From: Maylandia zebra
Lineage: Eukaryota > Chordata > Actinopteri > Cichliformes > Cichlidae
Direction of reading: 5' to 3'
Assembly: GCF_041146795.1 (NCBI RefSeq)
Contig: NC_135169.1
Span: forward strand, 13,641,352-13,705,351
DNA length: 64,000 bases
Each line of letters starts with the position of its first letter. Positions within the stretch are counted from its first letter, which is position 1. The notes under the pieces are model-generated. The model was not told where the DNA came from. It searched no databases and worked only from the letters and a program-made list of their open reading frames with translations. Positions 1-64,000 of this stretch are shown here, in pieces. Position numbers and translations under genes: made by a program.

Positions 1-349
1 TTTAAAAATCAATCAGACAAAACATGTTAGCTTTAACTCACCACATGTTTCTATGGGCAAGCCCAGTGCGGGCACACTCATTGGGGGGTGCATTGGACAA
101 GTGTTGGGTTGTCTTACCCACACATCCCCAGAGTTTACCCACAGCTACCCACTGTGGTCTCACAGGGGCATGTTTTCTAGGTATGTGCTCTTGATTGACT
201 AATTTAACATAAAACCAAGGTCCAAAATTAAAAATGACGATGCAGGGAAAAACAAAAAGTTTTAAAAAATACTAAAATCTGTGAAAGCTGATTCTCACAG
301 CACTCGTGTTATCTTCACAGAAGGGTCTCATCAATGTTTTTGCCCTCAG

Positions 350-1260
350 GTTCATGGAGTCGCTTGGGCCGATGGTCAGTTTCTTCTCTCAGAAGGTGCA
401 AGAAAAGGTTGTGCTGATTCGAGAGCTGTCACTCAGACACAGTGCAGAGGCTAATGGGAAACCCGCTGGACTACAAACCCCAGAAGCATTTGGATTAAAA
501 ACAGGGGTGAGTTTGAGGATTACTGTGTGAAATTTTCATCTAACACAAACCATGTTCTAGTATACCTGCCAAAAAAGAAATGTGAATTTTCTTGTTTTTT
601 TTTTTTTAACATTTTGGTTTATTGTTGATGTTTTTAAATGGTAACAAAGACATTCCTGAAGAAATAGTGAGGTCAAAGTTCACAAAATCCTGGCATCACA
701 CTGTGACACTGTCATTTTCGGTTTTATTTTTCTCTGGAGGCGTATCGTTCTGTTAGATCCATGATGGAGGCGGAGTTGAGAGCGGATATGGTAAACTTCT
801 CGTACCGCACAGACTCAGGCTGCAGGACGCTGCTCCGGCTGCACCGTTCCCTCCTCTGGCTGAAGCTAATGTTGGAGGGTTTGGCTGAAGGACCGAATGA
901 AAATGGACAATACAAAACGCCGGGGGAGCTGAGCAGGTAACCCCACCAGTCTGTTTTTAAGTACTCAGACAGACTCAAACTCTCATGTTTAGAGTAAAAA
1001 CTGACTAACATACATACTATTATCCGTTCAGGGATGCCTACAAGGTGGCGCTGGCCCCACACCACCCCTGGGTGCTCCGGCAGGCAGCAGAATTTGTCTT
1101 CCTCGCCCTTCCCAACAGACAGTACTTTCTGCAGCTGGTGTGTGTGCAGAACCAGCAGGAGGCTACGCCCATCCTGCGCATCATCATCGACGCCCTGATG
1201 CTGGTGCACACACGAACTCAGCAGCTTCTGGCCGAGCGAGGCATGCTGGATCTGCCCTGA
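350..1260 (+). CDS. gltpd2: GLTPD2-like glycolipid/ceramide-1-phosphate transfer protein, last three exons
   Basis: Three exons join in frame: 350-506 (entered in phase 2, ends phase 0), 740-936 (ends phase 2) and 1032-1260 (stop TGA). All have AG/GT borders. The protein carries the GLTP fold: FMESLGPMVSFF, then SGCRTLLRLHRSLLWLKL with the GLTP-type arginine and histidine, then APHHPWVLRQAAEFVFLAL and the C-terminus LLAERGMLDLP. Members of this family carry sphingolipids such as ceramide-1-phosphate between membranes without using energy; GLTPD2 is the less studied relative of CPTP. The HHPW motif and the RTQ-LLAERG ending fit GLTPD2 better than CPTP. The N-terminal exons lie upstream of the window, so the gene is incomplete here. 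No clear AATAAA was found just after the stop. The family is secure; the exact paralogue is less so. Confidence 0.88.
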
Positions 1261-3183
1261 CCAGCCAACTCAGTCTCACGGCAGTTTGTGAGACAGTCAC
1301 AATATTTAATCTTAATCTTATTTAATCCTATTTTTTCATTACAAGAATTTTCTCATTTTTCTGAGAGAAGAATGTAAAGTGTGAAACTAACTTTGAGACT
1401 ACTACTACCACTACTATAAGGTTTAGCAATTGTAGATCTACTTGGTTAGGTTTGAGCATGATGGATTAGGTTTAAACGAAGATCATGGATTGGCTTAAAA
1501 CACAATGGACCCATGGATGTGAGCAGTCAAACTAAGAAAAAACTGGAAACATCAGGAACAAAACAAAACTTTCACCTCACAAATTCAGAGAGGATTCTAC
1601 AGACTATTCTGACTCTGGACATGTTTAGGATTTTTCAATCTTTGGTTTATTTGGAACATAAAATTCTGTCGATTTTTTTCCCTTTTTTCACACATGAGGA
1701 ACAGAGGTTTGTATGAACAAATGAAAAAAGGTTATTCGCTGAGGAGGAGCATGAAGATGGCAATAATTGTAAATGACCTCATTAATATTTTGTAAAGTGT
1801 TTTGTAAAGTTATGAGTGACTATTATATTGTTGGAGCGGGTGCTTTTATTTTGAAAGTCACAGAGCGACAAGGTGCCGTAAATTAAGTGGCGTAAACCAT
1901 ATAGCAGAAGCGCGAGTTTTAATGCACAGAGAGGTGGTGTGCTCTATGGTTAATGGACGGGAATGGGAAAAAGAACGGCTATTAAGGTGCAACACTGAGT
2001 CGAAAGCAGTTTCTTAGCACCTGGTTGATGAGGGAACAAGGTTTGTAACAAAGTTTGTCCTGTAGATATGTATTTGGTTGTTTTACGGAGCATATAGCTG
2101 CTGACCGCTACTAAGCATAAAGGCTAAGTTTTCACCCACTAGAGGGCGCTAACGTACCTCGTCATGTTTAGGCAGCGATGCAACGATTTCCCTGTTATAT
2201 GCAATAATTTACAAGTTTTAGTGTTATTTGTTATGTAAGGTAAGGAGAATTAATTTGTGATTAATGAATAAGTCAAAAGGTTAAAGGTAACACACTGTTT
2301 GATTTACTAATAGTCTTTTATTCTGTATGTTGTAGCTCTTACGGTGTGTTCACATACACGGCTGTTTAATAAAAGGATTGTGAACCATTTTCAACCGGGG
2401 ATGCTACAATAATATCAAAAGAAAGAACTCAGGATTTCAAAGTTTCATTAGAGTTATTGTTGACAATAATTTACACAAATGTAATAAAACTTTCCATGAC
2501 TGGTAAAAGGTTCGTGTTCCAGGGTCAAGGCTTTTTAACAGACTGAAGAAGCTGCAATGGTTTATGTTTAACATTCATTCAAAAGGTCACAAAAACTGCA
2601 GACAACTATGGGCCTGAAGTTTGTTTTGTTTGGAGAATTTTGTTAGTGCTCTAACTAAATACTTTTATTTATTACAAGCATTAACAGAAAGCTATTTGAA
2701 AGCCAGCGTTTTTCCCCTTGTTTGATTATCAATACTTAACTGCTTTTCATTGCTACCACTAAGATGATGGCAAGATGGCATTTCACTATAAAATATACAA
2801 GTTATACAGAAAATACAGACAAAATACAGAACACGATCCAGGTTTCACCTCAGTGAGCATGGACACTGGAGAGAGGACTGCCCCAACTGGGGCCAGAGCC
2901 AGGATGGACAGCACTGTGAGCAGCAGCAGCAATGGTCGCAAACAGCCTGAAAAGGAGGGCAGGACCCCAGGGCAGGCTTCAGGCCATGGTTTACCCAAGA
3001 CACCAGAACAGGAAAGTGTGTATTAGGTTTATTGGGGTTTCCTTATTCATACTTACAGCTATTTGGGTAATTTGTGGTCTATCCGAGGATTATTGGAAAA
3101 CAGGGCTATTGGGGATCGGACATGAGCAGACATGATGATGCTTGATGGCTTTTAATAGTGTTGATCTGCCATGGGGCAGATCA
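1261..3183. other. non-coding, 3' flank of gltpd2
   Basis: This stretch is AT-rich and has no convincing coding potential. The two overlapping open frames near 2.78-3.0 kb on opposite strands have no recognisable domain and look accidental. The first few hundred bases presumably include the gltpd2 3' UTR. Confidence 0.5.
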
Positions 3184-3480
3184 AAGGAGGGACTGTTAGA
3201 ATTAAATAATTTGCAGTGCCTCAATAATGCTATGCTTTTTGTTAATAAAGTTATATAGTGTAGTATTGAGTGGACAGAGCCCTGAAAAATAAAGGCATTA
3301 GACCATGTGTCCTTGGGGAGTAGAAAGCTGCAGACTCTGGCTCACGCTTGCTTTGGAAAATGCAGATAAGTGGGGACCATCTCTAGTGGAAAGTTACTGA
3401 GACACTGTTGTTTAGACTAGAATGAGAGAGTAAAACAGAGAGTAATAGGCTCTGTTTTGTTGTGTTTTTTGCTCAAAAAA
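3184..3480 (+). mobile_element. possible retroelement 3' end (purine tract plus partial LTR)
   Basis: A purine-rich tract (AAAGGAGGGAC, about 3184-3194) is followed at once by TGTTAGA, the arrangement expected at a polypurine tract/3' LTR border. The following 280 bases contain two AATAAA-type signals. No second LTR or coding remnant was recognised, so this is a weak call. Confidence 0.25.
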
Positions 3481-3789
3481 GAATTACTTCATATAGGGAA
3501 AAATGTATACAGTGGGGCAAAAAAGTATTTAGTCAGCCACTGATTGTGCAAGTTCCCCCACCTAAAATGATGACAGAGGTCAGTAATTTGCACCAGAGGT
3601 ACACTTCAACTGTGAGAGACAGAATGTGAAAAAAAAAATAAAAATCCATGAATCCACATGGTAGGATTTGTAAAGAATTTATTCGTAAATCAGGGCGGAA
3701 AATAAGTATTTGGTCAATAACAAAAATACAACTCAATACTTTGTAACATAACCTTTGTTGGCAATAACAGAGGTCAAACGTTTACTATA

Positions 3790-4755
3790 GGTCTATACCA
3801 GGTTTGCACACACAGTAGCTGGTATTTTGGCCCATTCCTCCATGCAGATCTTCTCGAGAGCAGTGATGTTTTGGGGCTGTCGCCGAGCAACACGGACTTT
3901 CAACTCCCGCCACAGATTTTCTATGGGGTTGAGGTCTGGAGACTGGCTAGGCCACTCCAGGACTTTCAAATGCTTCTTACGGAGCCACTCCTTTGTTGCC
4001 CGGGCGGTGTGTTTTGGATCATTGTCATGTTGGAAGACCCAGCCTCGTTTCATCTTCAAAGTTCTCACTGATGGAAGGAGGTTTTGGCTCAAAATCTCAC
4101 GATACATGGCCCCATTCATTCTGTCCTTAACACGGATCAGTCGTCCTGTCCCCTTGGCAGAAAAACAGCCCCATAGCATGATGTTTCCACCCCCATGCTT
4201 CACAGTAGGTATGGTGTTCTTGGGATGCAACTCAGTATTCTTCTTCCTCCAAACACGACGAGTTGAGTTTATACCAAAAAGTTCTACTTTGGTTTCATCT
4301 GACCACATGACATTCTCCCAATCCTCTGCTGTATCATCCATGTGCTCTCTGGCAAACTTCAGACGGGCCTGGACATGCACTGGCTTCAGCAGCGAACACG
4401 TCTGGCACTGCGGGATTTGATTCCCTGCCGTTGTAGTGTGTTACTGATGGTGACCTTTGTTACTTTGGTCCCAGCTCTCTGCAGGTCATTCACCAAGTCC
4501 CCCCGTGTGGTTCTGGGATCTTTGCTCACCGTTTTCATGATCATTTTGACCCCACGGGATGAGATCTTGCGTGGAGCCCCAGATCGAGGGAGATTATCAG
4601 TGGTCTTGTATGTCTTCCATTTTCTGATGATTGCTCCCACAGTTGATTTTTTTCACACCAAGCTGCTTGCCTATTGTAGATTCACTCTTCCCAGTCTGGT
4701 GCAGGTCTACAATACTTTTCCTGGTGTCCTTTGAAAGCTCTTTGGTCTTGGCCAT
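3790..4755 (-). pseudogene. Tc1-like transposase, frameshifted remnant
   Basis: Reading from the ATG at 4755 downwards, the frame starts MAKTKELSKD and shows a helix-turn-helix region ([18 protein letters not shown]). The catalytic part has the three acidic residues of a DDE transposase: D in MWSDETK, D in [10 protein letters not shown] in LNPIENLW. These enzymes cut and paste the element by binding its inverted repeats in the nucleus. At least two single-base shifts break it: an extra A in a run near 4645 and a missing C near 4383. The extreme C-terminus near 3790 is also out of frame. No functional protein is expected. Confidence 0.92.
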
Positions 4756-4989
4756 GGCGGAGTTTGGAGTCTGACTGTTTGAGGCTGTGGACAGGTGTCT
4801 TTTATACAGATGATGAGTTCAAACAGGTGCCATTCATACAGGTAACGAGTGGGGGACAGAAAAGCAGCTTCTTACAGAGGACGTTACAGGTCTGTGAGAG
4901 CCAGAGATTTTCCTTGTTTGAGGTGACCAAATACTTATTTTCCACCCTAATTTACGAATAAATTCTTTACAAATCCTACCATGTGAATT

Positions 4990-5002
4990 CATGGATTTTT
5001 TT
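4990..5002. repeat. target-site duplication, left copy (LINE insertion)
   Basis: CATGGATTTTTTT occurs here and again at 10040-10052, exactly flanking the LINE. In the uninterrupted Tc1 element the motif would occur once. Confidence 0.88.
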
Positions 5003-7704
5003 ATTTTATTTATTTATTTATTTTTTTGCCTGTCCCGTTTGGCTCTTTTGCCATCAGAATTATTGTCTAAAGGCAAAGAAAGATGCCCAACGGATTTACT
5101 TTACCAAATTGACCATCCCAGCCTTGCCGTAATGGTCCATTTGATTCACCTTTTATTGTTTATTTTATTTTCACTTACTGAATACGGGACAGACTTGACT
5201 GGGGGAAAGAAGGGGAGAAAGAAAGAGGGAAAGAAAAACAGCTGAGAAGAGGGACGGGGGAGAAGGGCAAAAAACAAAAACCAACAGAATGAGCAGAGAA
5301 AAAAAAAAGAAATAAAAAATGCATATATCAATCACCTGGATCACCTGCTGAGAAAGAAAAAAAGAAAACAAGCAGAAGAGAACAAGAGTAATAGAATAAA
5401 CAGCATCACAATGATACATGGGAATATGACAGTAAATACTAAATATTAAACATTATTGTGCAGCACATAAGATCAACAGAACACAGTGTGCTTTGAAGTA
5501 GGAGCCAAAAAGGGTGTAGTTTGTGGGTGTGATCACCCGTGTGTACACCTGTGAGCATGGACGCGCTTGTTTTTTTAAAAGGTTCCTTCATGTAATGATC
5601 TGCTAGAGGGTGTGGGGGGGCCACAGCCCCGTCCTCCAGGGCATGAAGCAGGTATGGAGGAGATCAAAACTCCAGACATCCAGAGGCCCCCAGAACACAA
5701 GAGACCAAGGAAGACCAACAGAGGGGCAGCCGCGCCACTGTCCCAGAAAGAGCTGAGGAGAGTCCCAGATGAGGGCTCACTCAGCAGCCGCGGAGCAGAA
5801 GCCAGGGGGAGTTGCAGTGACGCGCCCGTGAGCTCCGCCGGCAGCCAGCCGTGCCTGAGTGACCGAGCCCCAGGCCGAGAGGCCGGGGGCACCCCACCTC
5901 CGAAGTGGCCCGAGCGAGCCCCAGGCTCCAGGCCCCGATAAGCGGCCGCCAAGGAGTGAGCCGGTGTGTACCTGGACGCCCATCCCCATCCGCGGACACA
6001 AAGAACCACCAACGCACCGATGTCTGAGGGAGTCCGCCACTGGCAGGGGAAGTGGTGGTAGGGGGAGATAGGCCTCCAAACCTTGGAGGGCCTGAGATGT
6101 CCCCAGAGAGGTGGCGCCTGACACCCAACCTGACATATAGACACAGAAATACAGGCACACACATATACAAACATCCATTCCCACCCTCATGCTCTCATAT
6201 GCACTTACTCCACACTCAACCAACGTGGAGACAGACACACGATCACACTCCCCAAGCGTACTCTACAAACTGGGTCTAGGTATCCTTGCCCCTGGAGGGG
6301 GGAACTGCACCCAGACCCAGGTGGTGTTACCCTTTTCCCTGCGGTGGGGGGAGGCAGACCGCCCCGACTCCGCAGCAGCAGGGAGGCCCCACACTCCAGA
6401 CCGCAGTCGGATGGCTAACTCCTCCTCCTAGCCCCCCCGCTCCAGCAGTTCGCAGAGAACGGGGGTGAGAGAAGACTCCAAACCTCCCTCCACCCGCTCA
6501 TTGTAGTGTTGATGCATGTGTGTTCTAAGGTGCATTTAAAACCCAGGAGGGCATGGAGCTACCTGCCAGAGAGCAGCAGGTAAGCGCATGGTCCCTCCTG
6601 CTAGCCCTCAATGTCTACGTGTATTTAACCTTGAGAGGTGGGCAACGACGCCAGGGGTGAGGTGTACACCCTGATGGTACTTTGGATTCCGTGTATCGTG
6701 CCCACCCCCAAGATCCTACATGTATGTGTAATGAGAGTGTGAGTAATGTGAATGTCTAAGTTGTGGGATAAAATTGAGGCAGAGGCAGCCAGAAGGGGAC
6801 GGGGGGGGGGGGGGGGGTAGCCTCCTCTGCACCCTGGTGACATACCCCTACTCCAAGGTCCTGCATGTGTGGGTGGTTGTGGTGGAGCGGGAAGAGGGAG
6901 GCAGCTGGAGATGGGGAGGGAAGGAAGGGAGGGGCAGGTGACCCCTCCCTGGGGCCAGCTCCCCCGCTGACCCCAGTAGGCACCCCCATACTCCGCGACC
7001 CGCCAGGGAAAGGGGGCCCAGGCCCATCCAGACCGGGGCCCAGTGCAGTAGCGCCCTCCGGCCCCACAGAGCCCGGGACAGTCCACCCAACCCCACCACA
7101 GAGAAAACTGCACCCACCCCACCATCCACTCATCTTCCAGACTACATAAGACAATAAACACCCAGGCTGAGATCTTCCTCCACCTCTCCTGTATCTCCCC
7201 CTCCTGCAGAGGGAGCTCCCGAGGAGAGGAAAGCTCCTGCAAGATGTGACAATCTCCCCCACCAGTTGAAGAGCCCCCCAGGTGGCTCGATGCACCAGCG
7301 GCACCCTGCTCCAGGGGTGGGCCCCCAAGCACCCACCCGCCCACAACCCCGGCAACACACCAACCAGGACCCAAGCCCCCGAGGCCCGGCCCGGGCCCCA
7401 GCCCAGAGACGGAGCGCCCCCAGAACCTCACGCCCATCCTGGACCCACCCAGGGGCAGCCAGGCTACCAGGTCAGTAACCCACGTCCGTCAGCACAGACC
7501 CTCCCCTAGCCCCGCTGCACGCAGCCGCGAGGAAACAGTCACATGAGAGCCAACAGAGCCCCTAACTGGACATGACCGCTACCCCGGGTTGAGCCCCCCA
7601 AGGAAGATGCCTCCGGGGAACCCCCCGACGCCCTAAGCCTGTCCCTACCCCCACACCAATCACAACAGTGAAGGTGGGACCAAACTATGACCCCCCCACC
7701 CCCA
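5003..7704 (-). other. GC-rich 3' region of the LINE, no host gene
   Basis: About 2.7 kb after the ORF2 stop with strong GC and C-run bias on the plus strand, a G17 run at 6801-6817 and a (AAAT)n tail. Long open frames occur on both strands only because stop codons are rare in such DNA. They have no domain, overlap each other and are proline- or glycine-rich. I read the region as the LINE 3' UTR. Confidence 0.7.
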
Positions 7705-10039
7705 CTAGGTGATGGAGCTGATCAAAGGAGCCCAGAGCAATTGATCTGATGTGGTGGCAGAGGCTGTATCAAGACTAATGTAATCTAATAGATAATTTCT
7801 ATATTGGTTAGAATTAAGATTATTTTTATTTTTCCAGTTCATGAGGACTGTTTTCTTGGCTATGCATAGGGCAGTGAAAACCATATGGGCTATATTCTTT
7901 TCTGAAGTGACATTATCTAAGCTGCCCAACAAACACACTAAGGGGGAAGTTGGAATGTTACATTTCAGACACTTCGATAAGTCTTCACATATCTCGCGCC
8001 AAAACTTCTGAACTGGTGGACAGAACCAAAGAGCGTGGATATAATTGTCCGGTGAATTGGTTTGGCAGTGAGAGCAGTTGTTGGTAGACGTAAAGCCCAT
8101 CTTGAACATCCGATGACCTGTATAGTGCACTCTATGTAATATTTTGTATTGAATTAATTGAAGACTGGGATTTCTAATTAGATGAAAGGTTTTTAAGCAA
8201 ATCTGAGACCAGAAATTTAGGTCTAAGTTAACTGATAAATCCGCTTCCCATTTTGCAATAGGAAGTGATATTGATTCATCTGTTTTGGAAAGCATTCTGT
8301 ATATTTTGGATAGTAATTTGGGGGTTTTAAGAGTAAGAAATTGAACCACACTTGGTGGTGTTTGTAGTTCAACTTGACCTGGTTTAAATTTCTTTTTTAC
8401 TATGGATTTAATTTGTTGATATTCTAAAAATCTTTTCTTGTTGATTCCATATTGTGTAACTAGTCCATCAAATGAGATAAATTCTGTTCCTTCTAGTATA
8501 TGTTCTAAATATTTGATTCCTTTACCACTCCAATCTGAAAAGTTTATCATATTATTGTTTTGTAATATGTCAGGGTTGTTCCAGATAGGTGTACGTTTGC
8601 ATGGGATTAATGAAGACGCCGTCAATTTTAGAAACTCCCACCATGCTGTCAGAGAAGAGCTGATATTGATGCTTTTAAACCATTCATGTCGTTGGATGTT
8701 TGAGCTGATAAATGGTAGGTCTGAGATCTCTAGATTATTGCAAAGTGCTTGTTCTACATCTAGCCAAGGTTCATCTAAGAGGGTATGTTTTAGCCATCCT
8801 GAGATAAACTGAAGCCTGTTGGCTAAGAAGTAGTGCTGAAAGTTAGGCAGTTCTAGTCCTCCTTTATCCTTGGTCTTTTGTAGTGTTTTTAAGCTTATAC
8901 GTGGGGGTTTATTTTTCCAAAGGAATTTGGACAGACATGAATCTAGAGATCTGAACCAATCTTGTGGCGGTTTAGTTGGGATCATTGAGAATAAATAATT
9001 TATTTTTGGTAAGACCATCATTTTTATAGCGGCAACCCTTCCCATGAGTGATATGGGTAGACATTTCCATCTAGCCAGATCATCTTCTACCTTCTTTAAA
9101 AGTGGGATATGGTTTAATTTAGTTAGATCTGCAAGCTTGGGAGAAACATTAATACCTAAATATTTTATATTTCCCGATTGCAGTGGTGTAGAAGAGGAAT
9201 TATGGAGGGAGCAATTAATCGGTAGAACTGTAGATTTTGACCAGTTAATTGAGTAATCTGATATTCTTGCAAAAGAGTTTATCAATTCAATCACCCCAGA
9301 GATATTGGTTTGTGAATTTTGGAGAAAGAGTAACACATCATCCGCAAAAAGGCTGATTTTATGTTCCACGTTCTTGCATTTTATGCCCTTAATTACTGAA
9401 TTCTGTCTAATTGCTGCTGCTAGTGGTTCAATAAAAATTGCAAACAGTGAAGGGGAGAGTGGGCATCCCTGCCTGGTGCCCCTCAAGAGACAGAAGCTGG
9501 AGGATGTCTGGTCATTTGTTCTAACACAAGCTGTTGGGGAATTATATAATATTTTTTAACCAGTTTATGAAAGAGGATCCAAAACCAAATTTGTGTAAAG
9601 TTGCAAATAGAAATTTCCAGTTAACTCTGTCAAATGCTTTTTCTGCGTCTAAAGAGAATATTGTAGTTTCTAGGTTTTTACTGTATGAGTAGTCTATCAA
9701 ATTAAGTAATCTACGTGTATTTGTTGATGAGTGCCTACCTTTTATGAAACCAGTTTGGTCAGGATGAATTAAGAGGGGGGTTATTTTCTCCAGTCTCTTT
9801 GAGAGAGCTTTGCAGATTATTTTAAGGTCTACATTTATAAGGGATATTGGACGATAGCTTGAGGGATATACAGGGTCTTTGCCTGGTTTTAGCAGGAGAT
9901 TAATGTTTGCAGAATTCATATTTGATGGAAGTCTGCCCTTTTCTTTAATTTCCAACAACATTCTGTAGAAAACTGGTGCTAGAATCGACCAGAATTCTTT
10001 GTAGAATTCTGCAGGAAAGCCGTCTGGACCTGGAGCCTG
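7705..10039 (-). pseudogene. LINE ORF2 remnant: reverse transcriptase and C-terminal domain
   Basis: Two frames on the minus strand belong together: 10039-9542 and 9486-7705. The first has APGPDGFPAEFYKEFW, YRPISLINVDLK and DAEKAFDRVNW. The second has RGTRQGCPLSPSLF, the catalytic FADDVLLFL, and a C-terminal cysteine/histidine segment (CSHCQTN, then H and C near the end), all typical of L1/Tx1 ORF2. A single extra A in an A-run near 9552-9557 separates them. The endonuclease and the first RT blocks are lost by 5' truncation. Its enzyme would have copied LINE RNA at the nicked target. Confidence 0.92.
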
Positions 10040-10052
10040 CATGGATTTTTTT
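10040..10052. repeat. target-site duplication, right copy (LINE insertion)
   Basis: Second copy of CATGGATTTTTTT, directly followed by the resumed Tc1 sequence (TTCACATTCTGTCTCTCACA). Confidence 0.88.
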
Positions 10053-10679
10053 TTCACATTCTGTCTCTCACAGTTGAAGTGTACCTCTGGTGCAAATTAC
10101 TGACCTCTGTCATCATTTTAAGTGGGGGAACTTGCACAATCGGTGGCTGACTAAATACTTTTTTGCCCCACTGTATCACATATGCAGGACACCTTAAACT
10201 AGTTTTTTAATTAAGCAGCAAGGCAGAACAAAGTCGGGGCTGTATCAAGACACGCGGAATAAACCCCAATTCAACCAGACCCAGAACTGATCCAGAATTA
10301 AAACAGGATGTAGTGCTGTTTTAATTCCAGTTCAAAATCAGGACTACTGAGGATTTAACCAGGACAGAACCAGAATCAGAACTAGATGATAGTAGCACTA
10401 AAAATCATCATAGACCTGCACTACACTTATTTTTTTTTATTCTACCAAAGTCCACTATTTAGATTGAGAAAAGTTTATATAATTATTTAGCCTTGTTGTG
10501 CAAACAAGCCTGCAGAACTTAGTAAATATAGAATTTGAAAAATAGCAAACCTAAAAAGAATCACTAGGTACGAGATACATGAGTACCTATGATACGGTGG
10601 TACTTTTGGCAAACGACCATTTGACTAACATGTGTGTCTCACCTGCTCTTGTTCATCTCTGTTCTGTCCTCATTCTCCA

Positions 10680-10737
10680 TCTCCCTCTCTGCTCCTCTCT
10701 CTCTCTCTCCCTCTCTGTTCCTCTCTCTCCCTCTTTG
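10680..10737. repeat. CT-rich microsatellite
   Basis: Imperfect (CT)n/(CCTCT)n tract of about 60 bases. Confidence 0.85.
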
Positions 10738-10756
10738 TGCTGACAATCATCAAATA

Positions 10757-11353
10757 TACAATTGAAACCAGATATTTATGTACTCTTCAGATAAAAACAC
10801 TTTTTTAATTGTAACATCAAATCAGACTAAATGTTTAATTTTTAGATTGATAAATATAAAAAACATATTTGTTAACTTTAAGAGTAAAGAGAGAAACTAT
10901 CTGTATTTCTTAATTGCAAATGGCACCAAATTGTATTCAAATTGAGCCACACTTATGGAGCTCCACAATTGTTTTCCTGGTGTTTTGGTTGACATCTCTT
11001 AATTTTCCCATTTCAAAGAAACAGGCTCTGTGTTTTGCCTTATATGCATCCACAGCTGTGCCACCAATTTACTCACATGGACTCTACTAACCTATCAGAA
11101 GCTTCTTCAGCTCAAAATGGAATCGTCTGGAGTTTTCTTATTAATTAACAATAAACTTAGTGTACATGTACTCCTAAATTTGATGAAAATGATAAAACAA
11201 TAGACAGCTCTTTCTCTCTTTAACTAATTCAAAAGATATTTCAATATTTATTTATCCAAAACAGAACAAGTTTACTCTAAATTGATGTTGTACAGTAAAA
11301 AAATTCTCTTGTGTTTTCCCTAAAGTGTATGTAAATATCTAGTTTAAACTGTG
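10757..11353. mobile_element. degenerate, internally deleted Tc1-like element
   Basis: The ends are inverted relatives: ACAATTGAAACCAGATATTT on the left, and on the right the reverse complement of ACAGTTTAAACTAGATATTT. The interior (for example CCTATCAGAAGCTTCTTCAG near 11091) resembles the transposase-flanking DNA of Sleeping Beauty-type fish Tc1 elements. No reading frame remains. Confidence 0.65.
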
Positions 11354-11454
11354 AATATCCTGCTGTGTATTGAAATTCCTCTTGTTTTGCATAGAAATAT
11401 GCTGAACAACATACAAACCATAATATATAAAATACTACCAGAGTTTTTTCTTTG

Positions 11455-12022
11455 AAAGAAGCTTCGGGTGATCCGAAGGGCCAGCTCTGTTCTAGGATGC
11501 CCTCTGGACCCAGTGGAGGTGGTGAGTGACAGGAGAACGGCGGCTAAGCTGTCATCCCTGATGGACAACATCTCCCACCCCATGCAGCAGACTGTGACAG
11601 CACTGAGCAGCTCCTTCAGTGGGAGACTGCGGCACCCACGGTGTGGGACGGAGAGATTTCGCAGGTCTTTCCTCCCCACTGCTGTCAGACTCCATAATAA
11701 AGACTTTAACTGATCAAGCACACACATCCATACATATGCAATAATACTAAGTGCAATAATCCTTTCTGTCATCGTTGTATTTTTACTCAGTTGTATATAG
11801 TATTTGTATTTGTATTCTATTTTTATCTTATTGTATATTTATTTTATTTTATTCTGCTGTATATAGTATTTTATTTTATTCTATTCTGTACAGTTGTGTA
11901 CTGTATTTATTCTTATTGTATTCTAATTTTTGCCTCATAACTTTTGCACTGTCCACTTCCTGCTGTGACAAAACAAATTTCCCACGTGTGGGACTAATAA
12001 AGGTTATCTTATCTTATCTTAT
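11455..12022 (+). mobile_element. L2-like LINE 3' end, 5'-truncated
   Basis: A coding remnant around 11459-11713 ends in FRRSFLPTAVRLHN and a stop, the typical end of an L2/Maui-type ORF2. It is followed by a T-rich 3' UTR, an AATAAAGG motif and a (TTATC)n tail ending near 12022. Only the last few hundred bases of the LINE are present. Confidence 0.82.
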
Positions 12023-12714
12023 GTCCATTCTTGTATATTAGTGCATTACTGAAACCGATTTATTTAGCCTGGAGGGAAACAACTGAAAATATGAAATAAA
12101 CACACATGTAAGCTAAGACTCTCTAAAGAAACAGCATTGTTGTTGTTCGGCTTTTCATTTCGCCATTTGTTGATTCACTTGAAGAGCAAGTAACGTAATA
12201 TGGGTCAAGCGATCAGTTTGATATCAATCTTTCGTGATACACCGTCATATTTACATTATTTGTACAGTACAAATGATTTGCTTTGGTATCTGGTCAAACT
12301 TCCATTCTCCTCTGTCTGCCTGGCTCCGTTTCTCCAACAGCGCACTCGCAAGCAGCAGCTGCCCCGCCCCCTCGCTCAGTCGCTTAGTGCCTGAGCTCGG
12401 ATCATACCAATATTAGGGGGGATTTACGCACAGTCGTAAATTCCCACAGTGTGCACTATGTGCTTCGAATATTGTGTGTAGTTTTTGTTTTATACAGTTG
12501 TCAGCCAGGCATCTAACTATGAAAAAATTACACTCCAAAAGACGCCAGGCTTCTGAAAAAACAACCCGGGCTTAAGCCCAGTAAGCCACCCCCACGCTCC
12601 GCCACTGCATTAGCTAAGGCTGCACTTTTTGCAGCGAAACTATTTCTGTATCAGTAATATGTTTTCCTTTTGTCTTTTAATAATCTCGTGGAACTGCACA
12701 TGATTATTTGTAGC
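12023..12714. other. non-coding, unassigned
   Basis: No gene is seen. The segment near 12545-12610 resembles the end of a fish DNA transposon, but no partner terminus was found. Confidence 0.4.
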
Positions 12715-14305
12715 TACACTAAAAAAAAAGGGATTGGCCAGCTCTTGGATTTACGTAAGCACCTTGCGTGTATTTAACACAATTGCCTCATGGTTTAAAG
12801 TTAAGTGTAACTATATAGTGTAAAAACTACATAATATGCAGAGCGGATAGATAAGAATTGTTCATATCATGTTTGAGTGAAGTAAGTCAATGATATAGCA
12901 ATGTTAATTCTCGCGACACTGCACGGGATTTCAGTCTTGCACGCTTTGGATCGTGGTTTCAGGAAGGCATCCATCTCAGTCAAGTCGAACAGCTGCCTCT
13001 ACGTTTTTTTGGTATACCGAAAAAAGTAAATTGGGTGGTTGTTACATTAAAAAAGTCTACCTTGTAATTTGAACACAAAATTTTCATGTTTCTATCTTGA
13101 ACGTAATTAAATCATGTAGGATCTGTACGAAATTCAACAACTTAATTTGTTCTTGTTGAGATGACCTGATACAATCTAGTAAGAGTGGTTAGTTGCTGGA
13201 CTAATGAAATTAACAAGATCACATGAGATTTCAAACTGCAGGAAAATCACTAGAGTTATAAGAGGCAGACAACTACACACACACAACGTATATGCTATTG
13301 CTATTTATTGTGGTTTAACCTGTCAAGGACAAAAACGTACAGAAAATTCTGCATTAAGCCTTGATATTGTAGCTTTCCCACTCAAAAAAATGAAACGTTG
13401 ACTTTAATTAAAATTATTTTGTCAACAGGTTCCACGAAATTGCGTTGTGTTAGTTTAAAGCAAAAATCTTTAAGTCATCTAATTTTAAAAAACTACTTAG
13501 GATTAACAAGAGATATTTAAGACTAAATCAAGTTATGTTGTATGAACATAAATTATGTATTTACAGGTTAGATAGCTTAGATTAGTTACTTAAACACATT
13601 TCTTATTTGTGGCAGTAAAATGTTAAATTTAAGTTAGATTAATTCAAATATTATATTTTCAGCCACCTTATGCTTTACTAATTAGTTTTACATAAATCTA
13701 TTTTGTCAACAGGTTCCACACAAATGAATTAAGTACATCCAACTTATCTTTTTTAAATTCCTTTATTGCCAACACATTCAGTGAGCATTTGTGTAAATCC
13801 AGTCCGAAACAAAACACAACAGCTCATTAGGGTTAGTAACTAACAGTATGTAGACAGAAGCAACATCAAGACTTTAAATTAAATGTCTGTATCTGCCAGA
13901 AATAGAAGAAAAAACATTGAAGACCACATAACACATTGATAAGATGACACTTGAGTTATGCACATGTGATGTCTGTGGAGTTCTTTTTCTTTAAAAGTGT
14001 CTGAAATGAATAGCAAAGTTGCTATTTGCAATGATTGCTTAGGGTCAGTCCAGTAACACAACTTTAACAATGCAAAGGGAAGTGCCCACTTTTAATTACA
14101 ATTAAAAAAATGTATGTAATAATTTTAATAAAAATATAGTCCATTGATATTAGCAATTAAACAAAATTATATCAACATCCCAAATAAAACTTTAATAAAA
14201 CATGCCAACATATGGTCTAACAATAAAACAGCTTTCAGTTTTTTTGCAACAGCACAGCAGTAACCATTTAACACTTGCCACTGTCAAAATTTCTTTTACC
14301 AGTGT
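12715..14305. mobile_element. candidate non-autonomous DNA element, weak
   Basis: The stretch is AT-rich and non-coding. It opens with TACACTAAAAAAAAAG and closes with the reverse complement of TACACTGGTAAAAG, which could be decayed terminal inverted repeats. No clean target duplication is visible. It contains the direct 20-mer repeat reported separately. Confidence 0.3.
13416..13719. repeat. direct 20-mer repeat, 284 bp apart
   Basis: ATTTTGTCAACAGGTTCCAC occurs exactly at 13416-13435 and again at 13700-13719 in otherwise different AT-rich DNA. Confidence 0.8.
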
Positions 14306-14732
14306 ATCGGCAAAGAACTTGAGTTGCAAACATTTTGACATGGAAACAACTGTTCATTTTTAAAAGTCCGCAAAGTATACATTAATCCTGCATTCCTAAA
14401 TTACTCTTATTCTTAGTATGTATTGCAATTACCTTTACAATGCACACAATGTAGCCCAAACACAATATGAACATACTTCCACCTCATAACAATATGCCTT
14501 GAACGTTAATATACACACCACCCTTCAACATTTCTGGTGCAGTATCATCCCTCAATTAAATCTCGATACTTTTGATTATCTCTTACTGCCAGTTCCCAGA
14601 TCAGGATCAACATTGCAAGTGACCAATCAGAATGTTGTGACGTCATACTTTTTCGACTTTGGAAAAAAACGCAGTAAAACAAAAAACTGTACTTAAGCTG
14701 CGAGAAACCGCCTCTGTCCGCCGATCAATGGA

Positions 14733-14753
14733 CCCTGACCCTAACCCTAACCC
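14733..14753. repeat. short telomere-like CCCTAA run
   Basis: CCCTGA followed by CCCTAACCCTAACCC lies inside copy X1. The inverted copy at about 19122-19140 has a shorter version, so the run belongs to the repeat family rather than to a chromosome end. Confidence 0.75.
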
Positions 14754-14887
14754 TTTAAGCAGAACTGATATTGTCCTTGCAACATTGGAATTTCATAAAT
14801 GCACGAATGGCTTGGCGTGCCAAAGAATAACGTCACAAGAATGTGATTGGTCGCTTGCAATGTTGATCCTGGAACAACATTTACTAT

Positions 14888-15360
14888 GGCTGTCCCAATT
14901 CAGGGTCTGCAGCCTTAAAGTACGCAGCCTTAACGGTCCACAAGGGCCGCGTACTCAAAGACCGCTAAGGCCGGAAGTGAGAGCCTTGTGAAATGGGACG
15001 GTCTAGCCTCCATCGCGCTGCCCAGGTTGCCTAGCAGCCATGACACTAACAGCTGGAAACCTTTCATACAGCTTTGTTTGACAGAAATGAAGGAGAAAAT
15101 CTTTTGTTCATTTGTTTGTTTGTTTCTACATAGCTTTGATTTGATAAGTATCTGAGGCTGAGACCACAGGACTGTGAAATCATGATTATTGGGCTTCACT
15201 TCTGTACTGAACAGTCATTTAAGATTAGCTAGTAAATAACAATTAGCTAGCCGCATTTCAAGCAGCCCTTGAATTGGGACAGCCTTCGTCGCGTTGCTGT
15301 GACGTAATTGGCCTTAAAATGCGGCCTTTAAGGCTGCAGACCCTGAATTGGGATACAGCC
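14888..15360. mobile_element. MITE nested in copy X1
   Basis: The ends are inverted: GGCTGTCCCAATTCAGGG at left and the complement of GGCTGTATCCCAATTCAGGG at right. They are flanked by TAT (14885-14887 and 15361-15363). Related copies of the host repeat at 19.3 and 20.2 kb show the uninterrupted CATTTACTATG, which confirms the insertion. The interior is non-coding. The superfamily is not clear. Confidence 0.8.
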
Positions 15361-15859
15361 TATGTTGTTCCAGGAACAACACCAACACGATAATATCAGA
15401 TCATCCCAAGAGGCACAGTCAAACACTCATGCGCTGTCCATGGTCCTGAAATGATCACAGTTTCGCAGGAGTGTAATAACAGCACTTTGATTTGGACCCA
15501 TATAAATAAAACAGAACTGAACTAAATACTTTTTTCACATGTTTTTAAAGCTAACATAACATAACATAAATTAATTGATCAGACTGATGTCCATACAGGG
15601 GCTCATTATTTTTAGGACAGTCCGTGATGTCATCCCTCTGCTCTGCTCTCTCTGTTTTGCAGCCATTTCTCTTTGTGATTGTCATGCTGGCTCCATGTTT
15701 GTGCTTCATCTTTGAGTAGATGATGCTTTTTCCACACAGCAATAACTGTGACCATAGCAAGCACCCTTTTTTGACGTTTAATATCTGTGTAATTAGCAGT
15801 GAACTGCAAGTTGCAGATGTTAGAAAATCAGTTTGCGCCCTTGATTTAAACAGTGTTGG

Positions 15860-16000
15860 GGTTCATTATTTTTTTCAAAGTAATGTATTACACTCTACAC
15901 ATTACTTTTCTTAAAAGTAATGCAACACATTATTATTTAATTACTCACTGGAGAGTGTAATTTGTTACAATACTCATTACGTTACATTCTCATTACTCTA
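15860..16000. mobile_element. MITE fragment with ACTTTT/AAAAGTAA inverted motifs
   Basis: Clustered inverted motifs (AAAGTAATG, CATTACTTTT, GAGAGTGTAATTTGTTACAA) resemble common fish MITEs of this type. Neither terminus is certain. Confidence 0.4.
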
Positions 16001-16390
16001 TAATTAAAAAATATAAACCTGTAGGCTATAGTCCCACATAGAACACTGTCCTAATGAGGACACATATTTTTCCCTGAGTCTACATGTGAATGCCAACAAC
16101 ACAAAGTAACTTTTAAAGTGTTACACCAGATTTTTAAGTTCCGCCCAACATAAATATTCTCCAGCATATATTTTGCACCTTTAGAAAGGAACTTGAAATG
16201 CATATGCAAGAAGGTCACTCGCAAAAATCTCTACACATAGTCCTCTCTCTGCGCGCTCTTGGTAAATACAGAGAGTGTTATTATTATGCCAAAACCTAGT
16301 TTGTGCTGATGCAGCCCATTATCAGAGACGGAGGTTTGGGCAGAAAAATGAAAAGATGAGATGAAAATGACTGACATTCTTCTACCACGG
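16001..16390. other. non-coding, unassigned
   Basis: No gene, clear repeat border or reading frame of interest is seen. Confidence 0.35.
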
Positions 16391-16966
16391 CCTTGTGGAA
16401 AATCTCAGATCAGTGCCCCTCAGAAGCATATTGAATTCAGAATCTGCATCCTGGAGGACTCTCAGATTGATATGCTCTCCGACAAGGTTAACAGCTTGTT
16501 ATTTAATCACAGAAACATTAAAAGAATTAATCTATGTTAAAAAGTCTGAAGATTTCATACTCTCCCAATCTGAACTCCAACTGATTCCTCCCTCAGGAAT
16601 ATTCTGATATTTTACAGTGACGGTGTCTGCTGTAAAATAAGAAGGCATAGGATACATTATCACTGATATTCAAATTACACCCAACTTTATCTGTCTATGA
16701 AGCCAGATAATACACACCAGTAAGTTAAACTGCAGGAATGTCTTAAAGACATTTAGACCTGGATGGCTGCTAACTGAACTTAAATTCAGATAGAACTGAG
16801 GTTATTGTACTCGACCCTGAAAATCTTAGAAATATGGTATCTAACCATGATGAACTCATGATGAACTCTTCCCTTCCAGTGACTAAGTATCCAGTGCAGT
16901 ACCTGAAGTGTCCTCATGGTCTACAGGAAGCTGAGTTCCTGGACTTGCTGAGGTCCGCATTTTTTC
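16391..16966 (+). pseudogene. broken copy of the two-exon beta-grasp module
   Basis: Two blocks match the module of genes A, B and C in order and orientation. Block 1 (16397-16487) reads GKSQISAPQKHIEFRICILE and DSQIDMLSDK, then GT. Block 2 (16880-16966) follows an AG and reads VTKYPVQYLKCPHGLQEAEF and LDLLRSAFF. It then stops abruptly where FPQLA should be. The spacing and splice borders match a genuine intron. The rest of the module, the N-terminal exon and the zinc fingers are absent. A Tc1 element sits 115 bases downstream. It is a decayed fourth locus of the family. Confidence 0.85.
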
Positions 16967-17650
16967 ATGTGTGACTTTTATTACTATTAATGAAGGCTAC
17001 TCGCCACCGAGCTAACATTGTTAGCTGGTGTTAGCTACGGTTAGTTCATAGACTGCAGACTGTTTGGCCGTTTCTAAATACAGGGAGTGCAGAATTATTA
17101 GGAAAATCAGCACGTCACTTGGCCACCAGTTTGGCCATATTTCAGAGCTGCAACATCACTGGAGTGCCCAAAAGCACAAGGTGTGCAATACTCAGAGACA
17201 TGGCCAAGGTAAGAAAGGCTGAAAGACGACCACCACTGAACAAGACACACAAGCTGAAACGTCAAGACTGGGCCAAGAAATATCTCAAGACTGATTTTTC
17301 TAAGGTTTTATGGACTGATGAAATGAGAGTGAGTCTTGATGGGCCAGATGGATGGGCCCGTGGCTGGATTGGTAAAGGGCAGAGAGCTCCAGTCCGACTC
17401 AGACGCCAGCAAGGTGGAGGTGGAGTACTGGTTTGGGCTGGTATCATCAAAGATGAGCTTGTGGGGGCTTTTCGGGTTGAGGATGGAGTCAAGCTCAACT
17501 CCCAGTCCTACTGCCAGTTTCTGGAAGACACCTTCTTCAAGCAGTGGTACAGGAAGAAGTCTGCATCCTTCAAGAAAAACATGATTTTCATGCAGGACAA
17601 TGCTCCATCACACGCGTCCAAGTACTCCACAGCGTGGCTGGCAAGAAAGG

Positions 17651-18270
17651 TGATGGGTTTAGATTTTATTATTGTCATTTGTATTAGGAAATATTTAACC
17701 ATATATGCTTAGAGGTGTATAATCATTGTGTAGTGATAGGATGTGTGATCTTTAGCAGGCTGCAAAGGCTTGGTGTGTATTCCACACTAGAATGCACACC
17801 CACATCCTGGGAGCATGGGAGAGGTCATACCTTGTTTTATTGTTTTACAGTAGCATTACATTAACGTAGCTACGTCTGTTCTAGTCTAAGTGCCTTTTGT
17901 TTAGATGAACTGTTAGATTTTCCAGACCAGCAGGTTAAGGGAAGTTGTTTATGGGGTCACACTCTGACCCCCCCCCCCCCACACACACACACACACACAC
18001 ACAGTATTCTTTGTTCACATGTATACCTATGTAAGATGTTATATGTTAATGACCCTATGCATATTCATGTAGCCACAATAAAAGGAGTGCTATGGGGAAC
18101 CTGGCTGAGAGTCTGACAGAGGTCAAGTGGTGGAACGACACTTGGCTCCAGGCAGGTTTCCCTCATGCATGAGTAACACGAAGAACTTTGGTGCCTTGTG
18201 TCTTGCCTTTTGCTGTGTAGCAAGTTGTCCTTAACGTTCCAGCGAATAGGTTTATGCTACAAACCTATCA
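17651..18270. mobile_element. solo LTR with 5-bp target duplication
   Basis: The 620-bp block starts TGATGGGTTT and ends AAACCTATCA, an imperfect inverted pair of the TG...CA type. It is flanked by AAAGG on both sides (17646-17650 and 18271-18275). Inside are an AATAAA (about 18077) and a C-run plus (CA)n. No internal retrovirus or Gypsy sequence remains, so the element was lost by LTR-LTR recombination. Confidence 0.9.
17968..18003. repeat. C-run plus (CA)n microsatellite
   Basis: Thirteen C followed by about eleven AC units, inside the solo LTR. Confidence 0.9.
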
Positions 18271-18966
18271 AAAGGGTATAAAAAGAATAAAAACTAATGA
18301 CATGGCCTCCTTGTTCACCTGATCTGAACCCCATTGAGAACCTGTGGTCCATCATCAAATGTGAGATTTAAAGGAGGGAAAACAGTACACCTCTCTGAAC
18401 AGTGTCTGGGAGGCTGTGGTTGCTGCTGCACGCAATGTTGATGGTGAACGGATCAAAACACCGACAGAATCCATGGATGGCAGGCTTTTGAGTGTCCTTG
18501 CAAAGAAAGGTGGCTATATTGGTCGCTGATTTGTTTTTGTTTTGTTTTTGAATGTCAGAAATGTATATTTGTGAATGTGGAGATGTTATATTGGTGTCAC
18601 TGGTAAAAATAAACAATTGAAATGGGTATATATTTGTTTTTTGTTAAGTTGCCTAATAATTATGCACAGTAATAGTCACCTGCACACACAGATATCCCCC
18701 TAAAATAGCTAAAACTAAAAACAAACTAAAAACTACTTCCAAAAACATTCAGCTTTGATATTAATGAGTTTTTTGGGTTCATTGAGAACATGGTTGTTGT
18801 TCAATAATAAAATTATTCCTCAAAAATACAACTTGCCTAATAATTCTGCACTCCCTGTATGTTAAAGATCAGTTTTTGTCATTCATTCATTTTGCGTATA
18901 ATGTGAGTTTGTGTCATCCTAAAGTATTTCTGTTTTCTCTTCCTGTATCTCTGCCACTCTCTACAG

Positions 18967-19080
18967 AAGCAAACTATTGAAAAGGGGAGAGAGTGTGTCC
19001 TCAGGGCACTACCTCTTTACCTGAATGAAGACCCAAGACAAACAAATTACCCTTGCTATCTTCACCATCGAAAGAGCTGA
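18967..19080 (+). pseudogene. orphan exon-like block, unidentified
   Basis: A pyrimidine-rich AG acceptor (CTCTCTACAG) precedes a 38-codon frame with EKGRECVLRALPLYLNEDP, then a TGA. The LPLYLNEDP motif recalls a segment in some teleost SAMD3-like or other uncharacterised proteins, but I cannot name it with confidence. It lies downstream of the module pseudogene, on the same strand, with the Tc1 element between them, so it may be another piece of that dead locus or of a different gene. Confidence 0.35.
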
Positions 19081-19121
19081 TGCGAACACTCCCCCAGCCG
19101 ATGTGGGTATAACCATCTAGG

Positions 19122-19327
19122 GTGTTAGGGTCAGGGTCCGTTGATCGGCGGACAGAGGCGGTTTCTCGCAGCTTAAGTACAGTTTTTTGTTTTACGGCGG
19201 TTTTTCCCGAAGTCGCAAAAGTATGACGTCACAACATTCTGATTGGTCACTTGCAATGTTGATCCTGGAACAACATTTACTATGATGATCTGGGAACAAC
19301 ACCAACACGACCATATCAGATCATGCC
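19122..19327. mobile_element. palindromic MITE-family copy X2 (inverted relative to X1)
   Basis: The reverse complement matches 14588-14757, including the GTCATAC block and the ATTGATCGGC-type end, and its right terminus ends ATCAGATCATGC as in the other copies. An L2-like LINE fragment begins directly after it. Confidence 0.78.
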
Positions 19328-19334
19328 TCTTCCC

Positions 19335-19897
19335 TCCATCACAGACACTTGTATCACCCGCTCTATCCACAAGCCACCAGAATTGTGGAGGACCCCACAC
19401 AACCCTCACACACACTCTTCACCCTGCAGCCCAATGGCAAGAGGTACTGCAGCATTCGGGCCTCAATGCCAGACTGTGAAACAGTTTCTTCCCCCAGGCC
19501 ATCAGACTCCTGAACACTCAGTGACTGGACTGGCGCACACACACACACACACACACACACACGCAGAGCTACATACACGTCACTACCAAACACTTATCTG
19601 CAGTATCACACACACACTAACACACACATGCAGACCATCAGACACCAAGTTACTTTTTGCACAACACTCAGTATTTTGCCTATTTCCATTACACTGTTTT
19701 GTGTGTGTATCGTCCTGTGCTGTCCAGTGTTGCACTGTCTTGTCTTGTTTCTTTGCAATTTTTGCACGTTGGACTTTATGTAGTCCTGTGTTGACTGTCT
19801 GTTATATGTCATATGTAGCACCAGGGTCTCAGAGGAATGTTGTCTCATTTCCGTACATGGTTGAAAGGACAATAAAAGCCGCTTGACTTGAAAAAAG
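19335..19897 (+). mobile_element. L2-like LINE 3' end
   Basis: Decayed coding DNA around 19435-19520 (a frameshifted version of the usual SIRA...FFPQAIRLLN ending) is followed by a 3' UTR with (CA)n and the tail GGACAATAAAAGCCGCTTGA. It is truncated at the 5' side. Confidence 0.72.
19533..19562. repeat. (CA)n microsatellite
   Basis: About 14 CA units inside the LINE 3' region. Confidence 0.92.
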
Positions 19898-20095
19898 AAC
19901 CAGACATGTCTGACAGAAATTTCTCTCAGTTCTGTGTGACTGGTGGTGCTGCTGGATTTAGTTCAGTAAGAAAAACAAAACACTTGCACATTTCATGAGT
20001 GTGTGTGTCACATACCATCAGAGTGCATGCAGTTGATGTTGTGTAGCTTTACCACTAAAAGCAGTCACATGTTGGATCACAGCCCACGAGATCAC

Positions 20096-20233
20096 GCACG
20101 ATCTGATATCGTTGTGTTGGTGTTGTTCCCAGATCAACATAGTATTCTGATTGGTCACTTGCAATGTTGATCTTGGAACAACATTTACTATGTTGATCTG
20201 GAACAACATGAACACGACGATATCAGATCGTGC
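20096..20233. mobile_element. complete small palindromic MITE, copy X3
   Basis: The two halves are near-perfect inverted copies of about 50 bases: GCACGATCTGATATCGTTGT at the left end and its complement at the right, with ATCAACATAGTA near the centre. This is the simplest form of the family, 138 bp long. Confidence 0.85.
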
Positions 20234-20239
20234 GAGGGA

Positions 20240-22038
20240 AGAGAGGCAAGGTTTGATCCCTCGAAGTGATTTATAGGAGTTTTTTTTAATATAAGAACGC
20301 TGCAGAACGCAGAATCAAAACACTGTTGTACAGTTTAGAGTCCTACTTATTCCCACTACTTGACATCAATATTTTATTCTACTTTCAGCTTGTGCTTGTA
20401 AGAATGGATAGATTGCCAGGTCTTCCACATTGCTGCAGACATAACAGAGTCAGTGCTCTGCTCCCTCACTCGCATACACAACCCCCTTTATTTTATTTGT
20501 ATGACTGATGTCTGCAACTAATGTGATATTTTAGGCTATTTGTACTAAAAACAATAGCAGTACAAGGTAGTTTTGTATATATATATAATTGCAGGGTTAA
20601 AGGTTTAAGACAAAAGGTAAAGTATTGGTCAATTTTTATACAAACTAACAGTGTAAAATGACACAGAATACGACAGAAATCCCCCCAAAAAGATTGTTTT
20701 TCAGCTCCTAAGTTTAGAGAAGCTTCTGGATTTCAAAGTTTTATAAACCTGGATGGTTGTTTCTGTGTGGAGATTTTTTTTTTTGTTTAAGTTAACTCTT
20801 TCGCTGATCTCTCCGCGCCTCCTTTATCTCTAGTTAATTATGTTTTCATTGCGCACTCAAGTGTTTCTATTTTTTATTTGATGTTTCTCAAGGTTGGTTT
20901 TTGTTTTGTTTTGGTGAGGCTCTAATTCCTTTCCTGTGATGAAAGGCGCTGTATGAATACAGAGGAGTTCTGGGTGACAGCAGATGTTTGGCTTTTTTTA
21001 AAGCTTTTTACTGACTGCCCACTTTTACAATTATATGCTGATCTAAAGTGTGTGTTAATGTACATTTGAGCCCTGAAATTGATGGGGGGTTACGGTCCAA
21101 GAGCACCCGTGAATTTTGAAAAACCTTGAATTTTGGATGTGGTAAAACAAAACTGCCTATAAATGATTTTATAGTTTAAACCCTGAATATATAAATCTGG
21201 GGATGAATGACTTTAAGAACAAAATGAAAAACACTCGAGATAGCTACATGTATGATGTGGGAACGCTGGACTGCATCTGCTGGAGATGCAATTAAGAGAG
21301 ATGAACAACGCTCTCGGATCGGCTACTTTCAAATCCCCGCCTCTGAGTACACTGGCATTTCAACACTCAAAGGTGCGTTTTCCTTTGAAACAACTGCGGA
21401 GGATATCTGTGGTTTCTAAGAAAAAATCTGGGAACATCTGTTTACAATGGCTGTTGGCTTGATATTAGCTCACTTCTAAAACAATTTGATTAATACAAAG
21501 TTCCCCCTGAAACACAATTAAGGGGAACAATTAGGAAACAAGATGAAACTCAAAGACTTTTAAGATGGCCAAAATCATACTAAACTAATTTTGAGAGTTC
21601 TGATTATCAGTATTACTGTGTTAAAAGAGAAAAGAAACTAACCAAGAATTCAAATAGTTAACTTTTTTCCCCTTTTTATTTAAAGCAGAGTGGTTTACAC
21701 GACTAACATTTTACTGCACCAAATTTTTTACAGAACTTTGTGATTTTTTTTGTTTTATTTTATAAGCAGGTCCTTCAGTAACTTAGGTCTTTATGCCCAA
21801 AAAAATAACGATTTAGTAGAACTGTTGGTCTCCAGACTACATGTTTGCTGTAAGTGACATGATGATCTAAGAACCACGTGTTTTAGCACAAAAAGTTATA
21901 AAAAGAAGAAAAAAAAAAATCCACAACACTTTTTCCAGTTTAAAAAAATGAAATATAAAGTTCACAGATTAAAAAAAAACAAAAACAAACTGCATCTGTA
22001 AGTATATTATGATAAAAAAAAGTTGTTTTCAGTGTCGT
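20240..22038. other. non-coding, 3' flank of gene A
   Basis: AT-rich DNA without credible genes. The part nearest 22038 should hold the 3' UTR of gene A. Confidence 0.5.
21675..21680 (-). terminator. possible polyadenylation signal of gene A
   Basis: AATAAA on the minus strand, about 360 bases after the stop codon. A second AATAAA lies at 21754-21759. Either could serve; no transcript evidence is available. Confidence 0.35.
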
Positions 22039-23308
22039 TTAGGTTGTGGATGGACTGGGGACAGAGGTTTCCTCCACCTGGTGGCTCTTCATGTGCGTTT
22101 TCAGACAGTGGCTCTGGGTGAAGGCTTTTTCGCAGATGGTGCACTGGTACGGTCTCTCTCCGTTGTGGGTCCTCATGTGGACCGTCAGGTGTTCCTGGCG
22201 AGAGCACGCCTTCCCACAGATCGCGCACACAAACCGTTTGATGCCCAAGTGGCTCCTGATGTGGTTGGTCAGGTGAGTCTTGCGTTTGAAGAAACGGCCG
22301 CAATCGGAACAGCCGTACGGCGCCTCACCAGTGTGCACTCGCATGTGAACCTTGAGTTCGCCGTTGGACACGAAGCCTTTGCTACACACGCCGCAGACAT
22401 GCGGCCTCTCGCTGCTGTGCGTCTTCATGTGAGTCATCAGGCTGCAGTTTGACAGGAAGGATTTGCAGCAGACGTGGCAGAGAAAAGGTCGCTCCCTAGC
22501 CATGTGGATCTTCTCGTGGGACTTCAGGTTGCCGGAAAGTTTGAAACGCTTCCCGCAGATTTGGCAGCCATACGGCCGCTCTCCAGAGTGAGTGAACTTG
22601 TGGCGGGTCAAAGATCGAAGGTCACAGACAGACTTTCCACAGATATTGCAGACGTATCTGTCTTTGCTGGTGTGTATCTTGCTGTGAGCTTGGAGCTGCG
22701 CCTTCAAACCAAAGGATTTTGGGCAAATGTCACATTTGTGTGGTTTCTCTTCCACATGGACCCAATGGTGAACATTCAGACCAGACATGTAAGCAAAGGT
22801 TTTGCTGCAAATCTTACATTTGAATGGCCTGTCTCCTGTGTGCAGAGAAACGTGGCTGTTAAGACCGACGATGGTGAAGAAAGATTTCCCACAATATGAG
22901 CAGTCGTGAGTTTTCTGGTGAATTCTGATATGTCTCTTCAACTCATCCACAGATTCAAACTGCTCTCCGCAAACTCCACAACCACCCTGTGGCTCCTCCA
23001 GGTGACTCCAGGTGTGTTTGATCAAGCTGCCCAGGTTCAAGTACCACACTCCACACACTTTACAGGCTATTTTACTCTTCTCTATCTCCTTCATGTCACT
23101 TTTGCGCACTTGTTTCTTCATCTTTTTTGTCACCTGGAGCTCAGAAACAGGTTTAAAGCATTTGTCTACAGCCAAGGCTTTGTGTTCATCTTTGCTGTCC
23201 ACTTCCCTCTCACAGGCCTCTTCATCTGTTTGCAGGTCTTGCTTTTGTGATGTTGAGCTGCTGGCCAGCATGTCCACACTGGGACTGTCTGTATGCTGAT
23301 CAGAGCTG
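22039..23308 (-). CDS. gene A exon 7: 12 C2H2 fingers
   Basis: A single terminal exon encodes about 423 residues. After a Ser/Lys-rich lead come 12 fingers of the C-x2-C...H-x3-H type, the first reading CKVCGVWYLNLGSLIKH and the last CTICEKAFTQSHCLKTH. TGEKP-type linkers are mostly degenerate (TGDRP, SGERP, NGERP). All 12 keep both cysteines and both histidines. The exon is entered in phase 2 and its stop is followed by an A/T-rich 3' region. Confidence 0.95.
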
Positions 23309-26300
23309 CTGTGGAACAAAATGGTTAAAGGTAAGTTTTAAGTACTGAGCGCCTGTACATAAAAGCCATAGGTTTCGTCTACTTGCAATAACTAAAAACA
23401 ACAAACTCATCCATTAGAGAACTTGAACCACAGAATTTTGGGTTTGGTATTCGTTAGATCAGAATTTTTTCCCTCAATAATTTTTTTAATTTCATGTTTT
23501 TCATTGAATTATCACAATCCAGCGTCTAGATTGAGTGAAACCCTGATCTCTGATCTCACGTAGTAGTAAAAGGTCTCTTAAGTTATGATTAATGAGTAAC
23601 CGATCGTGGCTCAAGAGTTGGCGTTCGCCTTGTAATCGGAAGGTTACCGGTTCGAGCCCCGGCTCGGACAGTCTCGGTTGTTGTGTCCTTGGGCAAGACA
23701 CTTCACCTGTTGCCTACTGGTGGTGGTCAGAGGGCCCGGTGGCGCCAGTGTCCGGCAGCCTCGCCTCTGTCAGTGCGCCCCAGGGTGGCTGTGGCTACAA
23801 TGTAGCTGCCATCACCAGTGTGTGAATGTGTGTGTGAATGGGTGGATGACTGGATATGTAAAGCGCTTTGGGGTCCTTAGGGACTAGTAAAGCGCTATAT
23901 AAATACAGGCCATTTACATCAACATTCTAGAGTCTTGTTTTTGATATCGTCGGTCAATCAAGAGCACACAAATCCTTATACCCGTTTTTATTTTTACCTT
24001 GACTGGAGTTCAGCTTCATTGTCTTTTGTTATGTCAGCATCGCTGGATGGACAGTCATCGTTTGTTGGTGAAGGGGGAAACTCTTTCTCTCCCTCCTCAC
24101 TAGTCTGTAAGAGTTCATTTCCAAATTATTATCAGTACTTATGTTAACTGAGAGTAAAATAGCTAAAATTTCTTTAACATTTTTGTAAAATCTTAAAGTG
24201 TACATTTAAATCACATCATGATTGTTACATTTTAAATCTGTTATTGTGGTATAAAGAGGCAAAATTATCAAAATCCTACCAAAGTCAGAGGCAAAAGCAG
24301 CACAAACAGGTACAGCGTCTACCTTCAGGCGGATGTAGAGGGCAGAGTTTCCAATGAACATGTGGATCTCCTCTGGAGTCACAGTCTTCACTTTCAGGGG
24401 CTGGAGCCTCCGGCTTCTGTCAGTTGTGAACAAGTCAAAAGGTTCATCATCTGCCAGCTGAGGAAAGGTTGACTTCAACAGGTCCAGGAATTCAGCTTCC
24501 TGTAGACCAAGAGGGCACTTCAGGTCGTGTGCTGGGAACTTCTTGAATACTGGAACAGAAGAAATTCATCTTAAGATCAATAGTCCTTAGGCAGTCAGTA
24601 AAACCAAACCTTGCCCTAGTATTCATTAGTTCAAGTGATTAGTTGGCCAGTCTTTGACTATTTCTGATGATAAATAATGTAATTAAATATTTTTGTAAGC
24701 ATTGGAAAATGCTTTGAATTAGGAACAAAGAAAAAATGGTATTAATAGCACGGCTAACACTGTACCACATAACAGACAAATACAAAACCTTAATGATTAA
24801 CATTTCATACTCGTCTTAGAGAGCACATTGGTGTGAGAGTCCTCCAGGATGCGGACTCTGAGATCTATATGGTTCTTTGTGTCACTGATGCGAGGTCTGC
24901 CGGGCTTCTTCCTGATAGTCGGAACTCTGGCGAAAATGCAGGAACTAAGTCAGTGCCATAAAAGACTATAAAGCAAATGCAAATAAACTTGGGGACCATC
25001 CACATATTGTTGGCCATATCACAAACCTCTACAGTTTGTTGTTCCTTAAAGTGGTGTTTGTTCTAACCTTGACGGCATTTTATAATCTGGGTCCTTTAGA
25101 TCTTCTCGTTTTTGTCGGGAACTTGTTGGTTGCATCAACTCCTGCTCCTCTTCATCGTCATCAATGTCGTCGTACCAAAGCAGGCCCAGGCTCTCAGTGT
25201 CCTCCACACCTGGATACATCAGAAGTCACTTTTTGTTATGGTTTTTAATTTGAATCATATGATGATAAACACACGATACATGTGGTTTAGTCAGTTTGCT
25301 TTAGTAATAATTTGATTAATTGAACTCGCCTGGCGCACATTATATAAGCACTGCACTCACTTTCATGCCCTCTTTTCACTCCACATGGGGCGGCAGCTTA
25401 GGTGAGTTTGATTTGTAGTTCTCAGTTTAAATCTTTATTTAAGTTAATGACTTAAAGTCATTAACTTAAATGACTTGTTTTCTCTTTCAGAGTTTAGCAG
25501 TCCATGCGTGTCTTCCTTTAAGTTACTACTGATTACAGTGAAGTAAACCAAGATATACGGCAACTAATTGATAGCAGTTTTCTTTGCATTCTGACCAGAT
25601 GAGGCCATGGTGATAAAAAATAAAAACTTTGAACCTCCTTATTAACACACAGTAGGAGGCAAATTGGTTCTAAACAGTCAGGCTGACTTTTGACTGACTG
25701 CTGGTGACAAATTGGTGATGTTTGCAAATAACTGGAGGCCAATTTACAAACATGGACAGACTGCCAACATGTTGCAATCAATCTTAATCAGTCTGTGCCA
25801 ATAAGCGCAACTCATCTGGTTGCCAACTGGTTGTATTCTGGATATATACCTATATATGGGGTTACCCATGTTATAGGGTGCCTGTGTCATTTTGCAATAT
25901 TCTTTATAAAAGCCTTGAACCCCCCCCCCCAAAAAGAAAAACAATTAATGGTAAGACTGTTCAGACGTACCTGTCTGTTGCTTGGGCTGTTGCTCCTCTC
26001 TGTCCTCAGGCACGACTTCCACCTCATGCCTCTCCACATCAGGCTGTAGGACTTTGTGTTTTTTGGTCAAAAAGAACATTTGATCAATATATCAGCTTTG
26101 TGTGACTGTGGTGTTTGACTGCAGCTCCAAAGACGCTCCTTCCTGTTGATCATTGTTTTTATTATGTAAACCACTAAGAAAAAATTAACTCTAGATTCCA
26201 AAAAGACAAAAAAAAAAAAACCCAAAACAAAACAAAGAATGACAATCTGGGATAAGAATTAGACCAGACTCTTATGCTCTCAAGGATAACTACATTACGC

Positions 26301-27115
26301 CCAATGGCATATCTTGTGAGAAGAAGGGCATGGTTATGGGTTATATGGCCTGTTGCTACATGCTTTTAAGAGTCTGTACAACAGCCATGAGAGCGTGGAT
26401 AATAAAAAGCAGTAAGTCAGATTGCACGCTCAAGAAGAGTTTAGTTGGGTGGTCTCAGATGTTTTCTGTTGGCGACCTCCATCTCACTGGAACAGCCTGA
26501 AGCAGCAGAAATTCTAATTAGTCCCTCAAAGTCTGAGGTCATGGCACTAAAAAATGTATGGAATAACCACTCCAGGCTGAAGGTTCTACCTCAAGTAGAG
26601 GCTTTATACACCTCAAGGTCTAGTTCAGGGGGAAAAATAAAAATAAAAAATTGAATCATCTGCTCTTCTCTACACTTAAGCTGAGAGAGCTTCATGCCGA
26701 ATTGCAAATAACGCTAATATTATTTTCCCTGCATTCACATTTTATTGTAATTACACATCTGTATGTTTAACAGCTTGTAAACGTAAAATCAGCGATTTTT
26801 AAACGAAGTTCAGCAAATTCTAAATTTACAAATCAGCTTTTTGTGGCTGCGAGCAGCTTTATTTGTCCACTCACCTCTTCTCTCCAGAGAGACGTTAGGC
26901 TGCAGGAGCTCCAGCAGTCTCCTCTGACGGCCGATCTCTCGCCTGAAGCCCGCAGCCTCCTCCTCATAGTCGGCTACAGTCCTCTCCACCACCGCTAAGA
27001 TCTCGCGGGCGGCTGTGCTCATTTTCTCGGTGACGATTCCTCTCAGTATGTCGCTCTTAGACATGTTACCGACGCTGTCGACCGGCTCGGGGCCGCCGCT
27101 GCTGCCGCTCTTCAT
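22039..27115 (-). CDS. gene A: C2H2 zinc-finger protein with one beta-grasp-like module
   Basis: Seven exons join in frame on the minus strand: 27115-26875, 26051-25971, 25209-25068, 24926-24811, 24549-24323, 24104-23998, 23308-22039. The total is 2,184 nt, about 727 residues. The order is an N-terminal helical segment, two acidic exons, one two-exon module, a linker exon and 12 C2H2 fingers. C2H2 arrays of this kind bind DNA in the nucleus. The N-terminal segment (MSKSDILRGIVTEK, then a charged coiled-coil) is shared with many teleost zinc-finger proteins. The start ATG at 27115 (MKSGSSGG) gives a short leader; an ATG at 27064 (MSKSDIL) is also possible. One donor (25068) is GTTAGA, which is weak but has a counterpart in gene C. 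The gene looks intact. A SINE lies in the last intron. Binding site and partners are unknown. Confidence 0.88.
23598..23930 (+). mobile_element. tRNA-derived SINE, in the last intron of gene A
   Basis: The head has a pol III A box (TGGCTCAAGAGTTGG) and B box (GGTTCGAGCCC). The body has TGTCCTTGGGCAAGACACTT, and the 3' part has AAAGCGCTATATAAATACAG. It matches the copy at 42862-43176 throughout. It lies antisense to the gene. Confidence 0.88.
23998..24104 (-). CDS. gene A exon 6: linker
   Basis: A polar, acidic stretch (TSEEGEKEFPPSPTNDD, ending ELQS) running from phase 0 to phase 2. It occupies the same position as the linker exons between modules in gene B. Confidence 0.85.
24323..24926 (-). 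CDS. gene A exons 4-5: beta-grasp-like module
   Basis: Exon 4 (24926-24811) reads RKKPGRPRISDTKNHIDLRV then RILEDSHTNVLSK. Exon 5 (24549-24323) reads FKKFPAHDLKCPLGLQEAEF, a helix LDLLKSTFPQLADDEPFDLF, then RRLQPLKV, VTPEEIHMF and LYIRLK. The predicted order strand-strand-helix-strand-strand-helix-strand, ending in a hydrophobic strand, resembles ubiquitin and PB1 folds. There is no terminal Gly-Gly, so it would be an interaction domain and not a conjugated tag. This is inference from sequence only. Confidence 0.85.
25068..26051 (-). CDS. gene A exons 2-3: acidic segment
   Basis: Exon 2 (26051-25971) encodes LQPDVERHEVEVVPEDREEQ. Exon 3 (25209-25068) encodes GVEDTESLGLLWYDDIDDDE followed by a basic tail (RQKRED). 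Genes B and C have the matching GVEDSQSLGF and GVDDSSSLGF exons. The conserved start plus acidic run is a common layout for an interaction or activation surface, but no domain is recognised. Confidence 0.82.
26875..27115 (-). CDS. gene A exon 1: N-terminal helical segment
   Basis: It encodes MSKSDILRGIVTEKMSTAAR and a charged helix (VADYEEEAAGFRREIGRQRR) ending LLELLQP, then a GTGAGT donor in phase 1. The heptad-like pattern suggests a coiled coil. It is about 85% alike in genes B and C. Confidence 0.9.
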
Positions 27116-27172
27116 CCAGTAAAACATGTTTGTTTGTTTTCTCAGCTGTGTTTTGACGAAGAACACATCCAC

Positions 27173-30100
27173 ACACTACAGCGCAGGGTGCGTTTCCGGC
27201 GGATTCTGGTGCAGCTACAAATTGTGTCCGGAAAAGAAAATCAGGCGTTATTTAGTTCCCCTGCTGGTGTGACTTTTACTAGCTAACCCCAGTAAGACTG
27301 ATGTCTGCTGTACATTTAAGATGCTGGTGAAAATCATGGCATTATAGTAAAGTGAAAAGCATTTTTAATGTAGCACCTTTAAGGATAAACATCATAACAA
27401 AAATGGTTAAATGTTAGAACAAAAAGTTACCCAAAAGCAAGCTTAAAAAGATTATATTTTTAGCTGCTTTTAAAACAAATCACCAAATTCATAGATCTCA
27501 AGCTTCAAAAGCTCTATCTCCTCTTTTAGCCCTCAGCATTGGATGATGCACAGTCTGCATTGACCTCGGGGACCTTTACATTAGGGGCTTCTGTCCAATA
27601 GCACAGCACCGACAGAAGCACAGCATGTTACAGATACAGTAAAGGGGAATGAGAGTAAGGATATAGGCATAAATATACCACATATACACATATATAAACA
27701 CAGAATATATAATATGGATAAATAGGAATACCAGTGGATTGCACATTTGAGTGATTTTACACAGTGATTATTGCTCAGTCGAATATAAGAAAATACAGTT
27801 TTATACCTATTAAACTTATATTTTTGTCATTTTACATAGAAATTGAAGAAAATATGTGTTTTTGTGACAGGGTGATAGTAACAAAGTGACTAAAGATATA
27901 ATTTAAAATTGGTGCTTTGTGACGTTGTCTACACATCATTAGAAAAATTACAAGAAAGTCTGGCTGCTCGAAAACAAAATGACAGGTGACATTCAAGTAT
28001 GACAAAAATGGTCATTTCTGTTATTTGGTTACTTTAACTTATTGCCCTTTTATTAAAATGGTTACATTCAGGTATTTAGCTTAAAATCATAAGGAAAAAA
28101 CTATAAAGAAAAAAAAAATCAAATCTACTAATAAAGTGTTGTCTGTTAATATTCTGACTTTAATTCACTAAAGCCTCTAGATTAATTCATATTGTTATAC
28201 ATATATACATTACTAAATATAAAAAATAATTAAAACAAACATTAAAATTTCAGTTTAGTACTATTAACAATCAATGGTTTAGACTAAATTGGCTATATTA
28301 AAAGTAATCTAACAAATAAACAAATTAACATATTTGTCATTATTTTTATGTTCTCCATTAAACAGTTAAAATTTCAATAATTCAATAAAATGAAAAGTTA
28401 ACACTATATCACATAAGCTAATATATAACACAAAAATACTCTTAACATAGGTATTTTCTAATTATTTTATAAATTGCATTTTATATTTAAATTTTAAAAT
28501 ATTAATAACTTTATTTAAACTAAATTTCACATTTTAAGGTATTTTAAAAGTATACTTTTGAACAAAAAGGTGTTTAATGTAAATGATTTTTCAAAATGTT
28601 AAGAAATGGGTATAGTGTAAGTTGTACTTTTAAATTCACATTGACATATAAATCTAGGATTTAATACAAGAAACTTCTATTTAATTAGAAATTATAGAGA
28701 GGAATTAAGAGTAAACAGGGAGGTTATTTTATTACATGAAATCTCTGAAAACTGTCTAACAGATTTTTCTTTCTGGACTTCTTCAGCTAAAATTGATAGA
28801 CTCAGTGAAGAAAGGACAGTAAAGTAGGGGAAAGCATGCGGCAAGGGGCTGCGGGTCAGACTCAAACCCGGGCGGGCCGCTCTCAGCTGTATGGCATGTG
28901 GTCACCCGCTCAACGCACTGATCTAAATTTGGCTTCTTATGAAGTTACTTTTCACCCTAACCCCCTAACACAATCTTTTGATAGATTCTGCACAGGTGGG
29001 ATTACTGCAGTAAACTCAAACACTGTCACAATATTGATCCAACTAGAATATTTTCCAATAAAATGTTTAATAGAAGAAAAAACAATTGTGCACACAGGGT
29101 AAAATAATGAAGTGGAAAAATAACAACTTTAATCCAAATTTCAACAACAAACCAACAAGACATTACACATTAAACAAAAGTCAAGACAATCCAAACAGGA
29201 CGACATTCACAATGACTAACCCCGAAGAGTTTTAAAATGACTGTGTGCTGATAAAAGTCCCACAGATTGCGGGGGCGGTGCAAGGGTGTTCACAGACTCT
29301 GGAAACAATTTGACGTTCCCTGTAGAATATCTGTAGCGAGTATGTCAAACACACCGCCTGTGGACCAGAACCGGCCTTCTGAAGTGTCCGATCCGGCCCA
29401 CCGGATGGCTTTGCAGTTAGTAAAAATGTCAAACAACTTTTCACGGCATGTTGCAGCAGCAAGCAGCTTTTGAGTTCTTAAGTGTGAATCACACCGTGAG
29501 AGTCTGAACTGTCAATCTAATGTGGAGTCAGAGGAATCATCAGTTATATGCCTCCTTACTGTCAAATAATCTGCCATACTTACAAAGTAGTGTTCTCGAC
29601 CCCCACCTATTCACAGTTCAGTATTATCAGGTTATCTTCATTAGGATGACAGTTTAAGTTATATTTGGTGTTTGAACTATTAAAACAGGCAGTTATAGTT
29701 GTTTTTAGAGGGATCTCAGGTATTTGTGGATTTAAACTATTCACATGTGGTTATTGGGGGTCAACTGCAGTTGATGAACCTTTAAATAACACAAATGAAA
29801 CAATGTTGTCTTTTCATTATTGAATTTTTTTTTCACTTCTTTCTTTGCATTTGGGCACTTTGTTCTTGTTCATTGTTAGTACAGCGAACTTTGTGATACA
29901 GGCCTCTGAATTAATTAAGAACAACTATAACTAAGACCTCAGTCACACAGGCATACAGACTGGTTGCCAACCAACATATGTAATCCCAAGTCAATTGTTG
30001 AGTGGTTCGTGGAGGACGCTGGGAGTTGTCTGCCTAAAACTCATTGGAAAGACTGCACAGTGATGCACCAAAAACCTGCTCGTGATTGCTTTGGTCACTA

Positions 30101-30957
30101 GCAGATTTCTGCGGTTTCCCTCAGGTTGCATGGAAGATACAGACGGGTCTGCAAACACTTGCTAACTAAGTCCCAAGCTGTACTGAGACAGAGACCATTC
30201 ATCTTCAAAATAAAAGTTGCACCTTACAAGAGCAGTTAGCTTTTTCTTTAGAGGCAAACTTTTCAGTTTTAAAACAACTCTGCAAGTAGTTTACAACCGT
30301 TGTCTCCCATATTAATTGTTGAGACTGTGGCAACCTGAGTGTCACCAAAAGAAATCTCACAAGGAGGTTTTCGGTGCAGCGCTCTCTTTACAAACAATTT
30401 CACCCATCAACAGCCAGAAACCTCCAGCAAACAGTCGGGTTGCACTACTTACCGCTGATTGCCAAAGAGGTGCAGGCCGATCTGTAGGCCTGCTTTACCG
30501 AGGTCCAACATAGGAAACAACCCACCAAAACAACATTTACTGTAAAATGATCAAATATAAAACTAACCTTCATACAACCGGCGTCAATTAGAGCTGGTCA
30601 AAACTTATCAAACATCTCCTGTAAACATAAAAATAGTTTTTGTTCTTGAGACTAATACGTAAACAGCAAAGAACTCATCCAGCAAAATTACTTTTGCCCC
30701 CATAAACAAATTACTCTGAAATACTAAAGATAAATAAAGGTTCAGATCTGAAACGGGTAACAACAAACTCACATTTTCTTATAAAAATAAGATGAAATAA
30801 CATAAACAGGACTTTTAACTTTAAGGGACCTCTAATGAACGGAATCACATTTACTTTGTTAAACTTCCCATAGAAAAGTCTTCTGATGGCATCTGGTGAT
30901 CATCTGTATTTCTCTTATTGTCAACAACTCTCCCAAATATGAACTAAATGTTTATTT
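27173..30957. other. non-coding, upstream of gene A
   Basis: Mostly AT-rich DNA (very AT-rich at 27.8-28.8 kb) with no credible gene. The few hundred bases above 27172 should hold the gene A promoter; CpG-rich words such as CGTTTCCGGCGG lie at 27190-27202, with no TATA box evident. Confidence 0.5.
28836..28930 (-). mobile_element. possible tRNA-like SINE remnant
   Basis: The minus strand contains GGGTTTGAGTCTGACC, close to a tRNA T-loop/B box, and an anticodon-arm-like stretch (CAGTGCGTTGAGCG). No full body or tail is seen. Confidence 0.3.
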
Positions 30958-31441
30958 TCAATGAAAACTATGGGCTCAAATTGTGCTCATACATATTTTG
31001 CATAGTTGTGAACTGAGTTTTGTAACCTTGTAAACCAAAATATCTGAACATTTTAGGTTGGTGCATCTATAAAATTTCACCGAACTCTGACACGCACAGA
31101 ATGTTTTCCTTCGTGGTGATGAAGGACAACGCTGGGCTGGCACGTGAAAGGACCATCACCCTTCCAGGACCTGAGGCTCCGTAAGGTACCCCTCCGACAA
31201 CCACATCCATCTGTTCTCTGATTGGATTGTTAAATTTGTGATTGACATGACATTGACCAATTAGCTGAAAGGAAGAACAATTGGGTGAAAATTCATATTT
31301 GTAAGTTGAAACTTACACACAGCAAGGCAACTTGAGCACAAGGTTTTACACTTTGTTTGTTGCTGTGTATCTGTAACTAGACCTTAATAATAAGTGTAAC
31401 TTGTGTAATTTTTTTTATATACAAACACACATTCTAATCTA

Positions 31442-32687
31442 CAGGGTGGTCCATTTATATGGATACACCGTAATAACATGGGAATGGTTGGTGATATTAA
31501 AGTCCTGTTTGTGGCACATTAGTATATGTGAGGGGGCAAACTCCTCAAGATGGGTGGTGACCATGGTGGCCATTTAGAAAGAAAACTGTCACTAATAAAG
31601 AAACATCAGTGGCTGTCCTAGCTTCATTCAGCAAGAGCCCACATGTCACTGGAGAGTGGGATTAGTCGAACATCCCTTCAGCGGATATTAGCTACTCACA
31701 AATGGCACCCTTACAAACTCCAGCTACTGCAGCACAGAATTTGCAGAATGGGCAAAACAAAAATTGGAACAGGACCCTCAGTTCACGCAGACGATTTTGT
31801 TCAGTGATGAGGCAAACTTTTATGTGAATGGTGAAGTTAACAAACAAAACCACCGCTATTGGTCTGACACTAATCCACATTGGATGGATCCCTCCAAGAC
31901 TGTTGGAACAACAAAAGTGATGGTTTGGTGTGGTATATGGGGTACAACGATAGTGGGTCCATTCTTCATCAATGGAAACCTCAAGGCCACTGGATATTTG
32001 AAATTGCTACATGATGATGTGTTTCCCTCTTTATGCACTGAAGCTGGCACGTTCCTTGAGTTTTTCCAGCAAGATGGTGCACCGCCACATTATGGGTGCC
32101 AGGTCTGAGCATTCCTAGATGGACAGTTTCCTGGAAAGTGGATTGGTCGTCGTGGGCCAGTTGAATGGCCCCCAAGGTCTCCCGATCTGACCCACTTAGA
32201 CTTTTATCTTTGGGGTCATCTGAAGGCAATTGTCTATGGTGTGAAGATACGAGATGTGCAGCACCTGAAACTACGGATACTGGATGCCTGTGCTGGCATT
32301 TCTCCTGCTGTGTTGCTATCAGTGTGTGAAGAGTGGGAGAAGAGGGTTGCATTGACAATCCAACACAATGGGCAGCACATTGAACACATTTTATAAGTGG
32401 TCAGAAACTTGTAAATAACTCATGAAAGAATAAAGTTACGTTGAAACCAAGCACACCATTGTTTTTCTTGTGACATTACCGATAAGTTTGATGTGTCACA
32501 TGACCCTCTTCCTATTGAAAAAACAAAAGTTGCATCCAAGATGGTCGACTTCTAAATGGCCACCATGGTCACCACCCATCTTGAGGAGTTTGCCCCCTCA
32601 CATATACTAATGTGCCACAAACAGGACTTTAATATCACCAACCATTCCCATGTTATTACGGTGTATCCATATAAATGTCCCACCCTG
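31442..32687 (+). mobile_element. mariner-type (IS630/Tc1 superfamily) transposon with long inverted repeats
   Basis: The terminal inverted repeats are about 135 bases long (CAGGGTGGTCCATTTATATG at left; complement at right ending CACCCTG) and are flanked by TA. They extend through a CACCATGGTGGCC-like block. A decayed transposase lies between them. Confidence 0.93.
31764..32396 (+). pseudogene. mariner-type transposase remnant (DD-D catalytic triad)
   Basis: The frame shows FSDEANFYVNGEVN, FQQDGAPPHY and then, after an in-frame TGA at 32106-32108, RSPDLTHLDFYLWGHLK. The third catalytic residue therefore appears to be D, not E, which places it with DDD-type relatives. It ends GQHIEHIL and TAA. 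The N-terminal DNA-binding part is shortened. It is not functional. Confidence 0.88.
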
Positions 32688-33371
32688 TATAGATGCACAA
32701 CCATAACACTTTCAGAAATTTTGGTTTACAAGGTTACAAAACTCAGTTCACAACTACGCATTTGATTTACAAGCACAAAATATTTTTGAAAACAACTTGA
32801 GCCCATAGAAAATGAGCAATGGTATAAGGAAATTAAACTTTTGGATTTGGAAAGTATTCAATGCAGCAATGTTTTCTTTACTGGTATCAACAACATGTGA
32901 CATTTAAAAAAAATGTAATTTTTAATTTTTTTTAACAAAGCACTCAGAAAGCGCAACTCCTCCCAAAAAGTGAGGACTATATACTATAATGTTTATGTTT
33001 GATGTTTTTATTAAAACACACTGGTGTCAGTCTGCTATGGCGTCATAATGGAAAAAACAAAACAACACAAATCATACAATCATACTTGGTATGGTTTCTT
33101 GAAGAAATTTTTTTAAGAAGACTTTGACCTTGAGCGCTAACCATGAAGGTCAAGGTAAAAGGGTTTGCTAACCTTCAAGACCTAGTATATTGTTGCAAGG
33201 CTTGAAGACTATCTTAAAACAAAAAAAAAACAAAAAAAAAAAAACGTGGGTAACAAAGCGCTTTATTTCTTTTTTTATTAACTGATTTTTTTAGGTTTGG
33301 TGTGACCTTGATCTGATGTTGAGCTGTTATTGGTATCTACCATCACAATATTTGAAAACTGTAGACACTAG

Positions 33372-33665
33372 ACTGGCTGAGATGGCTGTAGCTCAAATGG
33401 TGCAGGTGACCACAAACCATTACCTGGAAGGTTAATGGTTTGATCCCAGTCTTCTCCCATCTGCATGCCAAATATCCTTGGAAATATACTAACCCCACGT
33501 TCATATTCCGATGCATCCATCAGAGTATGAATGTTAGATAGAAAGCACTTCGCATACAGCGTTTGAAAGAAAAAAAAAAGTGCTTGGGTGAATGTACAAG
33601 TTGTGTAAAGCGCTTTGAGTGCTCAGAATAGAAAAGCACTACATAAGAACCAGTCCATTTACCAA
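33372..33665 (+). mobile_element. older tRNA-derived SINE
   Basis: A decayed A box (TGTAGCTCAAATGGTGCAGG), a B box (GGTTTGATCCC) and the 3' ending TGTAAAGCGCTTTGAGTGCT ... CCATTTACCA are recognisable. The middle differs from the two other SINEs. Confidence 0.75.
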
Positions 33666-35298
33666 TTAGACTGCTAAGGAACACTATATGGATAGTGCTT
33701 TTTGTAAAGTATCATTCCCTAAACTTGTAATCTATTGCGATACTATAGTTATCATTAATCCTGGGGTCTACATGTAGTAAAAACAGGACAGCTAGAGTTA
33801 CAACTATGATTTTTTTTCAGGGGGGTTGTTGACAATGAGATAATGTAATCTTTAGGGCACAGAGGTACTTTTTTTAAAAGAATATGTAAATCGAAAAAAA
33901 AAAGTGCAAACAGAGAACAAGATCATCTGAATGTGTATGAAAAATATTTAACATTTCCTGCAGATTAGCATCAATCCATTACTTCCGTCCAAAAGTCACA
34001 GAAACACTAATTTCCCTGTACCATTACGCTTTGTTTGTAGTACTGAGTTAAATCTGCACCATGTTCATTCTCAAGAAATGTAACTAATAACATTTGGTGG
34101 ACTACTGATTAGCATGACTTCCGTAAACGCTAGTTATGCTGACACAATAGTTGGAAATGTACCTTTTTTTCCTCCCATTTTCACAGCTCTGGCAGTTCAT
34201 GTGTAGACTCAGTCAGTTTTGAAGTCTTTTTGTCCTTCCCCAGTTTCAAAGTAACTGCTGGTCAAGATTTAACAGCTCCTGGTTTATCACAATCAACTCA
34301 GTTTCACAAGTGCAGGTAAACGCCAGTGCAGGTTCAGCGCAGTACTGCTAATTAAGCTTCAATGTCCAGGATCTTTCCAAGGACTAAAGGTTCCTCCAGC
34401 TCAAATTATATCCCAAAAAAAGGAAGCTAGGCTTTGTTTACCATAGTAACCTTACATTTTAGTTCTTCTAACCTTTGAGTCGCTAACCATTATTTTGTTT
34501 TCTTTGATATTCCTTTGCCACATTGCTGCTAGCATATAGCAGCATAAACACGCCTTAATATGCTGAATCTTTGTCGAAAACAAAAAACCATAGTGAAGGA
34601 ACTTGAAAAATTTGTGGACACTACATGCAAAAAGTTACTTTTAGAACCTGACCAATACTGGAGTTTTAAGAAGGATACCGGTAACTGATATTCTAATATC
34701 TCAGGTGATATTTTTTATTTTTCCACTTGAAACACGAAACATAACATTTGTTATGTGTACTTACTAATGTACTTATTTCTTTATTTTAAATTTTCATTTA
34801 CTGGCAAATATCTAATACTGGCCAAAAAAGATAATGCCCTACCTGCTTTAAGAGCACTAGTTTTATTGGTAAACACAAAAAATACTCAATATTTACTTTG
34901 TTTGTAAACTGAATAACCTTTGGGTCTCAGAGTTTTGGTCTGAACAAATCAAGGCATTCGAAGGCCTCAGCTGATCCTGAGAAGTTGCCTTTCTGACATT
35001 GTGAAGAACACTGAACGTAACCATTAGTTTAAGTAAGAATAAAAAAAGCAGCCCACTGTTAAAAAGTGAAAGAAAACATGAAATAACTGGATGGTACCCT
35101 CTTACATTGGTGACGTTATCAGGAACCACTGTCATCCCTTGAACTTCAGCCGCTACCGTCTGGGCCGTCTTGAACACTCACCTTCTAACTATCTAGAAAC
35201 CTATAAGCTAACTTTCCCCAGAGATCGGTTGGTATTGAGGGTGAGGCACATCTTTCCCCCTCTGGGTCACTACTGTACACACCCACCACATTTTAGTT
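33666..35298. other. non-coding, 3' flank of gene B
   Basis: No independent gene is seen. An AATAAA on the minus strand at 34862-34867 may be the gene B polyadenylation signal, about 430 bases past the stop. Confidence 0.45.
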
Positions 35299-36394
35299 TC
35301 ATTTTTGGGGAGAGGGCATGCTGTCCACCTTAGCATAACTGTCTTCAGTTTCAACCCTACTAAGCTGCTCTGTTTGTTGGTGGTACTTCTTCTGGTGGAT
35401 CAGGAGGTGTCTTCTCACACAGTGGCCCTGGCTGAAACCTTTCCCACAGTGTGTGCACTTGTAAGGCTTCTCTCCAGTATGGACTCTCATGTGAGTCACC
35501 ACGTTTGACTTGTGAAAGAACTTCTTGTTGCATTTATCGCAAGCGAACAACCTCTCCCTGCTGTGGTTCTTTGTATGGATCCGTCTGTCTGTGGCTGCCG
35601 TGCTACCCGAGTGAAGTGCCACATGTTGAGACAAAGTATCCAGGTGGCGGAAGCGCTTCCCACACACATTGCAGCTGTGTGGCTTCCCCCCCGCATGATT
35701 GGTCGGCCGGTGAAGTTTGAGCTTCAACTTGGAAAAGTTTTTTCTGTGTGGCTTATCCACTGCATGGACCCGGGACTCATGGTTCTTCAGCACCCACTTC
35801 TCAGGGAACGCTTTGTGGCAGGTTCTACATTTGTACGGCGTGTTTCCCTTGTGTCGAGCGAGGTGACCCCTGTAGCCAACGACGGTGAGGAAGGACTTCC
35901 CGCAGATGTTGCAGGTGTGCGTTTTCTGGTGAGTCTGAAGATGACTCCTGAGCTGCTCTGCAGACACTGACTGCTCTCCACACACTCCACACAGCCTTTC
36001 TCGCTCGTCCACATGACTCCAGGCGTGTTTGATCAGCATGTTTGTCGACCCACGTAAAATCTGGCAGACTTTACAGGACAGCAGAGCCTCGCTGTTGTGA
36101 ATCAACATTTTCTGCTTTGCCTTCTTTATTCGGATGACTGAATGTTTGACTCGTCGATTCCCTTTCGTCTTCTCGGGTTCACCGTTCACCAGATGATCAT
36201 TGGTTATGTTTGGTTTCTCATTGGGAAGCCCATCACTCAACTCGTTGTGTTCATAAAGTATTAAAGATTGCAAGGTCGAGAGACCAGTGTACTCCAAACC
36301 ACCCTCAGATTCCTTCAGCTCCACATCTTTGTGACGTGATGTTGAGCTGTTTGAGAAAATGTTCACTGGATTTTCTTCCGGTTGATGAGGGCTT
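35299..36394 (-). CDS. gene B exon 19: zinc-finger exon, one finger decayed
   Basis: The exon enters in phase 2 (SPHQPEENPVN). Seven fingers have full Cys/His sets: CKVCQILRGST, CGVCGEQSVSA, CNICGKSFLTV, CRTCHKAFPEK, CNVCGKRFRHL, CDKCNKKFFHK and CTHCGKGFSQG. Between the fourth and the CNVCGKRF finger, the block KPHRKNFSKLKLKLH keeps its histidines but has lost both cysteines. A further spacer (SGSTAATDRRIHTKNH) sits between CNVCGKRF and CDKCNKKF where another finger may have been. The gene A counterpart has 12 fingers. Confidence 0.93.
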
Positions 36395-39300
36395 CTGTGG
36401 GAACAGAAATTTTAAGTTTAGAGCTTATTGTTGTTATTAATGACAAACAGTTTACTGGTGAGTTGAGATATTCAAAGTGGTGTCTGTGTAGCATCTTCTA
36501 ACACCACAGAGCATGAATTGATTGGGAGTGAATGTTTCATAAAAAGCAATCTGTCCAGTTAGACTCTTTCAGCAAACCTCAGACTTTTTAACAATTGGAT
36601 CTAACAGGTGGTGCTTACCCCATGTGCAGCCCAGTTTGCTCGGTAAAGGACGGAGACTCTTCAGTGCCGTCAACTTTTCTCTGTAGGTCAAGCTTTTTCG
36701 CGCTAGTCTGGACTCCCTCAGGTGCCTGCGTGAATATCCAAAACATAAAGTCGAATTAGAAATCATTAACCTCTGGTACGTGAGCATACATCAAAATAAC
36801 TTTTAACCCTCTGGGGTTGCCGGACGCGCCGGTGCGTCAAAATCACATGACCAATTTAAGACGACACAGCTACAAGATGCAGCACGTCGGAGTCTCCATT
36901 TCAACTTGGCTCAAAAGTGCGGACTTCAAACTATATACCAGTTTTTGAATTGTGTCGATGGGCCACGTAAAACCAGAGTTATGATAAAAAATACACGCGA
37001 TGTTTTTTTCTGAACAAAATAGTGGCGTTTACAGCGGGAAGGACGGTAAAAACTGCGTTTTCTACAGATATCGCTAGTATATCTCCCTTTGCGAGTGAAA
37101 AAAGAAAAAGAAATAACACCCCTTCCCTATTGGTGTTAGAGTTTACCATGTCAGCCAATCAAAAAAATGATAAGGCAACCTGTGACACTTGGTTGTTTAG
37201 GGAGAAGAGGAAGTTTTTAGGAGTGACACCCGCGACGGAAAGCGGGCGAGCGAAAGACAGAGTGAGAGAGTTTTCCTATGTGAGACATTAGTGACGTTTA
37301 GCGTGTTTGGAGGCTGTAGTTAGTGTGTTGTGTAGTTATTGTCTCGTATTGTGTGTCAGTTAGACTGCTGAATTTCATATTTGCTCTAAAAAAGCCGTCA
37401 AAGGCAGATTCCAGTGTAAATGCTGGTCCCACATGGAAAACTGGACGGATGCACCTCCTGCTGTCAGACCTGTGGTGTTCTCCTCTGTCTTATACTGAAC
37501 ACAAACTATTTTTTTTGGACTGGCACAAATCATTTGTGTGCCTTCTTATTTGGTGCAGCACACCTGATTGTTCTGTAAATAGATTTAAATGGTTATATAA
37601 AAAACCCCTGAGGCCTTGGCTGCATTTTTAGCAAATAGTACCTGATAACTTTGTTGTTTGCAAAACTTGTGCATAATTTTTAGAAATGTACAATTTCTAT
37701 TTGCATTTCAAGTTATGAAAATGATTCGTTAAACATGTTTGTGGGTTTTACAGTAAAAAATATAACTTTTTTCTACTCAGATTTAGAATTTTTTGTCTGA
37801 ATTTAGATCAACTGTGCTAATATAGTATACCAAAATGAAAGAATAACTCAAATTTCAGATATTTGAGGTTGTGCTGAAAATAATGATACCAAACAAGGCA
37901 AGAAAAACATATTTTAAAGGTGAAATATAGAGGTAAAATCAAAAGTAGTCAAAAACGGCCAATTATACCCTGGATGCCAGAGGGTTAAGGCCCCGTGATT
38001 ATTTCCATTTGAACCTAGAAGTAAGAATTTTAGAGCTCCCAGTCGGAATTTTCAACTGGAATGTACATCTCAAGTTGAACTAGCCCTGACTTCACAGTCC
38101 AAGACATCCGACTTCTGAGGCAAATATAAAACGCATCAGTCACAGAGGCGTAGAGACTAGTAATCACTGGTTGCTAGGGAAAAGTGTACTTTACCTCAGT
38201 TGGTTGGTTAGTGGTTGCTAGAGGGTACTTGCTGTTGAGCGGGCGACATTTGCGAAATGAATACTGGAACAAAAATGTCCTACGATTGATTTGGTTGCCA
38301 GTAGACCTCACAGAAGGAGCCAACTTGTCTGCAAACACTTGCCAAATATTTGCTAAGTGGTAGTAAAATTGTGAAAGATGTGATGCAAAGAACTGGAGAA
38401 CATGTGCCTTCAAAGTTGCACCTTATGAAATTTTTTGCCGACTGCAGCATTAAGATGGAAACTTTCCTTTGGAGGTGAATGTTATTAATTTACAGTTTGC
38501 ATCTTGATTTGCTCTACCTTTGTAGAATGAAGGACACACATTTAAAGCAGAGAGCAGTGTTACTTCAGTTTTTGTTGGACTTATTAGACTTTTGGTCAAT
38601 TAATCTATCTAGATCTTTCACAGACATTCTGAAGGACAACACAAATATCTACCCAGTCAGATGCAGTACCTTGAGTCGAACGAAGAGGACAATGCTCCCA
38701 CTCGCCTTGATGGCTCTGTACAGCTCCTCTGGAGTCAATAGCTCTACTTTTAGAGGCTGCAGTCTTCTGTTCCTGTCAGCTGTGAGGACGTCAAAAGGTT
38801 TATCAGCAGCCAGCTGAGGGAAAGTGGACTTCAGCAGTTCCACAAAGTCGGCCTCCTGCAGGCCTCGAGGATACTTCAGGTGATGAAGCGGGTACTTATT
38901 ATACACTGAGAAAAAACAGAGAAGCTCCAATAGTCAGGCAGGTAGTTATCCATGAGACAAACACAACAAACAGTATGCTGACTGTACTAACATTAACAAG
39001 AAAAAAAGAGACAGCTCACCTTACAAGCTACTGCTGCATTAGGCCTACAGATTTTTTTTAAAATAAATTTGATATAAAACCCTAGTGACAGCAATCCTAA
39101 AGGCAACTTTGTCCAACTTTGCCTAATTTTCCAAATCCTGACACTGAAAGTTGAAAACCTAAACAAACACATATCTAAATAATCTAATTTTTAGGTATGG
39201 CCCTAAAAATACATATCAGTGCACATTTGTTACCAATCTGAACACAGAATGAGCAGTTTTAAATTTACCTTTAGGTGAAATCACATTGACATCCCAGTCC

Positions 39301-42300
39301 TGCACAAAGCGGATCCTGAGATCTACATGGGAGCTTGATTGGCTAATCCGAGGCCTACCAGGCTTCCTTCTGTCGGACTGATCCCTGGGAAACAATAACA
39401 TTAGAGACAGACACCACAGCGTTACACTGGCCCCTTTACAGTTATTACCTTTATCTATTTTAATAAGTTGAACAAATGTGAGAAATATTTCCGGAAGCAG
39501 TAAAGATTAGCTTCAAATTTAAGTCCTGTCACTGCAGCAGAGTAAGACAATGTTCAGTACGTTTTTTTAATCTGCAAAAAAATACTTTTTTTCTTAGACC
39601 GGAAAAGTTGGAAAAGCGAGTGTCTCTGAAGGTTCTCAGTCATCCAGGTCATCGATCCCAAGACTTCAGCAGCAGGTCCTTGAGCTCCTGAACTGGGCCC
39701 ATTGTTGAACCACCTTGGAACAGTCTTCGTATCTACCAAGCACTCCACACCAAGAACAACCCACAAAAAAGCTGGATAGAGCACGTTTTAATTTTCATCC
39801 ACACATCTTCAGCAACTGACTGGCTCAATGAACCCCCCACATTATTTAGTCCATTTTGGCCGGTGTGGTGGAGGACACCAAGGAACAAGGTCGTGTTGAC
39901 TGGAGCATTAAAGTATCCCAACAAAGTTGATGCACAGGAATACTGACAATATTTTTCCAACTCACTGTCAGTGATTGTACATCAGTGAACACCACAACTT
40001 TTCTAAACTTGACAGAACTGGAGACTATAAAGTGCACCCTTCCACAGGTATGTTTTCTATGGCCTACTGGGTAACACCAAGGTCCAGGGAACCTCCATGT
40101 GAAGATACCACCTCAACTTTGAAATCTAGGAGCCTTTTTATACCTGCTGTGTGGTAGACCGGAATCAGGATATGTTATTAATCCCCAAGGAATTTATGTA
40201 AAATTATGACAAAGCTGACATCAAATTGATATACCAGCTGCTGTCACTAGGTCTAGCTGTACTGCTGCCGCTCCAGGGTTGAAATGTTGGTTTTTACTTT
40301 TGTTTTAATGATAAATCAATAGTGAAGCTCAAAGTCACAGATTATACAGAGCGAGATCCTGCAACACAGTGCTGACATTATCTGAGTGAGGACACCAAAA
40401 CAAAACAGCCGCCTCCTGTGCCGTAACAGTGAGCATAAATGGATTGGGCTGGGTGACGACATCACTGGCGGCACTTGCAGCGACCAACCTGGCAGTATGC
40501 TGGTGCCGTGAAGTGCAGCAGCTTTCAGTGACAGTCTTGTTTCTTCAGTTACTACCTAACACTCACGACCACATGCGAGTTTGAAGGTTCAAGCATCATC
40601 ACACGTATGTTCCTGTCTCTTTATAGATTTCTATTGAACGGCTAAGACTGATAGTTTGACCGACTCACCTCCCATGCATCACAGTTTGTTCGGGTAAAAA
40701 TGACGACTCTGTAGCTGTGTCCACTTTTTTCTGCAGGTGTTCAAGCTTCCTCGCACCAACCTGGACTTTCTCTGGTGCCTGAAAGAGTTTCGTATTAAAA
40801 AAGAAAAAGAAAAGAAAAGAAATTTTAAAAAAAAAGAGAAAAAAAAAATCACAAAATGTCTTTGCTTCAGCAGAAAACAGTCTTCGATGCATGATAAGGG
40901 CATCCACATTTAGTTTCACGTTTGTACCAGAGAGCAATGTTGTACTTGCTGTACAAGGTTTCCGGATAATGTCGAGTAGGTGTATTTTAAAATGTAGTGA
41001 GTCACAGTACCTTCAGTCGAATGAAGAGGGTATTGATCCTTGATGAATCAATGGCCTTGTAGACCTGCTCTGGAGTCAGTGACTCCACATTCAGAGGTTG
41101 CAGTTTCCTGTTTTTGTCAACCGTGAGGATGTCAAAAGGTACGTTAGCAGCCAGCTGAGGGAAGGTGGACCTCAGCAGTTCCAGAAAGTCGTCCTCCTGC
41201 AGGCTGCGGTGACACCGCAGTTTGTGAAGTGGGTAGTTCTGAAATACTAAGAGGAAAGAGAACAATGAATCCACTCAGTCACAGCTTGTTCAGTTATCCA
41301 TGACGTGTACAACACATAACTAAAAACAGTAAAGATGCTGGGAAGCTTTTTGGCTGATTTATTGTTATTGAACTGAAGCAAACAACCACAGTCAGGGCTC
41401 TTATGAAAATGTAAAATCAGACTTTTTTATTTCTCATTCATGTTTTACAGCTTCAACCCACTCTGCTGGTCTCTAAAGACTGTTTCATTTCCAAAGACTA
41501 GACAAGTCAAGACCACGGTAATTCTTGCCCCGCAGGGAAGGAGTATGTAATCGGCTCAGTTCGTCCGCCTGTCTGTTAGCAGTCTAGCATCCACAGTAGA
41601 CCCATGAGTACCTAGGGTGGCTAACCATTAGACCTTCATGGTTACTGCCCAAAGTCAGAGTTGACATTGAAAGAAAATTTCACAAAACCATTTCGAATAA
41701 TATACAATATGCAGTACTTGTCATAGACCACACCATGCCGTGTCACCACAGCACAAGGAATAAAGTTAATTATTTACATTTACATTTTTAAGGACGGGCA
41801 GAGGACAATAGCTCTGCTGTCTGCTAGCATCCACAAGCTTGCTGTGTATGGATGGCAGCTGAAGCCGTTTCTGGACACACAAGTAGCAGCTGTGCATTTA
41901 CCTTGGGGTGCGACCACCTCCATCTGAGAGTCCTCCAGGATGCGGACCTTCAGATCTACGTGGGAGTCTGATCGACTGAGCTGAGGCTTGCCCAGGCTCT
42001 TCTTGTCAGACTGAACTCTGGGACACAATAACGTTAGTGATGGAGATCAGGCGATAAAACGAGAGATTAAATTGATTAATGAGCAGCTGAGGCTTGTTAA
42101 CATTAACTCACCTGGTGTCCAGTCTGGTTGGATTTGGGGTGGACGGACCGGCTCCCTGTTCCCCCAGAAGGTAAAAACAAAAAAGGTTTGTATCTTAAGT
42201 GTTTCCACCAAAAACAGCAACACTGTCCTTATTTTTATGAGCGACAGATCAGATACTTGGTCTCAAGTTTACACGGTACCTTCAGTCGGACGAAGAGAGT

Positions 42301-45300
42301 AGTGTTTCTCCTTAAGGTGATGGCTCTGTGGATCTCCGCCGGTGTCAGCGTGTCCACACTCAGCGGCTGCAGTACCCGGCTTTTGTCAGCAGTGAGGATG
42401 TCAAAAGGTTTACCTGCAGCCAGCTGAGGGATGGCAGACCTCAGCTGGTCCAGGAAATCAGCCTCCTGTAGATCATAAGGACACCGCAGCTCCTGAATGC
42501 GGCTTTTCAGAAACACTGGGAACACAAAAGCCAAGTAGGTAAGAGTCTGAACTAATAACACGAGTTACAGAGGATATACTGCTGCTGTAGCTTGTGCTGG
42601 TCACAGTCACAGCCGGCGTTTACCGAGAACAATCGAAAAGGTTCACAGTTATATATCAGTTACAGTCATTTGGTTTAAAACGACCCAATGTTATTTGAGG
42701 CGAAATTTCTTTAAATATGATTAATACGTTAACATGACTCAGACCCGTGTGTTGATTTTGTACAAGCCTGCAGGCACTCACAGAGCCTCTTTATAGACAG
42801 ACTGTTAACATTTCAGAGTCTCAGCAGAAAAGCTTCCAGAGAGACACAAGCTGTCGTTGGGGCGACCATGGCTCAGGGGGTTGGGAAGCACATCTGTAAC
42901 CGGAAGGCCGCCGGTTCGATCCCTGGGCTCTCTGTCCTGGTCGTTGTGTCCTTGGGCAAGACACTTTACCCTACCGCCTACTGGTGTTGGCCAGAGGGGC
43001 CAATGGCGCGATATGGCAGCCTCGCTTCTGTCAGTCTGCCCCAGGGCAGCTGTGGCTACAACCGTAGCTGCCTCCACCAGTGTGTGAATGTGAGAGTGAA
43101 TGAATAGTGGTATTGTAAATCGCTTTGAAAAAAAGCGCTATATAAATCCATTATTATTATTATTATTATTATTATCACCTCATACAGGAACTGGAGATGT
43201 GACCTCAGAGCTAAAAGCTTTCAATTTACCTTGGGGTGTGAGCACCTCCATCAGAGGGTCCTCCAGGATCCGGACCCTGAAATCCACATGTGTGAATGGG
43301 TCACTGAGCTCAGATTTGGTAGGTTTCCTCCTAGCAGACTGTACTCTGAGACACAACACACAAAGATGAAAAAGGAGAAGGAAAGGAGATGAATCACAAT
43401 AAAGCTCAAGATCCTGTTGAGACTTTTCAAAATAAACTGAATCACGTGAAAGATGCAGAGTATTGACGGATGAGAAGCAAAAAAGAGCCGCCAGGTGCTA
43501 AAAAATAAACCTTAGACTCAAACGTCAGAACAGGCTTTTCCCTGCAGCACGCCGTGTAATAAAAACGGCGCCCGTTACAACTTATGACTAAAAATGTATC
43601 GTTTCATGCATCAGTTAAAACACTCGACTCCAGCTACACGACGCCCAGCTGGAAACACTTCGCGCAAGTCGAGCTGCCCGAGATTCACAGAATTTACAGA
43701 AAATGTAAAATTTTTGTGATTTATATCGTTATCAGGATGATAGATGTCTTATATGAGATTTTGGTCATATCGCACAGCCCTACTGTCTCATTATGCATTT
43801 AACTTAAAGGAAAGCAGAGGTTTTGGCAGTTTGATGGTTCGCAGCATTCAGGTGTGTGTTAACAGAATGCTGAGGAGGAAAAACATCAGCAACGATCTTA
43901 AAGAAGAAACTGTATCTGCGAGAAAAAAATAGTTACCAAAGAATCTAACATCCATCATTCTGCTTCATTTTCTACAGTGGAAACATTCAAAGCAGCTGCC
44001 GATCTTCTCAGGAGTAAATGCCCCAGCACATTCACCACAAGGTCAGACTGTGCAATGCCCGGAGAAACTACAGGAAACCAAAAAGCTCCATCTCAGACTC
44101 CAAGGTCAGCATGTTAAAGTTCACACACACCTCATACCAAGAGTCGGCACAGTGGGGTGATGATTTGGCCACTTTGCAGTCACCAGAGTCAAGTGCAGAC
44201 CACAGCCTGACTGAGTTTGTTTTTCATCCTGTCTTGATATGCAAAACCTTAAAATTAGGCTTTTACAGATCTGTTTGCTATGGCTGACTAGCCAATATTT
44301 ATTATAGTCAGGTTTTGACTTACCCGGGTTTCTTTCTGGTTGGTTTTAGGGTCAATGGAAGAGTTTCAGCTAAAACATCTCCTACACTCAGGAACTGTTT
44401 CGCTGAGGCTTGAAGCTCCTCCGACGGCTACAGAAGAAAGAAAAGATTTAGTGGTGTACTGTTGGTCTGTGTAGTTAAATGCAAATGTACGGTGCCCCTG
44501 AGAGGACAAACGGACTTCAAGTTAAGAAAACACCAGCAATAAGAAAAACGTTGCAAAACACACAAAACACAAATAGAAAGAAACAGATTTCCAAAAGCAT
44601 AAGGGAAGTGTTTCTGGGGAGACAATAACCCGACGGACCAGCTGCAGGAACCCAAAACATGCTAGGTGTGTTTTATCATGATTCATTTAATACTGATGAT
44701 GGATTTTTAGGCTAATAGTTAGGCTAACACACTTAACTCTGATCTTTTCTTTCCTCACAAACCGATAGATCCTCCACTTCTTTTAAGTGTCTCTCAGTGC
44801 AGTTCTTAGCATATTTTGGTTCCTGCAACTGGTCCGTCGGGTTATTGTCTCCCCAGAAACACTTCCCTTGTGCTTTTGGAAATTTGATTTTTCCTATTTC
44901 TGTTTTAGTTTTTTCTATTTCTGTGTGTTTTGTGTGCTTTTGCAGCGTTTTTCTTATTGCTGGTGTTTTCTTAAGTTGCAGTCCGTTTGGCCTCTCAGGG
45001 CCACCGTACAAATGGCACTCCTGACTGGTCACACGTGGAGTTTTACAACCTATTTAATGCTCAAGATTCTCAGAAAACACAAAGACAGACAATAAACCAG
45101 ATTATTTCTTTGTCTGCTAAGATTTTTTTAGTAGCAGACAAAGGTCTTTGTGAATCAGCACCTTCAGTCGGATGTAGAGCGTAGAAGTCCTCGTAGCCCT
45201 CTCCACCTCCTCCGTCGTCAGTGACCGTACTTTCAGAGGCTTCAGTTTTCTGCTTTTGTCACTCACAAAGAGGTCAAAAGGTTCATCGGCAGTCAGCTGA

Positions 45301-48300
45301 GGGAAGGTGGACCTCAGCAGGTCCACGAAGTCATCCTCCTGTAGACCCCGAGGGCACATTAGCTCATGAAGCGGGCACATCTGATACACTGAAAAACAAT
45401 GAACACACATGGACAGGCTTTTACTATTTAACTTCACAGTCACAAAGAGACACAGTTTGTCCAAAGAGACACCAAACTGGAGGTTTTATTGGGCGCACCT
45501 CTGGCTGAGAGCACGTCAGACTTCATTTTACCCAGGATGCGGATTCTGATCATTACATGCGTCTGTGTTTTCCTGAACCCAGGTCTGCCCACCCTCTTCC
45601 TGAAAGAGTAAAGAAGTCAAAAACAACATTATAACAAATAATTTAGCCTTTTATATACGATGTATCTGTTTGTTTTTGTCCTCTATATTTACTGGTTATT
45701 TACAGCAGCGTTTGAATACTTGAGGTACCTCATGTGCTCAGCAGCAGCTTTATTTCCGTGCAATGGCTGAAGCTCCTCTTCAGCTTCTAAACTCTGCTGA
45801 TTCTGAAATAAAGATGTTTTGACAGTTTTTTTTTTAGAAAAATGGCACAAAAACGAGTCAGACTGCAGGACTGTTCACGATTCTTTCCTTATGAGAAGAT
45901 CCCAACTAGACTGGCTGGATTGCAGCCCCACATCATGACAGAGCCTCCACTGTGTTCTACAGATGGCTGTGGATGCTCACTGTTGTATCTCACTGCACAC
46001 CATGCTGAGATATGACACTTTTTTACCATAATAGCTCTTCAGGAATCACCTTGTTGGTGCAAAAATGCTTTACTTTTGGCATTTTTCATAGATTAATTTA
46101 ATAAAACTAAAGAAATGAAAACAAACTGCCTGCAGATCCATTTTAAAACTGATTCTACGCCAAGTCCTCTGTTCTGTGTAGACACAACACTGGTTCATCC
46201 CTTGAGTTTGAGCCTTTTTATGCTTGAATGATTCATTCTCCAAAAGACACCATCAGAGCAACGAGCAAAGTCAAGAACATAGTTTACAGGAAGTTAACTC
46301 CAGCGAGGGCGTCACACATTAGGCACCTTACCTTCAGGCGGATGTAGAGGGCAGAATTCCCATTTGCCCTGATGGTCCTCTCGATCGCCTCCGGAGTCCA
46401 CAAGTCTATTTTCAGAGGCTGCAGCTTTCTGGTGTTGTCAGTTATAAAAACGTCAAAAGGTTCATCAGCAGCCAGCTGGGGGAAGGTTGACCTAAGCAGA
46501 TGCAGGAAGTCGGCCTCCTGAAGGCCACGACGACACTGCAGCTCATGAAGTGGGTACTTCTGAAACACTGCGATGCAGAGGGATAGACAAGTTTTTATCT
46601 AGACTGCAGGAAAAGCTTCACCCACAGACTACAGGCTTTGATTAAAAACACAAAAAGTGACTTTTTATTCATTCCTGTGCTTTAGCTGTATTTTACAAAT
46701 GCTCCAAATAAGCTGAAATACATTATGAGGTATCTGCAGCAGTCACATTGCCCATAAAACTCCATGTCCTCAGTTTAAAATCATATGGGGAAAAACATCC
46801 AGAGTAAAATCCAAACCCTTAAAGATGCAACAGTAATGGTTTATTTATTTACATCTTTCTCACACTCACCCCTCTTTGAAAGCACGTCGATCATCGAGTC
46901 CAGGATGCGGATCCTGAGGTCCACGAAACTCTGCGTTTCACTGATCCAAGGTCTGTCTGCTCTCCGTCTGTCAGTCTGAACCGTGGAAGGCACGAGCCTA
47001 AAAAAGGAAAAGAACAAAATAACCTCAAGATCAGCAGATGAGTCACAAATGTTACAACAGCACACGCACACACAGAGCGGTGTCTGTACACTTACAGTGT
47101 GTCTGTATCTTGTAACCGTGGTGCTGCTTCATAACACTGCTGTGCCATCTCCTCCTCCTCCTCATCCTCATCTTCATGTTCGTCTTCCTCTATTTGTTCC
47201 TCACTGTAGCCTGAGAATCCCAGGCTTTGGCTGTCCTCCACCCCTGGAAACAAATTCAAAGTTTATTTATTTAGTTTTCCCACATGACAGCATTAATCAT
47301 ACAAATGTGCAACCATGAATAAACAACAGTTAACATGCCGCGTCAGGAAGAGGAAGAAACGCTATTACTCAAATTCTCGTCTTCAAATTTTGTTTGCTGT
47401 TAAAAAAACAATTATACGAGGCTCCAACGAACACTTCTATCACTACTTAGTCTGCCAACCATTATCTGAACATTAAAGCAGTTCTGTAGGACGGTTAATT
47501 ACACTCTCCCCTTCAGTGCGTGAACATGTGATTACAACTGAAACTGTCTGTTGACTGGGGTCAAATTGCAGTCAAATATTTTTTTACCTGAACACTAAAA
47601 AAACTCCAAATGTTTGACTCTATCAGTCTTTTATGTCTCAAATTTGGGAAATTTTGTTGTTTCTGAAATTCAGCTTCAAATTCAGCTTAGTTAATTCAAC
47701 TTATTACTAAGAGAAAAAAAACTGGGAGGTTATAATGCCCAACTGTTCATTACAGCAATGCATTTGACAAAGTCAAATAAAAAGTACCAAATGACATAAA
47801 CAGAAACAACAGTGGGCCCAGAGAGGATCCCTGCAGTACACCACATCTAATTTGAACTGCATTTATACAAACGAACATCCATCGATCGATCGATCGATCG
47901 ATAGATAGATAGTAACATCTCTTATGTTTCTGTGCATCTTGATCCATTACAAATATAAATATGACGACTTTGTTTACATATATCAAAGTAGGTTAAAAGT
48001 CATACTCTGCTCATATTTGTGCTGCTCCTGATCTTCTGGTAGTCGACCTCCTCCAGCCTCACAAAGGGAAAACTGCTGCTGGTCATCTGCACCATATAAG
48101 CATTTTAGTGTTATTAAGTAATAAAACAAAACAATCAAAAAAAAGATTTCACGTCAGAATTATTCTTATGAGCGCAGATGACACTGCTGATTAACGAGCA
48201 ACCTGTTTCATTCTCTTGAGTCACAGCAGTAGATGAGTTAAGCTTTAGATTCACCTGATTTACATGTAAACAAACTGCAGACTCCAGGATTCCCACATTC

Positions 48301-49958
48301 AAATAGCTCTCACATATGGCAGCTATTTGGTGTCCATACAGGCTTTTGCGTGCCTGCAGGTGTTTCCAGGGGAAAGTCCTTTGTGTAGTGGTGTCTACAT
48401 CGGCCTAATACGCCAAAGATTCCCAGTATGATCCCAGGAGGAGACAAAAGTCTCTTTATATTTGTGTCAAATCTGCTAAATCAAAGCACATGGAGCTACC
48501 TGTTGTTTCAACCCCAGAATGGTCAGGTCCAATTTACATACATTTTATTGTCAGAGGGTAAGTGGAACTGTTTTTAGCAAATGCGTGGACAAAACTTATT
48601 ACACTATTACACAAACTACATACACGGAACAACCCATGGACACAGGCCAGCTGACAAGCACTTAGCAACAACTGGTTCCTAGGGAAACATGACTGTTCCT
48701 CGGCAGGTCAAATCAAATCAAATCACTTTTATTGTCACATCACATGTGAGTGAAATTCTAGAGTTGCTAGAGGTTCTTGAGTGACACGAGTCCTTTTTAA
48801 CCACGTTGTTTCTTATTGGCTGCCCCTCGCAGAGACTTGAAGGCTAGAGAGCACATTTAAGGATATCCCGTTTCATGACATAGGCCAGATCCAACCATAG
48901 ACAGCTGTAAAAAAAAATTAAATATATAAGGGATATGTTCTAAAAAAATGGGTGTCTACAAAAAAATAAAGGACTGTGATTATTAGCAAGAGAAGTCAAT
49001 GCTTATTTGAAGGTTCGCAAAGACATTAATGTGAAGATGAACGACGAAGTCAAAAGAAACACCCCCACCCGCCCCAAAAAGGTTACGGGTAATATCTAAA
49101 CATTATATACGTTGGGAACTTAAAACCGCTGGTTTCACAGCACAGCTGTGTGTTAACTATAGCACAGTATTTTTTATAGTTGATTTAAATAGATTTCAAT
49201 AGAAACAGTCATGGCAAGCGCTGTAAAATCGCACCACAGCGCTTGAACAAACACCGTTGTGTCCATGTAGCCGGCAGGCCGCCATCTTTGTTTTGATTCG
49301 GGAACAGCGGCGCAACTTGGGAAACGATTTAAAATGTTTATTTAAATCAGTCACTAGGATGGGTTTTTTAAGTCCCGATGACTCTGTCATCATTCTAGAG
49401 AGGGTTTTATAGCAGCTGTAGCTGACTTTAAACGACATTTCAAGGCTTTAAAAGCCCACCGGATTTCACTTAAAGAGAAACCAAAGGCTAGCTTTGTGAC
49501 ATTACCACGAGCCAATAAAAACTTAAAATTCTGAAATATGACATGGCTCAGGGGTGTTACATGTATACCAAATTAAGGAGTGTTATAATCAGGTTTTGAG
49601 ATGAATACTCGAATGTCAATGGGCTTCACGTCAAGCAAAGAAATGTTAAATTAGTGTTTTGTAAACGGGGTTCGTCATTACGCGAGCTCTCGCTCTCTCC
49701 GCAGGAAACAACACACTGTTCTGTTATCCACACACACAGACCTAAAGCCTCTAACTTGACTTCAGGCTGCAGGAGCTCCAGCAGTCTCCTCTGCCGGTCA
49801 ATCTCCTGCCTGAAACCCACAGCCTCCTCCTCGTAGTCGGCTACAGTCTTCTCCATCACCGCTAAGATCTCCCGGGCGGCCAAGGTGAGCTTCTCGGCGA
49901 TGACTCCTCTCAGCATGTCGGTTTTGGACGTATTGGGGTCGGATGAGTCCGGCTCCAT
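35299..49958 (-). CDS. gene B: C2H2 zinc-finger protein with five tandem beta-grasp-like modules
   Basis: Nineteen exons join in frame: 49958-49742, 48086-48006, 47243-47096, 46997-46870, 46567-46332, 45802-45729, 45599-45499, 45388-45162, 44427-44324, 43345-43230, 42515-42280, 42155-42112, 42017-41902, 41246-41011, 40778-40669, 39384-39269, 38905-38670, 36725-36619, 36394-35299. The total is 3,729 nt, 1,242 residues plus stop. All splice sites are GT-AG and every phase fits, which strongly supports the model. The layout is gene A's with the module repeated five times, each copy followed by a linker exon. The C-terminal exon has 7 good fingers and one decayed finger, so DNA binding is probable. 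Gene C starts 630 bases away on the other strand. No stop or frameshift is seen. Expression is unknown. Confidence 0.88.
36619..36725 (-). CDS. gene B exon 18: linker before the fingers
   Basis: It encodes APEGVQTSAKKLDLQRK, then EESPSFTEQTGLHMG, running from phase 0 to 2. It is clearly homologous to the linker exon at 40669-40778. Confidence 0.88.
36807..37984. mobile_element. piggyBac-like non-autonomous element
   Basis: The ends CCCTCTGGGGTTGCC and the complement of CCCTCTGGCATCC are flanked by TTAA at 36803-36806 and 37985-37988, the signature target of piggyBac. No transposase is present. It sits in an intron of gene B. A diverged partial relative lies at 54768-55240. Confidence 0.82.
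38670..39384 (-). CDS. gene B exons 16-17: module copy 5
   Basis: Exon 16 (39384-39269) reads RRKPGRPRISQSSSHVDLRI then RFVQDWDVNVISPK. Exon 17 (38905-38670) reads VYNKYPLHHLKYPRGLQEAD, STFPQLAADKPFDVLTADRN and ends VLFVRLK. It is a full-length module. Confidence 0.88.
40669..40778 (-). CDS. gene B exon 15: linker between modules 4 and 5
   Basis: APEKVQVGARKLEHLQKKVD then SSFLPEQTVMHG, phase 0 to 2. Its likeness to the 36619-36725 linker indicates recent duplication of a whole cassette. Confidence 0.88.
41011..42017 (-). CDS. gene B exons 13-14: module copy 4
   Basis: Exon 13 (42017-41902) reads KKSLGKPQLSRSDSHVDLKV then RILEDSQMEVVAPQ. Exon 14 (41246-41011) reads VFQNYPLHKLRCHRSLQEDD, FPQLAANVPFDILTVDKN and ends LFIRLK. 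Confidence 0.88.
42112..42155 (-). CDS. gene B exon 12: short linker
   Basis: A 44-base exon encodes GAGPSTPNPTRLDT, phase 0 to 2. It keeps the frame although it is less than half the size of the other linkers. Confidence 0.8.
42280..43345 (-). CDS. gene B exons 10-11: module copy 3
   Basis: Exon 10 (43345-43230) reads RRKPTKSELSDPFTHVDFRV then RILEDPLMEVLTPQ. Exon 11 (42515-42280) reads VFLKSRIQELRCPYDLQEAD, AIPQLAAGKPFDILTADKSR and ends TLFVRLK. The usual STFPQLA is SAIPQLA here. A SINE lies in the intron between them. Confidence 0.88.
42862..43176 (+). mobile_element. tRNA-derived SINE with (ATT)n tail
   Basis: It has an A box-like CATGGCTCAGGGGGTTGGG, B box GGTTCGATCCC, TGTCCTTGGGCAAGACACTT and the ending AAAGCGCTATATAAATCC followed by (ATT)n at about 43149-43175. 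It lies in an intron of gene B, antisense. Confidence 0.9.
43855..44165 (+). mobile_element. Tc1-like transposase fragment in a gene B intron
   Basis: NRMLRRKNISNDLKEE resembles the start of a Tc1 transposase. The DNA at 43990-44160 (CATTCACCACAAGGTCAGAC, TGCCCGGAGAAACTACAGG) resembles the region next to it in fish Tc1 elements. No inverted repeats were found. Confidence 0.5.
44324..44427 (-). CDS. gene B exon 9: linker between modules 2 and 3
   Basis: PSEELQASAKQFLSVGD, then LTLKPTRKKPG, phase 0 to 2. Confidence 0.85.
44484..45014. repeat. long inverted repeat in a gene B intron
   Basis: The left arm 44484-44664 (GTACGGTGCCCCTGAGAGG ... GAACCCAAAACATGCTA) is repeated inverted at 44806-45014 (TAGCATATTTTGGTTCCTGC ... 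GGCCACCGTAC). The arms are about 180-200 bases, the loop about 140. The pre-mRNA could fold into a long hairpin. Spurious open frames on both strands come from this repeat. Confidence 0.88.
45162..45599 (-). CDS. gene B exons 7-8: module copy 2
   Basis: Exon 7 (45599-45499) reads RKRVGRPGFRKTQTHVMIRI then RILGKMKSDVLSAR. Exon 8 (45388-45162) reads VYQMCPLHELMCPRGLQEDD, STFPQLTADEPFDLFVSDKS and ends TLYIRLK. Confidence 0.88.
45729..45802 (-). CDS. gene B exon 6: linker between modules 1 and 2
   Basis: NQQSLEAEEELQPLHGNK then AAEHM, phase 0 to 2. Confidence 0.83.
46332..46997 (-). CDS. gene B exons 4-5: module copy 1
   Basis: Exon 4 (46997-46870) reads RRRADRPWISETQSFVDLRI then RILDSMIDVLSKR. 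Exon 5 (46567-46332) reads VFQKYPLHELQCRRGLQEAD, STFPQLAADEPFDVFITDNT and ends ALYIRLK. Confidence 0.9.
47096..47243 (-). CDS. gene B exon 3: acidic exon
   Basis: It starts VEDSQSLGFSGYSEEQ and has a run of about 20 Asp/Glu-rich residues (EEDEHEDEDEEEEE) before AAPRLQDTDT. It is homologous to gene A exon 3 and gene C exon 3. Confidence 0.87.
47750..47860 (-). mobile_element. tiny LINE reverse-transcriptase scrap
   Basis: The minus strand reads GVLQGSSLGPLLFLF, the RT motif usually written GVPQGSxLGPLLF. Flanking residues do not extend the match. Confidence 0.5.
47879..47911. repeat. (ATCG)n/(ATAG)n microsatellite
   Basis: About five ATCG units followed by three ATAG units. Confidence 0.93.
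48006..48086 (-). CDS. gene B exon 2
   Basis: An 81-base exon, phase 1 to 1, reading DDQQQFSLCEAGGGRLPEDQ then EQHKYEQ. It matches gene C exon 2 almost residue for residue (DDQQLFSICEDGGGPLLDDQ). Confidence 0.87.
48087..49741. other. intron 1 of gene B
   Basis: No internal gene. A short LINE-like 3' tail on the minus strand at about 48706-48770 (AATAAAAGTGATTTGATTTG) is the only recognised repeat. Confidence 0.45.
49742..49958 (-). CDS. gene B exon 1: N-terminal helical segment
   Basis: MEPDSSDPNTSKTDMLRGVI then EKLTLAAREILAVMEKTVAD, YEEEAVGFRQEIDRQRRLL and ELLQPEVKLEA. The donor is GTCTGT, weak but placed exactly as GTCGGT in gene C. The start ATG at 49958 is the only one that fits. Confidence 0.88.
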
Positions 49959-50588
49959 GGTGGGGCTCCGTGGGTCCCGCTCACTTCTTTACCGGAGATG
50001 AAACAATTAACGCGCGTGGGGGAACGTGCGGTACGGATGTTACACTACAGGCGACGTACAACAGCAAATGCTGCCCGGCTGGAAACATGAACCACAAACG
50101 AGAAAAAGACCATACTAAATTTTTTTAATTAAAATTTTTTTTTATAAATAATATTCCTGCAAACTCTACAGAAAGTGGAGCAATATAATTACAATAAAGT
50201 TACAATTAGGCTACAGGAAAACACAGGGGCGACACTTTTTTAAGTAACCCTCGGAGCACAATCTACATGTATCATGATTTCTCCCTATTATATGTATTAA
50301 AACCTGCTGTTATTGTGATGGAAATGCAGTTAGTGCCAAATAAACCTAAATGGGTTTTTTGGGCGGCGGCGGCGCGGGGGTTCTTTTTTAATAAATACTG
50401 ATATAATTATACGTGTGATAGTCTATTACTGTGCCATGTCTGTGCTATGTGTCATTTTCTCCTAGGATGGTGTTTCCTTTTATGTTTCCAGCCGGACAAC
50501 ATTTGCGCGTTCACTAGCTCGGTAAAAACTTCTAGGGTTAAACATCCGACAGAAACATTTTCCCACGCGGGAAAAAAGAAATTATTTC
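49959..50588. promoter_or_regulatory. shared intergenic region between head-to-head genes B and C
   Basis: The start codons of genes B and C are 630 bases apart on opposite strands. CpG words are enriched near each end (AACGCGCGTGGGGGAACG at 50010-50028; GGCGGCGGCGGCGCGGGGG at 50362-50380). There is no obvious TATA box. The region is likely to hold both promoters. Confidence 0.6.
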
Positions 50589-50838
50589 ATGAGCGACTCG
50601 ATGATGATGACGATGGTGCAGAGCTGGGACAGCGAGCCAGACATCGCTAATATGTCCAAGAGCGACATACTGAGAGGAATCATCACCGACAAACTGAGCA
50701 CAGCCGCTCGGGAGATCTTATCGGTGGTGGAGCGGACTGTAGCCGACTATGAGGAGGAGGCTGCGGGCTTCAGGCAGGAGCTCGACCGGCAGAGGAGACT
50801 GCTGGAGCTCCTGCAGCCTGAGATAAAGCAGGAGGCAG
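50589..50838 (+). CDS. gene C exon 1: N-terminal helical segment
   Basis: It begins MSDSMMMTMVQSWDSEPDIA, then MSKSDILRGIITDKLSTAAR and the same charged helix as gene A, ending LLELLQPEIKQEA. A later ATG (MSKSD, 50652) could also start. Ends phase 1 before GTCGGT. Confidence 0.88.
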
Positions 50839-53800
50839 GTCGGTGTTTTAGCCCCTGTAACATTTATTGAAGTGCTTTGAAACACTCAGCGGCCACTATA
50901 TTAGGTACTCTTTCATCTTCTCGTTAATGCAAACAACAAATGAGCCAATCACATAGCAGCAACTTGATGTCTTCAAATGGCCAAGACAACCTACAGTAGC
51001 TCAAAATGAGAATCCGAGTGAGAAAGAAAGGTCTTTGGTGCCAGACGGGCCTGTCTGCTGGGATTTTCCCACGCAACCATATCTAGGGTTTACAGAGATT
51101 GGCCTGAAACTGACGATACGTCGTTTTTTTTGTACCTATCGTTTGTTTCGTAGGGTCTCAAAATAAACTGTGTACGCCAATATTTTTTCATGGTTTTGAT
51201 GGTTACTGTAGTGGCTATATTAATTCCTTAGAGTTCTCTCTTTCTCTTATGATTAATATGATCACACACCGGACCGACTGAGTACTTTGGTTAGCAACAA
51301 CGACGCTAAAACCATTGTGTGGCTCCGCCGTCCGCTTGTTTATATTCCACATAAAACTTTCACAATAAAGCTCAATATTCTGTCGAGACTCAAAAATAAA
51401 CTCAAATGATATACATTATTGTCAAACATCAAATTTCAGATATTACATTAAACAAATTGGCTCAAATAAAAACATGTACTTATAAATGGCACTTACAGTC
51501 AAAGGAATAGAGGATCCAGACAAGAGAATGCCAGGATGGCCAGTGAAGATGAGCCAAAACCAGGTAGCTCCAAACACAAGGACCAGTCAAACAAATTGAG
51601 CACCTTATTCCTAAACGAGGGACTACATCTGTAGCATTAACATGGTTGGTTATGAACAGTCTGACACGGACCAGGAAATTGTACTATGCAAATTATAATG
51701 CAAACCGGTCCCCGCCATGGACTCAAACATGGAAAACCACTTTTACCACCTATGCAACAACTTGTCTAAAAATGTATAGCTTCATGTATCAGTGACTCCG
51801 CACCTAGTGTAGTCTGGCTCCAGCAGATCCTAGGAAAAACGTTGGAGATCTCTGTCCAGAAGACTGCAGTCCTAGAAACAGCTAAGATACTGCTTAGGAC
51901 CCTCAATGCTCCAAAGCTTCTGGTATAGGACCCAAGCTCAAAGGATATGTGCCACAAAGAATTAAAGCAATTAGGTACTAGCAAGGTGTACCTAATAAAG
52001 TGTCTGGTGAGTGTATAAAACGTACAGGATACTCATCAACTTGATTGTAATGGAGACCAGGGGTTCCATTACCTGGTTGGTATTGTTAATAATAAATAGT
52101 TGGATTGGGAATTTAAAATAGGGTAATAAAGAAAACACATTAGTTCTTTTGGAGTCTTTTATTAGGTTATTTGACATACGATTAAATTGACAGCTTGTAA
52201 CAGAAAAGAGACAGTGGGACTGGCCATCCTACCTGTGTCGGAGAAGAGCCAAAGTTAGAGCTGTTTGCAGTTAATCATTTATCAATAACCTAAACATATG
52301 TGAAATGAGAACTTGTAAAGGTACTCACCTGTCCTAGTTGTTTCTTGCAGGATGTGGAGCAAAAGAGTGAAAGCGGCTCAATCACCTGTTTAAGAGCTCT
52401 TGGAGCAGACCAGTGTGCCAGGTTAGGGAGTATGGATAAAGAGGGTTTTAATTTAGATAGAAATGGGTGAAGCTTATGTTATTGGTTTGTTTATAGTATG
52501 TGTTGGAAATATGTATATGTTTGTGATGTGCTTTAATGTTATTGTATGTTTGTTTGTGTGGAGGGTTATGTGTTCATTTTGATTAGTTAACCCCCATACT
52601 TGGGCTATTCCAGATGCTCACCTGAAAAGGTAGAGTATAAAAGGAAGCCATTTTGTTTAGTTGTAGTTAGTGTTTGTGCTGTTATCATGCTCCTTCTTTA
52701 ATAAAGTGTCAATCCATGGATGTCTTTTACTCCAGTCTTGTGTCATATTATTGGACAGAACCTATGACCGCCGGCCAAAACTGACATTGATGTGGATCTT
52801 AACATTGCTAGAAACTTTTTTCCATTTATCTTCTATCATATCACATTTGGTTTTTCTAAAATTGAACATTAAACATACTTTTGCAGATGACCAGCAGCTG
52901 TTTTCCATCTGTGAAGATGGAGGTGGTCCATTACTGGATGATCAGAAGCAGGACAAATATGAGCTGAGTAAGAAGCTACTTTGACATACATGAATAAAGT
53001 TCAGTTCTAGACAGGACTGCTGTTTCATGTCTCTTACATGAAACAACAACATGTCTCTTATATATACATATATATATAAGAAAGATACATTAGCTCATGT
53101 CCTCTTAAAGCACAAACAGTAGATAGTAGCAGCATGCTCCCTTTCGGTTATATAAATGGTCAAGTTCTTGTTGAGCTGGGCAACACATAATTGTGACTAA
53201 CATAAGAATTTATTTGTTCCTAGGGGTGGACGACAGTAGCAGCCTGGGATTTCAGGCACCGATAGAGGATGAAGAGTATGAATATTTAGAGCAGGAGGAA
53301 GGATACACGACAGAGCTGGATTATGTAACAACATCAAGGTTAAAAGACAAGTGCATAAATGTCTACTATGTACAAAAGTATATGTGTTATCTTTTGTATC
53401 CCAGCTCCCGTTTTTCCGTGTTTTCCTTAGGTTCTTGACTCAAACAGTCCCGTCTAAGAGGAGAAAAAAACATGGCAAACGTCGAATCAGCAAATCACAA
53501 AATTGCATAGATCTCAAAATCCGCATATTGGAAAACCCAAACATTGAAGTGCTTTCAAATACTGGTAAGTCTAAAGCAAACGTGATGTGAAATTTAAATG
53601 TTAAAAACAGAATGAAAACACCTCAGTACACATGAAACTCTGGAGCAGATGTGGAAGATTTCACTGTGATTGATTCAGTGTTCCTCTGTGTTCTAGTGTT
53701 TCGGATGTACCGGCTTCACAAGCTGAAGGTTCGTCGTGGTTTGAAGGAAGCTGACTTCCTGAAACTACTCAGGTCTACCTTCCCTCAGCTGGCTGGAGAT

Positions 53801-56800
53801 GAACCTTTTGACCTTTTCTTATATTGCAACCTCAAGAAACTGAAACCTCTGCAAGTAGACTCTGTGACACCAGAGGAAATCATCAGAGTTTCTCGGGGAT
53901 CTACCCTCTACATACGACTGCAGGTACTGTGCTGAGAAGATTTAACTGATCTCAACAGCGTTACCAAAGATTACAACACATTGACAACTTGATTTGAGAA
54001 GAAAATTCCAACCTTCTGTAAAACAGAAAGAAGATGCTGATGAAGATCATGAAGATCTTCCATCCACTGAGACAGACACCCATATAAATCTCAGAATCCG
54101 CATCCTGGAAAAGCGAAAGATTAATGTTTTGTCAAAACAAGGTAAGTCTAAAGCAAACATGATGTGAAATTTAGATGTTTCTGCTATAAAAATGCAGCAC
54201 ATGTAAGCCGTATATCACCTTGTTACCTACTAGGTAAGTTCTGAAGTGCTTTTCACCCTTTTACCTGCTCGGAGATCGGTCTATTAAACACAGGTGAAGC
54301 TGATGGTCTCCACCACACCTCTATACCAAAAACAGTCATTTGCACCTTGTAAATCACAATTGTTGATGCCAGTAATGCTCGAGAGCAGCTGAAACCCTGG
54401 TCAGGACCAATGTTCCCTCTAAGCTGCGTACTGCGTACAGAAAATCTAGGTTGTGCGCAAAAAAAAAATCTAACCTGAATTGAAATTAAAGTAAATATTT
54501 TAACAATTCTGTCTTTTGCAGTGTTAGTAAGTGACTGGCTGCTCCCGTATGGGGTTAGACCGATGCCACCTTATCCCATAGTCCAGCCAATAATGCGATT
54601 CACATTCGTATATACGCAGCTAATCAACATCGCTAACAGGCTATGACAGCGTCCTTATGTGTCGACACCGGTGTTTTAGCTAGCAAAGTGGCGTGACTGA
54701 TGTGGCGTGAAGCCACGTTAGTGTATAACCATTGGAGATGTGAGCAGGACAGACAGAACAATTGACGGAATAAGTGTGGACTTTATACCAGTTTTTAAAT
54801 TGTGTTGATAGGCCACGTAAAACCAGAGTTGTGACAAAAATATCTGCAATGTTTGGTTTTCTTCCTGAATATTATCATTGTTTATATTTACTGCGGGAAG
54901 AAATGGTAAAAACTGCGTTTTATAAGGAAAACGCTCGAAAGCACTCTCCACCTGTGAGCAAAGACAAAACCAAAAAGCCCCCACCCTTTCCCATTCGTCG
55001 AAAAATGTACCATGTCGACCAATCAAAACATGATATGGCAATATGGCATTTAGTGGTTTAGGAATGGGGGGGCATCAAATTTGATGCAGAACAGCTGACT
55101 GTTCCGTAAATAGTTTGAAATGTTTTTTTAAAAAAATGCCTTAGTTGCATTTTTAGGTAAACAGTTGCAAAAAACTTTGTTTGCAAAACTCAGTAACTTT
55201 TTTGAAGAAGTAACTATATAATTAACTGCCCGACATCAACTGTATTTTGCAGACAGAGCGTTACAGGACTATCTCCCAGACCAGACTCATACCCATAATA
55301 CAAGTCAGAGCTTGTATGTAAATGTAAATGCTATAATTTGATTATTTTAATAAACCATGTAACTTGGATGGATTCGATGCTGGCATGACCACAGTGCACA
55401 CGTCTGATGTCGCTCACAATGGTCCAAGGGATCGCTCAGGGAGTTTGTGTGTTCGCTCAGACACATGAAAAATTAGAGGGAACATTGGTCAGGACACATA
55501 TACCGTTTGTGCTGCCTCCCTGCACTCTACATGGACATCTTCATCTTTCTGCACTACTCCCTGGTCTAAGAATTGTAACATATTAATAAAGAAATATGTA
55601 CTATAATACCAAGAATATTTTCATTATAAAACACAATGAAAACACCTCAGTACACATGAAACTCTGGAGCAGATGTGGAAGATTTCACTGTGATGATTGG
55701 AACATTAGGAGCCCATGTCACCACTGGTACCTCCAAACTGTGAAAGCAGATTCCAGATTCAATTGGAAAGTAGTATCAGACGAACATTTAGTGAAAGTAC
55801 AACAGGAAAGTGATGATTTCTTTCTCCTAATACTGGAAAAATTGAACTGATCTCTCAGCGTTCCTCTGTGTTCTAGTGTTTCAGACGTGCCCGCTTCACA
55901 AGCTGAAGGTTCATCGTGGTTTGCAGGAAGCTGACTTCCTGAAACTACTCAGGTCTACCTTCCCTCAGCTGGCTGGAGATGAACCTTTTGACCTTTTTTT
56001 AAGGGCCAAGCACAACAAACTCAAACCTCTGAAAGGAGACTCTGTGACACCAGAGGAAATCATCAGACTTTCTCGGGGATCTACCCTCTACATACAACAG
56101 TCACTGTGTCCAGAAGATTTAAGACTTAAGATCCGCATCCTTGAGGACCCTAAGATTGATAAGATCACAAATATAAGTAAGTTTAAAGCTTTTAACCTTC
56201 AAAGATCTTTGGAAGGATTTGATGCCGTTAACGTTTTCTACCTCTTATTAGCTCCTTAACTTGATTTAGAGGCTTTGCATGTCTCAAGAGTCCAACGTAC
56301 TAGTCATCCAGCTCTCTGTGCAGGTTTGCTGAGTTACCCGTTTATTAGTTGATTCAGGAAAACATGTCTTCTAACTTGTCGATGACTGAAACTGCTTTGA
56401 CTGTAGTCACACTGCCCGCTGTCTTAAAAAACCTCGTAACATTATAAAAGATACCTCACACTCTGGCCACTCCCTGTTTGAACTGTTGCCCTCGGGCCGA
56501 CGGTACAAAGCAATCAGCGTAAGGACAAACAGACTCAAACACAGCTTTTACCAAATCAGAAAAATATGTCTTGATGCTGCTACTCCTGAAGTGATTTTAT
56601 TTTACAAATTTTATTTAAAGTTTACATTTGTATGGATGATGCATTGATCAGAGATCAATTCTAATTTCGTTCTACCTGTGACAATGACAAAAAAGACATT
56701 CTGATTCTGACTTTGTGAGCTTCTCTGTTTTCTCTCAGTGTGTCAGAATCACCCGTCTCATGAGCTGAATGTTCCTCGTGGTCTTCAGGAGGCTGACTTC

Positions 56801-57356
56801 CTGGCTCTGCTGAGGTCCACTTTCCCTCAGCTGGCTGCTGGTGAACCTTTTACCATCTTAATTGGTCGCAACCACAATCTAATTCCTCCAAGAGTGGAGA
56901 GTATGACTGCAGAAGAGATCTGCAAGAATGGGACTGGGAATCCTGGTATTTACATCCGACTGAAGGTACTGCAAGAACCAATTTAACATCAGGGTGAAAA
57001 CATTGTTTAAATGTGGAGCATGTTGTTCTGAATGAAAAATCAGAAAAAAACTATTCTTTTACTTTTTGGTGGAAATTTAGGGTCCAGAGAAAAGGTCTCT
57101 ACAGAGAGAAGATGCTACTGCTGCTGAACTTCCTCCACCCAGCCTGGATCCAACCACACTGACCACTGAGTGAGTCAAAGAAAAGAGTAAGCTGCTGCTG
57201 TTAGAGTTTGTTATTTATGTCAACAGTTCAATCCAATTTTGTTCTTTTCCCCCAGAGTTGAGTCTGAGAAACCTCAGATCAGTCAATCAGACACCCACGT
57301 GCATCTCAAGGTCCACATTGTGGAGGACCCTCAGATGGATACCATCTCGCCCAATC
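50589..57356 (+). CDS. gene C: paralogue with three and a half modules, no zinc-finger exon found
   Basis: Ten exons join in frame: 50589-50838, 52887-52967, 53224-53338, 53431-53564, 53697-53923, 54027-54141, 55877-56176, 56739-56965, 57081-57169, 57256-57356 (1,639 nt, about 546 codons). The N-terminal helix and acidic exons match genes A and B. Modules 1-3 are complete. Module 4 has only its first exon, which ends in phase 1 at a GTAAGT donor. The expected second exon and the finger exon are not found before 64000. Read-through of the last donor gives a stop at 57374-57376. Either the gene continues beyond the window across the transposon-rich 3' region, or it is a truncated copy. No internal stop is seen. 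Confidence 0.78.
50887..52012. mobile_element. Tc1-like element remnant in intron 1 of gene C
   Basis: Left end CACTCAGCGGCCACTATATT and right end CTAATAAAGTGTCTGGTGAG are inverted partners. The DNA at 50935-51115 (GCCAATCACATAGCAGCAAC, GGTGCCAGACGGGCC) matches a familiar fish Tc1 interior. The rest of the transposase is replaced by unrelated DNA, including repeat R1. Confidence 0.75.
51588..51980. repeat. repeat R, copy 1
   Basis: About 375 bases nearly identical to 57797-58168 (for example CATTAACATGGTTGGTTATG and AGTGTAGTCTGGCTCCAGCA). See the duplication finding. Confidence 0.92.
52887..53338 (+). CDS. gene C exons 2-3: acidic segment
   Basis: Exon 2 (52887-52967) reads DDQQLFSICEDGGGPLLDDQ then KQDKYEL. 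Exon 3 (53224-53338) reads VDDSSSLGFQAPIEDEEYEY then LEQEEGYTTELDYVTTS. The exon 3 donor GTTAAA is weak, as in gene A. Confidence 0.85.
52980..53041. repeat. segment S, copy 1
   Basis: The block TGACATACATGAATAAAGTT ... GGACTGCTGTTTCATGT just after exon 2 recurs at 58896-58958 with few changes. Confidence 0.88.
53431..53923 (+). CDS. gene C exons 4-5: module copy 1
   Basis: Exon 4 (53431-53564) reads KRRKKHGKRRISKSQNCIDL then KIRILENPNIEVLSNT. Exon 5 (53697-53923) reads VFRMYRLHKLKVRRGLKEAD, STFPQLAGDEPFDLFLYCNL and ends TLYIRLQ. Confidence 0.88.
54027..54141 (+). CDS. gene C exon 6: fused linker and first module exon
   Basis: One exon carries both an acidic linker (KEDADEDHEDLPSTETD) and the strand LRIRILEKRKINVLSKQ. 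It runs from phase 0 to 1, the sum of a linker exon and a first module exon, so the intron between them has gone. Confidence 0.85.
54142..55876. other. intron 6 of gene C
   Basis: It holds a diverged relative of the piggyBac-like element (54768-55240). The block at 55619-55690 (ACACAATGAAAACACCTCAG ... GATTTCACTGTGAT) duplicates the end of intron 4 (about 53608-53672), evidence of tandem copying of the module. Confidence 0.6.
54768..55240. mobile_element. partial relative of the piggyBac-like element
   Basis: TTATACCAGTTTTTAAATTG and GGCCACGTAAAACCAGAGTT match the 36.9-kb element. No terminal repeat or TTAA pair is seen. Confidence 0.6.
55877..56176 (+). CDS. gene C exon 7: fused second exon of module 2 and first part of module 3
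   Basis: It reads VFQTCPLHKLKVHRGLQEAD, STFPQLAGDEPFDLFLRAKH, STLYIQQ and then directly CPEDLRLKIRILEDPKID, with almost no linker. Phase 1 to 1. Both the intron and most of the linker between two modules are lost. Confidence 0.87.
56404..56718 (+). mobile_element. L2-like LINE 3' end in intron 7 of gene C
   Basis: Coding remnant HSGHSLFELLPSGRRYKAIS is the usual end of an L2/CR1-type ORF2, followed by a T-rich UTR and an ATTCTGATTCTGA tail. Confidence 0.8.
56739..56965 (+). CDS. gene C exon 8: second exon of module 3
   Basis: CQNHPSHELNVPRGLQEADF, STFPQLAAGEPFTILIGRNH and ending GIYIRLK. Phase 1 to 0. Confidence 0.87.
57081..57356 (+). CDS. gene C exons 9-10: linker and first exon of module 4
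   Basis: Exon 9 (57081-57169) reads GPEKRSLQREDATAAELPPP. Exon 10 (57256-57356) reads EKPQISQSDTHVHLKVHIVE then DPQMDTISPN before GTAAGT. The partner exon is not found downstream. Confidence 0.82.
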
Positions 57357-57796
57357 GTAAGTTCAAAGCCTTTTAATTTATCTGTCCAGTACAATATTCA
57401 GTTATCACCACTGTGATCACATGCTGAGCTGAAATAATAAAGAGTAGCCGAGCATAGCTCCTAGGGTGGTCAGGACACATTTGTGACTATGAGGTCCTTT
57501 GTAGAGCTCTGTAGGCATGCTGCTGGATGGTTTGGGAAGCTTGTGATGACCTGAGTTTGGACCAGTTTGTCAAAGCACTTCATGATTACTGGAGCACGAG
57601 CCACTACACAGCAGTCATTCAGAATGCTGATGGTGGTCATTTTTTGGTAGTGGTACCGTGATAGAGGATTTCAAGCAAGGCTGTCAGTGGTAAGGCTTAA
57701 TGTTGGGGACATGGTCTCTTTGACTGACAGGTGGCTGTAGCTGCTTCCTGAACCTCAACTGGACCTCTGGATTGTGTTTGTGCTCTTGGAGCAGTC

Positions 57797-58172
57797 AAAA
57801 CACATTGAGCACCTTATTCCTAAACGAGGGACTACATCTGTAGCATTAACATGGTTGGTTATGAACAGTCTGACATGGACCAGGAAATTGTACTATGCAA
57901 ATTATAATGCAAACCGGTCCCCACCATGGACTCAAACATGGAAAACCACTTTTACCACCTATGCAACAACTTATGTCTAAAAATGTATAGCTTCATGTAT
58001 CGGTGACTCTGCACCTAGTGTAGTCTGGCTCCAGCAGATCCTAGGAAAAACGTTGGAGATCTCTTTCCAGAAGACTGCAGTCCTAGAAACAGCTAAGATA
58101 CTGCTTAGGACCCTCAATGCTCCAAAGCGTCTGGTATAGGACCCAAGCTCAAAGGATATGTGCCACAAAGAA
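57797..58172. repeat. repeat R, copy 2
   Basis: A near-identical copy of 51588-51963. The two copies share TGCCACAAAGAATT and the TAAAGTGTCTGGT end, but copy 2 lacks about 27 bases before that end. Confidence 0.92.
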
Positions 58173-58192
58173 TTTATAAAGTGTCTGGTCAG

Positions 58193-58895
58193 TAGGGATG
58201 GGTATCGTTTAGGTTTTATACGATACCGGTGCCAAATCGGTACTTTTGAAACGGTGCCGGTGCTCAAACCGGTTCTTAAAGAATGGAGAACACAAAATTG
58301 GTCCAAAAACCTCTCATGTTCAGCTGGTTTTTTGTAAAAAGATAACAATGTTAGCCTTTTCTACAGCTATGGGGCATATATGGTATCACTCTTGGCTGGA
58401 AGCAGTTCTTAAACAATGGAAAAAACACAAACTTTGTCCAAAAACCTCTCATATTCAGCTGTTTCCCTCTTTTTCTTTGGTCATTTTAGCCATTTTGGCC
58501 AGGGTGAAGGGAGTATCTGCCATCAAACAAGAAGACAGCTGCATGTAACTATGAAGGTGTTTGCTAGTTCACCTTACATGCATTAATGTAATAATGTAAT
58601 AACCTGGTTAGCCTACTCAATGTAAATTACACACGAACAACATTAAACTACTCACGCAGAGGAAAAACGGCTGCTGCTGCCATCATCATCCTCATCATTT
58701 CTGCTACACTGGCAGGGCTAGGGGCCAGGACTCTCCTCTTCGGGTTTTTGGGGATGTTGCTAAATCCGGGTCCGATAACAGACACCACACCCGCAGTAGA
58801 TGTGCTCGGTGTGAGGTCTCGCAGCAAGCTATCAAAATAAAAAATTAAACCAAAACATAATAAACTCAAAATACTGGGTCCAACGGACCCAGAAC
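58193..58895. mobile_element. hAT-like element fragment
   Basis: It starts with GGGATGGGTATCGTTTAGGT and runs of GATACCGGTGCC, as in hAT elements common in fish. A minus-strand frame near 58650-58830 (SNIPKNPKRRVLAPSPASVA) has no recognised domain. The opposite terminus is missing. Confidence 0.55.
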
Positions 58896-58958
58896 CGTGA
58901 CATACATGAATAAAGTTCAGTTCTAGACAGGGCTGCTGTTTCATGTTTCTGATGTATG
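58896..58958. repeat. segment S, copy 2
   Basis: Near-identical to 52980-53041, again on the plus strand and again downstream of repeat R. Confidence 0.88.
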
Positions 58959-59015
58959 ATCAGTAGACAAGTCTAATAAAAACATTTCATTCATAATTAT
59001 GTGATAATTAGGCAA

Positions 59016-59225
59016 CTGCAGTCCTCAAGTTCCGGTGTCCTGCAGGTTTTAGATATCACCCTGGGTCAACACACCCGAATCAGATAATTAGTTTATTACC
59101 AGGCCTCTGGAGAACTTGGAGACATGTTGAGGAAGTAATTTAGGAGGTATTGTTTTTTTTTAATGAGCTGTGGTGGATCAAGAACACATCTAAAACCTGC
59201 AGGACACTGGCACTTGAGGCTCCTG
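59016..59225. mobile_element. small MITE
   Basis: Left TCCTCAAGTTCCGGTGTCCT and the inverted right end (AGGACACTGGCACTTGAGG) frame about 210 bases that contain CTGCAGGTTTTAGAT on both sides. Confidence 0.72.
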
Positions 59226-59533
59226 ATGTACTGTCTCCTGATAGCATCTCCATGACACCGGACACTAAGCCGACAGACACAGCAAACCTTATCCCCACAG
59301 CTTGTATTGACAACACATTCTCACTTCCAGAGCGTAACATTTTACGCTAGGTGACAAATCGTCAATATATTACGTTTTTGGGCACCCAACTCGTTCCTAA
59401 ATGATGACATTGGAAAAAATGAGGAAATATGAAAACCGTTTGGACTCAATCTACACGTTTGCTCCTTTTCTTATAATCGCTTGGGAAAACACTATTTAAC
59501 GTCATTAAAGTGCTGGTTAAGGTTGGGAATAAG

Positions 59534-60464
59534 TTGAGCTGGGCGATAGAACGATAACGATATGTATTGCGAAATAACTTTTTCTTGTTAGAAAAATGAA
59601 ACTGTTGCGATAGTCCTCGTCTCTCTCTCTTCCTCTCTTAAAAAAAAGAAAAAAAGAACAGCCAATCCAAATTAAGTAGCGCAGAGCTAAACCAATCACA
59701 GCCGCAGCGTCAAGTCACGTGACTTGTTACGTACAGCACAAGTGCCAAGCTGCACATGTATTTGTTTGGGAAGCAGCCAGCCACCGTGCCGGCCGGGTAA
59801 TGGAGAAAATGAGTGTGCCGACTAGAGAAAAATCAACCGAGAGCTTGGGTGACCAGGTTAGAGAAGAGAACACAGATGACGGTTCCAATGCCGGAGAGAT
59901 TGTCGAAAGGAAGGGCCGGAGAAATTCTGTAGTGAGGAGGTATTTCGGTTATTTGAAGTGTGACAAAAAAGTAGCGCGCAATGTAAATTGTGCCGAAAGC
60001 ATGTTCCCACAAAGTCTGGTTATACAACATACCTTTTTTTGTCCCCTGAAGCAGTGCCACCCACTAGAGCATGCTCAATCTCTGACTGAAATCGCTAATT
60101 CGTCATCGAAAACAACCAGGGGAATCCCTGTGAAGCAGCAACAGTCAATTGAGTCGGCATTCTCCAGCGTCTTACCATATGACAAAAAAGCTGAGAGACA
60201 TAGCGACATAACGAATGCCATAGCCTACTGCCTTGCTAAAGACATGCTACCAATAAACACGGTTGAAAATGAAGGATTCAAGCAGCCAATTAAGGTAATG
60301 GATCCTCGTTACCAACTTAAGTACATCTGCCCTGTTGAACTTATTATGGGAAATAAATATTTAAATCAAAACAAGCTGCTGATTATTTCACATTTTACTT
60401 GTGAGCAACAGCACATTTAAATCTTACAAATATAGTTATTTGGCTTTGGCTAACGTGATAGTCT
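59534..60464 (+). mobile_element. hAT (ZBED-type) element, copy 1, 3' end deleted
   Basis: The left end GAGCTGGGCGATAGAACGAT matches, inverted, the right end of the complete hAT at 62230-63637. The shared block runs on through the start of the transposase and resumes near 60330-60450. The right terminus is missing. Confidence 0.82.
59800..60420 (+). pseudogene. hAT/ZBED transposase N-terminal remnant
   Basis: The frame from the ATG at 59800 reads MEKMSVPTREKSTESLGDQV, a BED-finger region (RRNSVVRRYFGYLKCDKKVA, then a displaced FCPLKQCHPLEH), and ITNAIAYCLAKDMLPINTVE, ending near VMDPRYQLK. The BED finger is garbled by small shifts and the catalytic RNase H-like part is deleted. Genes of this type include domesticated ZBEDs, but this one is a dead transposon copy. 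Confidence 0.8.
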
Positions 60465-60984
60465 GAAGTGCACGGGCCATCATTGGGGCCGGGTGGTGAT
60501 GTCCCTGCCCTGTTTCAAAAAAATTACCCATCTTGGGTGTATAAGCATTTTACATCATTGGGCCCTCGTGACGTTTCGGCATTTCTTTCTATTTATTTCT
60601 GTGCCTCTCTTGGCTTTTATACTCTTTCTTTGCTCCTCCCACTCTTGGGTTTCAAACTTGTGTTTCTTAAAAATTCTTTCTTGCTTTTGTTTCTGTTTTT
60701 CTCTTTGCATGACTTTCTTGTCTTACTTTGCTTGTTTTCCCCTTACTTGTGACCTATTTGTCTTTATTTGTTTACTACTTTTCTCTCTGTTTGTTTTTCG
60801 TGACTTTCTCTTGTCTTATGTAACTTGTTTTCTCTTATGACCTCTTTAGGGATAAGGTTAGATTTAGGACTGGAATACAGGGCTGGAACGTCTTGTGTGG
60901 GTTGTAGACTTCGTCTCATGTTACCACTAGAGTGAAATCACTACCAGGATTGAAAAGTGACCAAAACATCAGCCAGAAAGCATA
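60465..60984. other. T-rich, non-coding
   Basis: A strong pyrimidine bias from 60.55 to 60.84 kb gives chance hydrophobic open frames. No gene is seen. Confidence 0.5.
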
Positions 60985-61340
60985 CAGTCTAGCCCATTAT
61001 TATTTATACCCCTGGCAAATTTTGACTTAAAGTGAGTTTTATTCAACTAGCAAGTTATTTTTTTTGATGGGAAATGGCACAGGTGTTTCCCAAAAGATAA
61101 TAAGATGATATACAAGAGGCATTTTTGTGGAAAAAAAAATTCTCAGCTTTTTTTTACATTTGAGCAAAAAGTGTTATGTCCAGAATTATGCATACTCTTC
61201 ACAAACTGTCAGTCTCTGGGAAAATCCAAAGTTCCATACCATTCCAAAGAATCCAAGCGGTTCTAAAGCATCCTAAATACCCTGATTAATTGGGAACTGT
61301 TCATCTGGACAAAGAACAAGACTTCTGGTCTTCTGTGGTT
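60985..61340. mobile_element. Tc1-like element fragment, left end
   Basis: CAGTCTAGCCCATTATTATT and CCCCTGGCAAATTTTGACTT are the terminal repeat of a widespread fish Tc1 element. The fragment breaks off at the next repeat. Confidence 0.7.
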
Positions 61341-61342
61341 TT

Positions 61343-61398
61343 GTGTCGCTTAATGCGACTTATAATTCGGTGTGCCTCATGATCTGAAAAATACGGTA
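61343..61398. mobile_element. terminus of a TACGGTATTTTTC-type MITE
   Basis: It ends CTGAAAAATACGGTA, the inverted form of the end found at 61794. Confidence 0.55.
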
Positions 61399-61449
61399 AC
61401 TTCTACCTTTTCACCTTCCTTTCAAAGTCCAAGTTTTTGTGCTATGGTT

Positions 61450-61793
61450 TAGAGCAGGGCGATATGGCCAAAAATATTTATCACGATATATATTTGAAAA
61501 TTTGCGATAACGATATAACTGACGATATAATTGATGCGAGACAAAATACAACTCCACAACATTACTAGCGCAAAAAGACAACTTTCCATTTATTTTCTCT
61601 TAAACAAGAAGCTGGTTTTTATGTACAGTAAAGCTTTATAAAAATGTAACAGTGCAAATGCAAATTCCTTGCTGAAAGTTTAACCAAAAGGCATTTCCAG
61701 TAGAAATGGGCTGACATATCCTGAGCATAACCATGTATAATATCCACTGAAGTTAAAACGAGGTGCTTTGCAACATTAAACTGCAGTGTACAG
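61450..61793. mobile_element. second hAT terminus, truncated
   Basis: TAGAGCAGGGCGATATGG and repeated ATATCGT/ACGATAT motifs mark a hAT end. It is cut by the element starting at 61794. Confidence 0.65.
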
Positions 61794-62221
61794 TACGTAT
61801 TTTTCGGACCATAAGGTGCACGGGATTATAAGGCACATTAAGCGAAACAAAGCAGTCAGATAAATCAAACTTTATTAAACTCATTCTTGTTGCTTCCTCC
61901 ACTTCTGTACCATTGATTCATTAATGTTGAATTCTCTGCAGCTGCTCTATTCCCATGTTGTTGCAGTATATTAATGACTAACCTTGTATTGTGGATGGAT
62001 TATCTCAGTTGTTCTCCTGACTTAAGTTTGGTCCGTTTACAGCATCCTGCCATGCAATTGCATTTGTGTCTAACTATCAGGAACTTTAACGTTAACTTTT
62101 ATAAGTGGAAAAGTGTTAGTGTTCGTCCTCCAGCTTCACTGTTTATGTTATGCTAACATAGCTGTGTCGCTAGCAATCAGGTAGCACATCATTATATACC
62201 AGCTAGCCCAACTTCAGTAAC

Positions 62222-62229
62222 CCTACAAA
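62222..62229. repeat. hAT target duplication, left
   Basis: CCTACAAA, repeated exactly at 63638-63645. Confidence 0.93.
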
Positions 62230-63637
62230 TAGAGCTGGGCGATATGAGATTTTTTCATATCACGATATGTTTTTTTCATTTCAGGCGATAACGATATCTA
62301 TCACGATATAAGCCAAATAACTATATTTGTAAGATTTAAATGTGCCGTTGCTCACAAGTAAAATGTGAAATAATCAGCAGCTTGTTTTGATTTAAATATT
62401 TATTTCCCATAATAAGTTCAACAGGGTAGATGTACTTAAGGAACATGAGGCTTTTTCAGATAAATAAAGGCAAATATTGCAAACTACACAAAAGGCAGCC
62501 GCTAAAGCGTTTAAGTTTCAAAATAGAACAAACGAAACAGACTATTAAATTGTCAATTCCACTTAGAAACAAAATATTAATTCTAAAAATAAATCTTAGT
62601 TTGTTTTACAGAAGAACAGACAAAACTAACTTTTGTCAGTATCAAATAAACTGAGAACTAAAAGGAAATTCTCAATCTCTCCTTGTTGTATAGCTTAGCT
62701 TTTCAAACAGTTTTAACAGTTACTTTAGTCTGACAAAAGCCGAATGACGAATTAGCGCTTCCAGTCAGAGACTGAGGCTACGTCCACACGTACACGGGTG
62801 TTTTTGAAAACGGAGATTTTCTGTTTTCGTTTTAAAAAATAATCCCGTCCACACATAAAGGCAGAAATGAAGGAAAACGCTGCTATGAACATGCCAAAGC
62901 AGCAGGTGGCGCTAGATTCCTAACCGTGCAGAAATGTTGGCCAATCAGAAGTCTAGAAGCCTCGGTGGGAAAAAGTAAACAAAGCTGGGGCATAGAAGCA
63001 GACCCGAGTCGTATGTGTGGACGGACAGTAACTGTGTATATGTAAGCATTTAAACACTGCAGAGTAGAATTAACAGTAACAGTATTGTAGAAATTCATTT
63101 CACCGAAACAATAACGTGGCGCACAGTGTGACGCATGCACCAGTTTATTGTATTTCCAGACTTGCTTTCGTGCCGAGTAGCGTGCAATTTACAGTGCACG
63201 CTACTCTGTTTTTTGTCAGACTTGAAATAGCCGAAATACCTTCACACTACGGAACTTCTATGGCTCTTCCGTTCGACAATCTCTCCGGCATTGGAACCGT
63301 CATCTGTTTTCTCTTCGGTCACGCTCGGTTGATTTTTCTAGTCGGCACACTCATTTCCTCCATTACGCGCTGGCTCCATTACCCACTGCCTGCTTCCCAA
63401 ACAAACACACGTGCGGCTTGGCACTTGTGCTGTACGTAACAAGTCACGCGACGTGACGCTGCGGCTGTGATTGGTTCGGCTCTGCGCTACTTAGTTTGGA
63501 TTGGCTGACCTTTTTTTAAAAAAAATTTTTATTTTAAGAGGACAAGAGCGGCGAAGTCTATCGCGATAGCTTAATTTCTCTATCGAGTAAAAGTTATATC
63601 GCGATACATATCGTTATCGTTCTATTGCCCAGCTCTA
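62230..63637 (-). mobile_element. complete-ended hAT element, copy 2, internally deleted
   Basis: It starts TAGAGCTGGGCGATAT and ends ATTGCCCAGCTCTA, with the 8-bp duplication CCTACAAA on both sides, a hAT hallmark. It lies inverted relative to copy 1. The transposase start (complement of 63240-63390) is recognisable, but the frame is destroyed. Another MITE-like block with GGCTACGTCCACACGTACAC sits at about 62773-63030. Confidence 0.92.
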
Positions 63638-63645
63638 CCTACAAA
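63638..63645. repeat. hAT target duplication, right
   Basis: Second exact copy of CCTACAAA. Confidence 0.93.
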
Positions 63646-64000
63646 CGTCACTGCTGTTTAGTTTCCTGTCTTCATTTATGTTGGAAGTGATAGCAGAGCT
63701 GTACCTTTTAATTCTTTCAGAAATCTCTCAGTCAGAACATGCAATATCATGCTTAGGTAACTAGCGAAACTAGCGAGCTAACTCCCGCTAGCTTCCTGCT
63801 AACTTCTAACTCCGTTAAATGTAATAAATTTGGTTTTCATGGATGCCTGGAAGTTAAACTTCATAGTTTCACCTGGTTAAGCAGCAATGCTGATCGTTTT
63901 ATTAAAGATGAAAGAATTTAGACAGTTTTTAACTCTCAGTGATGCTGCAGTGTTCATTTGACCTGAAGCATACGGAGTTTCGGACCCAGATTACTCCCAG

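Follow-up and report, generated by a model that had tools for sequence, protein, structure and literature searches.

A predicted ubiquitin-like beta-grasp module present in five copies in a C2H2 zinc-finger gene of Maylandia zebra

A module of about 110 residues belongs to a small family of genes on one contig of Maylandia zebra and is multiplied to five copies in one of them, a fish-type zinc-finger gene here called gene b, as judged from the sister genes that lie nearby. Structure predictions support its assignment as a ubiquitin-like beta-grasp domain that follows a basic, sometimes AT-hook-like lead-in. The window analysed was 64,000 nucleotides of NC_135169.1 (assembly GCF_041146795.1, positions 13,641,352 to 13,705,351). 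We assign a probability of about 0.6 to the overall reading, in which gene b is a member of a small C2H2 zinc-finger subfamily whose genes have the N-terminal exon and this module in common as defining parts, the module would engage other proteins, its tandem copies would provide avidity, and the copies would have arisen by phase-symmetric duplication. A role as interaction domain and nuclear adaptor is plausible.

Structure of gene b

Gene b lies on the minus strand, with its ATG at 49958 and a stop-bearing finger frame that ends at 35299; five pairs of exons, designated A and B, span 46997-38670 (Table 1). Exon limits were predicted from splice-site scores and reading frame. The predicted spliced frame stays open: no stop interrupts the two leading exons, any of the five modules or the finger exon before its end. 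The limits originally proposed for the first pair (46997-46870 and 46567-46332) coincide exactly with the best-scoring splice sites there. The best donor of module 1 exon B (score 7.4) ends in phase 0, and the frame from module 1 to module 2 is held in the gene model by a weak donor ending at 46327 (score 1.0). At module 4 exon A a phase-2 acceptor is followed, 7 nt further on, by a weak phase-0 acceptor; for exon B of the same module a rival acceptor at 41238 scores 6.2 versus 6.1. The finger exon contains 7 canonical fingers by pattern and 6 by profile, with degenerate fingers in between as seen by eye. Compared with its sister genes, gene b has the fewest canonical fingers and the lowest array identity. 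By eye, a frame similar to the acidic exon 2 is also present in the neighbouring gene a (25225-25046).

Table 1. Predicted exons of gene b and related features in the window.
Feature	Position	Strand	Remarks
Exon 1	49742..49958	-	ATG and N-terminal helical-looking segment (LRGVIAEKL..RQRRLLELLQPE); donor phase 1
Exon 2	47096..47243	-	acidic (EEDEHEDEDEEEEE); phase 1 to 2
Module 1 exon A	46870..46997	-	basic lead-in and strand 1
Module 1 exon B	46332..46567	-	strand 2 to strand 5
Module 2 exon A	45499..45599	-	GRP core
Module 2 exon B	45162..45388	-	
Module 2 exon C	44324..44427	-	linker; phase 0 to 2; predicted by splice sites and reading frame alone
Module 3 exon A	43230..43345	-	
Module 3 exon B	42280..42515	-	
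Module 4 exon A	41902..42010	-	
Module 4 exon B	41011..41246	-	
Module 4 exon C	40669..40778	-	APEKVQVGARKLEHLQKK..
Module 5 exon A	39269..39384	-	RKPGRPRIS, AT-hook-like core
Module 5 exon B	38670..38905	-	
Module 5 exon C	36619..36725	-	APEGVQTSAKKLDLQRK..
C2H2 zinc-finger exon	35299..36394	-	stop at its end
Sister gene a	22039..27064	-	N-terminal exon as in gene b, acidic frame, 12 fingers and a single module (exon A 24916-24812, exon B 24550-24323)
Sister gene c	50652..57355	+	multi-module; N-terminal exon 50652-50834
Sister gene c, modules	53456-53923, 54036/55876-56097, 56125/56738-56965	+	further exon A at 57257-57355
Broken module copy	16394..16962	+	exon A and truncated exon B

Repeat unit and splice phases

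As direct repeats, the five B exons fall into one family over 245 nt, in which the other four copies are 67-76% identical to the reference copy. Five copies of a two-exon unit had been proposed; the five A/B pairs and the repeat family agree with this, but a third exon, C, belongs to several of the copies, and the module also occurs outside the range first considered. A strict two-exon, phase-0 unit was dropped, and exon C was sought, because exon B leaves off in phase 0, whereas the best acceptors of the A exons and of the finger exon call for phase 2. A candidate was present in 8 of the 14 intervals scanned and absent from the remaining six, namely those between modules 1 and 2 and between modules 3 and 4, one each in genes a and g, and a further two in gene c; laxer limits yielded only weak candidates between modules 1 and 2. 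Since an A-B-C cassette begins and ends in phase 2, it could be duplicated without a frameshift and copies could multiply.

Related genes on the contig

Module and finger array occur together in 6 of the 7 genes of the family. The joining to a DNA-binding array, mentioned in the original prediction, is ordinary family architecture; the special feature of gene b is its copy number. The dN/dS values ranged from 0.32 to 0.62 across the ten pairs of gene b B exons, and the modules are under protein-level constraint. A single clade of gene b modules was not recovered in any of 200 bootstrap trees, with 8 of 12 inner branches open and the starred branches still permitting such a clade. The idea that a mobile element gave rise to the module was dropped, as the 18 exon-B matches obtained are confined to one contig, where they fall within family genes or beside them. 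Among viral contigs, 61 pattern matches were obtained, none of which was confirmed.

Predicted fold and domain searches

Structure prediction for two modules, one of them module 5, gave the order beta-beta-alpha-beta-beta-alpha-beta, in agreement with the beta-grasp fold proposed from the sequence, and the nearest structures were mostly domains that we take to be ubiquitin-like. The predicted fold superposes on solved ubiquitin-like members over most of the domain, and PB1 and USP7-type UBL domains are tied as best structural matches. The UBL domains of USP7 head the VIA-align list of the first model, in which USP15 is also found (9-16% identity in the USP7 and USP15 rows), and the Foldseek list includes the Ring1B C-terminal domain/RYBP and SAP18; no one family stands out in the Foldseek and VIA-align lists, which leave room for families not listed. 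A Gly-Gly tail is lacking, as had been expected: the last strand ends in RLK in all five copies and continues into the next exon. The motifs described as shared hold as consensus forms, not verbatim in every copy. The AT-hook motif is a GRP core with basic flanks; this core is present in 4 of 15 module rows (modules 2 and 5 of gene b, and the rows of genes a and g). Module 5 gave no Pfam match.

Neither a predicted fold other than beta-grasp nor a match to a named domain was obtained, the hits in Pfam and NCBIfam being at chance level. With the 15 module members, Pfam returned five families, each for one member of the 15 (E 0.044 to 0.17; Ubiquitin_IARS1 at 0.11), and NCBIfam a single family (E 0.21). 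The 843 residues before the fingers gave nothing in Pfam-A (2025) at E up to 0.1, and hence no catalytic, RING, protease or KRAB part; the Pfam list for the finger exon likewise held no KRAB. Two PDB matches were taken as chance: a designed ankyrin protein, best with a single sequence (E 0.016), and Borealin, best with the profile (E 0.087), which aligns to the module start only. Searches of open-licence papers for fish C2H2 zinc-finger, PB1 and beta-grasp proteins yielded no description of the domain, as far as titles and the beginnings of abstracts tell.

Discussion

The module could be a divergent but true basic (type II) PB1 domain, binding an acidic PB1 domain or the protein's own acidic exon in a head-to-tail assembly. 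PB1 domains (p62/SQSTM1, PKC iota, Par6) have the same order of strands and helices and an invariant basic residue in strand 1 (R/K in 15 of 15 module rows, as in type II), and share the top rank among the structural matches of each model. Both models pair model residue 17 with chain residue 3 of 6jm4 (p62 PB1), and with an ungapped strand 1 the invariant R/K at 21 lands on p62 Lys7, a residue which we take to have a role in PB1. In profile comparison with four families, PB1 reached the highest raw score, 17.7, across 56 columns that align in the expected register; at least one of 60 decoys, however, exceeded it (maximum 18.6). In a set of 250 decoys, 5 reached the PB1 score, though none over 50 or more columns. 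In type I PB1 domains the stretch that joins strand 3 to strand 4 bears the acidic OPCA motif. In the alignment mostly basic residues occupy the place of this cluster, and none of the 15 members matches PB1 in Pfam. The module also differs in being tandem and part of a zinc-finger protein. Overall, we consider a true PB1 domain rather unlikely. It is very doubtful that tandem PB1-like modules turn the DNA-bound proteins of a vertebrate zinc-finger subfamily into a self-assembling multivalent scaffold. In such a scaffold the basic strand-1 face would dock on the acidic exon of neighbours, and the proteins would polymerize along their DNA targets and silence them, the more strongly the more modules they carry.

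The multiplication may instead have been passive, a phase-symmetric cassette having been copied in a duplication-prone cluster, with neutral extra copies and a gene that is possibly decaying. A 4.8-kb repeat at 98.3% identity in the module region of a neighbouring gene, the broken module at 16394, the low canonical finger count and array identity of gene b and its two weak splice junctions would fit such a history. The uninterrupted frames of the two leading exons, the five modules and the finger exon, and the dN/dS values of the B exons, speak against it, and we consider it unlikely.

An improbable alternative is a docking domain of the ubiquitin system, like the RAWUL domain of PRC1 or the UBL domains of USP7/USP15, that would bring ubiquitin- or Polycomb-type machinery to DNA. 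The USP7, USP15, Ring1B/RYBP and SAP18 structures among the listed neighbours point in this direction, as does a profile score of 15.5 to one RAWUL sequence, above all 60 decoys (maximum 15.2), but this match spans 11 columns only. USP7 has several UBL domains in a row, and the fold is common to these domains and the module; the low identity, the absence of catalytic, RING and protease parts from the Pfam results, and the intron within each module set the latter apart. That the domain has already been described under a name missing from the sources searched (Pfam-A, NCBIfam, PDB sequences and open-licence papers) is quite improbable, given the chance-level matches and the titles and abstract openings consulted.

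In the interaction-domain reading that we prefer, the module would bind other proteins through the basic residue that is invariant on strand 1 and through the helix region with its invariant pattern E-x-D/E-F...S-T-F-P-Q-L, and one DNA-bound molecule would display five docking sites, the tandem copies adding avidity. More tentatively, the proteins may be repressors, by analogy with other rapidly evolving zinc-finger clusters.

The FiNZ-ZNF and KRAB-ZNF clusters, like the gene b family, consist of C2H2 genes with a family-specific N-terminal part. According to the FiNZ study (PMC10547256), the FiNZ sequence of cyprinids comprises 28 residues and lies in a single exon, and a block of FiNZ-ZNF translation in zebrafish leads to derepression of transposons. 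Relative to FiNZ, the module is a multi-exon predicted fold, tandem, and different in exon layout. Gene b differs from KRAB-ZNF genes in having no KRAB match (Pfam, 843 pre-finger residues). The ULD of SATB1 (3tuo and 4q2j among the listed structures) is likewise a ubiquitin-like domain in a DNA-binding nuclear protein.

Zinc-finger clusters are known to vary in their fingers and to have a short effector, such as KRAB or FiNZ, in common. In the family of gene b the variable part further includes how many predicted folded modules (1, 2, 5, perhaps more) separate the fingers from the N-terminal exons. The domain merits a family model of its own. Should the module bind a cofactor, the existence of one-copy and five-copy sister genes would constitute a natural test of effector valency in transcriptional control.

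Predicted structure of gene b

The zinc-finger gene b was modelled with 16 predicted exons on the minus strand of the window, encoding, in this order, an N-terminal exon, an acidic exon, five modules (units of about 110 residues, each a basic lead-in plus a predicted ubiquitin-like beta-grasp domain) and the C2H2 fingers. Joined, the exons give a single reading frame of 1176 codons including one stop, which is located at the end. Splice-site scores come from a simple, generic consensus matrix, and all gene models are predictions. The modules were detected by six-frame reading, a motif scan and a direct-repeat search; in the latter, the exon-B repeat was 245 nt and the four non-reference copies were 67-76% identical to the reference copy. 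The original prediction described five copies of a two-exon unit. The five copies were confirmed by these searches, and the exon limits proposed for module 1 are exactly those obtained from splice-site scoring; the two-exon unit is amended by a third exon, predicted after some modules.

This short exon C, running from phase 0 to phase 2, is predicted to bridge the end of exon B and the next acceptor. In all five copies, exon B finishes in phase 0 at an AAG|GT, but the top-scoring acceptors of the five A exons and of the finger exon call for a phase-2 end of the exon before. With exon C, the A-B-C unit begins and finishes in phase 2 and is thus duplicable without a frameshift. Scanning of 14 intervals for splice sites and frame yielded candidates in eight (three in gene b, following modules 2, 4 and 5; one each in genes d and f; two in gene e; one in the repeat of gene c) and none in the other six (between modules 1 and 2 and modules 3 and 4, in genes a and g, and two in gene c). 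A possible exon C of gene a, under the limits of the scan, was seen by eye in the printed frames. The exon C sequences after module 4, after module 5 and in the neighbouring gene's repeat are similar. Two junctions of the gene b model are imperfect: from module 1 to 2 the frame is held only by a donor scoring 1.0 (the best donor there scores 7.4), and from module 3 to 4 it needs an acceptor 7 nt further in, with a score of −2.8 versus 0.2.

Module genes and other features. Positions are those of the window unless stated otherwise; finger numbers are given by profile/by pattern (canonical); transposase and reverse transcriptase frames are named by their appearance to the eye.
Feature	Position (strand)	Modules	Fingers
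Gene a	27064-22039 (-)	1	12/12
Gene b	49958-35299 (-)	5	6/7
Gene b, module 1 exons	46997-46870, 46567-46332 (-)		
Gene b, finger array	36394-35299 (-)		
Gene c	50652-57355 (+)	three A/B pairs and one exon A	no array seen; stretch partly N
Gene c, fused exons B and A	55846-56259 (+)		
Gene d		1	9/8
Gene e		2	12/11
Gene f		1	9/12
Gene g	contig 3599473-3604050	1	12/12
Truncated module	16394-16962 (+)		
Tc1-like transposase frame	17035-17712 (+)		
Tc1-like transposase frame	3793-4440 (-)		
LINE reverse transcriptase frame	7705-10096 (-)		

Distribution in the genome

An exon-B query gave at least 18 matches in the 962-Mb genome at E 0.001 or better; the matches listed were all on one 64-Mb contig, 16 of the 18 inside about 0.1 Mb. 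This cluster and two outlying places were scanned with profiles of exons A and B, of the N-terminal exon and of the fingers, which yielded seven genes. The N-terminal exon matched at least 11 times (both genome counts are lower bounds). Its seven strongest matches (E 1.2e-16 or better) are the same seven genes, so that module and N-terminal exon co-occur in seven of seven; the remaining four (E 2.6e-8 to 5e-6) lie on other contigs.

The module region of gene c is followed, downstream of the window, by a 4.8-kb repeat of it, 98.3% identical. No zinc fingers were seen in the stretch searched for gene c, part of which reads N, and the gene may encode a module-only protein or be an unfinished duplicate. 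At one place in gene c, no intron separates exon B of one module from exon A of the next; both are read in one frame, so that strand 5 is directly followed by strand 1 of the next module. The truncated module directly precedes an open frame that by eye resembles a Tc1-like transposase, and looks as if disrupted by insertion of this element; of two further open frames, one resembles a Tc1-like transposase by eye and the other a LINE reverse transcriptase.

Identity of the domain

Two modules searched against Pfam gave no match, and the 15 modules of the family-wide alignment five chance-level matches, one member each (best E 0.044), one of them to a ubiquitin-like family of isoleucine--tRNA ligase (E 0.11). 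At E 0.1, Pfam gave none in the 843 residues preceding the gene b fingers and none in the N-terminal region encoded by gene a; NCBIfam gave one match (E 0.21). These chance-level results agree with the original prediction, in which the module was not recognized as a named zinc-finger-associated domain, and a search of the open-licence literature found no description of it.

The module profile was compared with those of four families, PB1, RAWUL, ubiquitin and RBD. PB1 had the top raw score, 17.7 over 56 columns that span helix 1 through strand 5; at least one of 60 decoys scored higher (maximum 18.6), and 5 of 250 reached 17.7, none over at least 50 columns. RAWUL (15.5) exceeded all 60 decoys but spanned 11 columns; ubiquitin and RBD scored at decoy level. 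Provided that the structural alignment has no gap in this region, a basic residue in strand 1, invariant in 15 of 15 modules, matches the position of p62 Lys7; the module lacks the acidic OPCA motif that marks the other type of PB1. It is thus a fair lead that the module would work like a basic PB1 domain; membership of PB1 itself goes beyond this evidence. Invariant positions concentrate at the start (E54, D/E56, F57) and end (S63, P66, Q67, L68) of helix 1, likely a family-specific surface or core.

Constraint on modules and divergence of fingers

The median dN/dS was 0.39 for exon B (15 copies, 105 pairs; 75% of pairs below 0.5) and 0.61 for exon A (12 copies, 61 usable of 66 pairs); the five modules of gene b gave 0.32-0.62 over ten pairs. 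The third codon position was the most variable in exon B (0.42 versus 0.29 and 0.26) and exon A (0.48 versus 0.44 and 0.29). These sequence comparisons fit a coding unit under moderate constraint rather than five decaying copies. The finger array of gene b is the most divergent of six (36-39% identity to the rest) and has the fewest canonical fingers, yet the modules are still open.

Genes a and g are near copies 10 Mb apart on the contig, with 418 of 432 aligned finger-exon residues identical (97%). Nine differences fall within fingers, five of them at recognition-helix positions −1, 2, 3 or 6, which contact DNA. The chance of this is roughly 0.02 to 0.04 by our own arithmetic, so it is no more than a hint of changing binding specificity.

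Possible function

A repressor role for these proteins would follow solely by analogy with other zinc-finger families. In zebrafish, blocking FiNZ-ZNF translation is reported to derepress transposons, and FiNZ is described as a single-exon, 28-residue sequence (PMC10547256); its sequence differs from the module. The basic lead-in, which carries a GRP core before strand 1 in 4 of 15 rows of the alignment, could add an extra DNA contact in some modules. Speculatively, the acidic exon would partner the basic domain, within the same molecule or a neighbouring one. The module itself is most likely a docking domain, and its repetition would increase the valency of the DNA-bound protein.
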